Positions 1-43,873 of a DNA stretch of 43,873 nucleotides are shown here, one piece after another. Every line of letters begins with the position of its first letter. The first letter of the stretch is position 1. The DNA comes from Deltaproteobacteria bacterium (GTDB lineage: Bacteria; Myxococcota_A; UBA796; JAFGLY01): assembly GCA_016927815.1 (NCBI GenBank), contig JAFGLY010000035.1, positions 1-43,873 on the forward strand, in the 5' to 3' direction. The translations under genes were made by a program, and so were the position numbers. The notes under the pieces were generated by a model. That model did no database searches and was not told the origin of the DNA. It saw only the letters and a list, made by a program, of their open reading frames with translations.

Positions 1-335
1 CCTCGCGGTCCACGCAGTCGGCGATGCCGTCCCGGTCGGTGTCGGGGTAGCCCTCGTCCACGTCGCCGTCGCCGTCGTTGTCGAGCCCGTCGCACTCCTC
101 GACGTCGATGCAGTCGGCGGTCCCGTCGCCGTCCGTGTCGGGGAAGCCCTCGTCTACCTCCCCATCGCCGTCGTTGTCGAGCCCGTCGCACTCCTCGACG
201 TCGATGTCGTCGCAGACGCCGTCCTTGTCGGTATCGGGCATGTCCTCGTCCACGTCGCCGTCGCCGTCGTTGTCGAGCCCGTCGCACTCCTCGACGTCCA
301 CGCAATCGGCGACGCCGTCGTCGTCGGTGTCGGAG
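1..335. repeat. 96-bp tandem repeat encoding 32-residue Asp-rich units
   Basis: The block beginning 'ttgtcgagcccgtcgcactc' recurs at 78, 174 and 270, exactly 96 bp apart. The array continues past the left edge, so total copy number is unknown. Each unit encodes one 32-aa Asp/Gly-rich, Cys-containing unit of the secreted protein on the minus strand, of the kind that binds Ca2+ in thrombospondin type 3 and MopE-like repeats. Confidence 0.85.
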
Positions 336-2515
336 TAGCCGTCGTCCGCGAGGCCGTCGCAGTCGTCGTCCACACCGTCGCACGCCTCGGTGGCGGTCGG
401 GTTGATGTCCTCGTCCGAGTCGTCGCAGTCCACCCCTCCCCAGGCCGAGCCGACGAAGCCGTCGTCGTCCGCGTCGGGGTAGCCCGGTCGGCCCAGGACC
501 ACGTACACCTCGCCCGAGGCGGACGCGCCTCCCGTGGCCCCGTACGCGCTGGTGGCGAGATCCTGCCAGCCATCGCCGTCGAAGTCGTCGGCGGCCACCG
601 AGAACCCGAGGTACTCCGAGGCGGTGTCGCCCACGAGTTGGCCCCATGCGTCGGCGGTGGTGTAGGAGCCGTCTGTGGAGAGCAGATCCGGGTGGAAGAG
701 GAACACGGCTCCCGCGGAGCTTCCAGACTCGTTGTTGCCGTACGCGCCCGCGACCAGGGCGTGGAGGGTATCGTCGGACAGCTCGATGCCGGCGACGGCG
801 TAGCCGAGGCGATCGGAGGGACTGCCGGTGACGATGGCGTCCGCACTGCCCAGGTCCGAGGGGAACGAGGAGGCGCTGCCGCGCACGAAGTACACGGCCC
901 CGTTCTGAGTGCTGCCGGCGGTGTAGGCGCCGATGAAGAGGTCATCGAGGCCGCCCGCGGAGTTGACGTCCCCGGGAGCGGCCACCGCGCACCCCGCGGC
1001 GTCCGAGGCCGAGTCGCCCAGCATGTCGTCGAAGTCGTCGAGATCCCCGTCCTCCAGTTCGTCCCCGAAGATCACGTAGGCCGCGCCGGCCCCGGATCCG
1101 CCGGAGTCGTTGCCCGGCGCACCCACGACGAGGTCCGCCTGGCCGTCGTTGTCCACGTCGCCACCGCCCGCCACCTGCCAGCCGGCCGAGTCGCCTGCGG
1201 AGACGCCCTCGAGGATGGCGTCCGCGCTGGAGAGGTCCAGGTCGCTCCACGAGGCGGCCCCGAGGACCACGTAGGCCGCGCCGGCGTCCGTGCCGTTGCG
1301 ATCGTTGGAGGGGGCGCCGACGAGGAGGTCGTCGTAGCCGTCGCCGTCCACGTCGCCCACCACGGCCACGGCCGAGCCCGCGGCGTCGCCGGCACTCTCG
1401 CCGATGAGGAGAGCATCGGCCGAGTCGTAGGACAGGCTCCCGGACGCCCCGCCCAGGAACACCGCGACCGACCCGGCGTCGCGGCCACCGCCGTCGTCGT
1501 ACGGGGCACCCACGAGGAAGTCGTCGAGGGCATCGCCGTCCAGGTCTCCGCCGCCGCCCACCGCGTACCCGGCCTGGTCCGCGGCGGTGGAGCCGACGAT
1601 GGTGGCGTAGGCGTCGCTGTCGGCGAGGGTTCCCGTGAGGGTGGACCCTCCCAGGTACAGGTAGGCGGCGCCCGCGTTGGTCCCACCGTCGTCGGCGTAG
1701 GGTGCGCCCACGAGGAGGTCGGCCACGCCGTCGCCGCTGTTGTCGCCCGCAGAGGCCACGGCCCAGCCGAACCGGTCGGACGCGCCGCCGCCCTGGAGCG
1801 TGGCATCCACCCAGTCGTCGGGGCTCATCACACCAGCCAGGTGCCGCTCGCCCCAGGGGGTGAAGACGATGGCGTCGGCCGAGAGCGCGACGGCGATCTC
1901 CTCGCAGCCGATCGTGAGGCCGGTGGATCCGTCTTGGATGCCGATGCTGCCGCATCGTCCATAGGACGTGTCGTTGTTGCCGGACCAGGTCCGGTAGTAC
2001 TCCATCTGGATCTCGCCCGTGTCGAGGAGCCAGACGCCGAAGTACTGTCCCGTCGGGTCCGTGCTGTTCATGACGACGTCGGCCCACTCCACGTAGATCG
2101 CGTTGGGCCAGACGTCGTAGTACACGCTTCCGGAATCGGAGTAGTCCCAGGACGACCACAACGGCGCGATGAACGTCCCGGACGAGGTGCCGTCGCCCAC
2201 GCAGGCGCCCGAGCTGAAGGCGCCCGGCGCGTCCGTTCCATCGCCCATCGAGACCACGCCGTAGGCATGGATCGTGACCTGGGAGTACTCGGTCCCGTAG
2301 AAGGGGAACGTGAACGGCAGGGTGATGGTCGTGTCCTCGTCGGTGGACAGGCCTAGATCCGTCCCGTCGAGGCCGACGATGTTCACCCAGGCGTATGGGG
2401 GTCCGTCCGACTCGGACACGCTCCGGTAGACGTACGTGTCGTCCGAGCCGGACAGGCCCAGCGCGGTCGAGGGGACGAGGGCGAGGAGGAGGATCGCTGC
2501 GGGAGCTGGGCGCAT
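1..2515 (-). CDS. Secreted FG-GAP (integrin-alpha-like) repeat protein with Asp-rich repeats, C-terminus off the window
   Basis: The reading frame starts at the ATG at 2515 on the minus strand and is open for 838 codons to the window edge, so the C-terminus is missing. Residues 1-19 form a signal peptide (MRPAPAAILLLALVPSTALG). Residues about 20-230 are a beta-rich domain with a 'TLPFTFPFYG' segment common in secreted myxobacterial proteins. About residues 235-680 hold some seven FG-GAP repeats, recognised by 'GDVDGDGYDDLLVGAP' and variants, which fold as beta-propeller blades with Ca2+-binding Asp loops. From about 690 there is a MopE-like Cys/Asp unit (CDGVDDDCDGLADDG), then 32-residue units built on 'DVEECDGLDNDGDGDVDEG'. 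It is probably exported to the surface or medium; its ligand is unknown. An AGGAGA ribosome binding site precedes the start. The frame was read directly; other long ORFs here are shadows. Confidence 0.88.
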   Translation of the reverse strand, partial: MRPAPAAILLLALVPSTALGLSGSDDTYVYRSVSESDGPPYAWVNIVGLDGTDLGLSTDEDTTITLPFTFPFYGTEYSQVTIHAYGVVSMGDGTDAPGAFSSGACVGDGTSSGTFIAPLWSSWDYSDSGSVYYDVWPNAIYVEWADVVMNSTDPTGQYFGVWLLDTGEIQMEYYRTWSGNNDTSYGRCGSIGIQDGSTGLTIGCEEIAVALSADAIVFTPWGERHLAGVMSPDDWVDATLQGGGASDRFGWAVASAGDNSGDGVADLLVGAPYADDGGTNAGAAYLYLGGSTLTGTLADSDAYATIVGSTAADQAGYAVGGGGDLDGDALDDFLVGAPYDDGGGRDAGSVAVFLGGASGSLSYDSADALLIGESAGDAAGSAVAVVGDVDGDGYDDLLVGAPSNDRNGTDAGAAYVVLGAASWSDLDLSSADAILEGVSAGDSAGWQVAGGGDVDNDGQADLVVGAPGNDSGGSGAGAAYVIFGDELEDGDLDDFDDMLGDSASDAAGCAVAAPGDVNSAGGLDDLFIGAYTAGSTQNGAVYFVRGSASSFPSDLGSADAIVTGSPSDRLGYAVAGIELSDDTLHALVAGAYGNNESGSSAGAVFLFHPDLLSTDGSYTTADAWGQLVGDTASEYLGFSVAADDFDGDGWQDLATSAYGATGGASASGEVYVVLGRPGYPDADDDGFVGSAWGGVDCDDSDEDINPTATEACDGVDDDCDGLADDGYSDTDDDGVADCVDVEECDGLDNDGDGDVDEDMPDTDKDGVCDDIDVEECDGLDNDGDGEVDEGFPDTDGDGTADCIDVEECDGLDNDGDGDVDEGYPDTDRDGIADCVDRE

Positions 2516-2664
2516 GGGGATCTCCTGGGGCGGGGAGAGAATCGGACCCCGAGCCGTGCAAGGGCCATCTTAGCACCCATGCGCAGGCAAGGGAAACGCG
2601 ATCTGAGCGCGAGGTGCTGCCCCCGGGGTACCGCAATAGGATTCCGAACCTCCGGAGACCCTCC
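2516..2664. promoter_or_regulatory. Divergent intergenic region between the FG-GAP gene and deoC
   Basis: This 149-bp gap separates two divergently read genes, so it should hold a promoter for each. On the minus strand TAAGAT (plus positions 2567-2572) resembles a -10 box, with only a weak -35. On the plus strand TAGGAT (2637-2642) could be a -10 for deoC, again without a convincing -35. No strong dyad or DeoR/CytR-type operator was seen. Confidence 0.3.
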
Positions 2665-3519
2665 ATGACCGGCGAACTGGACGCTCTGGTCGAGCGTATC
2701 GTGGCCCAGGTGCGTGCTCGCGTCGAGGCGGCAGGGGGGACGCCGTTGCCGGCCGTGACCGGCACATGGCAGGACGAGTCGGCCTTGAGGCTCGGGGTCG
2801 CGTACGGAGCCGACCGGCTCGGCACGGCGGCCCACGAGCCGACGGGCCCGCTCGCGGCGGACCTGGCGGGGTTGATCGACCACACCCTGCTCAAGCCCAC
2901 CGCAACCCGTCGGGACATCGAGGGCGTGTGCGCCGAGGCCCGACGCCACCGTTTCTACTCGGTGTGCCTGAACAGCACCTGGATCCCGCTCGCGGTCCGC
3001 CTGCTGGAGGGCTCGGGCGTACGGACTGTCTGCGTGGTGGGCTTCCCGCTCGGTGCCGCGAGCACGGAGGCCAAGGCCTCCGAGACGTCGAGCGCCGTCG
3101 ATGCGGGGGCCGCCGAGATCGACATGGTCGTCAACATCGGAAAGCTCAAGGGAGGCGAGTACGACGCTGTCCTGGAGGACATCCGATCGGTGGTGAGGGC
3201 GGCGAGGAGCCGGCCCGTGAAGGTCATCCTGGAGACGTCCCTGCTCACGCGCGAGGAGAAGATCGCGGGCAGCGCCCTGGCCAAGGCGGCGGGTGCCGCG
3301 TTCGTGAAGACCTCCACCGGGTTCGCCGGCGGAGGCGCCACGGTCGAGGACGTGGGCCTCATCCGCGAGGTCGTGGGCCCCGAGATGGGCATCAAGGCCT
3401 CGGGCGGGGTGCGGACCGCTCGGGACGCCGCCCGGATGGTGGCGGCCGGGGCCGACCGCATCGGTGCCTCCGCCAGCGTGGCCATCGTGACGGGCGGAGA
3501 GCCGAAGGACCCCACCTGA
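2665..3519 (+). CDS. deoC: Deoxyribose-phosphate aldolase
   Basis: Class I aldolase that splits 2-deoxyribose 5-phosphate into glyceraldehyde 3-phosphate and acetaldehyde, the last step of deoxynucleoside catabolism in the cytoplasm. The protein is 284 aa. The Schiff-base lysine is K215 in 'AAFVKTSTGF'; the other active-site residues are D153 in 'EIDMVVNIG' and K244 in 'MGIKASGGVR'. Residues 1-65 precede the usual family start ('DLAGLIDHTLLKP') and form an alpha-helical N-terminal extension of unknown role. The ATG at 2665 was chosen because the longer frame upstream would run into the divergent FG-GAP gene. The stop overlaps the deoB start (TGATG), so deoC, deoB and deoA form one operon. Confidence 0.96.
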   Translation: MTGELDALVERIVAQVRARVEAAGGTPLPAVTGTWQDESALRLGVAYGADRLGTAAHEPTGPLAADLAGLIDHTLLKPTATRRDIEGVCAEARRHRFYSVCLNSTWIPLAVRLLEGSGVRTVCVVGFPLGAASTEAKASETSSAVDAGAAEIDMVVNIGKLKGGEYDAVLEDIRSVVRAARSRPVKVILETSLLTREEKIAGSALAKAAGAAFVKTSTGFAGGGATVEDVGLIREVVGPEMGIKASGGVRTARDAARMVAAGADRIGASASVAIVTGGEPKDPT

Positions 3520-4688
3520 TGCGAGCGGTCGTGGTCGTACTGGACTCGCTCGGGGTCGGTGCCCTGCCCGATGCCGCCGCCTGGGGGGATGCCGGCAGCG
3601 ACACGCTCGGCCACCTGGCCGCGGCAGCCGGGCCGCTCGACCTGCCGCACCTTGCCTCCCTGGGGCTCGGCAACGTCCATCCCGTGCCCGGCGTGGCGCC
3701 GGCGGAGCGCCCCGAGGCCTCGTGGGGCCTCGCCGCCCTGGCCTCGGCGGGCAAGGACTCGGTCACCGGCCACTGGGAGATGATGGGGCACGTGGTGACG
3801 AAGCCCTTCGGGCGGTTTCCCGAGGGGTTTCCGCGCGCTATCCTCGATCCCTTCGAGGCGATCGTCGGCCTGCCCGTGCTGGGCAACCGGGCCGCCTCGG
3901 GAACGGAGATCATCGTGGAGTTGGGGGAGGCGCACCTGGGCACCGGCCGCCCGATCGTGTACACGTCCGCGGACTCCGTCTTCCAGGTCGCGGCGCACGA
4001 GCGGGTGATTCCGCTCGAGCGCCTGTACGCCCTGTGCGAAGCCGCGTTCCGGATCTGCACGCCCTTCCGGGTGGCCCGGGTGATCGCCCGGCCCTTCGAC
4101 GGGCCGCCCGGTGCGTTCGCCCGCACCGGAAACCGGAGGGACTTCGCCCTCCAGCCGGACGGAGAGACGGTCCTGGACCGGATCCTCGCCGCGGGGCTCG
4201 AGGTCGTCGGTGTGGGCAAGGTCCCCAGCCTGTTCGGAGGACGCGGCTTTTCGAGATCGCACAAGGCCGATGGCAACGAGGCCGTCGTGGAACGACTCCT
4301 CGACGTGCTGGCCGATCCGACGGACGGGCTCGTGTTCGCCAACCTGGTGGACTTCGACACGAAGTACGGCCACCGGCGCGATCCCGAGGGGTACGCCCGG
4401 GCCCTGGAGGCCTTCGACCGAAGCCTCCCCGCCCTGTTCGCCCGCCTCCACCCGGAGGACCTGCTCGTGATCACCGCCGATCACGGCAACGATCCGACGC
4501 ACCCGGGGTCCGACCACACGCGGGAATACGTCCCGTTCCTGGCCTGGCGGTCCGACCGACCGGCCCGTCCCCTGGGGCGGCGCGGCACGCTGGCCGACGT
4601 GGGCGCCACGGTGGCCGCGTACCTCGGCGTCCCCTGGCATGGGCCCGGCCGGGACGCCTTCGCGGGCGCGGGAGGCCGCGCCGCATGA
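3519..4688 (+). CDS. deoB: Phosphopentomutase
   Basis: Interconverts (deoxy)ribose 1-phosphate and 5-phosphate, linking the phosphorylase DeoA to the aldolase DeoC. The 389-aa length fits the family. It has the alkaline-phosphatase-type metal sites: D9 in 'VVLDSLGVGALPDA', 'VDFDTKYGHRR' (278-288) and 'TADHGNDPTHPGSDHTREY' (319-337). The motif around the phosphorylated residue reads 'GKDSVTGHWEMMG' (79-91); family members normally have Thr where this has Ser81. The start overlaps the deoC stop and the end overlaps the deoA start (ATGA at 4685-4688), showing translational coupling. Confidence 0.96.
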   Translation: MRAVVVVLDSLGVGALPDAAAWGDAGSDTLGHLAAAAGPLDLPHLASLGLGNVHPVPGVAPAERPEASWGLAALASAGKDSVTGHWEMMGHVVTKPFGRFPEGFPRAILDPFEAIVGLPVLGNRAASGTEIIVELGEAHLGTGRPIVYTSADSVFQVAAHERVIPLERLYALCEAAFRICTPFRVARVIARPFDGPPGAFARTGNRRDFALQPDGETVLDRILAAGLEVVGVGKVPSLFGGRGFSRSHKADGNEAVVERLLDVLADPTDGLVFANLVDFDTKYGHRRDPEGYARALEAFDRSLPALFARLHPEDLLVITADHGNDPTHPGSDHTREYVPFLAWRSDRPARPLGRRGTLADVGATVAAYLGVPWHGPGRDAFAGAGGRAA

Positions 4689-5956
4689 CGACGTCGCTTC
4701 CCGTCCTGCTCGAGCACAAGCGCGACGGAGGGCGCTACGCTGCCGAGGAGATCGAGGCATTCGTCCGAGCCGTGGTGGACGGCCGGGCCAGCCGTGCGCA
4801 GGCGGCTGCCTGGCTGGCCTTCGCCTACGTCCGGGGCCTCGACGACGGCGAGACGGCTGCGCTCACGCGGGCCATGGCCACGAGCGGCCGCATGCTGTCC
4901 TGGGAGGGGCTGGACGGTCCCTTCGTAGACAAGCACTCCACCGGGGGCGTGGGCGACAAGGTCTCGCTCGTTCTGGCGCCCCTGTGGGCGGAGCTGGGGC
5001 GCCGCGTGCCCATGGTGAGCGGGCGGGGCCTCGGCCACACCGGGGGCACGCTCGACAAGCTCGAGGCCATCCCCGGGTATCGCTGCGACCTCGAACCCGG
5101 TCGGCTCAGGCGGATCCTCGAGGACGTGGGCTGCTTCGTCAACGGGCAGACCGACGCGGTGGCTCCGGCGGACCGCATCCTGTACGCCCTGCGCAACGAG
5201 ACCGGAACGGTTCCGTCCATCCCGCTCATCACCGCCTCCATCCTCTCCAAGAAGCTGGCCGAGGGCATCTCCGATCTCGTGCTCGACGTGAAGGTGGGAA
5301 GCGGGGCCTTCATGCCCGACCTCGACGCCGCCCGCGCGCTCGCTCGGAGCATCGTGCGGGTGGGCCGCGATGCCAAGCTGAGGGTCCGTGCCCTGATCAC
5401 GGACATGGACCAGCCGCTGGGGCAGGCCGTGGGCAACGCCCTGGAGGTCCGGGAGGCCGTGGACGCGCTGAAGGGGGAGGGGCCCGACGACCTCGTGGCC
5501 TGCACGCTCGCGCTGGCCGGGGACGATCGCGCGGGAGCCCTGCTCGCCTCCGGAGCGGCCTTCGAGCGGTTTCGCCGCATGGTGGCCGCTCACGGGGGCG
5601 ATCCGGAGTCTCTCGACCGGCTGGGCCGCACGACGGACGGCATCGCGGTGGTCGAGGTGCGGGCCGATCGGAGCGGGTTTCTCCAGCGGTGCGACGCGCT
5701 CGGTGTGGGTCGTGCGGCGTTCGCGCTCGGAGCCGGCCGCTCGCGGGCCTCGGACGCCGTCCACCCGGACGTGGGCGTGGTGCTCGAGCGCAAGCGGGGC
5801 GACCCCGTGGCCGCGGGGGAGGTCCTGGCTCGGGTCCACCACGCGGGCCGGGAGCTGGACACGGCGCTCGCCTGTGTGCGGGCTGCATGCGTCGTCGGAG
5901 ACGCGCCTCCCGGGCCCGTCCCCCTGGTGCGGGACGTGGTGGACCTCGCGATCTGA
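4685..5956 (+). CDS. deoA: Thymidine (pyrimidine-nucleoside) phosphorylase
   Basis: Phosphorolyses thymidine, deoxyuridine or uridine to the free base and (deoxy)ribose 1-phosphate, feeding DeoB. The 423-aa protein shows the family's phosphate-binding 'KHSTGGVGDKVSL' (83-95) and signature 'SGRGLGHTGGTLDKLE' (112-127), plus 'ITASILSKKLAEG', which contributes to base recognition. The C-terminal domain ends in 'LERKRGDPVAAGEVLARVH', typical of the PYNP domain. It is the last gene of the deo operon; its ATG overlaps the deoB stop by 4 bp. From sequence alone, strict thymidine phosphorylase and the broader pyrimidine-nucleoside type (Pdp) cannot be separated. Confidence 0.93.
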   Translation: MTTSLPVLLEHKRDGGRYAAEEIEAFVRAVVDGRASRAQAAAWLAFAYVRGLDDGETAALTRAMATSGRMLSWEGLDGPFVDKHSTGGVGDKVSLVLAPLWAELGRRVPMVSGRGLGHTGGTLDKLEAIPGYRCDLEPGRLRRILEDVGCFVNGQTDAVAPADRILYALRNETGTVPSIPLITASILSKKLAEGISDLVLDVKVGSGAFMPDLDAARALARSIVRVGRDAKLRVRALITDMDQPLGQAVGNALEVREAVDALKGEGPDDLVACTLALAGDDRAGALLASGAAFERFRRMVAAHGGDPESLDRLGRTTDGIAVVEVRADRSGFLQRCDALGVGRAAFALGAGRSRASDAVHPDVGVVLERKRGDPVAAGEVLARVHHAGRELDTALACVRAACVVGDAPPGPVPLVRDVVDLAI

Positions 5957-6008
5957 CCGGAAGACAGGCGTTCTCCGACAGGTCGGCGGACACCGCGTCC
6001 CATCAAAC

Positions 6009-6026
6009 CGACCGACCGGTCAGTCG
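6009..6026. promoter_or_regulatory. 18-bp palindromic operator candidate (TetR/FadR-like)
   Basis: The sequence cgaccgaccggtcagtcg is a dyad in which 8 of 9 base pairs match across the centre (half sites cgaccgacc and, inverted, cgactgacc). The ACCGACCGGT core resembles operators of TetR-family regulators of lipid and fatty acid genes. It lies 96 bp upstream of the alpha-oxoamine synthase start. The regulator is not in this window. Confidence 0.5.
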
Positions 6027-6067
6027 AAAGAACAAGAGACAGGCGGCTTTTCCCGTTCTTCGTCCGC

Positions 6068-6097
6068 TTGACCCGAAGGGGGGTCCAGGTGTAGACC
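6068..6097 (+). promoter_or_regulatory. Possible sigma-70-type promoter of the alpha-oxoamine synthase gene
   Basis: TTGACC (6068-6073) and TAGACC (6092-6097) are 18 bp apart, upstream of a good ribosome binding site (GGAGGA) and the ATG at 6122. The -10 is a weak match. The palindrome at 6009-6026 lies upstream of it. Confidence 0.35.
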
Positions 6098-6121
6098 AGA
6101 AGGCGTACGGAGGAATCGGAC

Positions 6122-7402
6122 ATGAGCACCTCCTGTGATCCTGCCGTGCCGGCGACCGTCTCCGACATGGCAGCGGCCATGAACGCCCGCCACGAGGTCC
6201 AGCGCCGAGCCGCCCTGGACGTCTTCGAGCGGGCCATCGGCTTCGACCTGCCGGACCAGGTTCGATCGGTCGGCATGATGCCCTACTACCGAGAACTCAC
6301 CCGGAACGAGGGGCCGGTGTGCCTCATCGACGGCCGGCAGGCCATCATGCTGGGGTCCAACAACTACCTCGGTCTCACGACCCATCCTGCGGTCCGCGAG
6401 GCGGCCGCCCGAGCGGTCCTGGAGGATGGGCCGAGCCTCACGGGCTCCCGGCTGCTGAACGGCACGACCACTGCCCACACCGCGCTGGAGCGAAAGGTCG
6501 CGGAGTTCTTCGGGCGGGAGGACGCCCTGGTGTTCACCACCGGGTACCAGGCCAACATCGGCGTGATGACGGCGTTCGCCTCCCCGGAGACGACCGTGGT
6601 GCTGGACCGCCACTGCCACGCCTCCATCCTGGACGGCGTCCGCGCGGCCCGCGCACAGGTGGAGTGCTTCCCCCACAACGACGTGGCTGCGCTCGACCAG
6701 CTGCTCGACCGGCTCGTGGAGCAGGGCCCGTGCATGGTCATGGTGGACGGCCTCTACTCCATGGAAGGGGACATCGCGCCCCTCCCCGGAATCGCCGAGA
6801 CGTGCCGTCGCCACGGCGTCCGGCTCGTCGTGGACGAAGCCCATGCGCTCGGGGTGCTCGGCGCGACCGGACACGGCACCGAGGAGCACTTCGGCTGCCC
6901 GGGCCTCGCGGATCTCCTGACGGGGACCTTCTCCAAGTCGCTCGCGTCCATCGGAGGCTGGGTGGCCGGCAGCGCTCGGGTCATCGACTGGATGCGCTTC
7001 TTCGGACGATCCATGGTCTTCTCGGCCTCCATGCCCCCGGCCCAGATTGCCGCGGCGAGCACGGCGCTCGACCTCCTTCGAGCCGAGCCCTGGCGGGTGA
7101 CCCGGGTCAACGAGAACGGCCAGACCTGGCGAGAGGGACTCGTGCGGGCCGGGTTCGTCGTCGGCAACTCGGTCTCGCCCATCGTGCCCGTCACGGTGGG
7201 CGACGACTTCACCTGCCTCATCGTGGGCAAGGCCCTCCTCGACGCCGGTGTCTACGTGAATCCCGTGGTCTACCCGGCGGTGCCCCGGGACAAGGCCATG
7301 CTCCGGACCAGCGTCATGGCCACGCACGAGCCCCACCACCTGGCGACCGCGCTGGAGATCCTGGAGACGGTGGGCCGCAAGGTGGGCCTGCTCAAGGGGT
7401 AG
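6122..7402 (+). CDS. PLP-dependent alpha-oxoamine synthase, probably serine palmitoyltransferase
   Basis: Fold-type I PLP enzyme that condenses an amino acid with an acyl-CoA (or acyl-ACP) with loss of CO2. The 426-aa protein shows 'GSNNYLGLTTHPAVREAA' (78-95), the cofactor-stacking His166 in 'RHCHASI', 'VVDEAHALG' (D238, H241), and the Schiff-base K272 in 'TGTFSKSLAS'. The N-terminal 'MMPYYREL' region and 'GTFSKSLASIGGW' are closer to serine palmitoyltransferases than to KBL or BioF, and sphingolipids are known in myxobacteria, so SPT is the best guess. Other family members (e.g. 3-ketoacid or autoinducer synthases) remain possible. It is a single gene with a strong ribosome binding site (cggagga) and its own promoter region holding an operator-like palindrome. 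Confidence 0.8.
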   Translation: MSTSCDPAVPATVSDMAAAMNARHEVQRRAALDVFERAIGFDLPDQVRSVGMMPYYRELTRNEGPVCLIDGRQAIMLGSNNYLGLTTHPAVREAAARAVLEDGPSLTGSRLLNGTTTAHTALERKVAEFFGREDALVFTTGYQANIGVMTAFASPETTVVLDRHCHASILDGVRAARAQVECFPHNDVAALDQLLDRLVEQGPCMVMVDGLYSMEGDIAPLPGIAETCRRHGVRLVVDEAHALGVLGATGHGTEEHFGCPGLADLLTGTFSKSLASIGGWVAGSARVIDWMRFFGRSMVFSASMPPAQIAAASTALDLLRAEPWRVTRVNENGQTWREGLVRAGFVVGNSVSPIVPVTVGDDFTCLIVGKALLDAGVYVNPVVYPAVPRDKAMLRTSVMATHEPHHLATALEILETVGRKVGLLKG

Positions 7403-7452
7403 CGGCACGCGGGAGGGTTAGGTCCCTCCACCCCGACGGCCGCCGCGCACCC

Positions 7453-10400
7453 ATGCACATCCGGAAGCTGGAAATCCACGGCTTCAAGTCGTTCCCGGAT
7501 CGGACGACGCTTCACTTCGGCCCGGGCATCTCGGGCGTGGTGGGCCCCAACGGATGCGGCAAGTCGAACGTCCTGGATGCGGTGAAGTGGTGTATCGGCG
7601 AGCAGTCGCCCCGCGCGCTCCGGGGCCAGGTCATGGAGGACGTGGTCTTCAACGGAGCCGAGGGTCGCCCCCCCATGTCCCTGGCCGAGGTCAGCCTCAC
7701 GCTCCTTGCCGGAGCCCAACCCTTTCCCGGAGACTGGGCCCGGTTCGAGGAGGTGCGGATCACGCGTCGGATGACGCGGGGGGGTCCGTCCGAGTACCTC
7801 CTCAACCAGGAACGGGTCCGTCTGCGCGACGTCCACGACCTCCTCCTCGACACCGGCGCCGGGGCCAGGTTCTACGCGTTCATCGAGCAGGGACGGATCG
7901 GCGGCATCGTGGAGTCCACCCCGGAGCAGCGACGGGCGCTCCTCGAGGAGGCGGCCGGCATCTCTCGGTTCAAGGCCCGCCGCGCCGAGACCCTGACCCG
8001 CCTGGAGGCGACGCTGGACAACCTCCAGCGCTCGAGCCACGTGCTCCAGGATTTCGAGGTTCGCCTGGAGCGCCTCGGCCGGCAGGTGGAGCAGGCGGCG
8101 CGGTACCGGCGCTACCGGGCCATCGCCCGTCAGGGCGCGCTCGTGATCGCACTCGTCCGTGCGGGCGGACTCATCGCGGACCGCCGTGTCCTGGCCCGGG
8201 ACCAGCAGGAGGGTGCGCGTGCGCTGGAAACCGCGGGTCGCGACCTGAACCGACGGGAGGGCGACCTGGTGCGGGACCGGGAGGCCGTCGAACTCCAGGA
8301 ACGCCGGGTGGGGGGGATCCGCGATCGGCTCGCGTCGCTGGAGGCCTCCCGGCGCGAGCACGAGTCCGCTCGCCTGTACCAGGACCGGGAGGCCGCCGAC
8401 CTCGAGGATCGGGCGGAGCGGCTCGCCGGGGAGGTCCGGGTGGGCCTGGAGCGCAACGAACGGGCGGTGATGGAGCGCGACGCCGCCTCGGCGCGGGCCA
8501 CGGCGTCGGCCGAGCAACTGTCCCGCAGAGAGGCTGATCTTGCGGTTCTGGAGGAAAAGGATCGGGTTGCCCGGGCACGCGTCGAGGAGGCCGGACAGGA
8601 GGTGGCCCGGGCACGACGGAGGGTGGCGGACACCCACACGGACGCCGAGCGTGCACGGGCGCGCCGCGAGGGGCTGGAGCTCCAGGTGCAGGAAGCGACC
8701 GAGGCTTTGGATCGCCTCCTTCGCGAGCAGGCGTCCGCGTGCGAGGAGGCCGAGCGACTGGCCCACGATCGAATCGGAACCGAGGCCGAGCACGTGGCAG
8801 CGACCGCACGACTCGGGGCCTCGGCCGCTGCGCTCGCCGAGGCGCGCCTGGCCCTGGAAGCGGCCTCGGCAGGGGCGCGTGCGTCGGTCGAGGCCCGGCG
8901 GGCTGCGGAGCAGGCGTCCGCTGCGGCGGACCGCGACCAGGCCGCTGCCGAGGGCCTCAGGACCTCCCTGGAGGCGCTCGAGGCCCGCCACGAGGGCGTG
9001 TCCGACGCGCCTAGAGCCATCCTCGAACGGGTGGAGGGTGCCTGGCTCGTGGCCGAGGAGGTGGAGGTACCCGGCGACATCGTGGCGGGCCTCTCAGCCG
9101 TCCTGGGAGACCGCGTGGACGCCGTGGCGCTCGCACGCCGGGAGGATCTCGGACCCGCGATCGAGGCCGCACGTGGCGGGACCGCCTGGGTGGTGCTGCC
9201 CGGCGGCTCGTCCCCCTCTCCTGCGGGTCTGGCCGGGCGTGTGGCCGGGACCGAGCGCGCCCGTGCCGCCCTGGCCCGTCTCCTCGGACCGGTCGAAGTG
9301 GCGGACGACCTCGAGGCTGCGCTCGTCCACCAGGCCTCCAACAGCACCGTGGTCACAGGCGCCGGCGACCTCGTGCTGCCGGGGGGCGTGCTTCGGCTCG
9401 GAGGGCCGGGCACGGGTGCAGGCAGCGCCGTCCTGGGGCGTCGCCAGGCGCTCAGGGAGGCCGAAGAAGCGTGCGCCCGGGCCGGGGATCGGGCCGAGGC
9501 AGTCCGTGCCGCCGCCCTCGGGGCCGCCCAAGAGGCGCAGGGGGCCCTGGAGACCGAAGACGCGGCGCGGACGGCGCTCACCGCGGCCCAGGAGGCCCAC
9601 CGCCTCGAGGAGTTGGAGGCCTCGGGTCTGGGTCACCGGGTGCGGGCGTGCACGGAGGCCGAGGAGCGACACCAGCGGCGCCTCCAGGACCTCGCGGCGC
9701 GGATCGAGGGGGGAACCGCCCGGCGGGCCGAGTTGGAGACGGCGCTCGACGAGGCGGGCTCGGATCGGGAGGCCTCGACGGCTCGAGACCGCGATGCACA
9801 GGCGGCCCTGGAGGCCGCCGAAGCCGTCCTGGACGCCCTCGGGGCGGCTCGGTCGGCCGCGCTCCAGCAGGTGCAGGCCCTGCGCGAGGAGGTGGCCGCG
9901 CTCCGAGAACGCGTCCGAGCCGAGGAGCAGGCCCGGACTGCCGCCGAGCAAGCGGTGGCGACCTTCACCGAGGCGGTGGAACGGGCGCGGGCCGAGTCCG
10001 TCCGGGTGGCCTCACGGCAACGGGATCTCGCCGACCAGGTCGCGGCCACCGAGGCCGCCATCGTCCAGGTGGCCGAGGCCCAGGCGCAGGCCTCGGCCGA
10101 GGTCGAGGAGGAGCGCCGGCGCCTCCAGGCTCTGCGGGAGGCCGCGGCGCGAACCGAGGAAGCGGTGGCTCGCGCCCGCGACGTGCGCGAGCGGGCCGAG
10201 CGGGTGCTGGGCGATCTGGAGGCCCGGCTTCGGGAGACCCGCGCCCTGCTCGAGGCGCTCAAGCGGAGCATGGAAGAGGACCAGGGCGTCTCGCTCGCCG
10301 GTCTCCTCGACCGGCTCGACAAGAACGGGCAGTTGGTGATCCCGCACGGCCTTTCGGACGACGCGCGCCTGCCCCTGGATGTCCGGCGCCTGCCGCCCGT

Positions 10401-11091
10401 GGAGGATCTGGTGATCACGCCCGGGGACCTCGCCGCTCCCGATCTGGCCCGGACCTGGACCGAGGCCACCGAGCGGGCCAGGCGGCGCCTGGAGGCGCTC
10501 GAGGACGTCAACCTCACAGCGGTGGAGGAGTACCTGGAGGTGCTCCACCGCACGGAGGAGATCCGGTGCCAACGCGCGGACCTCGAGGCCACGGTGGCCG
10601 AGATCCGAGACGCCCTGGCCCGCGTGAACCGCACCTGCCGGGAGCGGTTCCGGGAGACCTACCAGGCCGTGGACGCGCACTTCCGCGATCTGTACGCCCG
10701 TCTTGCGGGGGGAGGGGAGGCCCGCCTGGTCCTCACCGACGAGGAGGACCTGCTCGAGACGGGGGTCGAGATCGTGGCCTCCCCGCCGGGCAAGCGGCTC
10801 AAGACGCTGGGGCTCCTGTCCGGGGGGGAGAACGCGGTGGTGGCCATCGCGCTGCTCTTTGCCCTGTTCCGGGTCCGCCCCTCTCCGTTCTGCCTGCTGG
10901 ACGAGGTGGACGCACCTCTGGACGAAGCCAACGGAGCCCGGTTCAACGCCCTCTTGAGGGAGATGTCCCGGACCTCCCAGTTCGTGGTCATCACGCACAA
11001 CCGCAAGACCATGGAGGCCGCGGACATCCTGTACGGCGTCACCATGCCGGACCCGGGGGTCTCCCGGCTCGTCACGGTCGAGGTGCGCTGA
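7453..11091 (+). CDS. smc: Chromosome segregation protein SMC
   Basis: ATPase of the bacterial condensin that loops and compacts DNA around newly replicated origins, usually with ScpA and ScpB. The 1212-aa protein has the Walker A 'GPNGCGKS' (31-38), 'GFKSF' near the N-terminus, a long Arg/Glu/Ala-rich coiled coil, a hinge near residues 535-660 ('GDIVAGLSAVLGDRVDAVAL'), a second coiled coil, and the C-terminal signature 'LSGGE' (1122-1126) with Walker B 'FCLLDEVDAPLDEAN' and 'THNRKTME'. The ATG at 7453 gives the canonical 'MHIRKLEIHGFKSF' start. It sits 50 bp after the alpha-oxoamine synthase gene and just ahead of ftsY, a common bacterial pairing. No scpAB lies in this window. Confidence 0.97.
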   Translation: MHIRKLEIHGFKSFPDRTTLHFGPGISGVVGPNGCGKSNVLDAVKWCIGEQSPRALRGQVMEDVVFNGAEGRPPMSLAEVSLTLLAGAQPFPGDWARFEEVRITRRMTRGGPSEYLLNQERVRLRDVHDLLLDTGAGARFYAFIEQGRIGGIVESTPEQRRALLEEAAGISRFKARRAETLTRLEATLDNLQRSSHVLQDFEVRLERLGRQVEQAARYRRYRAIARQGALVIALVRAGGLIADRRVLARDQQEGARALETAGRDLNRREGDLVRDREAVELQERRVGGIRDRLASLEASRREHESARLYQDREAADLEDRAERLAGEVRVGLERNERAVMERDAASARATASAEQLSRREADLAVLEEKDRVARARVEEAGQEVARARRRVADTHTDAERARARREGLELQVQEATEALDRLLREQASACEEAERLAHDRIGTEAEHVAATARLGASAAALAEARLALEAASAGARASVEARRAAEQASAAADRDQAAAEGLRTSLEALEARHEGVSDAPRAILERVEGAWLVAEEVEVPGDIVAGLSAVLGDRVDAVALARREDLGPAIEAARGGTAWVVLPGGSSPSPAGLAGRVAGTERARAALARLLGPVEVADDLEAALVHQASNSTVVTGAGDLVLPGGVLRLGGPGTGAGSAVLGRRQALREAEEACARAGDRAEAVRAAALGAAQEAQGALETEDAARTALTAAQEAHRLEELEASGLGHRVRACTEAEERHQRRLQDLAARIEGGTARRAELETALDEAGSDREASTARDRDAQAALEAAEAVLDALGAARSAALQQVQALREEVAALRERVRAEEQARTAAEQAVATFTEAVERARAESVRVASRQRDLADQVAATEAAIVQVAEAQAQASAEVEEERRRLQALREAAARTEEAVARARDVRERAERVLGDLEARLRETRALLEALKRSMEEDQGVSLAGLLDRLDKNGQLVIPHGLSDDARLPLDVRRLPPVEDLVITPGDLAAPDLARTWTEATERARRRLEALEDVNLTAVEEYLEVLHRTEEIRCQRADLEATVAEIRDALARVNRTCRERFRETYQAVDAHFRDLYARLAGGGEARLVLTDEEDLLETGVEIVASPPGKRLKTLGLLSGGENAVVAIALLFALFRVRPSPFCLLDEVDAPLDEANGARFNALLREMSRTSQFVVITHNRKTMEAADILYGVTMPDPGVSRLVTVEVR

Positions 11092-11130
11092 AGCGGCTCC
11101 GCCGGATACCAGGGACGACCCCTGGAGGTC

Positions 11131-12210
11131 GTGTTGACCTGGGTGCTTCTGGCCATCGTGATCCTGGCGGTGGGCGCCGCGGCCCTGCTCGCGATCCGCC
11201 GTCGCCCACGCCCTTCGCCACCGGCGATCCCTCCGGTGGACACCGCTGGGTCGATCCCACCGCCGGAGGCCGCTCCGGTGCCCCTCTTCAGGCGTCTCTC
11301 CGACGGCCTCGCACGCACGCGCGAGGTCCTGACGCGGCGTCTCGACGGTGTCTTCGCGCGAACCCGGATCGACGACGCGCTCTTCGCCGACCTCGAGGAG
11401 GCCCTCCTGATGGCCGACGTCGGCGTGCGGGCCACCGCCCGGATCCTGGATCGGCTCCGTGAGGACACGACGCGCATGGCGCTCACCGACCCTGCGAGGC
11501 TTCGCGAGCGCCTGGGCACGCACCTCATCGACCTCTTGCGGGCGCCGGGCCCGGATCTCGCGGCCGTTCCAGAGGAGGGGCCGCTGGTCGTCCTAGTGGT
11601 CGGCGTCAACGGCGGCGGCAAGACGACCACCATCGGCAAGCTGGCCTCCCGCTACGTGCGTGCGGGCCACCGCGTGCTGGTCGGTGCGGGGGACACCTTC
11701 CGCGCGGGAGCCGTCGAGCAGTTGGGCGTCTGGGCGGAACGGGCCGGGGCCGAGATCGTGTCGCGCGAGGAGGGAGCGGATCCGGCCGCGGTCCTCTTCG
11801 ATGCGGTCACCCGAGCGCGCAGCCGGGGACACCAGGTGGTCATCTGCGACACCGCCGGGCGTCTCCAGAGCCGGAAACCCCTCATGGACGAGCTGGCCAA
11901 GGTCATCCGGGTCATCGGCCGCGCCCTGCCCGGCGCACCGCACGAGGTGCTCCTCGTGCTCGATGCCACCATCGGGCAGAACGCGCTCTCCCAGGCGCGC
12001 TTGTTCGGAGAGGCCGCGCCCTTGACCGGCATCGTGCTCACCAAGCTCGACGGAACGGCACGGGGAGGGGTGGTGGTCGCTGTGTGCCAGGAGACGGGCC
12101 TGCCCGTCAAGCTCATCGGCGTGGGAGAGACCCTGGACGACCTGCGTCCCTTCGACCCGGTGTCCTTCGTGGAGGCCCTCCTCGCGCCGGAGGATGCTGC
12201 CCGAACGTGA
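11131..12210 (+). CDS. ftsY: Signal recognition particle receptor FtsY with N-terminal membrane segment
   Basis: SRP GTPase receptor that delivers ribosome-nascent chains to the SecYEG translocon. The 359-aa protein starts with a hydrophobic helix (residues 4-22), then a Pro-rich linker, an N domain (about 55-140) and the G domain: G1 'GVNGGGKT' (158-165), 'DTFRAGA' (188-194), 'DTAGR' (240-244) and 'TKLDG'. The N-terminal helix replaces the acidic A domain of E. coli and would anchor the protein. The start is GTG at 11131 or TTG at 11134; GGAGG at 11124-11128 fits the TTG spacing slightly better, and the choice changes only one residue. It lies downstream of smc and 48 bp upstream of zapA. 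Confidence 0.95.
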
Positions 12211-12258
12211 CGGATCGCTTACCTTGGACCCCGAGAGCCCCGAGCCTGGAGGAAGCCG

Positions 12259-12594
12259 ATGGCGGTCACGATCACCTTGAGGGGGCGCCACTACACCGTA
12301 CGCAGCGACGAACCCGAGGAGGACGTCCTCCGCCTCGCCCGTTGGCTGGACGATCGGATCGCGGAGATGGCCGAACGCACGCCCGGCGTGGATGGCGAGA
12401 CCGTAGCCCTGCTCGCGGCGCTGAACGTGGCCAGCGAGTACAGCCGGTTCCGGCGCAAGGTCGTCGAGGACCTTTCGGGCCTCGACCGGGATCTCTCGGC
12501 CGTTTCGGCCATCCTCGAGGTGACGCTGCCGGACGGAGGCGAGGTTCCCCCCCCGGATGCCGAAGCGGAGGCCCCCGGCGACCCGGGGGCGTGA
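12259..12594 (+). CDS. zapA: Cell division protein ZapA
   Basis: Small FtsZ-binding protein that cross-links and stabilises Z-ring filaments. The 111-aa length is normal. The N-terminal beta strand part 'VTITLRGRHYTVRSDEPEEDV' is typical of the ZapA globular head, followed by 'LARWLDDRIAEMAERTP', 'ALLAALNVASEY' and a coiled-coil stretch, then an acidic, Pro-rich tail of about 20 residues. A GGAGG ribosome binding site stands 9 bp before the ATG. The neighbouring smc and ftsY support a role in division and chromosome handling. Confidence 0.85.
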   Translation: MAVTITLRGRHYTVRSDEPEEDVLRLARWLDDRIAEMAERTPGVDGETVALLAALNVASEYSRFRRKVVEDLSGLDRDLSAVSAILEVTLPDGGEVPPPDAEAEAPGDPGA

Positions 12595-12610
12595 ATCCCC
12601 CAGAGCGCGC

Positions 12611-13084
12611 ATGACCGATCCCGTTCGCCGTGGTGTCGCGCGGTTTGCCGGCCCGCTTTGCGACCGGACGCTCGGATTCCTGATCCTGGCGCCGTCCGCC
12701 ACGGCCCTCGGGGTGGCGGCCTGGCTGGACCCCGATCCGAGGGGGCTCGGCACGCACCACCAGCTGGGCTTCGGCGGGTGCCTGTTCCACCAGCTCACCG
12801 GCCTTCCGTGCCCCACCTGCGGCATGACGACCTCGTTCGCCCTGGGGATGGAGGGGCACCTCTGGGCGGCATTCGTCACCCAGCCTTTCGGGTTCGTGCT
12901 CTTCGTCCTCACGTGCACGGCGGCCATCCTGGGTCTCGCGGACCTGATCGCCCCCCGAGGCCGGGTGGTGGCTGCGTGGCGCTTCATCGAGACGCGGGAA
13001 GGGTGGATCGCGGGGGCGCTCCTCCTCGGCATGCTCCTGGGATGGGCGTGGAAGGTGTACCGCGTCGCGTTCGTCGGGGGTTGA
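12611..13084 (+). CDS. DUF2752 family membrane protein
   Basis: A 157-aa protein with about three hydrophobic segments (near residues 21-38, 85-106 and 130-152). The diagnostic feature is 'LPCPTCGMTTSF' (66-76) preceded by C57 in 'GFGGCLFHQLTG', the Cys-rich signature of DUF2752. The family is small, membrane-embedded and without an established function. The ATG at 12611 was preferred over an upstream start that would overlap zapA. It follows zapA by 16 bp, so it is probably cotranscribed with smc, ftsY and zapA, although no functional link is implied. Confidence 0.8.
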   Translation: MTDPVRRGVARFAGPLCDRTLGFLILAPSATALGVAAWLDPDPRGLGTHHQLGFGGCLFHQLTGLPCPTCGMTTSFALGMEGHLWAAFVTQPFGFVLFVLTCTAAILGLADLIAPRGRVVAAWRFIETREGWIAGALLLGMLLGWAWKVYRVAFVGG

Positions 13085-13123
13085 CCGCCCGCGACCTGGC
13101 GAGACGCTCCTCGCCCCGACCTC

Positions 13124-13160
13124 CTACAGTCTACAGCCTGCAGCCTACAGTCTACAGCCT
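13124..13160. repeat. CTACAGY heptad repeat, copy 1
   Basis: Five heptads CTACAGT, CTACAGC, CTGCAGC, CTACAGT, CTACAGC followed by CT, in the gap between the DUF2752 gene and the transglycosylase. The same heptads recur at 25673-25721 (inverted) and 25902-25933. Confidence 0.85.
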
Positions 13161-13233
13161 CTCCCCCATCTCGGCGGCCACTCCAGGCAGGGGCCCCTTG
13201 ACCCCGGGAGCCCGGTCCCATTACGTCGGAGCC

Positions 13234-13854
13234 ATGTCGAGCGGTGCCCCGATCCTCCTCGTCCTGCTGGCCGCGAGCGTCGCTCGGTCCGCCTTCGCGG
13301 CCGACATCTTCGTGGGTACCGATCAAGACGGCGTGCTCACCATCACCGACTCGCCGGGGAGCCTGCCGGAGTTCGAGGCGATGGTGACGTTCGAAGTGCC
13401 GGCGCCGGCATTGCGTCACAAGATGCCGAAAACGCCCGATCTGCATGCGTACGACGCCCTCATCCTCGCGACGGCGGAGCGTACCGGGGTCCCGGCGGCC
13501 CTGCTCAAGGCGGTCTGCCTGGCCGAGAGCCGGATGAACCCGCGCGCCGTGTCGCCCGCCGGTGCAAAGGGGCTCATGCAGCTCATCCCCACCACGGCTC
13601 GCGCGCTCGGGGTCCGCGATCCCTTCGACCCCGCACAGTCGCTGGAGGCCGGTGCCCGGTACCTCGCCCGCCAGCTCGCCGAGTTCGGCGATGTCGAGCG
13701 AGCGGTCGCGGCCTACAACGTCGGCCCCCGGTACGTCCGGGAGCGCCGGCCATGGCCGGCGGAGACACGCCGGTTCGTGGGTCGCGTGGCCGAGTGGACG
13801 CGCTACTTCACCGAGCGTCGGCCCGTGGGGTCCGATCTCGAGCCGGTGGACTGA
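13234..13854 (+). CDS. Periplasmic lytic transglycosylase (SLT family)
   Basis: Cleaves the MurNAc-GlcNAc bond of peptidoglycan with formation of a 1,6-anhydro end. The 206-aa protein has a signal peptide (residues 1-22, cut near 'AFA-AD'), a short DUF4124-like N-terminal segment ('DIFVGTDQDGVLTITDSPG') and an SLT domain from about residue 73. The catalytic Glu is E98 in 'AVCLAESRMNPRAVS', followed by 'GAKGLMQLIPTTARALGV' and 'AVAAYNVGP' (158-166), which are the three hallmark motifs. The ATG at 13234 was chosen because it gives the signal peptide. It converges with the minus-strand gene at 13883. Confidence 0.93.
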   Translation: MSSGAPILLVLLAASVARSAFAADIFVGTDQDGVLTITDSPGSLPEFEAMVTFEVPAPALRHKMPKTPDLHAYDALILATAERTGVPAALLKAVCLAESRMNPRAVSPAGAKGLMQLIPTTARALGVRDPFDPAQSLEAGARYLARQLAEFGDVERAVAAYNVGPRYVRERRPWPAETRRFVGRVAEWTRYFTERRPVGSDLEPVD

Positions 13855-13882
13855 GAGTCGCGGTCCCCCCGGATCGCGTCGC

Positions 13883-14719
13883 CTACCACCCGAGCGGCTT
13901 CACCCGGATCCAGCGCCCGCTCGACGACCGGATCTCGCCGGAGTGCCTGAGGGCCCGTAGCGCGGCGATCACCTCGGCCTCCTCGATGTCGTCCCAGGGA
14001 CTCGTGCGGAGCGACCCCGCCACGAGGAGGCTCTCCTTCAGGCCCTGCTCGCGGTGGGCGTCGAGTCGGGCGAGCACGTACTCGCGGATCCACTCCCCGC
14101 GCCGCTCGTCGCGCGGAGGAGAGGGCCTCGGGGGCCGGGGTGGCGTAGGGGCTCTGGGGGTCCGCTGGACGACGGGCGCCCCGGAGGGAGACGCCGGCGG
14201 TGGGGGGGGCGGTGGGCCGGGCAGGAGGACGGGGTCCGGCAAGGCGGTGGCCCACGTGGCCTCGAGGCGGTCCAGGAGCGCGGCGGTGGCAGGAGAGTCG
14301 CCATCCTTCGACCCCCGGCCCTCCACGGCCCGTCTCAGTCGGGTCGGCACCCTGCCCGGGGGCAGCGACGCGAGATCCGAGAGGACCGCTTGGAGCACGT
14401 CACCGTCCGGCAGATCGCAGAGCTCTCGCTCGCGGGCCCGTGCGAAGGCGTCGAGGTCGACCGCAAGGGGGCGGGGCAGGCCCGCCGGTCCTTCGGAGAG
14501 CGCGAAGAGACCCGCGAGCGTGGATCCGGAGAGGTACGCGAGACCCCGGCGCAGGAGTTCGGGAACCCGGATTCCCAGGTGGACGGGGTCGGACGTGCAG
14601 AGGTCGGGGATGTGGATACGGTGGGCGGGCAGCACGGGCGGATCCGGCAACAGGGGCCGGACCTCTATCCGACTGCGCGAACGACGTGCGCCTGCGTCGA
14701 GATTCCGGATGACCCGCAT
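13883..14719 (-). CDS. Hypothetical protein with Pro-rich linker and winged-helix-like C-terminus
   Basis: Not recognised. The 278-aa frame has three parts: an N-terminal region (1-165) rich in Leu, Ala and Arg with 'PVHLGIRVPELLRRGLAYLSG', a Pro-rich linker (about 165-200), and a C-terminal segment (205-278) whose 'AEVIAALRALRHSGEIRSS' plus 'GRWIRVKP' looks like a winged helix-turn-helix. There is no signal peptide or membrane helix. The composition on this strand looks coding, while the opposite frames are Ser/Arg-rich shadows. The ATG at 14719 overlaps the start of the divergent cobalamin adenosyltransferase gene by 11 bp; a later GTG (V29 or thereabouts) is an alternative start. Confidence 0.6.
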   Translation of the reverse strand: MRVIRNLDAGARRSRSRIEVRPLLPDPPVLPAHRIHIPDLCTSDPVHLGIRVPELLRRGLAYLSGSTLAGLFALSEGPAGLPRPLAVDLDAFARARERELCDLPDGDVLQAVLSDLASLPPGRVPTRLRRAVEGRGSKDGDSPATAALLDRLEATWATALPDPVLLPGPPPPPPPASPSGAPVVQRTPRAPTPPRPPRPSPPRDERRGEWIREYVLARLDAHREQGLKESLLVAGSLRTSPWDDIEEAEVIAALRALRHSGEIRSSSGRWIRVKPLGW

Positions 14720-15278
14720 CTACACGCGCATCGGCGACCGGGGCACCACGCGCCTCGCCGGAGGACAGGAGGTCCCCAAGGACGACGTCCGGGTCGCTGC
14801 GTACGGCACGGTGGACGAGCTCACGAGCGTTCTCGGCGTGATCCGTGCGTTCGTCCCCACCTCTCCCGCGCCCGCCGCCGCACGGGAGCGCCTCGACCAG
14901 GTGCTCCACGACCTCCAGCGCGACCTGTTCCGGGTCGCGACCGTCCTGGCGGTGATCGGCGATCGGCCCGACGGCACGTCCGTACCCGCGCCCTCCGACG
15001 CTGGGCGGATCGAGCGTCTCATCGACGCCTTCGACGCCGAGTTGCCCCCCCTCCGGACGTTTCTCCTGCCCGCGGGCGGTCCCGTACCCGCGCTGCTCCA
15101 CCAGGCCCGCACGGTGTCCCGGCGGGCCGAGCGGATGCTGGTCACGCTCGCCCGCACGGGTGCTCCCGACGCCTCGTCGCTGCTCCCCTATGCGAACCGG
15201 CTCTCGGACCTGCTCTTCGTGCTGGCCCGCTGGGTGGCGCGGGCCGAGGGTTTGCCCGAGGTCCCGCCAAGCCCGTGA
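14709..15278 (+). CDS. PduO-type cob(I)alamin adenosyltransferase
   Basis: Transfers the adenosyl group of ATP to cob(I)alamin to make adenosylcobalamin, the cofactor of methylmalonyl-CoA mutase among others. The 189-aa length fits the single-domain PduO/MMAB type. Visible motifs are the ATP-binding N-terminus 'TRIGDRGTTRLAGG' (6-19), 'AYGTVDELTS' (31-40), 'LHQARTVSRRAERML' and 'NRLSDLLFVLARW'. Its position opposite an acyl-CoA carboxylase operon 2 kb away fits a propionate/methylmalonyl-CoA route. The ATG overlaps the start of the divergent gene at 14719. Confidence 0.93.
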   Translation: MTRIYTRIGDRGTTRLAGGQEVPKDDVRVAAYGTVDELTSVLGVIRAFVPTSPAPAAARERLDQVLHDLQRDLFRVATVLAVIGDRPDGTSVPAPSDAGRIERLIDAFDAELPPLRTFLLPAGGPVPALLHQARTVSRRAERMLVTLARTGAPDASSLLPYANRLSDLLFVLARWVARAEGLPEVPPSP

Positions 15279-15309
15279 CCGCCGGAGGGCCGAGGCGAAC
15301 CCGGATGCG

Positions 15310-15981
15310 TCACTTCGAGGCCTGGCAGCTGCCGAACCCGCACCGGATGGTCAGCGTGTCGCCCGCCGCGAGGGAGAAGCGGCCCAGCGACTCGAACCCC
15401 GTGCCCTTCTCGGCCTCGGCGTAGACGCGATACCGCCCCGGTGGGACGGCGCCGGGGGGCGAACGGCCGTTCTTCCCGACGAGGTAGGCGTCTCCGCCGA
15501 GGACCCTCACGGTGGCGGTGCCGGAGGACCCCACCCGGGCCACGGGCCTGGGTTCCTCAGCGGAGGCGGCTTCGAGCGGATCGGCTGGCACGTCCTGGGG
15601 GCTCTCCGGCTCCGCGACGTCCTCCGGGTCGCCGCCCGGCTCCGCGACGTCGGACAGCATCGCAGGCCCGTCCGGGCCCGGCGGCTCGCCGGTGTCCAGG
15701 GTCCGCACCATCAGCGCGATGAGCAGTCCGAACTGCAGGGCCTGGCAGAAGAGCAGGAGCGCGATGGCCAGTACGAGCCAGAGCGGGGCGCCGGCGGTCG
15801 TTCGACGCAGGAGGCGCAACTCCCGCTCCACGGCTTCCAGGCGACGAGCCACCGGATCGGGAGTGTAGGGCAACGGAGGGGGGGTGGGGTCGGCGGGAGC
15901 CGGGTGCAGGGCGGGAGGCTCGGCGGTGGGAGGGATCCCGTCCGCCAGGTGGCCCCCGCCGGGATCCGAAGGCGTGGCCAT
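15310..15981 (-). CDS. Single-pass membrane protein with PEGA-like C-terminal domain
   Basis: A 223-aa protein: a Pro-rich cytoplasmic N-terminus (1-42), a charged helix likely to coil ('ARRLEAVERELRLLRR', 45-60), one membrane helix (66-92), an acidic Pro/Glu linker (95-145) and a C-terminal beta domain (150-223). The last part, with 'GTATVRVLGGDAYLVG', 'PGAVPPGRYRVYAEA' and 'AAGDTLTIRC', resembles PEGA domains, beta sandwiches often attached to Ser/Thr kinases in Myxococcota. It starts 10 bp after the kinase stop, so the two are probably made together and may act as kinase and membrane partner. That pairing is inference. Confidence 0.7.
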   Translation of the reverse strand: MATPSDPGGGHLADGIPPTAEPPALHPAPADPTPPPLPYTPDPVARRLEAVERELRLLRRTTAGAPLWLVLAIALLLFCQALQFGLLIALMVRTLDTGEPPGPDGPAMLSDVAEPGGDPEDVAEPESPQDVPADPLEAASAEEPRPVARVGSSGTATVRVLGGDAYLVGKNGRSPPGAVPPGRYRVYAEAEKGTGFESLGRFSLAAGDTLTIRCGFGSCQASK

Positions 15982-15991
15982 GGGAATGGAC

Positions 15992-17107
15992 TCACAGGTG
16001 GGGGGGGAGGGGAGCGGGGATGGACAGGGAGCCCTCGAGCTCCCAGAACCGAGCGACGATGCCGTCGAAGGCGTCTGCCAGGTCCTCGGCGTGGACGTAC
16101 CGCCTTGCGGGATCCACGGCCAGCGCGCGGTCCAGGACGGCGAGCACGTGCACGGCCAGGGCCTCTTCCCTCGCGGGGTCGAAGAAGAGCCCCGAGAGCG
16201 CCTCGCGCACGGCGGCGCGGTCCGGGTCGGGAAGGCGAAGGGGCGTGGGGAAGGCGGCTGGATCGAGATCCCTGGCGGAGAAGCGTCCCGGGTCGAGATC
16301 CCGCACGGCCAGGACGTCGGTCGTCCGCTGGCATCGGAACACCGGGCTGTGGGTGCCTTCCGGGGGCGACGGACGTCCCTGGAGCCGAGCAGTTCTCAGG
16401 CGCATCAGCACGAGGAGGGAGAGCGCGACCGACCAGGTGTCCATGGCCTCCGGGACGTGCTTCCGGGCGTTGAACAGCATCTCCGGTGCGACGAAGTTTT
16501 CGGTCCCGAGGACGATCGAGGTGGCCTCCCAGGCCTCCTCCTCGATGGGACGGCTCTCGGAGGCCCCGAAATCCGCAAGGAGCCACCGCCCGTCGTTGGA
16601 GAGGACCACGTTCCGTGGCTTGATGTCGGCATGGACCGAGCGGATGCCCCGTGCAGCCATGAAGGTGTGGAACTCGGCTGCCCGACGACAGACCTCGGCC
16701 AGCGCCCGGCACAGCGGCTCCACGGCATCGCGCCGGGCCAGAACGTTGCCCCACCACCGCTCCAGGTCGGTAGGGCACCACTCCATGACCATCCCCGCGA
16801 TCCGATCGCCCGCCTCCACGACGTCCAGGAGACGAGGGCAGGGGGGTGCCGGTTCCACCTCCTGGAGCTTGAGGAGGATCTCGGCCTCGATAGCCATCCT
16901 CTCCCGAGACAAACGGTCGGGAGCCGAGATCTTGAGGGCGAGCAACGTGCCTTCGGGAACGGTGGAATAACCCGGGCCCGACGCGACCACGCGGTGGAAC
17001 TCCGCCATGCCCCCCGGCCGGGGCTCGCAGGAGGATTCGCGGACGTACGTCCTGCCGGATCGCCCGATCCAGCGTTCGGGGCGCCCGTGGCTACCTTGGG
17101 CGGGCAT
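15992..17107 (-). CDS. Ser/Thr protein kinase-like protein with HAD catalytic loop
   Basis: A 371-aa protein with one kinase domain. The glycine-rich loop reads 'PGGMAEFHRVVASG' (31-44), close to the GGMAEV loop common in myxobacterial kinases. The ATP-anchoring lysine is K59 in 'LLALKIS', with the likely partner E74. The catalytic loop is 'VHADIKPRNVV' (158-168), so HRD is HAD, with D161, K163 and N166 kept; the metal site is 'ADFG' (178-181) and 'VAPEM' follows. All key catalytic residues are present, so activity is plausible. There is no membrane helix. The start at 17107 was chosen because a start at 17008 would cut the glycine loop; the frame also stays open to 17197. It lies in the acyl-CoA carboxylase operon just upstream of the PEGA-like protein gene. 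Confidence 0.82.
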   Translation of the reverse strand: MPAQGSHGRPERWIGRSGRTYVRESSCEPRPGGMAEFHRVVASGPGYSTVPEGTLLALKISAPDRLSRERMAIEAEILLKLQEVEPAPPCPRLLDVVEAGDRIAGMVMEWCPTDLERWWGNVLARRDAVEPLCRALAEVCRRAAEFHTFMAARGIRSVHADIKPRNVVLSNDGRWLLADFGASESRPIEEEAWEATSIVLGTENFVAPEMLFNARKHVPEAMDTWSVALSLLVLMRLRTARLQGRPSPPEGTHSPVFRCQRTTDVLAVRDLDPGRFSARDLDPAAFPTPLRLPDPDRAAVREALSGLFFDPAREEALAVHVLAVLDRALAVDPARRYVHAEDLADAFDGIVARFWELEGSLSIPAPLPPHL

Positions 17108-17210
17108 CGCCCGGACCGGCCCGCGTGAGGCCGAGCGGATGGAGGCGCTGGCCCACAGAACCCTCCGAAACGTGGGGGAGGGGAGCGTACCACGCACCGC
17201 CGCCCGCGGC

Positions 17211-17753
17211 CTACTCGCTTCCCGGATCGGGGTCGATCTCCACGATCACCATCCCGGCATGGATCGTGCCTCCGTCGTGCACGAGCCAGCGCCGCACCAC
17301 GCCCCCGAAAGGAGCCCGGATCCGGGTGAACGTCTTCATGACCTCTGCGAGAGCCAGCGTATCCTCGGGCAGCACGCGCGCACCGGGTGGGGCGAAGGGA
17401 GGCGCGCCCGGCGAGGGTCGGTGGTGGAGGGTCCCGTCCATGTCGGCGCGGACCGGCTGGGCGCTGCCCAGGACCGAGCGGACCGCAGCCCGGACCGCGG
17501 CCCGCCGGAGCCCGGTCTGGCGCCTCAGGTGCAGGATGGGCGTCCCGTAGTCCACCGGCGAGAAGGCGGGAGCGACCCGATCCACGAGTCCCTCGACGCC
17601 CGGAGGGACCAGGAGATCGTGCCACGAACCGAGCTGCTCCAAGCGGCCGAAGCGCAGGCCGGGCCGTACCGGCGTACCCGGCTCCAGGGTGGGTACGAAG
17701 GTCCCAACGCTCGGAGCGCAGAGGGCGCCGTTCCGGATCAAGGGCCTGCGCAC
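17211..17753 (-). CDS. Biotin carboxyl carrier protein of an acyl-CoA carboxylase, with two barrel-sandwich-like halves
   Basis: Carries the carboxybiotin between the biotin carboxylase and carboxyltransferase encoded upstream. The 180-aa protein ends in a biotinyl domain (about 100-175) whose modified lysine is K140 in 'LALAEVMKTFTRIRAPFGG'; the usual motif is EAMKM, so this site is divergent but keeps the MK core. Residues 10-76 ('APSVGTFVPTLEPGTPVRPG' to 'PVDYGTPILHL') look like a second, degenerate barrel sandwich with no MK. The chosen GTG at 17753 is preceded by GGAGG and overlaps the carboxyltransferase gene by 16 bp; a TTG at 17741 is the alternative. Confidence 0.85.
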   Translation of the reverse strand: MRRPLIRNGALCAPSVGTFVPTLEPGTPVRPGLRFGRLEQLGSWHDLLVPPGVEGLVDRVAPAFSPVDYGTPILHLRRQTGLRRAAVRAAVRSVLGSAQPVRADMDGTLHHRPSPGAPPFAPPGARVLPEDTLALAEVMKTFTRIRAPFGGVVRRWLVHDGGTIHAGMVIVEIDPDPGSE

Positions 17754-19441
17754 AGCACCTCCACGTCGTGCACGGTCCGGATGCGTGGGTTCCGGACCCG
17801 CCGGTTGCCGGTGGCCTGGTAGCAGGCCTCGACGACCTCCTCGAGCCAGATCCGCAGCTCGGGCAGGGTGACGATCTCGTCCACGTCGCCACGAGAGGCA
17901 GCCTCGTAGGGATCCATGTCCCGCTCGATCCGCTCGGCGATCCGGTCTCGGGCCTGGGCCTCGGGGCCCGCGGGCTGTGCCGCATCGCCCGCGCGACGGC
18001 CCAGCGAGGCCGTGGCCAGCGTGCGCCCCTCCATCACGCCCAGGCGTGTGCAGGGTGTGGCCAGTTGGACCACGGGGTCGAACGGCAGGCCCGCCTGCGC
18101 GTAGTACCCCGCGCCCGAGGCCCGTCGGAGCAGGACGGTGATCATCGGGGTGGCGTTGGTACTGTTGGTATAGAGGAGAGAGGAACCGAACCCGAGCAGG
18201 CCCAGCGCCTCGGCCTCGGGCCCGATGTCGAAGCCCGCCACGTCCTGGAACCACAGGATGGGTACGCCGTCCTCCTCGCAGGTTCGCGAGAAGGTGGCCA
18301 GCCGGGCCACGCCCTCCCGGTAGAGGGTCCCCCCTGCCCGAGCCATGCCCGGCTTGCGGGGATGGGCGAAGATCCTGAGATCGTTGGACGCCATCCCCAC
18401 CCAGAGGCCCTGGATCCGCCCGTACCCCGTCACGACCTCCTGCGCGGTGCCGGGGAGGAACTCGTGGAAGAGCGAACCGTCGAGGAGGCGCGCCAGCACC
18501 TGGCGAAGGTCGCAGGGCTCCCGGTGGTCCGGGGGGATCAGGGCCGAGAGTTCCGAAGGATCCCACGAGGGGGGCAGCGCGGGCGCGCCCCCCCGGTAGA
18601 AGTCCGCGGCGGAGGAGGGGAGGCGAGCCACCTCGGCCCGGAGCGCGAGCAGGCAGGTCTCGTCGTCCGGGACACGCAGGTCGGCCACCCCGGAGACGTG
18701 GACGTGGACCTCCGGTCCCCCCAAGTCCACGCCGCCCAGCGCGAGGCTCTTGGCCCCTCGGATGACGGCCTGGCCCGCGATGACCATGTACGCCTGCTCG
18801 GTCATCACCACGCGATCGCTGATGATGGGCATGTAGCCGCCACCTGCGATGCACGGCCCGAAGACGCCCGCGATCTGCGGAACGCCCCGGTCCGAGAGCA
18901 GGGCGTTGAGCTTGAAGATGTGGCCCGCGCCCGTGCGCCCGGCGAAGGACCCCGACTGCTCGGGCAGGAAGAGGCCCGAGGACTCCACCAGGTACACCAC
19001 CGGGAGGGCGAGGCGCAGTGCCAGCGTCTGGGCCCGCTGGATCTTCTCCGGGGTGCCCGGCCACCAGGCCCCGGCAGCCACGAGGTTGTCGTTCGCGATG
19101 ACCACCACGTGCCGGCCATGGATCCGGGCCAGCGCCGTGATCACGCCGGCTCCCACGGCCTCGCGCGTTTCGAAGGTGCGGCCCCAGTGGACGAGCGTTC
19201 CCAGCGGGAGCACGGGCATGCCCGGATCGCACAGGGCCTCGATCCGCTCCCAGGCCGTCATCCGGCCGGAGGCGCGGACGGCGGCCCGGGCCTTCTCCCC
19301 CCAGCCGGCACGGGCATGGGTGCGCCGCTCCTCGAGCTGGCGCTCGAGCGGCTCCATCCAAGCCCGGTTCCGGGCCTGCCGGTCGGGCTCGAGCGCCTGC
19401 TCGAGGGGCTTCCCGATGGGTTCGAGCGGGAGATGGGCCAT
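17738..19441 (-). CDS. Acyl-CoA carboxylase, carboxyltransferase subunit
   Basis: Moves the carboxyl group from carboxybiotin to an acyl-CoA. The 567-aa protein has the two crotonase-like halves of the PccB/MccB family. The N half shows 'TPEKIQRAQTLALRLALPVV' (130-149), 'GSFAGRTGAG' and the oxyanion segment 'GPCIAGGGYMPIISD' (195-209); the C half shows 'GGTLYREGVARLATF', 'WFQDVAGFDIG' and 'SGAGYYAQAG'. The substrate (acetyl-, propionyl- or methylcrotonyl-CoA) cannot be read from motifs. The nearby cobalamin adenosyltransferase gene makes propionyl-CoA attractive. The start is 2 bp after the biotin carboxylase stop. Confidence 0.9.
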   Translation of the reverse strand: MAHLPLEPIGKPLEQALEPDRQARNRAWMEPLERQLEERRTHARAGWGEKARAAVRASGRMTAWERIEALCDPGMPVLPLGTLVHWGRTFETREAVGAGVITALARIHGRHVVVIANDNLVAAGAWWPGTPEKIQRAQTLALRLALPVVYLVESSGLFLPEQSGSFAGRTGAGHIFKLNALLSDRGVPQIAGVFGPCIAGGGYMPIISDRVVMTEQAYMVIAGQAVIRGAKSLALGGVDLGGPEVHVHVSGVADLRVPDDETCLLALRAEVARLPSSAADFYRGGAPALPPSWDPSELSALIPPDHREPCDLRQVLARLLDGSLFHEFLPGTAQEVVTGYGRIQGLWVGMASNDLRIFAHPRKPGMARAGGTLYREGVARLATFSRTCEEDGVPILWFQDVAGFDIGPEAEALGLLGFGSSLLYTNSTNATPMITVLLRRASGAGYYAQAGLPFDPVVQLATPCTRLGVMEGRTLATASLGRRAGDAAQPAGPEAQARDRIAERIERDMDPYEAASRGDVDEIVTLPELRIWLEEVVEACYQATGNRRVRNPRIRTVHDVEVLCAGP

Positions 19442-19443
19442 CT

Positions 19444-20841
19444 TCAGGGCTCCGGCGTGATCCGAGGCAGGTAGGGGACGAGGTCGGGGAGGATCCGATC
19501 CAGGAGCCCTGTATCCAGGCGACCCTCGATCACCTCGGGCCGATCCAGAAGCTGGAGGTGCAGGGCCACGTTGGTGCGGACGCCGGCGATGCGGGTCCGC
19601 GACAGCGCGGCGCGCATCCGGTCCAGCGCCTCGGCCCGGTCGTTCCCCTGGGTGATGATCTTGCAGAGGAGGGAATCGTAGTGGGGGGGGATCTGGTCGC
19701 CGGCATCGCCCGGTCCGGCCCGTCGCAGGTGGGTGTCCACCCGCACCCCCTCCCCCGAGGGGAGGTCGAGGCGCACGAGCCGCCCGGGGGAGGGAGCGAA
19801 GTCGTGGGCGGGATCCTCCGCGTTCACCCTGCACTCCAATGCGTGCCCCCCGGGACGGGCGGAAACCGCTGGCACCGACAGGCGTTCGCCTGCGGCGATC
19901 TTGAGCTGCCACTCCACGAGATCGAGCCCACAGAGCGCCTCGGTGATTCCGTGCTCCACCTGGAGGCGCGCGTTGCACTCGAGGAACCAGAGGTCCCCGC
20001 CGGGGGTGGCCAGCATCTCCACGGTGCCGGCTCCCACGTACCCCAGGGCAGCCAGGGCCTCGGCCGCGCGCTCGCCGGTGGCTTGTCGGTCCCGGGGATC
20101 GCCCAGGGGCGACGGGGCCTCCTCCATCACCTTCTGGCGGCGACGCTGGAGGGAGCACTCCCGCTCGCCCAGGCACACGGCGTTGCCGTACCGATCCACG
20201 AGGATCTGGAACTCGACGTGGCGTGCGCCCTCCACGAACCGCTCGACGTAGAGCGCGCCCTCCCCGAAGGCGGCCACTGCCTGGGCCCGCGCCTCCAGGA
20301 ACGCCTGGTCCAGTTCCTCGGCGGTGCGCGCCATGGCCAGGCCCCGCCCGCCGCCGCCGGCCACGGCCTTGAGCAGCACGGGCCAGCCCACCCGATCCGC
20401 CTCCGCCCGGGCGCGCGCGACGTCGGCCACGGCGCCGGAGGAACCGGGGATGGGCAGGAGCCCCAGGCGTTCGAACGCCCGCCGGGCCACCGCCTTGTCG
20501 CCCGTCAGGTGCAGCACCCCGGCAGGAGGCCCCACGAACACGATGCCGAGGGCTTCGCAGCGAGCCGCGAAGGTGGCGTTCTCGGAGAGGAACCCCCAGC
20601 CGGGATGCACCGCTGCGCACCGCTCCCGACGGGCCACCTCCAGAAGGGCGTCGGCGTCGAGGTAGGAGTCCCGTGGATGGGGCCCCCCCACCACGACGAC
20701 CTGCTCCACCTCGTTGAGCCAGGCGAGGTCGCGATCCGCTTCGGAGACGACCGCGACCGTCTCCACACCCAGCCGACGGCAGGTGCGGTTGACCCGGGCG
20801 GCCACCTCCCCACGGTTGGCCAGGAGGAGGCGGCGGAACAT
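19444..20841 (-). CDS. Biotin carboxylase subunit of an acyl-CoA carboxylase
   Basis: ATP-grasp enzyme that carboxylates biotin on the carrier protein using bicarbonate and ATP. The 465-aa protein starts 'MFRRLLLANRGEVA', typical of the family, and shows 'VHPGWGFLSENATFA' (78-92), K116, K158, the ATP loop 'GGGGRGLA' (162-169), 'ERECSLQRRRQKVMEEAPSP' (226-245) and the catalytic segment 'LECNARLQVEHGITEA' (287-302), where most members read EMNTRLQVEHPVTE. It is a free-standing subunit, unlike fused AccA-type proteins, and the carrier is encoded two genes downstream. The ATG overlaps the yqeY stop by 1 bp. Confidence 0.94.
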   Translation of the reverse strand: MFRRLLLANRGEVAARVNRTCRRLGVETVAVVSEADRDLAWLNEVEQVVVVGGPHPRDSYLDADALLEVARRERCAAVHPGWGFLSENATFAARCEALGIVFVGPPAGVLHLTGDKAVARRAFERLGLLPIPGSSGAVADVARARAEADRVGWPVLLKAVAGGGGRGLAMARTAEELDQAFLEARAQAVAAFGEGALYVERFVEGARHVEFQILVDRYGNAVCLGERECSLQRRRQKVMEEAPSPLGDPRDRQATGERAAEALAALGYVGAGTVEMLATPGGDLWFLECNARLQVEHGITEALCGLDLVEWQLKIAAGERLSVPAVSARPGGHALECRVNAEDPAHDFAPSPGRLVRLDLPSGEGVRVDTHLRRAGPGDAGDQIPPHYDSLLCKIITQGNDRAEALDRMRAALSRTRIAGVRTNVALHLQLLDRPEVIEGRLDTGLLDRILPDLVPYLPRITPEP

Positions 20842-21287
20842 CAGGGTTCCAGTTCCCGCTCCACGAAGGTGCGGCAGAGAGCCGGATCCACGGCGCCCCG
20901 GTGGGCTTTCATGAGGGCACCCATCACCCTGCCCACCTCCCGGACCTCCCGGGCGCCCGTGGCCGCGATGGCCTCCCGCACCCAGGCCAGGCACGTGGCC
21001 TCGTCCGCCACCGCGGGGAGGAACTCCTCGACGATGGCGATCTCGTCCCGCTCGGCCGAGGCCAGGTCCGCACGGCCGGCCTGCGCGTAGAGGAGGGCCG
21101 CCTCCTCGCGCTGCTTGCGGATGCGACGCAGCACGTCGATCGCTCGGTCGTCGTCCACCGCTCCTCGGCCGGACTTCTCCTCCTCGAGGAGGGCGGCCCG
21201 GATCAACCTCAAGGCCGAGGTCCGGCCCACGTCGCGCGCCTTCATGGCCTCGGTGAGGCGTTCCCGGACGTCATCCTGGATGGGCAT
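20841..21287 (-). CDS. GatB/YqeY domain protein
   Basis: A 148-aa all-helical protein of the YqeY family, related to the C-terminal tRNA-binding domain of GatB. The signs are 'DDVRERLTEAMKARDVGRTS' (5-24), 'LRLIRAALLEEE', 'IAIVEEFLPAVADE' and 'VGRVMGALMKAHRGAVDP'. Its cellular role is not established, though a tRNA or amidotransferase link is usually suggested. It is the first gene of the minus-strand operon with a strong ribosome binding site (gggagg) 5-6 bp ahead of the ATG. Coupling to a carboxylase operon is probably positional. Confidence 0.9.
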   Translation of the reverse strand: MPIQDDVRERLTEAMKARDVGRTSALRLIRAALLEEEKSGRGAVDDDRAIDVLRRIRKQREEAALLYAQAGRADLASAERDEIAIVEEFLPAVADEATCLAWVREAIAATGAREVREVGRVMGALMKAHRGAVDPALCRTFVERELEP

Positions 21288-21585
21288 CGAACCTCCCTGG
21301 CAGGGCCTGGAGCGCCCCGGCGCCGGCTCCGTGCGCGCCACGCGCCACAGGCCACCGACGACGGATCGATCCGAGCAGGCCCGAAACCGATCTCGTGGCG
21401 CCGGGGTGCGGACCGTCCGGATCGCCCGGTGCAACGACGCTGCGACCGGGGTCGGATCGCCGCGCTGACGTGTGCGTGGTGACTTCGCAGAACGTTGACA
21501 CTTCACCTCCCGCACAGGTATAACTCGTCTGACCTTCCCCCCGTGTTCCAGGGAGGTGGGTCCGCCCGTTCCCCGGAGAAGCTCG
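21288..21585. promoter_or_regulatory. Divergent promoter region between yqeY and the MopE-like lipoprotein gene
   Basis: This 298-bp gap separates two divergent transcription units. The plus-strand promoter at 21495-21524 is clear. No equally convincing promoter for the minus-strand operon was found, and no strong dyad or terminator was seen. Confidence 0.5.
21495..21524 (+). promoter_or_regulatory. Consensus sigma-70 promoter of the MopE-like lipoprotein gene
   Basis: TTGACA (21495-21500) and TATAAC (21519-21524) are separated by 18 bp, standing out sharply in DNA of this GC content. Transcription would start near 21531, leaving an untranslated leader of about 55 bases before the ATG at 21586. 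Confidence 0.75.
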
Positions 21586-23745
21586 ATGGCACCCCGCCCC
21601 TTCCCCATCTTCCTGATCGCTGCAACCGTCGCCTTCTCCGCCTGCGGCGACGGCGAGGAGAAGCCCGTCTACTACGACTATCCGAAGGGCGTCTTCTCCA
21701 CGCAGACCGTGGACTTCGGCAGCACGGACCAGGGCACGTCCGTCGTCCGGCAGATCACGCTCACCAACCAGGGCGACCTGTCGATGGGCATCGCGTCCAT
21801 CGAGACCGGCGTCCGCGACCGCTCCTCGGAGTTCACCGTCTCGTGGACCCGCCTGGAGATCACCTGCCCGGACGGCGGGGAACAGGCCGAAGCGGCCGAG
21901 GCCCGACGCTACGTCCTCGACAGCGGCGCGGGCGAGACCGGAGAGGAGGACACCGGGGAGGACGAGACGGGCCCCATCGCCCTGGTGCTCGATCCCGGGT
22001 GCACGATCCCGATCCACCTGTCCTACACGGCGAACCAGCTCGGCGAGGTGTGGGGATCCCTCATCGTGGAGACCGTGGAGGAGACCCAGCCCGACACAGC
22101 GCCCGCCAGCTGGACCCCGGCCTACTACGCCGACCCCACCAACCAGCGCCGGGTCGTCTACCTGAAGGGCGAGGCCGAGCGGGGCATCCCCAACATCGTG
22201 GTGTCGCCGCGACGGTACGACTTCGGCAACGTCTGGAGCGGCCGGGAGGAGAAGGCGTTCTTCTCCGTCCGGAACCTCGGGGACGGCACGCTCACCATCC
22301 GCAACGTGTACCTCTCCCCCACGAGCTGTGACGAGGCCTACAGCATCACCAACGCGGAGGACGGCCTCACGACCACGCTCGAGCCCGACGAGTCCACCTT
22401 CGTCGAGGTGACCTTCGCCCCGACCGACCTCGACGAGGCCACCTGCCGCCTGTACGTCGAGTCCGACGACGAGGACTCCCCGTCCATCAGCGTGCCGCTC
22501 CAGGGCAACATCGGCCTCGATCCGAGCAACCGCCCGCCCACGGTACGCATCCGCGACCCCATCGTGGGTTACCAGCACGCCGGGCACCAGCCGTTCCAGA
22601 TCGAGCTGAACGTCTACGACGTGAACCAGCCCGCGACGTCCCTGACCTGCCGGTTGAAGTCCATGGTGCTCCGCAAGACGGAGACCATCGCGGACTGCAC
22701 GCCGCCCGACGATTCCGGGCACGTCTACGTGTCCATCGACCCCGACGACATCGGGGTGGGCAACGACACCTTCCGCGTCCAGGTCACGGATGGCAACGAG
22801 GAGGTGGCCTACGCCTCCATCGCCGTCCTCCTCAACGCCTCCTTCCCGGAGAGCGACGACGACGGCGACGGCTGGGGTGACGAGTGGGACGCCGACACGT
22901 TCGGCAACTTCGACTGCGACGACCACGAGATCAACGTCTACCCCTTCGCCGCAGAGCTCGCCGACCACATGGACAACGACTGCGACGGCGTCGTGGACGA
23001 GGGCACCGTCCTCTCCGACGACGACGGCGACGGCTTCTCCGAGAACGACGGGGACTGCAACGACCTCGACGTCGCCATCTACCCGGGTGCGGTCGAGGTG
23101 ACCGACGACAAGGACAACAACTGCGACGGGAACATCGACGAGGGTACCTCGGTCTACGACGACGACGGCGACGGCTTCTCCGAGCTGGATGGCGACTGCG
23201 ACGACGAGAACCCGGAGATCAACCCGGGTGCCACCGAGTACTGCGACGGCGTCGACAACAACTGCAACGGGTTGCTCGACTACGCGGACGGCTGCATCGA
23301 CCTCAACTCGTTGCCGTACATCGTCGGCGGCATCCGCATGGAGCAGACCGCGTGCGAATCGGGCGATCGCATCGGCCTCTCGGTGTTCGTCTTCGACGCC
23401 GACGGACAGGCGATCGACTATGCCTGGAGCGGGGACCAGGGCGTGGGCATCGAGCCGACCACCGGCTCTCCCCAGGTGACCGTGACCTGCCCGACGGTCG
23501 CGGACAACATCGGCAGCGCGGTGAAGAGCCTCTACGTCGTGGCCACCGACGAGGACGCCAACAGCGTGTGGGACTTCGCCGAACTCACCGTGTACCCCGA
23601 GGGGGACCTGTACCGGCCGCTCACGAGGACCGTGACCACCGACGAGGGGTGCTCGACCTCCGGAGGGTCCGGCGCGGGCCGCGGCTTCTCCATCGCCGCC
23701 TTGGCCCTCCTCGCGGCCGTCCTGAGGCGCCGCCGGAGCCGGTAG
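21586..23745 (+). CDS. MopE-like lipoprotein with HYDIN-type domains and MYXO-CTERM-like tail
   Basis: A 719-aa secreted protein. It opens with a lipoprotein signal peptide and lipobox (AFSAC, Cys20). Residues about 35-110 and 205-300 look like choice-of-anchor D / HYDIN-type beta domains ('VDFGSTDQGTSVVRQITLTN', 'YDFGNVWSG'). About 440-580 holds three Cys/Asp-rich MopE-type metal-binding units such as 'DNDCDGVVDEGT', 'DNNCDGNIDEGT' and 'DNNCNGLLDYADGC'. The C-terminus 'GCSTSGGSGAG' followed by a hydrophobic helix and 'RRRRSR' matches the MYXO-CTERM sorting pattern. ATG 21586 was preferred to GTG 21556 because it starts the signal peptide. Likely located at the outer surface; partner unknown. 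Confidence 0.85.
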   Translation: MAPRPFPIFLIAATVAFSACGDGEEKPVYYDYPKGVFSTQTVDFGSTDQGTSVVRQITLTNQGDLSMGIASIETGVRDRSSEFTVSWTRLEITCPDGGEQAEAAEARRYVLDSGAGETGEEDTGEDETGPIALVLDPGCTIPIHLSYTANQLGEVWGSLIVETVEETQPDTAPASWTPAYYADPTNQRRVVYLKGEAERGIPNIVVSPRRYDFGNVWSGREEKAFFSVRNLGDGTLTIRNVYLSPTSCDEAYSITNAEDGLTTTLEPDESTFVEVTFAPTDLDEATCRLYVESDDEDSPSISVPLQGNIGLDPSNRPPTVRIRDPIVGYQHAGHQPFQIELNVYDVNQPATSLTCRLKSMVLRKTETIADCTPPDDSGHVYVSIDPDDIGVGNDTFRVQVTDGNEEVAYASIAVLLNASFPESDDDGDGWGDEWDADTFGNFDCDDHEINVYPFAAELADHMDNDCDGVVDEGTVLSDDDGDGFSENDGDCNDLDVAIYPGAVEVTDDKDNNCDGNIDEGTSVYDDDGDGFSELDGDCDDENPEINPGATEYCDGVDNNCNGLLDYADGCIDLNSLPYIVGGIRMEQTACESGDRIGLSVFVFDADGQAIDYAWSGDQGVGIEPTTGSPQVTVTCPTVADNIGSAVKSLYVVATDEDANSVWDFAELTVYPEGDLYRPLTRTVTTDEGCSTSGGSGAGRGFSIAALALLAAVLRRRRSR

Positions 23746-23761
23746 CCCCGCGCACGAGGCC

Positions 23762-23787
23762 CGCCCCGTCCGGACACGGGACGGGCG
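23762..23787 (+). terminator. Hairpin after the MopE-like gene, possible terminator
   Basis: A stem of about nine base pairs with one bulged C and a 7-nt loop begins 16 bp after the stop codon at 23745. There is no T tract, so it would be a weak or factor-dependent terminator. Confidence 0.35.
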
Positions 23788-23792
23788 TGCCG

Positions 23793-23809
23793 CACCTGGG
23801 ACCCAGGTG
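23793..23809. promoter_or_regulatory. Perfect 17-bp dyad upstream of the sigma-54 promoter
   Basis: CACCTGGG A CCCAGGTG has 8-bp arms that match perfectly around one central base. Its centre is about 55 bp upstream of the -24 box, a position where an enhancer-binding protein or repressor could act on the pseudopilin operon. Confidence 0.5.
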
Positions 23810-23853
23810 TCGCGGGTTCTCTGCGAAACGGTCGTCCAGCGGCCTCTCCACCC

Positions 23854-23869
23854 TGGCACGGAACCTGCA
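23854..23869 (+). promoter_or_regulatory. Sigma-54 (RpoN) promoter of the Tad-like pseudopilin operon
   Basis: TGGCACGGAACCTGCA matches the sigma-54 consensus TGGCACG-N4-TTGCW at every defined position but one (C for the first T of the -12 box), with correct GG to GC spacing. It lies 37-52 bp upstream of the ATG at 23906. Confidence 0.75.
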
Positions 23870-23905
23870 ATGAAACGCGGGTGACGTCCCCCGGAGGGTG
23901 GATCC

Positions 23906-24325
23906 ATGCACCGGCGACGTGGCCAGGGCACGGCGGAACTGGCCCTGATGATCCCGTTCCTCTTCGCACTGATCTTCCTCTGCATCGAGTTCGCGCTCTA
24001 CTTCGGCGCGATCCACTGGGACGACTACGCGGCGTTCGCCATGGCGCGCTCGGTCCAGGTGGGCGGGGACGCCCGGAGCGTGGGGCACATGCTGCTCGAC
24101 GGTCACGTGACCCGGACCGCCACGACCACGCCCGGGTCGGACCGGGCCACCGTTCACCAACCCTGGACGGTGGACACGCCCGGGGCCTCCCAGCTCCTGG
24201 GTTCCATGGACTTCGACGTCACGATGGTGCTGGGCCCCGACGAGCGCCTCTACGAGGGCCGGGTGAACCGTCTCTACCGGGACAACGACCTGGGAGGACC
24301 CCATGACGCGCGTGCGTGGCCGTGA
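23906..24325 (+). CDS. TadE-like pilus assembly protein
   Basis: A 139-aa protein with a short basic N-terminus, then 'GQGTAELALMIPFLFALIFL' (7-26), the pseudopilin-like segment of TadE proteins in which a Glu follows the small-residue cleavage region, and a single membrane helix. The remainder ('IHWDDYAAFAMARSVQ' onward) is periplasmic. TadE proteins act as minor pseudopilins in Flp/Tad pili and related secretion systems. It is first of three genes behind a sigma-54 promoter and overlaps the next by 23 bp. No tadA, tadB, tadC or rcpA lies in the window, so the machine it serves must be encoded elsewhere. Confidence 0.8.
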   Translation: MHRRRGQGTAELALMIPFLFALIFLCIEFALYFGAIHWDDYAAFAMARSVQVGGDARSVGHMLLDGHVTRTATTTPGSDRATVHQPWTVDTPGASQLLGSMDFDVTMVLGPDERLYEGRVNRLYRDNDLGGPHDARAWP

Positions 24326-25334
24326 CCGGCGCGGCCAGGCGGCGGTCCTGGTCGCCCTGGTCCTGTTCACGCTCGTCCTGTTGATGGCCCTGTCCACCCG
24401 CCTGGGCATCCTGGTCACCGACCGCATCCGGGTGCAGAACGCCACCGACCTGGCCACCTACGCCGTGGCCTACCGGGAGGCCCAGGTCCTCAACGAGCTC
24501 GCAGCGCGCAACCGCGCCATTGCCTGGAAGGTGGCCGAGTGCCGGGCCCGGCTCGTGGCCGGCGTCTGGAACGAGTGCAACTGCCTTCCCCAGGACGCCC
24601 GGGCCGAGGCGACCATCGACCGGTGCGTCCTGGAGATCGACGACCGGATCCGAGCCTTCCTCGAGGCCGCCGAGTACGGTCGCTCGGTTGAGCCCGCCCT
24701 GGCCGCCGGTCGGGCCACCGCCAGGGAGAACCTGGCCGGGTTCGGGTTCTCCGTCTCCTTCATGGAGCACCTGAGCGGATCCCCCACCCGGAGGGGGACC
24801 TTCCGCACGGTCTCCAACCTGGGCACGGTGGACACCATCGCGGACTTCGAGCAGGCCAGCGTGGTGCTCAACTACATGCACGTCATCGAGTGCCCCGTCT
24901 GCGACGGTGCGTGCTGCGTCACCGGCGTGGCCTTTCCCCAGCGCCAGGTGGCCGCCTGGTTCTGGAAGCGGAACGCCGGCCCGGAAATCTGGGTCGAGGG
25001 GCGGATCCGCGGCACGCCCCTGGAGCGATCCCCGAACGTCGCGGTGACCGAGGACTCCTCCGGCGACGACGCCCTCTGGTCCTACGCCGTGGCCAAGCCT
25101 TTCGAGGGCAGCGTGGGCCCCAGCCAGCTCCCCCCGGCCGACCGGAACGGGGAGTGGCGGGCAGGCCCGCTCTACGTGCCCGGCCTCGCCGCGCTGCCCG
25201 ACCCGGCCCTGGGCATGATCGACGAGTACCGCGCACGCATGGCCGGCATCCACGAGGGTTTCTCGGGCAGGACCACACCCGCGGCCCTCATCGATGCCGA
25301 GGGCCACTGGGACGCCTCCCGCTTCCACCACTGA
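24303..25334 (+). CDS. TadG-like Flp pilus assembly protein
   Basis: A 343-aa protein with a basic start, 'RRGQAAVLVALVLFTLVLLM' (9-28) and 'NATDLATYAVAYREAQVLNE' (46-65), the TadE/TadG N-terminal pattern of one membrane helix followed by a segment rich in Ala and small polar residues. The long C-terminal part is extracytoplasmic, with clustered cysteines (CNC, 'CPVCDGACC' near residues 199-207) that could form disulfides; no von Willebrand domain is obvious. It overlaps the upstream gene by 23 bp and is 7 bp ahead of the next, so all three form one operon. Confidence 0.75.
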   Translation: MTRVRGRDRRGQAAVLVALVLFTLVLLMALSTRLGILVTDRIRVQNATDLATYAVAYREAQVLNELAARNRAIAWKVAECRARLVAGVWNECNCLPQDARAEATIDRCVLEIDDRIRAFLEAAEYGRSVEPALAAGRATARENLAGFGFSVSFMEHLSGSPTRRGTFRTVSNLGTVDTIADFEQASVVLNYMHVIECPVCDGACCVTGVAFPQRQVAAWFWKRNAGPEIWVEGRIRGTPLERSPNVAVTEDSSGDDALWSYAVAKPFEGSVGPSQLPPADRNGEWRAGPLYVPGLAALPDPALGMIDEYRARMAGIHEGFSGRTTPAALIDAEGHWDASRFHH

Positions 25335-25341
25335 GGCAGCC

Positions 25342-25686
25342 GTGCACCCCCGCCGGGCTCAATCCGCCCTCGAGACGCTCCTCCTGGTCCCGATCCTCCT
25401 GTTGGTCCTGGGGGCGATGGTGCACCTCTTCCGGGTGACGTATGCGTCCCGGAACGCCCACGTCCGGGCTCGGGAGCACGTCCTCCACGGATCGGCCTGG
25501 CTCGGGGACCAGGCCGGGCGCACCGGCGGTACGAGCGTGTTCGACGAGCCCGCCCGGACCTACCGGAGGGCCGATCCGGGCGCCTTCCGGTTCGAGTCCT
25601 TCTCCGGGCGCTCCTTCCCGGGCCTGGGCGGGGAGGGCGACGAGATCGCGACCAGCGCCGTGATCATGGGAGGCTGTAGGCTGTAG
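25342..25686 (+). CDS. Short TadE-like pseudopilin
   Basis: A 114-aa protein starting at GTG 25342 with 'RRAQSALETLLLVPILLLVL' (4-23), again a pseudopilin-like membrane helix carrying the Glu after a small-residue site, then about 80 extracytoplasmic residues. It is the third gene of the pseudopilin operon. Its last residues (GCRL) and stop codon (25684-25686) are encoded by the CTACAGY heptad repeat in inverted orientation, which suggests that repeat insertion set or changed the C-terminus. Confidence 0.7.
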   Translation: MHPRRAQSALETLLLVPILLLVLGAMVHLFRVTYASRNAHVRAREHVLHGSAWLGDQAGRTGGTSVFDEPARTYRRADPGAFRFESFSGRSFPGLGGEGDEIATSAVIMGGCRL

Positions 25687-25721
25687 ACTGTAGGCTGTAG
25701 ACCGTGGACTGTAGGCTGTAG
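25673..25721. repeat. CTACAGY heptad repeat, copy 2 (inverted)
   Basis: Seven heptads, reading GCTGTAG, GCTGTAG, ACTGTAG, GCTGTAG, ACCGTGG, ACTGTAG, GCTGTAG on the plus strand, which is the reverse complement of copies 1 and 3. It covers the end of the short TadE-like gene and with copy 3 forms an inverted pair around 180 bp. Confidence 0.88.
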
Positions 25722-25738
25722 GTTCGAGGGGGAGGGAG

Positions 25739-25762
25739 CCGCCCCGCGTGGGAGCGGGGCGG
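25739..25762. terminator. GC-rich hairpin between convergent operons, possible terminator
   Basis: CCGCCCCGC and GCGGGGCGG pair perfectly over 9 bp around a 6-nt loop, between the pseudopilin operon and the convergent rsmE. There is no T tract on either side, so it may terminate weakly in both directions. Downstream (25763-25901) nothing else recognisable was seen. Confidence 0.45.
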
Positions 25763-25901
25763 TCAGGCCGAACCTCTCGTCGCAGGGGAAGCGGCGCGTG
25801 TGCTCGCACACCGCGAGGGCCAGGCGGTCTGCCCGTTCAAGGGCTCGTACCTTCGTGCAATCGTGCGCGATTCCGTACCGGAAGAGTCTCCCCCCTCATC
25901 C

Positions 25902-25933
25902 CTACAGTCTACAGCCTACAGCCTACAGCCTGC
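25902..25933. repeat. CTACAGY heptad repeat, copy 3
   Basis: CTACAGT, then three CTACAGC heptads and a partial CTGC. It abuts the rsmE stop codon on the minus strand (25933-25935) and is inverted relative to copy 2. Confidence 0.85.
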
Positions 25934-26616
25934 TATGGCCAGCCGTACCGGGCCAGCGCGGCGGCCGCGGCGGCCGCGGCGGGCAGCGTCCACGGGCCCA
26001 GGCCGGCTGGTGCGAAGCCCGCAGCCAGGATCGCGTCGACCTCCTCGCCCTCGAACCCCCCTTCCGGACCGACCAGGAGGCATCGATCCCCCTCGGGCAC
26101 GATCGCAGGGGCCGCACCGGGCAGCAGGACCAGCCGTGCAGCCGGCAGCGGGCTTGCCAGCACCGCCTCGAGGGCGTGGGCCGGTGCCACTCCGGGAAGG
26201 TCCGGACGCCCGCACTGGCGGGCCGAGGCCTCGAGGATCCGGGTCCAGCGCTCGGGGCGGCCCGGACGGACCACGGTCCTGCGGGAGAGAACCGGCAGGA
26301 TGGAGGCGACACCGCACGCGGTGGCGATCCTCAAGACCTCCTCGAACGCCGCGGTCTTCAGGAGGGCCTGGACGAGCACCACGCGGGGGTGGGGCGGATG
26401 AGGATCCCGGGCGGGGCCCAACCCCTCCACCACGGCGCATCCGTCCTCCACGTCCACGAGGCGTGCCTGCACCTCGCCCCCCTGGCCGTCGAACAGCCTC
26501 AGGACGTCGCCGCGCGGATGGCGGCAGACCACGAGCACGTGCCGGCTGGTCCCGGGCGGGAGGCGAACCCGGCACCCCTGGGCGGGCAGGACGGGGCTCG
26601 GGTAGCGGCGGGTCAC
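25933..26616 (-). CDS. rsmE: RsmE-like 16S rRNA m3U1498 methyltransferase homologue with altered C-terminal motif
   Basis: RsmE methylates U1498 of 16S rRNA with a SPOUT knot fold. The 227-aa protein shows 'VLVQALLKTAAFEEVLRIAT' (80-99), 'GVASILPVLSRRTVV', 'ASARQCGRPDLP' and the SAM loop 'LLVGPEGGFEGEEVDAIL' (180-197). The last conserved motif, normally LGxRILRTETA, reads 'LGPWTLPAAAAAAAALARYGW' in this protein (206-226), so the Arg, Glu and Thr are replaced by a poly-Ala tract. The usual QKATELG is also changed (RIATACG). Activity is therefore uncertain. Its GTG at 26616 overlaps the prmA stop (GTGA). Confidence 0.78.
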   Translation of the reverse strand: MTRRYPSPVLPAQGCRVRLPPGTSRHVLVVCRHPRGDVLRLFDGQGGEVQARLVDVEDGCAVVEGLGPARDPHPPHPRVVLVQALLKTAAFEEVLRIATACGVASILPVLSRRTVVRPGRPERWTRILEASARQCGRPDLPGVAPAHALEAVLASPLPAARLVLLPGAAPAIVPEGDRCLLVGPEGGFEGEEVDAILAAGFAPAGLGPWTLPAAAAAAAALARYGWP

Positions 26617-27479
26617 GGCCGGGCCCACTCCAGCAGCACCCACTCCCCGTCGCGCTGGATCCCGGCCAGCGACAGGGGGGCGAAGACCCCATCGAGGAGC
26701 CCCGGAAGACGATCCTCCAGGATCCCCGCCAGTACGAGGTGGCGCCCCGTGAGCCGGACCAGGTCCGAGGCCAGGCGCCGGTGGCACTCGGCGAACAGGT
26801 TGGCCACCACGAGGTCCCAGCGTCCGGAGAGGCAGCGGACCGGCCGGTCGTCGAACCGGCAGGGAAGGTCGTTGACGAGGCCGTTGCACCGGGCGGCCCG
26901 CACGGCCTCGGGATCGGCGTCGATGCCCTCGGCCGCCATGCCCAGGCGGGCGGCTGCCAGAGACAGGATCCCGGAGCCACACCCGACGTCCAGGCATGTC
27001 CCAGCTCGACGAGCCAGGCGGACGATGGCCTCCAGAGCCGCCCGCGTGGTGGGGTGTTCCCCCGTGCCGAACGCCATGCCGGGTTCCACCACGAGGGCGC
27101 CGGGCGGTGCGTTCCACGGAGCACCCACCACGAGGCCGTTCGAGAGCGCGAACGGCTGGAACCCGTGACGCCAGCACTCCTCCCAGTCACCCGCCTGCAC
27201 CCGTCGGAGCGCGACCCCGGCACCGGGCAGGTCGGAAAGGACCGAGCGGACGTCCCCGACGAGTTCCTCCAGGTCGACCTCCTCCTCGAACCAGGCCAGG
27301 ATCTCGACCACGGGTGGCAACGCGGGAGGCGGGCCGGCTTCCCAGGGCTGGCCCACGGGCCAGGGCGCACCGTCGGGGGCGCGTCGCTCGGTCCCGAGGC
27401 AGTCGGGTACGGAGAGGATCGCCTCCAGGTGTGCGGCGACCTCCCGGGGGGCCGTGGCCACGAGGCATCGCCAGGCCAC
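26613..27479 (-). CDS. prmA: Ribosomal protein L11 methyltransferase
   Basis: Methylates lysines and the N-terminus of ribosomal protein L11 using SAM. The 288-aa length is normal. Motifs are 'QAGDWEECWRHGFQPFALSN' (95-114), 'MAFGTGEHPTTRAAL' (134-148), the SAM loop 'LDVGCGSGILSLAAARLGM' (163-181) and 'DLVVANLFAECHRRLA', where the family usually has N-I-L-A. The start is GTG at 27479, 12 bp after the stop of the VKOR-DsbA gene. It is cotranscribed with rsmE, a common arrangement in bacteria. Confidence 0.92.
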   Translation of the reverse strand: MAWRCLVATAPREVAAHLEAILSVPDCLGTERRAPDGAPWPVGQPWEAGPPPALPPVVEILAWFEEEVDLEELVGDVRSVLSDLPGAGVALRRVQAGDWEECWRHGFQPFALSNGLVVGAPWNAPPGALVVEPGMAFGTGEHPTTRAALEAIVRLARRAGTCLDVGCGSGILSLAAARLGMAAEGIDADPEAVRAARCNGLVNDLPCRFDDRPVRCLSGRWDLVVANLFAECHRRLASDLVRLTGRHLVLAGILEDRLPGLLDGVFAPLSLAGIQRDGEWVLLEWARP

Positions 27480-27491
27480 GGGCGCCCCCGC

Positions 27492-28853
27492 CTACTCCCA
27501 CTCGTCGGGGGGCGGGGGCTGGGGCTCGGGCATCGGGCGGCCCTTTCGATGGGTGTCCAGGAGCCGGAAGAGGGCCTCGGGTCTCCCGCGGAACTGGACG
27601 AAGTCGTCCCCGTAGAGGCCCTTTACGTAGAAGGTGGGCGTGGCGTTCACCTCGACCCGCGCGGCTGCGGTGACGTCCACGCGCACGGCCCGCTCGGGTG
27701 TATCGCTGCCCATGCAGGCCTGGAAGGCGTCCATGTCGAGCTGGATCTGCCCGGCGATGAAGCGCAGGTCCTCCGGGGACTGGTAGGCCTGGTTCTTCAT
27801 GAGCAGGTCGGCGTACTCCCAGAAGCGCCCCTGGGCATGCGCGCACTTGGCCGCAAAGGAGGCGTCGCAGGAGGTCCGGTGGCCCAGGCTGGACACCTCG
27901 GGATTGCACCGGCTGGAGATGGGGTAGTCCTTGAACCTGAGCTGCACGTCCGGATGCGTCTGGATGTACGTCTTGATCTCGGCGCTGGCCCGGGCGCAGT
28001 AGGGGCACTGGAAGTCGGCCCACTCCACGATCATGTACGGGGCGTCGGGTTTTCCGAAGACGGGCTCGAATCCGCTGACCTCTACGGGCCCAGGCGCGGT
28101 GTAGATGCCGATGGGAAGGGTGTCGTCCGCGTTCGCCTCGGCCAGGATGGACTGCTTCAGGCCCTGCCAGGAGAGACCCCCCACGAACAACGCCGCGAGG
28201 CCCGCCAGTACGACCGTGCGGGCGGTCCGGTCTCCTGCGGACCCCCACAGGAGCGGCCACAGGCGAGGTCGTGGGGCCTGGCGCTCCCGGCGCACGGCCA
28301 GGCAGGACCCGATCAGGAGGAGCACGTTCACGCCGTACATGCTGATGCAGAAGAGGCACCACGAGTGGATGCGAAAGTGGGAGATCCAGGCCAGCCAGAG
28401 GCTGTAGAACAACGAGCCGATGGCCATCAAGAGCAGGACCCAGGGCGCCTCCCGGTACCCCTTCCGACCGAGGCGCCAGAGCGCCGAACCCACGGCCACG
28501 GCGACGTAGAAGGCGAGTCCCCAGAGCGCCACGGGGATCCCGAACATCTCGCTCCATCGACTGGTGTTCACCGCGTCACAGTCGAACACCTGGTTGATGC
28601 TGCAGATGGAGACGCCGCCGTCGAGCACCAAGACGTGCTGCCTCAGGAGGTAGGCCGACACCCCTCCCCCCCCAAGGGACGTGAGCACGAGACCCCATCC
28701 GAGGTCCCAGCTCAGGACCGCGGCGCACACCGCCCATCCTGCGCCGATCCCGAGCAGCAGGGCTGCGAACGTGGACCCCGAGGCACCCGCGACGACGGTA
28801 CCGATGGCGGCCAGGACCGCCAGGATCACGAGGGACAGCCGGAGCGCATGCAT
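27492..28853 (-). CDS. VKOR-DsbA fusion, disulfide-bond forming membrane protein
   Basis: A 453-aa protein combining a vitamin K epoxide reductase-like quinone reductase (replacing DsbB) with a thioredoxin-like oxidase (DsbA). The membrane part (about residues 5-225) has several helices, the loop Cys pair C84 and C92 ('SICSINQVFDCDAV') and the quinone-site 'CLFC' (166-169). The periplasmic part has 'VEWADFQCPYCARAS' (276-290) with active-site CPYC, further Cys residues and the cis-Pro in 'VNATPTFYVKG'. Electrons would run from substrate dithiols through CPYC and the VKOR cysteines to quinone. ATG 28853 was preferred over an upstream in-frame start because GGAGG lies 9 bp before it. Confidence 0.92.
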   Translation of the reverse strand: MHALRLSLVILAVLAAIGTVVAGASGSTFAALLLGIGAGWAVCAAVLSWDLGWGLVLTSLGGGGVSAYLLRQHVLVLDGGVSICSINQVFDCDAVNTSRWSEMFGIPVALWGLAFYVAVAVGSALWRLGRKGYREAPWVLLLMAIGSLFYSLWLAWISHFRIHSWCLFCISMYGVNVLLLIGSCLAVRRERQAPRPRLWPLLWGSAGDRTARTVVLAGLAALFVGGLSWQGLKQSILAEANADDTLPIGIYTAPGPVEVSGFEPVFGKPDAPYMIVEWADFQCPYCARASAEIKTYIQTHPDVQLRFKDYPISSRCNPEVSSLGHRTSCDASFAAKCAHAQGRFWEYADLLMKNQAYQSPEDLRFIAGQIQLDMDAFQACMGSDTPERAVRVDVTAAARVEVNATPTFYVKGLYGDDFVQFRGRPEALFRLLDTHRKGRPMPEPQPPPPDEWE

Positions 28854-28928
28854 GAACCGGACCTCCACACTGGGGCCGGTCCCTAACACCCGACACGAGG
28901 GAGTTCAGCCGCCCGGAGGCGACGGAGA

Positions 28929-29423
28929 TCAGCGACCCGACCCGGTGTCGCCCCGCCCACGCTGGCGGGCGTCCCGTTCCATGTCGCGCAGATCCTGGCG
29001 TTCCTTGATGGCTGCGCGCTTGTCGTGGAGCTTTTTCCCCCGTCCCAGGCCGATCTCGATCTTGAGCCAGGGCCCCTTGAAGTACAGGGAGATCGGCACC
29101 ACGGTGAGCCCCCGCTCCCGAGCCCGGATCGCCAGGCGCAGCGCCTCTCGGGCGTGGAGCAGGAGCTTCCGTGGCCGGCGCGGTTCGTGGTTCATGCGGT
29201 TGGCCTGGGGGTAGGGTGCGATGTGCGCGCCCACCAGCCAGGCCTCTGAGCCCTCGAAGCGGATGTACGCCTCATCCAGGCTGCCCCGACCCGCCCGAAG
29301 GGACTTCACCTCGGATCCCAGGAGTACGAGACCCGCCTCGAAGCGATCGAGGACCTCGTAGTGATGGAAGACCTCTCGGTTCCTGCAGACCGGCCGGATC
29401 CGGTCCCGGGGCTCGTCCGACAT
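28929..29423 (-). CDS. smpB: SsrA (tmRNA)-binding protein
   Basis: Binds tmRNA and brings it to ribosomes stalled on broken messages. The 164-aa protein shows 'NREVFHHYEVLDRFEAGLVL' (15-34), 'GSEVKSLRAGRGSLDEAYI' and 'IGLGRGKKLHDKRAAIKERQ' (124-143), the OB-fold core plus the basic C-terminal tail that mimics an mRNA. The tail after residue 150 is a short Arg/Gly-rich segment. An AGGAG stands 8 bp ahead of the ATG. It is the first gene of a minus-strand operon ending in rsmE. No ssrA gene was seen in this window. Confidence 0.95.
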   Translation of the reverse strand: MSDEPRDRIRPVCRNREVFHHYEVLDRFEAGLVLLGSEVKSLRAGRGSLDEAYIRFEGSEAWLVGAHIAPYPQANRMNHEPRRPRKLLLHAREALRLAIRARERGLTVVPISLYFKGPWLKIEIGLGRGKKLHDKRAAIKERQDLRDMERDARQRGRGDTGSGR

Positions 29424-29738
29424 GCCAGGCTCCTGGATCCTCTGGACGGCCTCCCAGGTATGGCGCCAGGGGCCGGGTGGGAAGGTGCGCCACACGCGCC
29501 CGCGGGGCGTACGCCCTCCGCGTTTCGGGGGCCTGCCGGGACCGCCTCGGACGGACCCTTCAAAAGGTAATCTCAACCGGAAAAAAAATCTTTGTGCGTC
29601 GCGCGTGCGTGCACGTGCTTGCACGACCCGGACCGGTGGTGTAGTGGGAATCGGTGGTAGGATGGCCCTGCGCTGTGTAGAGATGTCCCAAAATGGACCG
29701 GCAGAGTGGAGCCGCGGTTTTACAGACGGAGACCTGAA
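29424..29738. other. Divergent intergenic region between smpB and the dcw cluster
   Basis: 315 bp without a gene. The smpB side is GC-rich with short dyads (for instance CCAGG-CT-CCTGG at 29425-29436). The centre holds an AT-rich patch including eight A in a row (29581-29588), unusual here. The mraZ side holds GTGG direct repeats at 29636-29665. A promoter for each side is expected; the best plus-strand candidate is TTGCAC (29619-29624) with TAGTGG (29642-29647), a weak match. No tmRNA was recognised. Confidence 0.5.
29636..29665 (+). promoter_or_regulatory. Possible MraZ-binding repeats
   Basis: GTGG occurs at 29636, 29644 (as GTGGG) and 29654, with ATGG at 29662, spaced 8, 10 and 8 bp. MraZ proteins bind tandem GTGGG/TGGGN repeats in their own promoter, so this array 74 bp ahead of mraZ is a natural autoregulatory site, although the spacing is not strictly 10 bp. 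Confidence 0.45.
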
Positions 29739-30206
29739 GTGGCAGAGACGCGGCGCAAGTTCCAGGATCGCCAGAAGGTGGACGCGAAGGGCCGCATCCT
29801 CCTGCCGGCACCGATGCGCCAGGATCTGTCCGACCTGAGCATCGAAGGGCTCGTGACGACCTTCCACCCCGGGTTCCGATCGCTCTGGGTCTTCACGCCC
29901 GACGCCTGGGAACGGTGGGTGGCCGCGTTCCGCGGACGCGCCGCGATCGACTCCCGCCTCGCCCGGATGCAGCACGCCCTGCTCGCCGGGGCCTGCGACG
30001 TGCGCCTGGACTCCGCTGGGCGCGTCCTGGTGCCGGCCCACCTGAGGGACCGCGCGGGTCTCGTGCGGGAGGTCGTCATCCACGACGTGGACGACCGGTG
30101 GGAGATCTGGGACATCGAGCGCTGGGCTGCCTACGAGGAGACGCTCTTCGACTCGTACCCGAGCATCGAGGCCGAGTACTTCCGGGACCTCGGGGAGACG
30201 CGGTGA
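29739..30206 (+). CDS. mraZ: Transcriptional regulator MraZ
   Basis: DNA-binding AbrB-like regulator and usual first gene of the dcw cluster. The 155-aa protein has the two SpoVT/AbrB-type halves: 'QKVDAKGRILLPAPMRQDL' (11-29) and 'DVRLDSAGRVLVPAHLRDRA' (87-106), ending in 'IWDIERWAAYEE'. GTG 29739 was chosen because GGAGA lies 7 bp upstream and the protein then begins at the usual distance before the first AbrB half; GTG 29706 would add 11 residues. The stop overlaps the rsmH start (GTGA). It probably represses its own operon through the GTGG repeats upstream. Confidence 0.92.
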   Translation: MAETRRKFQDRQKVDAKGRILLPAPMRQDLSDLSIEGLVTTFHPGFRSLWVFTPDAWERWVAAFRGRAAIDSRLARMQHALLAGACDVRLDSAGRVLVPAHLRDRAGLVREVVIHDVDDRWEIWDIERWAAYEETLFDSYPSIEAEYFRDLGETR

Positions 30207-31129
30207 TCCACCACCCCGTCCTGCTGCCCGAGGTCTTGAGGTACCTCGCCCCCCGCTCCGGCGGCACGGTCGTGGACGGGACCGTGGGGCTCGGTGGACA
30301 CGCCGAGGCGATCCTCGAGGCCTCGGCCCCGGACGGCCGGCTGGTGGGCCTCGACCGTGACGCCGAGGTCCTGCCTCTCGCGGCCGCACGACTCGAGCGC
30401 TTCGGCCCACGCGTTCGCCTGTTGCACGCCCCGGCCCGAGACATGGGCGGCGTACTGGCCGGAGTGCAGGTGGATGGCGTCCTCCTCGACTTCGGTGTCT
30501 CCGGAGCCCAACTCGACGACCCCGCGCGGGGTTTCTCCTTCCAGGCCACCGGGCCGCTGGACCTGCGCATGGATCGCTCGTGTTCCCCCTCGGGGGCCGA
30601 CCTCGTCAACGAGGTGTCGGAAAGGGATCTCGCCGACCTGCTCCACCGCTACGGCGAGGAACCCCAGGCCCGCCGCATCGCCCGGGCCATCGTGAAGGCG
30701 CGTCCGATCGAGACGACCACGCACCTTGCGGACGTGGTGGCACGGGCGGCCGGCGGCCGCCGGGGCCGACGCATCCACCCCGCCACGCGGACGTTCCAGG
30801 CCATCCGCATTGCCGTCAACCACGAACTCGAGGAGGTAGAGGGCGCCCTTCGGGCGGCCCTCGATGTGGTGGCTCCGGGTGGACGGATCGTGGCCATCGC
30901 CTTTCATTCGCTCGAAGACAGGCTGTCCAAGCAGATCCTGAACAGGTCCGCCGGCGTGGGGGCAGGACGCGATGCCTTCGGACACCCTCTCGGAACGGTT
31001 CGGTTCCGCCGGCTCACGCCCAGGGCGGTCCAGGGCTCCGACCCCCACCCGCGGGCCCGGTCCGCACGCCTGCGTGCGGTGGAGCGGATGCCGGACCCGA
31101 CTGCCGAGGCAGCAAGGAGCACGACGTGA
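30203..31129 (+). CDS. rsmH: 16S rRNA m4C1402 methyltransferase
   Basis: Methylates N4 of C1402 in 16S rRNA with SAM. The 308-aa protein has the family start 'HHPVLLPEVLRYL' (3-15), SAM loop 'VVDGTVGLGGHAEAIL', 'VLLDFGVSGAQLDDPARGFS', 'PLDLRMDR', 'HPATRTFQAIRIAVNHELEE' and 'IAFHSLEDR', all hallmarks of RsmH. The start is GTG 30203 overlapping the mraZ stop, and its TGA overlaps the ftsL ATG (TGATG), so translation is coupled on both sides. Confidence 0.97.
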   Translation: MIHHPVLLPEVLRYLAPRSGGTVVDGTVGLGGHAEAILEASAPDGRLVGLDRDAEVLPLAAARLERFGPRVRLLHAPARDMGGVLAGVQVDGVLLDFGVSGAQLDDPARGFSFQATGPLDLRMDRSCSPSGADLVNEVSERDLADLLHRYGEEPQARRIARAIVKARPIETTTHLADVVARAAGGRRGRRIHPATRTFQAIRIAVNHELEEVEGALRAALDVVAPGGRIVAIAFHSLEDRLSKQILNRSAGVGAGRDAFGHPLGTVRFRRLTPRAVQGSDPHPRARSARLRAVERMPDPTAEAARSTT

Positions 31130-31440
31130 TGAAACCCACGACCCTGAGGATGGATCCGGCGCTCGTCTGGCCGGGCGTGGCCCGCGTGCCGGCTGTCCGG
31201 CGCTACGCGGTCTTCGTGCTGCTCGTGAGCGTCTCGGTGCTCGGGTACACCTGGAGCCGGGTGGACTCGCGCGAGATGGCCGTACGGGCGGCCGAACTCG
31301 AGACCGCAATGGATCGGCTGCGGATCGAGAACGAGCGGCTCGCTCTGGAGTTGGCCTCGCTCGAAAACGTGGCCGCCCTCGAGGCCCGCGCCGGGCACGT
31401 CGGGCTCGTGGCGCACGCCCGCGTGGTGGAGGTTCGGTAG
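31129..31440 (+). CDS. ftsL: Cell division protein FtsL
   Basis: Small bitopic divisome protein that forms a complex with FtsB and FtsQ and activates FtsW-FtsI. The 103-aa protein has a cytoplasmic N-terminus, one membrane helix (about 26-43, 'YAVFVLLVSVSVLGYTW') and a periplasmic coiled coil ('AAELETAMDRLRIENERLAL'). Sequence conservation in FtsL is low, so the call rests on topology, length and position between rsmH and ftsI, which is the standard dcw order. It overlaps the rsmH stop. Confidence 0.85.
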   Translation: MKPTTLRMDPALVWPGVARVPAVRRYAVFVLLVSVSVLGYTWSRVDSREMAVRAAELETAMDRLRIENERLALELASLENVAALEARAGHVGLVAHARVVEVR

Positions 31441-31443
31441 CCG

Positions 31444-33570
31444 ATGATGGCCCCCCAGGTTCGCGAGATCCTCGCCCGAGGCGCCCGGCGCCTGCGGATC
31501 CCGTGGCCGGGGGGGGGCGGTGGACGACGATCGGCGCGGCCCAGGCTGCTCGAGGTCCGAGCCCGGACCCGTGCGACGGCGGACCAGCGGGTGCGGGTCC
31601 TGGGGGGCCTCGTGCTGGCGGGATTCGCGTTCGTGGCGATCCGGAGCGGCATTCTCATGCTCGTTCCCAACGAGCGCCTGGAGGACAAAGCCACGGGGCA
31701 GTTCCTCGTGGTGGACACCCTCGAGGCCAGCCGTGGGGACTTGAGGGATCGCGATGGCGGCCTCCTGGCCACCACGGTCGAGATGCCCTCCTTGAGGGCC
31801 GACCCCCAGAGGATCCCGGCGGATCGGGCGCCAGAGATCGCCGCCCGTCTCTCCGAGATCCTCGGAATCGAGCCTGCGACGGTGAAGGCCGCCCTCACGC
31901 GGACCGTGGGAGGCAAGCCTGCGCGCGACGTGCTCATCGCCCGCAATCTCGATCCGGGACTCGCGGAGCGGGCCCGGCAGGTGCACACGGACGGGCTGTT
32001 CGTCCGCAACGAGGGTCGGCGCTACTACCCGGGCGGATCCATGGCCGCCGGCCTCCTGGGCATCGCGGGCCGCTCGGGCGCAGGGCTCGACGGCCTGGAA
32101 GGCGCCCCGGACCTGGACACCTGGCTGCGCGGGGACACGTTCCACTACCTCCAGCTGCGCGATGCTCAGGGGCACGGGCTCACCACCCGCTCGGCGGCGC
32201 TGGCGGACGCACGGCGCGGCAACGACGTCTACCTGACCATCGATCGGGCCATCCAGCTGGCTTCGGAGCAGGCCATCGATCGGATCCAGGTCGATTCGGC
32301 TCCAGAAGCCGCCACGATCGTGGTCGTGGACGTGCACACCGGCGAGGTCCTGGCGGTCGCCAACCGACCCGACACCAATCCCAACGACCCCTCCACGCTC
32401 GACCTGGCAGGCCTGAGGAACCACGCGGTGGCCGACGCCTTCGAGCCGGGATCGGTCTTCAAGCCCTTCGTGATCGCTCTTGCCCTCGAGGACGGACTCG
32501 TGACCCCGGGCACGCAGGTGGACTGTGAGGGTGGACGCTGGAGCGTGGGCGCCTCCACCATCCGGGACGACCATCCCCACGGTGTCCTCACGGTGGACGA
32601 GGTCATCAAGTACTCGAGCAACATCGGCGCTGCGAAGATCACGCTCCGCCTCGGGGCCGAGAAGGCCGTGGCCGGATTGAAGGACTTCGGTTTCGGCCGG
32701 CCGCTCCGCCTCGGCCTGCCGAGCGAGGTATCCGGCTTCGTCCGGCGTCCGGACCGGATCCGCACGATCGAGTTGGCCACCACGGCCTTCGGCCAGGGGG
32801 TCACGGCCACCCCGCTTCACCTCGCGCTCGCGGTCGCCGCCCTGGCGAACGGCGGGGTCCGCATGCATCCGCTCCTGGTGAAGGAAGTGCGCAACCGCCA
32901 GGGCGAGGTCCTGTTCGCGAACGCGCCCCAAGAGGATCGCCGTGTCGTGGGGGAACGAGCGGCCCGTGAGACGCTCGAGGCCATGGTCCAGGTCACCGAG
33001 CCGGGGGGCACGGGAACCCGCGCTCGGGTCCCGGGCTACCGGGTCGCAGGCAAGACCGGGACCGCGCAGAAGGTCGTGGACGGGGTGTATTCGCCGACTG
33101 CCCGTGTCTCCTCCTTCATCGGGGCCGTTCCCGCGGACGATCCCCAGGTCGCCATCGCGGTGGTCGTGGACACGCCCACCCAGGGGAGCCGGTACGGCGG
33201 CATCGCAGCCGCGCCGGCCTTCGCTCACGTGGCTGCGGCCGCGCTCCGACGCCGGGGTGTGCCCGCGAACCCCGCGTACCCGGAGCCGCCCTGCGATCCC
33301 GCCCTGGCTTCGGCCCCGGAGCCACCGCCCCCTGTGCCGCTCCAGTGGCCCTGCACCCCCGACGAGCCCGTAGCCCTGCTCCAGTGGGCAGATCGCTCGG
33401 CCCTCCGCGTGCCCGACCTCGAGGGGCTCTCGAAGCGGGACGTGCTCGTCGTCTTCCAGGACTCGAGCCTGGAGGTCGCACTCTGGGGCCACGGGCTCGC
33501 CGTCTCCCAGCAACCCGCCGCCGGCTCCGTGGTGCCTCCCGGAGCGCGCGTGGAGGTCCGATTCCAGTGA
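31444..33570 (+). CDS. ftsI: Septal peptidoglycan transpeptidase FtsI (PBP3) with PASTA domain
   Basis: Class B penicillin-binding protein that cross-links septal peptidoglycan together with FtsW. The 708-aa protein has a basic, Gly-rich N-terminus, a membrane helix (about 53-73), a dimerisation/pedestal region starting 'SRGDLRDRDGGLLA' (96-109), and the transpeptidase domain with active-site S337 in 'PGSVFKPF' (SxxK), 'SSN' (391-393) and 'GKTGTAQK' (536-543). Residues about 650-708 form one PASTA domain ('VPDLEGLSKRDVLVVF'). It starts 3 bp after ftsL; a second ATG follows directly. The next gene, murE, lies 354 bp away, unlike the overlapping genes elsewhere in the cluster. Confidence 0.96.
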   Translation: MMAPQVREILARGARRLRIPWPGGGGGRRSARPRLLEVRARTRATADQRVRVLGGLVLAGFAFVAIRSGILMLVPNERLEDKATGQFLVVDTLEASRGDLRDRDGGLLATTVEMPSLRADPQRIPADRAPEIAARLSEILGIEPATVKAALTRTVGGKPARDVLIARNLDPGLAERARQVHTDGLFVRNEGRRYYPGGSMAAGLLGIAGRSGAGLDGLEGAPDLDTWLRGDTFHYLQLRDAQGHGLTTRSAALADARRGNDVYLTIDRAIQLASEQAIDRIQVDSAPEAATIVVVDVHTGEVLAVANRPDTNPNDPSTLDLAGLRNHAVADAFEPGSVFKPFVIALALEDGLVTPGTQVDCEGGRWSVGASTIRDDHPHGVLTVDEVIKYSSNIGAAKITLRLGAEKAVAGLKDFGFGRPLRLGLPSEVSGFVRRPDRIRTIELATTAFGQGVTATPLHLALAVAALANGGVRMHPLLVKEVRNRQGEVLFANAPQEDRRVVGERAARETLEAMVQVTEPGGTGTRARVPGYRVAGKTGTAQKVVDGVYSPTARVSSFIGAVPADDPQVAIAVVVDTPTQGSRYGGIAAAPAFAHVAAAALRRRGVPANPAYPEPPCDPALASAPEPPPPVPLQWPCTPDEPVALLQWADRSALRVPDLEGLSKRDVLVVFQDSSLEVALWGHGLAVSQQPAAGSVVPPGARVEVRFQ

Positions 33571-33924
33571 TCCGTTTCCACAGGAGGACCCTGACCCGAC
33601 CGATGATCCCCCCGAGGTGGGGGGGTGTGGCACACAGTGGGTCTCGGACCGGAGCGCCCCGGCTCCCGGTCCGGGTGACCAGGTGCGACGCCCTGCCCGG
33701 GCGTTCCTGCCGCCGGTTCCCCCCGGCCGGCCTCGCCCGCGTCGCGACACTGGCACCGGAGCCACGAACGCCGACTCGTTCTTCTCGCTGATGCTGCCAC
33801 GGCCGCATCCCCCCACCTCCGCCCCCCAGGCGCTGCTCCCCCGCCTTCTCGCCCCCCTGGAGGGAGACCGGTTCCCTCCCTCCTTTTCCCCCCCAGGCCG
33901 CCCGTCCCCGCCTCGCCGCCCACC
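33571..33924. other. 354-bp C-rich gap between ftsI and murE with hairpins
   Basis: The only long gap inside the dcw cluster. It holds an inverted repeat of six C and six G around GAGGT (33608-33624), a very C-rich, G-poor second half (from about 33800) that resembles a Rho-loading site, and a hairpin followed by TTTT (33859-33888). A 62-codon frame from ATG 33603 is Arg/Pro-rich with no properly spaced ribosome binding site and is not considered a gene. No Shine-Dalgarno sequence was seen before the murE GTG. Confidence 0.55.
33859..33888 (+). terminator. Hairpin with T run ahead of murE, possible attenuator
   Basis: GGAGGGA (33859-33865) and TCCCTCC (33873-33879) pair over 7 bp around a 7-nt loop, followed by CTCCTTTT. 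It could be an intrinsic terminator or attenuator controlling read-through from ftsI into murE. The T run is short and set a few bases away, so termination would be partial. Confidence 0.4.
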
Positions 33925-35454
33925 GTGTCCGACCGAACCCCCATCACCCTGGCACACCTCCTGGCCGGGGCAGCCCCCTCGCCGGGGACGGAAGCTGCGG
34001 GCCTTCCGCCCCCGGTGGTCGAGGGGGTTCTCGATCGCCCCGTCCGGGGTCTGACCCACGACTCTCGCGCGGTCGTCCCCGACGGCGTGTTCGTCGCGCT
34101 CAAAGGAGCCCATCACGACGGGCACGCATTCGTGCCCCACCTCGCGACCGCCGCGGCCGTCGTGGTGCAGGACGATACCCCGGCGCCGCCGGGCGTGACT
34201 CGCGTGAGGGTGGCCGACACGCGGGTCGCCCTCCCCTTCCTCGCCGCGTCCTACCACGATCACCCCGGCCGCCGGGTTCCGGTGGTCGGGATCACCGGGA
34301 CCAACGGGAAGACCACCGTCAGCTTCCTCGCGGCCGCAGCCCTCCGCGGCTCGGGGTGGCGCACGGGCGTGATCGGCACCACCGGCCACCTGGTGGACGG
34401 GCAGCCGCTGGACGGCTCCCTCGTGGGTCTCCCTCGCCGTGTGCATCCCCACACCACGCCCGAAGCGCCCCATCTCCAGGCCCTCCTGGCCTGCATGGCG
34501 GAGGCCGGGTGCCGTGCGGTGGCCATGGAGGTCTCCTCGGTCGGGCTCCAGGCACGGCGCGTGGATGCCATCCCCTTCCGCGTGGCGGTGTTCACGAACC
34601 TCTCTCGCGATCATCTCGACGTTCACGAGACCATGGAGGCCTACCGGACCGCCAAGGCACGCCTGTTCCACGAACTCCTCCCCCTCGACGGCATCGCCCT
34701 GCTCCACGAAGCAGATCCGGCCTGGGCCTCGATGCGGCCGGTGGGCCGCACCGTCTGGACCTATGGACTCCAGGCGGGAGACCTGCACCTGGAGGCCCCC
34801 GTGTGGAGCCCCGAGGGCACGACCGCGATCGTCCGCACGCCCGCTGGGACGGGCCGGATGCGCGTTCCCCTGCCGGGCCGCCACAACGTGGAGAACGCGC
34901 TGGCCGCCCTGGGGGTGGCGCTGTGTCTCGGGGCCCCGCTCGAGACGTCGCTCGAGGGGATCGCAGCGACCGGAGCGGTCCCGGGTCGGCTCGAGCCCGT
35001 CCCCAACCGGCGGGGCCTCACGGTGTTGGTGGACTACGCGCACACGCCCGACGCCCTGGCCCGGGTGCTGGGTGCGCTCCGCGAGGTGAGCCCGGGTCGG
35101 CTCCTGGTGGTGTTCGGGTGCGGGGGCGACCGGGATCCGGGCAAGCGGGCGCCCATGGGTCGAGTGGCCGCGGCCCTGTGCGATCTCGTCGTGATCACCT
35201 CCGACAATCCCCGATCCGAGGACCCGAACGCCATCCTCGATGCCGTGGCCGCGGGGGCGGCCGGGGGGAGCGCCCGGATCCGCGTGGAACCCGACCGGGT
35301 GGCCGCGATCGCCCTGGCGCTCTCCGAGGCCCGCCCGGGGGACGTCGTGGTCGTGGCGGGCAAGGGCCACGAGACCACCCAGGAGTTCGCCGACCGCGTC
35401 GTGGAGCACGACGACCGCGAGGTGGCCCGACGCCTGCTGGGGGAGACCTCGTGA
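33925..35454 (+). CDS. murE: UDP-MurNAc-L-Ala-D-Glu:meso-diaminopimelate ligase
   Basis: Adds the third amino acid of the peptidoglycan stem peptide in the cytoplasm. The 509-aa protein has 'GLTHDSRAVVPDGVFVALKG' (42-61), the ATP loop 'GITGTNGKTTVSF' (113-125), 'HTTPEAPHLQALLA', 'MEVSSVGL', 'NLSRDHLDVH' and the carbamylated-lysine region 'AYRTAKARLFHEL'. The specificity motif is 'SDNPRSEDP', the DNPR type typical of meso-diaminopimelate. It starts with GTG 33925 without a visible Shine-Dalgarno sequence, and its stop overlaps the murF GTG. Confidence 0.96.
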   Translation: MSDRTPITLAHLLAGAAPSPGTEAAGLPPPVVEGVLDRPVRGLTHDSRAVVPDGVFVALKGAHHDGHAFVPHLATAAAVVVQDDTPAPPGVTRVRVADTRVALPFLAASYHDHPGRRVPVVGITGTNGKTTVSFLAAAALRGSGWRTGVIGTTGHLVDGQPLDGSLVGLPRRVHPHTTPEAPHLQALLACMAEAGCRAVAMEVSSVGLQARRVDAIPFRVAVFTNLSRDHLDVHETMEAYRTAKARLFHELLPLDGIALLHEADPAWASMRPVGRTVWTYGLQAGDLHLEAPVWSPEGTTAIVRTPAGTGRMRVPLPGRHNVENALAALGVALCLGAPLETSLEGIAATGAVPGRLEPVPNRRGLTVLVDYAHTPDALARVLGALREVSPGRLLVVFGCGGDRDPGKRAPMGRVAAALCDLVVITSDNPRSEDPNAILDAVAAGAAGGSARIRVEPDRVAAIALALSEARPGDVVVVAGKGHETTQEFADRVVEHDDREVARRLLGETS

Positions 35455-36824
35455 AGCTCGACGGCCGCACGCTCGCAGATCTCTCAGGCGGCGTGCTCGT
35501 CGCCGACGGTCCGGCCGGACCCGTGGCGACGGATACCCGGGCGCTGTCTCCGAACGCCTGGTTCGTGGCCTTGAAAGGGTTGCACCACGATGGCCACGCC
35601 TTCCTGGCGGCTGCCCACGACGCCGGCTGCGCGGGTGCGGTCGTCTCCGCGGATCCGCCCGAGGGATGGGATCGAGGGCTCGTCCGCGTGCCGGACACGC
35701 TACGCGCCCTGCAGGACGTGGCCACGGGCGTGCGTCGGCGCTTCGGGGGCCCGGTCGTGGGCATCACGGGATCGGTCGGAAAGACCACCACCCGGGCGCT
35801 GGCCGCGCTGGCGCTCCAGGTTTCCGGCCGGGTCCACGCCACGGCCGGCAACCTCAACAACCACGTGGGCCTCCCCCTCACCATCCTGGCGGCTCCCCCG
35901 GACGCCACCGTCTGGGTGCTCGAGATGGGACTGTCCGCGCCCGGCGAGATCCGGCGCCTGCAGGAGATTGCCGCCCCCAACGTCCGCCTCGTCACCTGCG
36001 TGGCCGCGGCCCACCTGGAGGGACTCGGATCCGTGGAGGGTGTGGCCCGCGCCAAGGGGGAGCTGTTCGACACCGCTCGGCCCGGGGACGTGGTCTGCGT
36101 GAACACGGACGACCCACGGGTGGTGGCCCTGCCCGTACCCGGCCGGGTCCGCGTGCTGCGCTACGGAACGTCGCGTGGCTGCGACGTGCGGTTGATTCGG
36201 GCGACCCCCACGGCCGAGGGCGGAACCTCGTGGGTCGTGGAGGCGGCCGGCCGCGTGCTGTCCGGCGTTCTCCCCGCCCCGGGGCTCCACATGGCCCGCA
36301 ACCTGGTGGCGGCCGTGGCCCTCACCGTGGCCGTCGGCGCCTCGCTGGACGGGGTGCCCGAGGCGCTCGCCCGGTACGAACCGGTGGGCGATCGCATGCG
36401 CCTGGAGCGGGGCCCTGGAGGATTGACCTTCCTCAACGACGCCTACAACGCCAACCCCGAGAGCATGGCCGCAGCCCTGGACACCCTGGCCACGCTGCCC
36501 GCCTCCCGGCGGGTGGCCCTCCTGGGCGACATGCTCGAACTCGGGCCTCAGGAAACCGCCTTCCACCGTCAGGTGTTGGATCGTGCGCTCGCGGCGGGGT
36601 TGTCGCTGGTGGGGTTGTGCGGGCCGCGGATGGTGGCCGCAGCGGCGGAACTTCCGCCCCGCCTCGACCTCGTGGTGGCCCCGGATCCTGAAGGCCTGGC
36701 CCGAGCCGTGGCGGATCGGCTCGCGCCCGGCGACCTCGTGCTCGTCAAGGCGAGCCGCCAGGTTCGCATGGAACGGGCCCTGCATGTGCTGGCAACCCTG
36801 CTGGGCTCCGGCCCGGAGGCGTGA
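35451..36824 (+). CDS. murF: UDP-MurNAc-tripeptide:D-Ala-D-Ala ligase
   Basis: Adds D-Ala-D-Ala to complete the stem pentapeptide. The 457-aa protein has the Mur ligase layout: 'TDTRALSPNAWFVALKG' (27-43), ATP loop 'GITGSVGKTTTRALAALAL' (103-121), 'NLNNHVGLPLTIL', 'VLEMGLSAPGEI', 'PGLHMARNLVAAVAL' and 'LNDAYNANPESMAAAL', the last being a MurF signature. The GTG start at 35451 overlaps the murE stop. Its own TGA (36822-36824) lies 8 bp before the preferred mraY ATG. Confidence 0.96.
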   Translation: MKLDGRTLADLSGGVLVADGPAGPVATDTRALSPNAWFVALKGLHHDGHAFLAAAHDAGCAGAVVSADPPEGWDRGLVRVPDTLRALQDVATGVRRRFGGPVVGITGSVGKTTTRALAALALQVSGRVHATAGNLNNHVGLPLTILAAPPDATVWVLEMGLSAPGEIRRLQEIAAPNVRLVTCVAAAHLEGLGSVEGVARAKGELFDTARPGDVVCVNTDDPRVVALPVPGRVRVLRYGTSRGCDVRLIRATPTAEGGTSWVVEAAGRVLSGVLPAPGLHMARNLVAAVALTVAVGASLDGVPEALARYEPVGDRMRLERGPGGLTFLNDAYNANPESMAAALDTLATLPASRRVALLGDMLELGPQETAFHRQVLDRALAAGLSLVGLCGPRMVAAAAELPPRLDLVVAPDPEGLARAVADRLAPGDLVLVKASRQVRMERALHVLATLLGSGPEA

Positions 36825-36832
36825 GGCACGCG

Positions 36833-37945
36833 ATGCTCTACCACCTGTTCACCCCGCTGGCCGACACGTTCACGCCCTTCAACGTGTTCCGGTACATCAC
36901 GTTCCGGACCGCCTGGGGCATGATGACCGCGCTGGTCATCGGCTACCTCGTGTATCCGCCCTTCATCGCCTGGATGCAGCGGCGGCGCATGGAGCAGGCG
37001 ATCCGCGACGACGGCCCCGAGGCCCACCTCGAGACCAAGGTCGGCACCCCCACCATGGGGGGCCTGCCCATGATCGTCTCCATCACGCTGGCTGTCCTGT
37101 TGTGGTGCCGTCTCGACCAGCCCGAGGTGTGGATGGCCCTGACGATCCTGGTCGGGTACGGCCTCATCGGGTTCGTGGACGATTGGAGGAAGGTGGCGCG
37201 CCACTCGTCCGCCGGGCTCTCGGGGAGGTGGAAGCTCACCTGGCAGGCTGCCATCGGCCTGGTCGTCCTCGGCTGGGGCTACCTGTCGGGACAGATCGAA
37301 CCCTCGCTGGCCCTGCCCTTTCTCAAGGGCGCCACCGTCCACTTCGATGTCCTGTGGGCCGGCGCGCCCGGGTGGCTGGGTTGGGTCTACGTCGGGGTGG
37401 CGGTGTTCATTCTCCTGGGCGCGTCCAACGCCGTGAACCTGACCGACGGCCTGGACGGTCTCGCCATCGGGCCCATCATGACGACCGCCGTCACCTACGG
37501 ACTTCTGGCCTGGGTGGCCGGCAATCACGTCTGGGCCGACTACCTCCAGATCCCCTACGTGGAAGGCGCCGGGGAGCTGACCGTGGTGGCCATGGCGATC
37601 CTCGGCGCGGGGCTCGGATTTCTCTGGTACAATGCCTTCCCCGCCCTGATTTTCATGGGCGACGTGGGGTCCCTGTCCCTGGGGGGGACGCTCGGCGCCC
37701 TGGCCGTCCTCACCAAGCACGAGATCCTGCTCGTGGTGGTGGGAGGGGTGTTCGTGCTCGAGGCGTTGAGCGTCATCGTCCAGGTCGTCTCCTTCAAGAC
37801 GACCGGCAAGCGGGTCTTCGCCATGGCGCCCATCCACCACCACTACGAGAAACGGGGGTGGGCGGAGCCCAAGATCATCGTGCGGTTCTGGATCATCTCG
37901 CTCATCCTCGCCCTGGTGGCGTTGACCACCCTGAAGCTCAGGTGA
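36833..37945 (+). CDS. mraY: Phospho-MurNAc-pentapeptide translocase (lipid I synthase)
   Basis: Integral membrane enzyme that joins phospho-MurNAc-pentapeptide to undecaprenyl phosphate, giving lipid I. The 370-aa protein has about ten membrane helices and begins 'MLYHLFTPLADTF', close to the family start. Key motifs are 'KVGTPTMGGLPMIV' (65-78), 'GFVDDWRKVARHSSAGL', 'NAVNLTDGLDGLAIG' (200-214), 'GFLWYNAFPALIFMGDVGSL' and 'FAMAPIHHHYEKRGW', including the Asp residues that bind Mg2+. ATG 36833 was preferred; GTG 36821, overlapping the murF stop, would add four residues. The stop overlaps the murD GTG. Confidence 0.97.
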   Translation: MLYHLFTPLADTFTPFNVFRYITFRTAWGMMTALVIGYLVYPPFIAWMQRRRMEQAIRDDGPEAHLETKVGTPTMGGLPMIVSITLAVLLWCRLDQPEVWMALTILVGYGLIGFVDDWRKVARHSSAGLSGRWKLTWQAAIGLVVLGWGYLSGQIEPSLALPFLKGATVHFDVLWAGAPGWLGWVYVGVAVFILLGASNAVNLTDGLDGLAIGPIMTTAVTYGLLAWVAGNHVWADYLQIPYVEGAGELTVVAMAILGAGLGFLWYNAFPALIFMGDVGSLSLGGTLGALAVLTKHEILLVVVGGVFVLEALSVIVQVVSFKTTGKRVFAMAPIHHHYEKRGWAEPKIIVRFWIISLILALVALTTLKLR

Positions 37946-39276
37946 CCCACGTGGACGCCCGCCCCGTCTCCCTCGACCTTTCGGGCCGACGTGTCCTGGT
38001 CGTGGGGCTGGGACGCTCTGGCCGGGCGGCGGCGCTTCTTGCCCGGTCCGAGGGAGCCGTGGTGACCTGCACCGACCTCCGGTCGGACGTGGCTACGGTG
38101 GAGGGGTGCGCCATGGTGCTCGGGGGGCATCGCAGGGAGGATTTCCTGGCCGCAGACCTCGTGATCGTCTCTCCGGGCGTCCCGGCCACCCAGCCGGACC
38201 TCGCGGCCGCGGCCGCCACCGGGGTGCCGATCCTGGGGGAGTTGGCCTTTGCCGCCGAGCGGATCACGGCGCCTGTGGTGGCCGTGACGGGGACCAATGG
38301 CAAGAGCACCGTCACCCACTTCACGGGCCTCCTGCTCGAAGCTGCAGGCCGACGCTGCTTCGTGGGCGGCAACCTCGGGCGGCCGCTCTCCGAGGCCGTG
38401 CTGGGGAGCACGGCCTGGGACGTGGTGGTCGTCGAGGTCTCCTCCTACCAGATGGAGTGGCCCGGAACGTTCGCGCCCGCCGCGGCGTGCATCCTCAACC
38501 TCACACCCGATCACCTCGCCCGTCACGGCACGATGGAGGCCTACGCGGCCGCCAAGGTGCGCGTGTTCGAGCGCATGGGTCCTGGGGGACTGGCCGTCCT
38601 TCCGGCCGGCGACGCGCGCCTCGCTCGATGCGCACAGGGGACGGGGGGACGCAGGGCCTGGATCGGGGACCTGCCCGGCGTGCGCCTGGATGGAGACCTC
38701 GTCCGCCTCGATCTGGGGCAGGGAACCGTCCACGACGTGCCGCTCGCGGGCTTGAGCGTGCCGGGGCGACACAATGCCTGGAACGCCGGGGTGGCCGCCC
38801 TTCTCGCCCATGGGATGGGGGTGGCTCCGGGTGCCCTCGACCTGGGCGTGCTCCATGCGCTCCCCCACCGGATGGAGCCGGTGGTCGTCGTGGGCGGGGT
38901 CGCGTGGATCAACGACTCCAAGGCCACCAACGTGGCCTCCGCGGTCACGGGTCTCGCGGGACTCGACGCCCCGCTCGTGGTGCTCCTGGGGGGCGACGGC
39001 AAGGAGGGCGAGGACTACGCGCGCCTGGCCCCCGCCCTCGCGCGCGCGCGCGCGGTGATCTGCTTCGGACGCACCGGCCCGGTCATCGCCCGCGCGCTCG
39101 AGGGGCTGCCGCTCCACACCGTGGGACCCATGGCCGATGCGGTGGCGCTCGCACGCAGGCTCGCGCGCCCGGGGGACGCGGTGGTCCTCTCTCCGGCGTG
39201 CGCCTCGTTCGACGAGTTCCGCTCCTTCGAGAACCGGGGCGACGTGTTTCGCGCCCTGGCCCGGGAGGCAACATGA
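37942..39276 (+). CDS. murD: UDP-MurNAc-L-Ala:D-Glu ligase
   Basis: Adds D-glutamate as the second residue of the stem peptide. The 444-aa protein has a Rossmann-like N-terminus ('RRVLVVGLGRSGRAAALLA'), 'VIVSPGVPATQPDLAAA', the ATP loop 'VTGTNGKSTVTHF', 'GGNLGRPLSEAV', 'VEVSSYQMEW', 'NLTPDHLARHGTMEAY', 'INDSKATNVASAV' and the C-terminal 'SPACASFDEFRSFENRGDVF'. GTG 37942 overlaps the mraY stop; a second GTG three codons later is possible. An alternating CG run near 39041-39054 lies in the coding sequence and does not break the frame. Confidence 0.97.
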   Translation: MTHVDARPVSLDLSGRRVLVVGLGRSGRAAALLARSEGAVVTCTDLRSDVATVEGCAMVLGGHRREDFLAADLVIVSPGVPATQPDLAAAAATGVPILGELAFAAERITAPVVAVTGTNGKSTVTHFTGLLLEAAGRRCFVGGNLGRPLSEAVLGSTAWDVVVVEVSSYQMEWPGTFAPAAACILNLTPDHLARHGTMEAYAAAKVRVFERMGPGGLAVLPAGDARLARCAQGTGGRRAWIGDLPGVRLDGDLVRLDLGQGTVHDVPLAGLSVPGRHNAWNAGVAALLAHGMGVAPGALDLGVLHALPHRMEPVVVVGGVAWINDSKATNVASAVTGLAGLDAPLVVLLGGDGKEGEDYARLAPALARARAVICFGRTGPVIARALEGLPLHTVGPMADAVALARRLARPGDAVVLSPACASFDEFRSFENRGDVFRALAREAT

Positions 39277-40505
39277 CGGGTCGGCCCGCCCCACCCCCCT
39301 CCGTCCTCTCGGTCGCCTGGGGGTTCCTCCGTGGTGATCCGAAGCCCGGCGGCGACGCCGATCGCCAGCCTGCGGACGCGATCCTGGTCGTGGCCATCCT
39401 GGCATTCGTGGCATTCGGCATGGTGATGGTCTACTCGGCCTCGGCCGTCGAGGCCGCCCGAACCACCGGCAGTCCCTTCCACTTCCTGGTCCGCCAGGGC
39501 GTCGCGGCCGTCATCGGCCTCGCGGGCATGGGCTGGCTCGCCCGGCTGCCCACCTGGAGGCTCGCCCGCGTGGGATGGATCCTGTACGTGGCCGTGACCG
39601 TGGGCCTCCTCCTGGTGTTCGTGCCGGGCATCGGGCAGGAGGCCAACGGCGCCGTGCGCTGGATCGGGTCGGGCAGCCTTAGAGTCCAACCGTCCGAGTT
39701 CATGAAGGTGGCTCTGATCCTGGTGCTGGCCGAACGGGTCAACCGGATGGCGGGCGGCGTGGCCGACCTGAAGCACACCATCGTACCGCTCGCGGCCATC
39801 TCGCTGCCGCCCCTCGTGCTCGTCCTCGCCGAGCCGGACTTCGGCACCACCGTGGTGCTGGCGGGCATCGTGGGGCTGATCCTCGTCATCGGTGGCGCCC
39901 GGCTGTCCTGGATGGCCGGGCTCGGGTCCTTGGGAGTGGTCGGCGCGATCGCGGCCATCTGCAGCGACGAGTACCGCATGCGCCGCGTGATCGCCTGGAT
40001 AGACCCCTGGAAGGACGAGCAGGGAGGTGGCTACCAGGTCATCCAGTCCTGGGTGGCCCTGCATCGGGGAGGTCTCGACGGCCAGGGGCTCGGCATCGCG
40101 ATGTCCAAGATGAAGTTCCTGCCCTACGCGCACACGGACTTCGTGGCGGCCGTGGTGGGCGAAGAGCTCGGGTTCCTGGGTCTCGTGTTCCTGATGGCGC
40201 TCTACGCGCTCCTCATCTGGCGTGGCGTGGAGGTGGCCACCCGGGCCCGCACCTTCCACGGAACGCTGCTGGCCGGCGCGGTCACGGTGAGCCTCGGGAT
40301 GCAGACCCTGTTCAACTTGGGGGTGATCATGGGCCTGGTACCGCCCAAGGGTCTCGTGCTGCCGTTCATGTCCTACGGGGCCAGCGCACTCGTCGCGCAC
40401 CTGTGGAGCATGGGCATCCTGCTCTCGGTTTCCTCCGAACCTCGGGAGGCGGAGGAACCCGTGCCCGGGGCCGGAGGAGAGCAGCCCGCCCTGGAAGCGC
40501 CATGA
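39273..40505 (+). CDS. ftsW: Septal peptidoglycan glycosyltransferase FtsW (SEDS family)
   Basis: SEDS-family polymerase that links lipid II disaccharides at the septum, partner of FtsI. The 410-aa protein has about ten membrane helices after a 35-residue cytoplasmic start. Motifs are 'GMVMVYSASAVEA' (49-61), 'GAVRWIGSGSLRVQPSEFMK', 'LAEPDFGTTVVL', 'GGLDGQGLGIAMSKMKFLPY', 'HTDFVAAVVGEELGFLG' and 'PPKGLVLPFMSYGAS', with the catalytic Asp in HTDF. The start overlaps the murD stop and the end overlaps the murC start (both ATGA). The gene order usually places murG after ftsW; here murC follows directly. Confidence 0.95.
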   Translation: MTGRPAPPPSVLSVAWGFLRGDPKPGGDADRQPADAILVVAILAFVAFGMVMVYSASAVEAARTTGSPFHFLVRQGVAAVIGLAGMGWLARLPTWRLARVGWILYVAVTVGLLLVFVPGIGQEANGAVRWIGSGSLRVQPSEFMKVALILVLAERVNRMAGGVADLKHTIVPLAAISLPPLVLVLAEPDFGTTVVLAGIVGLILVIGGARLSWMAGLGSLGVVGAIAAICSDEYRMRRVIAWIDPWKDEQGGGYQVIQSWVALHRGGLDGQGLGIAMSKMKFLPYAHTDFVAAVVGEELGFLGLVFLMALYALLIWRGVEVATRARTFHGTLLAGAVTVSLGMQTLFNLGVIMGLVPPKGLVLPFMSYGASALVAHLWSMGILLSVSSEPREAEEPVPGAGGEQPALEAP

Positions 40506-41893
40506 CCGGCATGTTCCGCGGCAAGGTCCGCCAGATCCACTTCGTGGGCATCGGTGGCACCGGCATGTGCGGCATCGCAGAGGTGCTGCGGACGATGGCC
40601 TACCGGGTCTCGGGCAGCGACGTAGCCGAGAACGAGGCGGTCCGACGCTTGAGGACGCTGGGCGTCGACGTGCGCATCGGACACGATCCGGACCCCGTCG
40701 GCGAGGCGGACGTCGTGGTCCGATCGTCGGCCGTGTCCATGGACAACGTGGAGATCCGCGAGGCCGTGCGCCGGGGGATCCCGGTCATCCCCCGGGCTGA
40801 GATGCTCGCCGAGCTCATGCGCCTCAAGTACGGGCTGGCGGTGGCCGGAACGCACGGAAAGACGACCGTGACGTCCATGCTGGCCACCTGCCTGCACGCA
40901 GCCGGCCTGGACCCGACGGTGGTCATCGGCGGTCGGCTGGACCGGCTCGAATCCAACGCGGCCCTGGGGGAGGGGCCGTACCTCGTGGCCGAAGCCGACG
41001 AGAGCGACGGGTCCTTCCTCCTGCTGGCCCCCACGGTGGCGGTCGTGACCAACGTCGATCCCGAGCACCTGGACCACTACGGCACCTACGACCATCTCGT
41101 GGACACCTTCGTGGACTTCGCCAACAAGGTGCCCTTCTACGGGTACGCGGTGCTCTGCCTGGATCACCCGGTGGTGCAGCAGATGCTGCCCCGCGTGCGG
41201 CGTCGCGTGGTCACCTATGGACTGACCGCCCAGGCGGAGTTCCGAGGGGAGGACGTGGTGGTGGAGGGCTTCCAGACCCGGTTTGCGGCCTTCCGGGACG
41301 GGGAACGCCTGGGGGTCCTCTCCGTGGCCATGCCCGGCGTCCACAACGCGCGGAATGCCCTCGCAGCGGTGGCAGCGGCGGTGGAACTGGACGTGCCGTT
41401 CGAGACGGCTGCCGGTGCACTCGAGGACTTCGGCGGGGTCCAACGCCGATTCACGCGTCGTGGGGAGGTCGCGGGTCGCCTCGTCATCGATGACTACGCC
41501 CACCACCCGGTGGAGATCGCGGCCACCCTCGACGCGGCCCGTGCCGGGTTCCCGGACCGCCGCCTCGTGGCGGTGTTCCAGCCGCACCGCTACTCCCGGG
41601 TCCGGCACCTCTTCGGCGGGTTCGCCACTGCCTTCAACCAGGCGGATGCGGTGCTCGTATGCCCCATCTACCCGGCCGGGGAGCCCCCCATGGACGGCGT
41701 GGACGAGCTTCACCTGGCAGAGGAGATCCGGGCTCACGGCCACCGGCAGGTGCGCGCCGTGGGGAGCCTGGACGAGGCGCTGACCGTTCTCCTGGCCGAC
41801 ACCCGGCCGGGCGACCTGGTGGTCATGCTGGGCGCGGGGGACGTGACGCGGCTCTGCCCGCGGCTTCTCGAGGCCCTGGAGGGCGCCGGGTGA
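40502..41893 (+). CDS. murC: UDP-MurNAc:L-alanine ligase
   Basis: Adds the first amino acid, L-alanine, to UDP-MurNAc. The 463-aa protein shows 'IHFVGIGGTGMCGIAEVL' (11-28), 'SSAVSMDNVEIREA', the ATP loop 'VAGTHGKTTVTSML', 'VAEADESDGSFLLL', 'VVTNVDPEHLDHYG' and 'VIDDYAHHPVEIAATL', then 'FQPHRYSRV', which is a MurC hallmark. It overlaps ftsW (ATGA) and the murB-like gene (GTGA). There is no fusion to ddl or murB. Confidence 0.97.
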   Translation: MTGMFRGKVRQIHFVGIGGTGMCGIAEVLRTMAYRVSGSDVAENEAVRRLRTLGVDVRIGHDPDPVGEADVVVRSSAVSMDNVEIREAVRRGIPVIPRAEMLAELMRLKYGLAVAGTHGKTTVTSMLATCLHAAGLDPTVVIGGRLDRLESNAALGEGPYLVAEADESDGSFLLLAPTVAVVTNVDPEHLDHYGTYDHLVDTFVDFANKVPFYGYAVLCLDHPVVQQMLPRVRRRVVTYGLTAQAEFRGEDVVVEGFQTRFAAFRDGERLGVLSVAMPGVHNARNALAAVAAAVELDVPFETAAGALEDFGGVQRRFTRRGEVAGRLVIDDYAHHPVEIAATLDAARAGFPDRRLVAVFQPHRYSRVRHLFGGFATAFNQADAVLVCPIYPAGEPPMDGVDELHLAEEIRAHGHRQVRAVGSLDEALTVLLADTRPGDLVVMLGAGDVTRLCPRLLEALEGAG

Positions 41894-42750
41894 CCGTCGT
41901 CGCAGCCGTGGCCGCCCTGGAGGGCCTGCCGGGCGTGGTCGCCCGGGAGGCGGAACCGGTCGCCCGGCACGTCGCACTGAGGATTGGAGGGCCGGTGGAG
42001 CTGTGGGTCGTGGTGGCCGACGAGACGGCCCTCCTGGCCGCGTCCGCCGTGCTCAGGGCACACGGCGTGCGCTGGCGGTTTCTCCACGGCCTCTCGGACC
42101 GCGTGGTGGCCGACGAGGGCCTCTCGGGTGCCCTGGTGCGACCCGGTCCGGGATTCGCCGGGGTGGAGGTCGATCAGGGCGAGGTGCAGGCCGGGGTGGC
42201 CGCGCCCCTGGCCCGGATCGGGCACGCGGCCCGGGAGGCGGGGCTCGAGACGTGGACCCTGCTGGAAGCCTGCGCGGGCACGGTAGGCGACTGGGTGTCC
42301 GAGGAGAACCGGACGCGCCTCGGGCCGGCCATCCGCGAGGTGCGGGTCCTCCAGGGACGGTCCTTCCGGAACCTGCCGGGCGCACGCCTCGGCGGGCTTT
42401 CTCCGAGCGCCAGGGTGGTGGCCGTCCGCCTGTCCGGGGTGCTTCCCCGCGGGATGCCCCTGCCGCCTCCCCCCGGCGCGTTGGTGGACCACCCGGAACG
42501 CCGCCTGTCTTCCATGCTCGAGGCCAGCGGGTTGCTCGGACTCCGGATCCGGGCCGTGCGGCTGCCCGAGACGGCGCCCGGGACCGTCGCGACCCTCGAG
42601 GGCGCTACGGCACGGGACCTCGCCTTCCTGGAACGGATCGTGCGAGAGCGACTGTTCCGGGACCACGGGCTCCACCTCGAGATGCGCCTCGTACCGGCGG
42701 GGCGCCCTCCCTCCAGGAGAACACGCACATGGATGGACAGGGATCAATAG
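41890..42750 (+). CDS. MurB-fold protein lacking MurB catalytic motifs (probable pseudoenzyme)
   Basis: In the usual murB position of the cluster, a 286-aa protein that clearly follows the MurB fold: 'HVALRIGGPVELWVVVADET' (27-46) and a C-terminal 'ATARDLAFLERIVRERLF' (239-256) with 'HLEMRLVP'. Yet the key motifs are changed: the FAD loop GGGSNLLVSDEG reads 'LHGLSDRVVADEG' (65-77), PGTVGGAVxxNAG reads 'AGTVGDWVSEEN' (129-140), the YRxS region reads 'GGLSPSARV', GSxFKNP reads 'GALVDHP' (196-202) so the catalytic Ser is Ala, and HANFIVN is lost. Only the C-terminal Glu (E264) seems kept. Family enzymes are about 300-340 aa. The ORF is intact and coupled to murC (GTGA) and overlaps ddl by 22 bp, so it is likely expressed. 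A true MurB should exist elsewhere. Confidence 0.8.
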   Translation: MTVVAAVAALEGLPGVVAREAEPVARHVALRIGGPVELWVVVADETALLAASAVLRAHGVRWRFLHGLSDRVVADEGLSGALVRPGPGFAGVEVDQGEVQAGVAAPLARIGHAAREAGLETWTLLEACAGTVGDWVSEENRTRLGPAIREVRVLQGRSFRNLPGARLGGLSPSARVVAVRLSGVLPRGMPLPPPPGALVDHPERRLSSMLEASGLLGLRIRAVRLPETAPGTVATLEGATARDLAFLERIVRERLFRDHGLHLEMRLVPAGRPPSRRTRTWMDRDQ

Positions 42751-43667
42751 CGCCCGGCACGCGGGTGGGCGTGCTGCTCGGCGGAATGTCGGCCGAACGG
42801 GCCATCTCTACGAAGAGCGGTCACGCGGTGGCCGGGGCGCTCGCACGGCGTGGATGGGACGTCGTGGAGGTGGACGTGGGCCCCGACCTCCCGGAGCGGC
42901 TCCGCGCAGAGCGGGTGGAGGCGGCCTGGATCGCGCTCCACGGCCGGTTCGGCGAGGATGGCTGTGTCCAGGGGCTTCTCGAGGTGATGCGCATCCCGTA
43001 CACCGGGTCGGGTCCCACCGCCTCGGCCGTGGCCATGGACAAGCACCTCACGAAGCGGATCCTGGAGGGCAGCGGCGTGCTCCTCCCCCCACACCGGCTC
43101 TGGCATCGCGGCGCGCCGCTGCCGCCCGACCTGGCCTACCCCCTGGTGTGCAAGACGCCGGACGGCGGTTCCACCATCGGGACCGCAATCTGCCCCGACG
43201 CCAGCCGGCTCGAGGCCACGCTCGAGGCCTGCCTGGCCCACGGCGAGCGGATTCTCCTCGAGTCGTACGTCACGGGGGACGAGATCACGGTGGCGATGCT
43301 GGACGGCAGCCCCCTGCCCGTCGTGGCCATCCGCCCCGAGAGCGGGTTCTTCGACTTCGAGGCCAAGTACACCCAGGGTCGCACCCGGTACGTCGTTCCG
43401 GCCGATGTGCCGGACGACGTAGCGCGGGTAGCGCAGGAGGCTGCAACCAGCGCCTTTCGCACGCTGGGCCTGTCGGGCGTGGCGCGTGCGGACTTCATCG
43501 CCGACGCCCAGGGGCGTCCATGGTTCCTGGAGGTCAACACCGTTCCCGGCATGACCGAGACGAGCCTGTCGCCCATGGCCGCGGCCGCGGTGGGGATCTC
43601 GTTCGACGACCTCGTGGAGCGGGTCCTTCTCGGAGCTCGTCTGCACCGGGCGGTGCAGGCACCGTGA
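42729..43667 (+). CDS. ddl: D-alanine--D-alanine ligase
   Basis: ATP-grasp enzyme that makes the D-Ala-D-Ala dipeptide used by MurF. The 312-aa length is normal. Motifs are 'VGVLLGGMSAERAISTKSGH' (13-32), 'ALHGRFGEDGCVQGLLEVMR', 'IPYTGSG', 'AVAMDKHLTKRIL', 'KTPDGGSTIGT', 'ESYVTGDEITVAML' and 'FLEVNTVPGMTETSLSP', which carries the Mg2+-binding Glu and Asn. An AGGAGA ribosome binding site lies 8 bp ahead of the ATG, inside the 3' end of the MurB-like gene. It is the last gene of the cluster seen here. Confidence 0.96.
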   Translation: MDGQGSIAPGTRVGVLLGGMSAERAISTKSGHAVAGALARRGWDVVEVDVGPDLPERLRAERVEAAWIALHGRFGEDGCVQGLLEVMRIPYTGSGPTASAVAMDKHLTKRILEGSGVLLPPHRLWHRGAPLPPDLAYPLVCKTPDGGSTIGTAICPDASRLEATLEACLAHGERILLESYVTGDEITVAMLDGSPLPVVAIRPESGFFDFEAKYTQGRTRYVVPADVPDDVARVAQEAATSAFRTLGLSGVARADFIADAQGRPWFLEVNTVPGMTETSLSPMAAAAVGISFDDLVERVLLGARLHRAVQAP

Positions 43668-43724
43668 GGCCCGGCGCGCCGCGTCTCGCGCCGCGCCGCG
43701 CGCGAGCGCGGGCTCGCACCGAGT

Positions 43725-43754
43725 GGATCCTCCAGGAGGGTCCTCCTGGGATCC
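43725..43754 (+). terminator. Strong hairpin after ddl, possible dcw terminator
   Basis: GGATC (43725-43729) and GATCC (43750-43754) plus CCAGGAGG (43732-43739) and CCTCCTGG (43742-43749) pair over 13 bp with a CT bulge and a 2-nt centre. It begins 58 bp after the ddl stop. There is no T tract directly after it, so it may be factor-assisted or an RNA end stabiliser. Confidence 0.45.
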
Positions 43755-43813
43755 CCACGGCTACGCCTCTTCCGAGAAACCATCGCGGACCGGGAAAAAG
43801 TACCAAGGTTGCC

Positions 43814-43842
43814 TTGTCAAGAGTTTTCGAAAGCGGTACAAC
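43814..43842 (+). promoter_or_regulatory. Sigma-70-like promoter at the right edge
   Basis: TTGTCA (43814-43819) and TACAAC (43837-43842) are 17 bp apart in a local AT-rich patch. Just downstream, GGAGAGC-CC-GCTCTCC (43844-43859) is a perfect dyad that would sit near the transcription start, as an operator might. The gene it serves is outside the window. Confidence 0.5.
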
Positions 43843-43873
43843 AGGAGAGCCCGCTCTCCAGGCGGCCCTGCCC

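Follow-up and report, generated by a model that had tools for sequence, protein, structure and literature searches.

The window (i.e., the whole stretch of 43,873 nucleotides analyzed here) is contig C170 of genome G000, an assembly of 3,989,788 bases in 216 contigs that is 97% complete. A gap of 165 nt between the stop codon of an upstream ORF (at 5956) and an ATG at 6122 contains an 18-bp dyad, CGACCGACCGGTCAGTCG, found on the plus strand at 6009-6026. The upstream ORF (3722-5956, plus strand) ends in thymidine phosphorylase; because this domain spans residues 329-740, the true start probably lies near 4706. This ORF belongs to a deo-type cluster and was excluded from the regulon. Downstream of the gap is a plus-strand gene (6122-7402) for a 426-aa serine palmitoyltransferase (SPT)-like alpha-oxoamine synthase (AOS), assigned from Aminotran_1_2, NCBIfam and PDB matches, and behind it a plus-strand gene for an SMC-like protein (7453-11091, start as in the ORF list), recognized by eye from its translation; Pfam SMC_N was found in the protein downstream of one relative of the SPT-like gene (L008). 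Elsewhere in the window, a PBP transpeptidase, Mur ligases and a Glycos_transf_4 (MraY-type) protein are encoded together at 31444-41893 as a division and cell-wall cluster, and 21556-23745 (plus strand) encodes a 729-aa protein that combines MopE metal-binding motifs with a HYDIN-like Ig domain.

The best NCBIfam model for the 6122-7402 product was serine palmitoyltransferase NF047600 (405.7 bits, below the cut-off of 640). The other SPT models gave 380.8 bits (NF047599, cut-off 500) and 291.6 (NF047603, cut-off 670), and the curated cut-off was reached for none of the three. The best 10 PDB sequences are all serine palmitoyltransferases (E 3.2e-89). Furthermore, the H-S-DG, D-AH and TFSKSLAS motifs, which we take to be the PLP lysine and histidine motifs of SPT, align with the sequences of the SPT structures. 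The product thus appears to be an SPT-like AOS, and a sphingolipid may be what it makes.

A palindromic element ahead of the SPT-like gene

The earlier note had described the dyad at 6009-6026 as paired at 8 of 9 positions, and its coordinates and pairing were confirmed; it is two mismatches away from its own reverse complement. As a bare palindrome, the dyad is no more than chance would provide: 18-bp dyads paired at 8/9 positions or better number 20 in the window, compared with 14-27 in ten mononucleotide shuffles. Because such dyads occur at chance number in the window, the dyad itself is no evidence, and we judged the site real because it is conserved (see below). The palindromic element withstood this analysis but its center at 6017.5 did not, since the register common to five promoters is GAC-N6-GTC, centered at 6015.5. 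In the alignment of these five promoters, GAC and GTCA are invariant and six bases separate GAC from GTC, which therefore sets the working register at 6008-6023. The operator in this conserved register, CCGACCGACCGGTCAG, has half-sites CGACC/GGTCA with a 4-bp spacer and pairs at 7/9 positions about 6015.5 (hand count), and the originally described dyad is a second register overlapping the same element. Positions 6008-6026 thus form a short inverted repeat in two overlapping registers, as looked for in a TetR operator. A possible weak second dyad, CCGACAGGTCGG (5975-5986), lies ~35-37 bp upstream and matches the motif at 11 of 14 positions; its conservation was not supported by the relatives.

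The element is conserved ahead of a subset of relatives

We gathered relatives of the SPT-like protein from the order and the class and searched 250-300 nt upstream of 13 of them, on both strands, with the 20-mer AAACCGACCGACCGGTCAGT (6005-6024, plus strand). Close matches (15-17/20) lie ahead of four of the 13 relatives, from two families. Those in genomes G006 and G016 match at 17/20 positions, which none of 1000 dinucleotide shuffles equalled in either case; those in G001 and G011 match at 15/20 (1/1000 shuffles each), and the G011 site is the weaker. G001 is the sole relative from the same family as the window. Two sites lie ahead of its gene, one of them a perfect 22-bp palindrome, and its best 20-mer match falls on the reverse strand at this palindrome. 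The other nine relatives lack an outstanding match (best match equalled by 137 to 1000 of 1000 shuffles). These site-less relatives include all seven of families f8 and f9, with 41-45% protein identity, while the carriers in f6 share only 38-39%. At the site-bearing loci the upstream gene varies, being deoA in the window, nupC in G001 and metG in G006, G016 and G011; the site therefore travels with the SPT-like gene. Conservation ahead of orthologues, whose absence the earlier note had named as part of a refutation, was seen in G001, G006 and G016, and in weaker form in G011.

The 16-mer at 6008-6023 also fits, at 16/16 positions, the consensus published for PfmR/TTHB023, a TetR-family protein of Thermus thermophilus with fatty-acid targets ((a/c)Y(g/t)A(A/C)YGryCR(g/t)T(c/a)R(g/t); PMC7022988); when the gap was mononucleotide-shuffled 20,000 times, 3 shuffles fitted as well. 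The best fit in the G006 gap was equalled by 4/20,000 shuffles; that in the G001 gap (15/16, equalled by 98/20,000) is weaker than in the window or G006. A resemblance to TetR-family operators of lipid genes had been claimed for the dyad, and this published consensus bears it out (PMC7022988).

Copies elsewhere in the genomes

A search of G000 with the 18-mer returned no other match within two mismatches except the 18-mer itself reversed; other matches differ by three letters. The 14-letter motif ACYGACYRGTCRGT, which was formulated after viewing these sites, has one exact site in G000 and two in G001, all ahead of the SPT-like gene only; with one mismatch allowed, its number in G001 is at or below control. 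The only other strict-core match in G000, on contig C20, lies within ORFs, as do the matches at G001:C327, C338 and C241, G000:C72 and G016:C310 (ORFs of at least 100 aa); that at G016:C392 lies outside such ORFs, near a contig end. Two other 16/16 consensus matches in G000 have a different, ATGAATG form, one within ORFs (C103) and one between two likely gene ends (C157). These ATGAATG-type matches may belong to a second TetR class, C143, described below. Genome-wide motif counts did not exceed read-backwards controls in most genomes. A genome scan for further copies marking lipid genes had been proposed as a check, and in G000 we found no second convincing copy. The earlier note had counted absence of other genome copies and of conservation upstream of orthologues against the element; roughly the former is what we see, but the latter does not hold.

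G001 carries core-type sites at other genes too: a full TGACCGATCGGTCA site lies ahead of an FtsX-like permease gene (L209, G001:C23:30000-39000, at 3066-3079), and CGACCGATCGGTCG lies ahead of a TetR gene (L210, G001:C302, at about 2155-2168).

PKS-AOS operons carry a site of the same type at their head

A strict-core scan covered 63 genomes of the order, with counts taken from the matches listed; among these, the strict core was in many genomes no more frequent than its read-backwards control. Three of the listed matches are followed, about 7-8 kb further on, by PKS-fused AOS genes. Twenty-eight of the 38 PKS-type AOS loci were retrieved and, with the truncated L238 left out, 27 were analyzed. 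In all 27, an AMP-ligase-like gene (about 580-750 aa) precedes the PKS, and its product is homologous to one Pfam-confirmed AMP-binding protein. It is followed by a fused protein with the order KS-AT-ACP-KR-DH-AOS (domains by Pfam at one locus).

Near the AMP-ligase start, 16/27 regions of 600 nt contain a site matching the PfmR consensus at 15/16 positions or better, compared with 1/480 control windows from the same loci, and 11/27 fall below 15/16; at a threshold of at least 14, the counts are 21/27 and 41/480. Without the three loci that prompted the test, the result is 13/24 vs 1/434 (Fisher 6e-18, a nominal value because the loci are related to one another). The read-backwards pattern also scores at least 15 in 6/27 test regions, so repeats of CCGA contribute to the scores. 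A fitted weight matrix placed a site above score 8 in 31/32 regions; because it was fitted to the sequences that it scores, we preferred the external consensus. By its sequence, the same type of predicted site thus heads PKS-AOS operons of related families in the order.

The site lies at a steady distance upstream of a putative promoter

The earlier note had placed a possible promoter downstream of the dyad, and TTGACC-N18-TAGACC is present there: a putative -35 box, TTGACC (6068-6073, plus strand), lies 52 bp downstream of the operator center and is separated by 18 bp from a putative -10 box, TAGACC (6092-6097, plus strand). Promoters of this form were also seen ahead of relatives. A strict consensus promoter scan reported neither this promoter nor any over the site. 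We scanned 32 regions for TTG(A/G)(C/A)-N-TA(G/C), requiring a core site 20-170 bp upstream. Sixteen gave both promoter and site, of which G022 (core 9/12) was set aside, leaving 15 that span families f1, f2 and f6; the other 16, including 12/13 f3 loci, gave no promoter by this pattern, and G016 (32.5 bp) could be fitted only by hand.

In 14 of the 15 regions, the distance from the site center down to the -35 box is 46-59 or 29-33 bp; the exception is G044 (63-67). This two-band spacing was matched by 0/20,000 random placements, for bands chosen after viewing the data and loci that are related. The bands are about 21 bp apart, i.e., two helical turns, and both are present at the G050 promoter. 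Overlap or abutment with the promoter, as for a repressor, was not found in the 15 regions, where the site is 29-67 bp upstream of the -35 box. Class I activators sit at such positions and roadblock repressors do not. This geometry suggests an activator rather than a roadblock, and speaks at least as much for activation as for repression.

By eye, the seven class-level relatives (L120-L126, families f8 and f9), which have no operator, carry a TTG(A/C)-N17/18-TA promoter ahead of the gene. From these loci, the promoter seems to predate the operator.

Candidate regulators

Seven TetR_N proteins were found in G000. Two TetR classes are common to G000, G001, G006 and G016: C168 (49-71% identity) and C143 (53-71%). 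The C143 class is represented in G006 by two contig-end pieces and in G001 by a relative (L062, G001:C400) with 71% identity to G000:C143. The leading candidate is the C168-class TetR at G000:C168:59829-60437, a class found in 52 of the 63 genomes of the order. The order-wide co-occurrence count covered this class alone among TetR classes. It was found in 42/43 genomes with a PKS-AOS or SPT-like gene vs 5/15 without (58 genomes, uncorrected for kinship), using a strict, hand-made AOS list of 38 genes classed as PKS-type from the length of the open frame or a contig end and 5 SPT-like genes; with a looser AOS list, the counts were 44/47 vs 3/11. This co-occurrence with lipid genes is no more than suggestive.

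No site with the 12/12 core was found ahead of the C168-class gene itself in any of the 29 loci scanned (of 30; L176, whose start was not found, was left out), the best being one with 11/12. In addition, a C168-class TetR was not found in G011, a 72% complete genome with the weak site. In structure-database searches, 3vuq (presumably SbtR) was the second-best PDB match of the C168 TetR among those listed, and 3vpr, which we take to be the Thermus TetR PfmR, ranked 21st among 60 listed in a one-way search (E 1.2e-9). HTH likeness does not single out C168, because the top HTH score against 3vuq belongs to C143 (130, compared with 118 for C168). We rank C168 first as candidate regulator, at modest odds.

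Several TetR loci bear features of their own. In G000, the C168 TetR gene adjoins genes for MurJ and a B12-binding radical-SAM protein (L115, G000:C168:55000-66000, at 4827-8702) and is unlinked to the lipid gene; in G001 the TetR gene likewise has relatives of both neighbors beside it, and in G006 a relative of the radical-SAM gene. The TetR gene of L062, with relatives in G000:C143, G016 and G006, has GTGAATGAGCCCTCATTCAC ahead of it, which to us resembles the FadR site of bacilli. At L119 (G000:C106:48000-59000), a perfect 23-bp palindrome, TACCGACCGACCGTCGGTCGGTA, starts 34 bp ahead of a TetR gene (5337-6026), and the genes behind it, which include those for an ABC transporter ATPase and a LolA-like protein, perhaps form an autoregulated export operon. 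L083 (G000:C114, at 539-3018) has AGACTAACCGGTTGGTCG ahead of its TetR gene and HlyD and ABC-transporter genes behind, and looks like an efflux operon.

Discussion

The earlier reading of a regulated TetR-type site is largely supported. We consider 6008-6026 to be, more likely than not, a functional TetR-type operator that controls the 6068-6097 promoter and the SPT-like gene with an upstream activator geometry, a prediction made from sequence. A TetR-family dimer, or two on overlapping registers, would bind GAC-N6-GTC upstream of the -35 box and act from there on RNA polymerase as an activator, and an acyl-CoA-like or long-chain ligand would set binding or release. The same site type would control the AMP-ligase and PKS-AOS operons, which would make up a regulon for long-chain amino-ketone (sphingoid-type) lipids, and the regulator would be the order-wide C168 TetR as leading candidate. 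Because this site type recurs at AMP-ligase and PKS-AOS operons of related families, it may serve as a marker of such a regulon. A fuller version is speculative and, taken as a whole, rather unlikely in our estimate: a C168-class TetR activator that senses an acyl or long-chain-base signal and turns on the synthesis of sphingoid-type lipids from operators lying upstream of the -35 box and about two helical turns apart, with control kept while the target changed from one kind to the other, i.e., between a stand-alone SPT-like enzyme and a fused PKS-AOS operon.

The strongest alternative is that the TetR-type operator serves ordinary repression, such that an unrecognized promoter over or upstream of the site is blocked until an acyl-CoA-like ligand releases the protein, as for PfmR. 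Most TetR proteins are repressors, which counts for this reading. PfmR and PaaR have sites of almost this sequence and act as repressors (PMC7022988, PMC2770484), and some Thermus targets have the site at -7 to -37 from the start codon (PMC7022988). The recurring promoter form, however, lies downstream of the site by 29-59 bp in 14/15 regions, and the promoter scan found none over the site. We prefer activation because the distance from the site down to the -35 box varies so little, and grant repression a lesser but appreciable chance. A separate question is whether the cognate regulator is another of the seven TetR proteins, which we regard as somewhat improbable. The C143 class has the top HTH score and relatives of 53-71% identity in G001, G016 and G006, but its G001 member has a different dyad ahead. 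The dyad of C106 has 12 contiguous bases in common with the window site and that of C114 agrees at 15/18 positions; against them, C106 has no match beyond the HTH in the other four genomes and an odd-spaced dyad, and C114 finds its sole counterpart among those four in G001 (45%) and has a half-site without the G of GACC.

A chance palindrome in a GC-rich gap would agree with the dyad count in the window and with the lack of a second genome copy. We rejected it as very improbable despite that count, given the 20-mer conservation ahead of relatives, the recurrence at PKS-AOS operons and the steady geometry. An RNA element, e.g., a terminator of the upstream deo genes, would suit a position some 50 nt past the stop codon of the upstream ORF, but the dyad has no loop and folds no better than shuffles (z -0.17). 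A terminator scan found none on the plus strand and one weak one on the minus strand at 6056-6039, outside the dyad, and G011 has a hairpin with a T-run that is distinct from the site and stands between it and metG. We therefore rejected this explanation also, with next to no probability left to it.

Our literature search found no paper that describes an operator controlling transcription of bacterial genes for sphingoid-type lipids. If the predicted TetR-type operator is correct, one short site would be a handle on when sphingoid-type lipids may be made across an order, here represented by fragmented assemblies. The site leaves a few TetR proteins as candidate regulators, could mark further pathway genes and predicts an activation geometry, which is uncommon among TetR proteins.

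Related sites are known from other bacteria; Thermus belongs to another phylum than the organism of the window. The TetR-type operator of PaaR in Burkholderia cenocepacia, ACCGACCGGTCGGT, differs by one base from window positions 6011-6024, and both are dual overlapping inverted repeats; PaaR differs in that its operator lies between the -35 and -10 boxes, where it represses phenylacetate genes (PMC2770484). The polyketide-synthase sphingolipid cluster PfSgaAB of Pseudomonas fluorescens MYb115 consists of two genes (PMC12134224), compared with the fused KS-AT-ACP-KR-DH-AOS protein after an AMP-ligase seen here, and the main text of that paper has no word beginning 'regulator'. The consensus of another Thermus TetR-family protein, SbtR/TTHA0167 (TGACYrnnyRGTCA, as cited in PMC7022988), is fitted fully by the G006 and G016 sites and to within one letter by the window. 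PfmR shares the GAC-N6-GTC core with the fully matching window site and targets acyl and fatty-acid genes (PMC7022988); the window differs in the placement of its site upstream of a -35 box at a steady distance, and in having an alpha-oxoamine synthase as the target.

Follow-up and report, generated by a model that had tools for sequence, protein, structure and literature searches.

Comparative sequence analysis makes it very likely that a sigma-54 (RpoN) promoter at 23854..23869 (+ strand) transcribes a minor pilin operon, that an enhancer-binding protein (EBP) activates it and that it is switched on together with an unlinked Flp-like pilin gene. RNA polymerase carrying RpoN would bind the -24/-12 box and remain closed, and an EBP bound upstream would remodel this closed complex using ATP. 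The three genes (small TadE, large TadG-like and small TadE-like) would then be transcribed from the box, along with the Flp-like pilin gene on contig C168 and perhaps other sigma-54 pilus promoters. What was a guess from a motif is now a footprinted promoter for which a regulon is predicted.

The box, the minor pilin genes and the sigma-54 machinery

The element TGGCACGGAACCTGCA, which reads TGGCACG-GAAC-CTGCA, differs from the consensus TGGCACG-N4-TTGCW by a single mismatch, a C in place of T within the -12 element. Ten nucleotides lie between its GG (23855-23856) and its GC (23867-23868), and the near-consensus box with correct spacing (GG-N10-GC) that the sequence-only reading had described was thus confirmed. 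Transcription is predicted to start at 23880, which is 26 nt 5' of the tadE ATG (23906), and GGAGGG precedes this start codon. Within the window, i.e. the whole stretch of 43,873 nucleotides (43.9 kb) analysed here, the box obtained the top score of a sigma-54 matrix that follows the published consensus and gives approximate scores. A second matrix match at 36769 is located inside the end of the gene preceding an MraY-like gene and was judged to be a chance match. Scanning the region around the box revealed neither a sigma-70 promoter nor an intrinsic terminator, and none of the known RNA families was detected there.

Genome-wide, by pattern searches and inspection of chosen stretches of the assembly (4.0 Mb, 216 contigs), the consensus matched 43 sites with at most one mismatch. 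Since this barely exceeds the 38 matches of a reversed control pattern, the box alone is unconvincing; we judge it to be more than chance because it is conserved in relatives.

The box precedes the tadE-like minor pilin gene P0001 (23906..24325, + strand, 139 aa), whose product matches Pfam TadE (PF07811) above the cut-off. It is followed on the same strand by P0002 (24303..25334, 343 aa), a large TadG-like minor pilin with a match to Pfam Tad (PF13400) above the cut-off, and by P0004 (25294..25686, 130 aa), a second TadE-like minor pilin. The TadE match of P0004 falls just below the cut-off, and an orthologue is present in 17 of 17 neighbourhoods. The three genes probably form one operon, since P0004 overlaps the preceding gene. 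Upstream and outside the promoter lies a conserved neighbour on the + strand, P0003 (21556..23745), a MopE-repeat, choice-of-anchor-D protein with a MYXO-CTERM sorting signal matched above the cut-off, which is consistent with a Myxococcota or myxobacterial setting.

The AlphaFold model of P0002 (mean pLDDT 81) comprises a helix (residues 10-85), two further helices (99-143) and a beta scaffold. A fold search of the PDB with this model gave no significant match. Beyond the order, and apart from a single genome of the class to which it belongs, matches in the phylum were confined to the N-terminal part. One genome of this class, G064, encodes three large-pilin paralogues (L022, L028, L029), reminiscent of the multiple Tips of Myxococcus. 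We found no sigma-54 box at these three paralogues; one of them carries TTGACA-N17-TAGAAT.

The genome encodes RpoN, recognised by a PF00309 match in a frame of 504 aa, together with 19 EBPs whose strong PF00158 matches score above 140 bits. Its pilA gene carries a sigma-54 box and adjoins an EBP gene. At the main tad locus on contig 115, where gene names were read by eye from the translations, an exact consensus match is located about 110 bp 5' of flp, and a one-mismatch box is located 53 bp 5' of cpaB, which is followed by the rest of the locus. We searched for EBP genes adjoining the operon, or adjoining the pilin gene in relatives, and found none. Elsewhere in the same genome, two serpin-like lipoprotein genes (contigs C75 and C76; L043, L044) each have TGGCACGRACCTTGCG on their 5' side. 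Sigma-54-like boxes also precede a NifX-like gene and a gene for a secreted repeat protein (contigs C154 and C106; L033, L051), with an EBP encoded within a few kb of each.

Conservation of the box and the unlinked pilin promoter

Orthologous loci were collected from relatives at 38-48% protein identity, and the DNA 5' of tadE was read in the 18 readable loci. We regard the tadE genes as orthologues because their neighbourhood is conserved: P0003, TadE, TadG, TadE-like, PrmA and VKOR-DsbA follow one another in 16 of 17 loci, and a single locus is without P0003. GGCACR-N5-TGC was present 5' of tadE in 16 of the 18 readable loci of the order (G031 with the variant GGCCCG), and the exceptions were G048 and G010 (family f5). 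In each of the 16 the box was the outstanding matrix match of the locus of about 4 kb. This includes G001, where the box lies further 5' of the aligned start and outside our 80-bp scan. When the neighbourhoods (up to 13 kb) were scanned, the pattern was almost confined to the position upstream of tadE. Over the 16 loci the columns GGC, C and TGC were invariant and A and G nearly so, bearing in mind that boxes in relatives were chosen by the matrix, which favours conserved columns, and that the genomes are related and the counts not independent. The spacer and 40 bp of upstream flank were near-random over the same loci (flank 34% identical, ungapped). Other TadG-type loci of the phylum had no such box near their genes, and this held for the main tad loci of these f2 genomes too. 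In most f2 loci (L005-L017), TGCTANNNT lies 6-8 nt 5' of the ATG and the -12 box runs into it, which points to transcripts without a leader or to sigma-70 and sigma-54 promoters that overlap.

A sigma-54 box also precedes an unlinked Flp-like pilin gene (66-68 aa, GQSTVEYMLLISVIVIA, GQSTVEY) in every one of the 17 f1 and f2 genomes (families f1 and f2). These boxes, good to near-perfect ones, scored about 14 to 19 bits by the matrix, and the full TGGCACG-N4-TTGCW occurs at this promoter. In the genome under study the pilin gene is located on contig C168 at about 58.4-58.7 kb (G000, L227; relatives, L210-L225), and its box (TGGCATGCTCCTTGCC) is the weakest of the 17. In G010 the box is missing from both the tip and the pilin promoter.

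The two promoters share a further element in genus g3. There, GCCCCA-N4-TGTCSC lies 68-70 bp 5' of the tadE box, and the same element, inverted, precedes the sigma-54 box of the unlinked pilin gene. Its half-site TGTCSC/GSGACA falls within the same 20-bp interval (about 58 bp upstream) in 7 of the 9 tip promoters and in 9 of the 10 pilin promoters, with about 0.2 expected from shuffles, flanks that are mostly 30-34% identical, and counts that are not independent, as the genomes are related. By their sequence, the tip operon and the unlinked pilin gene of the relatives form a putative two-promoter regulon, and the half-site offers a handle for finding the activator. The pilin promoter on C168 is without this half-site.

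Other pilin loci of the f2 relatives were scanned as well. Four f2 genomes contain a further cpaB/flp locus (L158, L162, L163, L161), which has sigma-54 boxes upstream. The main flp promoters of f2 relatives mostly have none and look sigma-70-like, as does the main tad locus of these four genomes.

The earlier proposal, in which Tad-like minor pilin genes have a sigma-54 promoter, is supported by the conserved boxes, by the presence of RpoN and EBPs, and by boxes at other pilus promoters. The -24/-12 bases, on whose conservation in relatives the sequence-only reading had staked this proposal, are conserved.

The upstream dyad and alternative readings

The perfect 17-bp dyad claimed for the region about 55 bp upstream of the box was confirmed as the inverted repeat CACCTGGG-A-CCCAGGTG (8+1+8) at 23793..23809, a candidate EBP site. 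It ends 44 bp upstream of the box and has its centre at 53 bp, or about -79 from the predicted start. Its right end overlaps TGTCGC (23808..23813, + strand), which is identical to the g3 half-site.

Our slightly favoured explanation is that the dyad has no activating role and is either a palindrome that arose by chance or a second hairpin where the upstream gene has its terminator region. A G+C-rich hairpin without a T run (23759..23786, within a base or two, + strand) follows soon after the stop codon of that gene and is possibly the end of its transcript. The dyad comes after this longer hairpin, and both appear in the RNA fold. By itself the dyad is within chance, because the window holds 26 perfect dyads with 8-bp arms and spacers of 0-10 bp versus 20.6 expected (10 versus 8.6 for spacers up to 3). 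It is also unique: the check for further copies near sigma-54 promoters that the sequence-only reading had suggested yielded none in the whole genome within 2 mismatches. Similarity to the dyad was at background level in the regions upstream of 30 other sigma-54 matches, flp included, and the dyad is absent from the nearest relative, G001. However, like the first hairpin, the dyad lacks a T run, and its position speaks for a role at the promoter. A palindrome profile over 16 promoters peaked at -53 (z about 7), the centre of the window dyad, where genus g3 has a conserved dyad of different sequence. The g3 dyad keeps a steadier distance to the box (68-70) than to the upstream stop codon (about 6-18, by eye), and it recurs at the unlinked pilin promoter.

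That the dyad, or the adjacent TGTCGC, is an EBP site in this species is conceivable from the sequence, at somewhat less than even chances. We set it no higher because the dyad is unique, at chance level and not found in G001, because the peak of the profile was carried by g3 (z 2.4 with one genome per genus), and because the half-site is offset, at -46 in the window versus about -59 in g3 promoters, i.e. 13 bp closer to the box. By base composition, such a hexamer would occur by chance in perhaps one in fifteen such stretches. In favour of the dyad as the activator site are its position and its right arm, which runs into TGTCGC; its uniqueness in the genome, chance-level frequency and absence from G001 leave this proposal weakly supported. 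In a wider model for this uncultured order, which is probably myxobacterial, one EBP would act through sigma-54 on a signal to activate both the shaft pilin and a separately encoded tip complex, so that pilus and tip would be produced together, with the window dyad and TGTCGC as a diverged version of the same site; this model is more tentative still.

Symmetric dyads fit dimeric regulators, and the protein bound to this one might instead be a repressor or some regulator other than an EBP, in which case a site elsewhere would serve sigma-54 activation. Besides its symmetry, the unlikeness of its sequence to the g3 site would fit such a role. We consider this improbable: the lack of a further genomic copy would be unusual for a global regulator, and no regulator gene was recognised beside the dyad.

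Very improbable, finally, is a reading in which GGCACG is a bystander and the conserved box is mainly an extended -10 (TGnTAnnnT), belonging to a promoter of the sigma-70 type that is often leaderless. In its favour, TGCTANNNT does resemble a sigma-70 extended -10, and a -10-like element occurs in G048 and G010 although the -24 box is missing there (G048 keeping only a variant of TGCTANNNT). Against it, GGCACR is nearly invariant even though it would lie in the stretch from -35 to -10, in which sigma-70 requires no particular bases. In G062, G052 and G017 the box and TGCTA are separate, TGCTA is absent from the window species and genus g23, and the unlinked pilin promoter bears the complete sigma-54 consensus.

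Comparison with known systems

For the RpoN-dependent promoter that we favour, precedents exist. In Myxococcus, Pseudomonas and Geobacter, pilA with PilR is an example of a sigma-54 pilin promoter (cited in PMC3333781). The present case is alike in having a sigma-54 pilin promoter, and the box at this genome's own pilA likewise adjoins an EBP gene, but pilA encodes a type IVa pilin whereas the genes described here are of the Tad type.

In Myxococcus xanthus, KilN4 is a large pilin whose added domain combines a large beta scaffold with two long helices. It is encoded with two other TadE/F/G-like pilins, further Tip clusters are found elsewhere in the genome, and some of the Kil Tip clusters are separate from the core tad genes (PMC12075869). 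The main text of that paper is without the word sigma, and Kil Tip promoters are thus not typed there (PMC12075869). As in the kilLMN Tip clusters, three minor pilin genes are adjacent here and one of them is large (139, 343 and 130 aa, overlapping). The model of the large pilin fits the published description of KilN4, a likeness in layout and description only. Within a Tad/Flp pilus, the trio probably forms the tip or else the initiation complex. We searched this genome for FHIPEP, the type III export gate, and found none, and thus no sign of a partner T3SS. Should the three genes encode a pilus tip comparable to the Kil Tips with which Myxococcus kills prey, the promoter would tie the synthesis of tip and shaft in uncultured relatives to a single sigma-54 signal.

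Sigma-54 control of Tad pili is already known from DVU2114 of Desulfovibrio vulgaris, a sigma-54-dependent response regulator of Tad-type pilin genes (PMC3333781, PMC4641369). Its regulon resembles the one proposed here in the sigma-54 control of Tad pilin genes and in that the EBP acts on two separate loci there. It differs in belonging to another lineage and in its targets, which in the present case are a trio of minor pilins plus a Flp-like pilin, with a putative EBP and a putative site. To this known case the present analysis adds a promoter footprinted in one more lineage. It also pairs this promoter with that of an unlinked pilin gene and, for a related genus, provides a half-site that is a candidate for activator binding.
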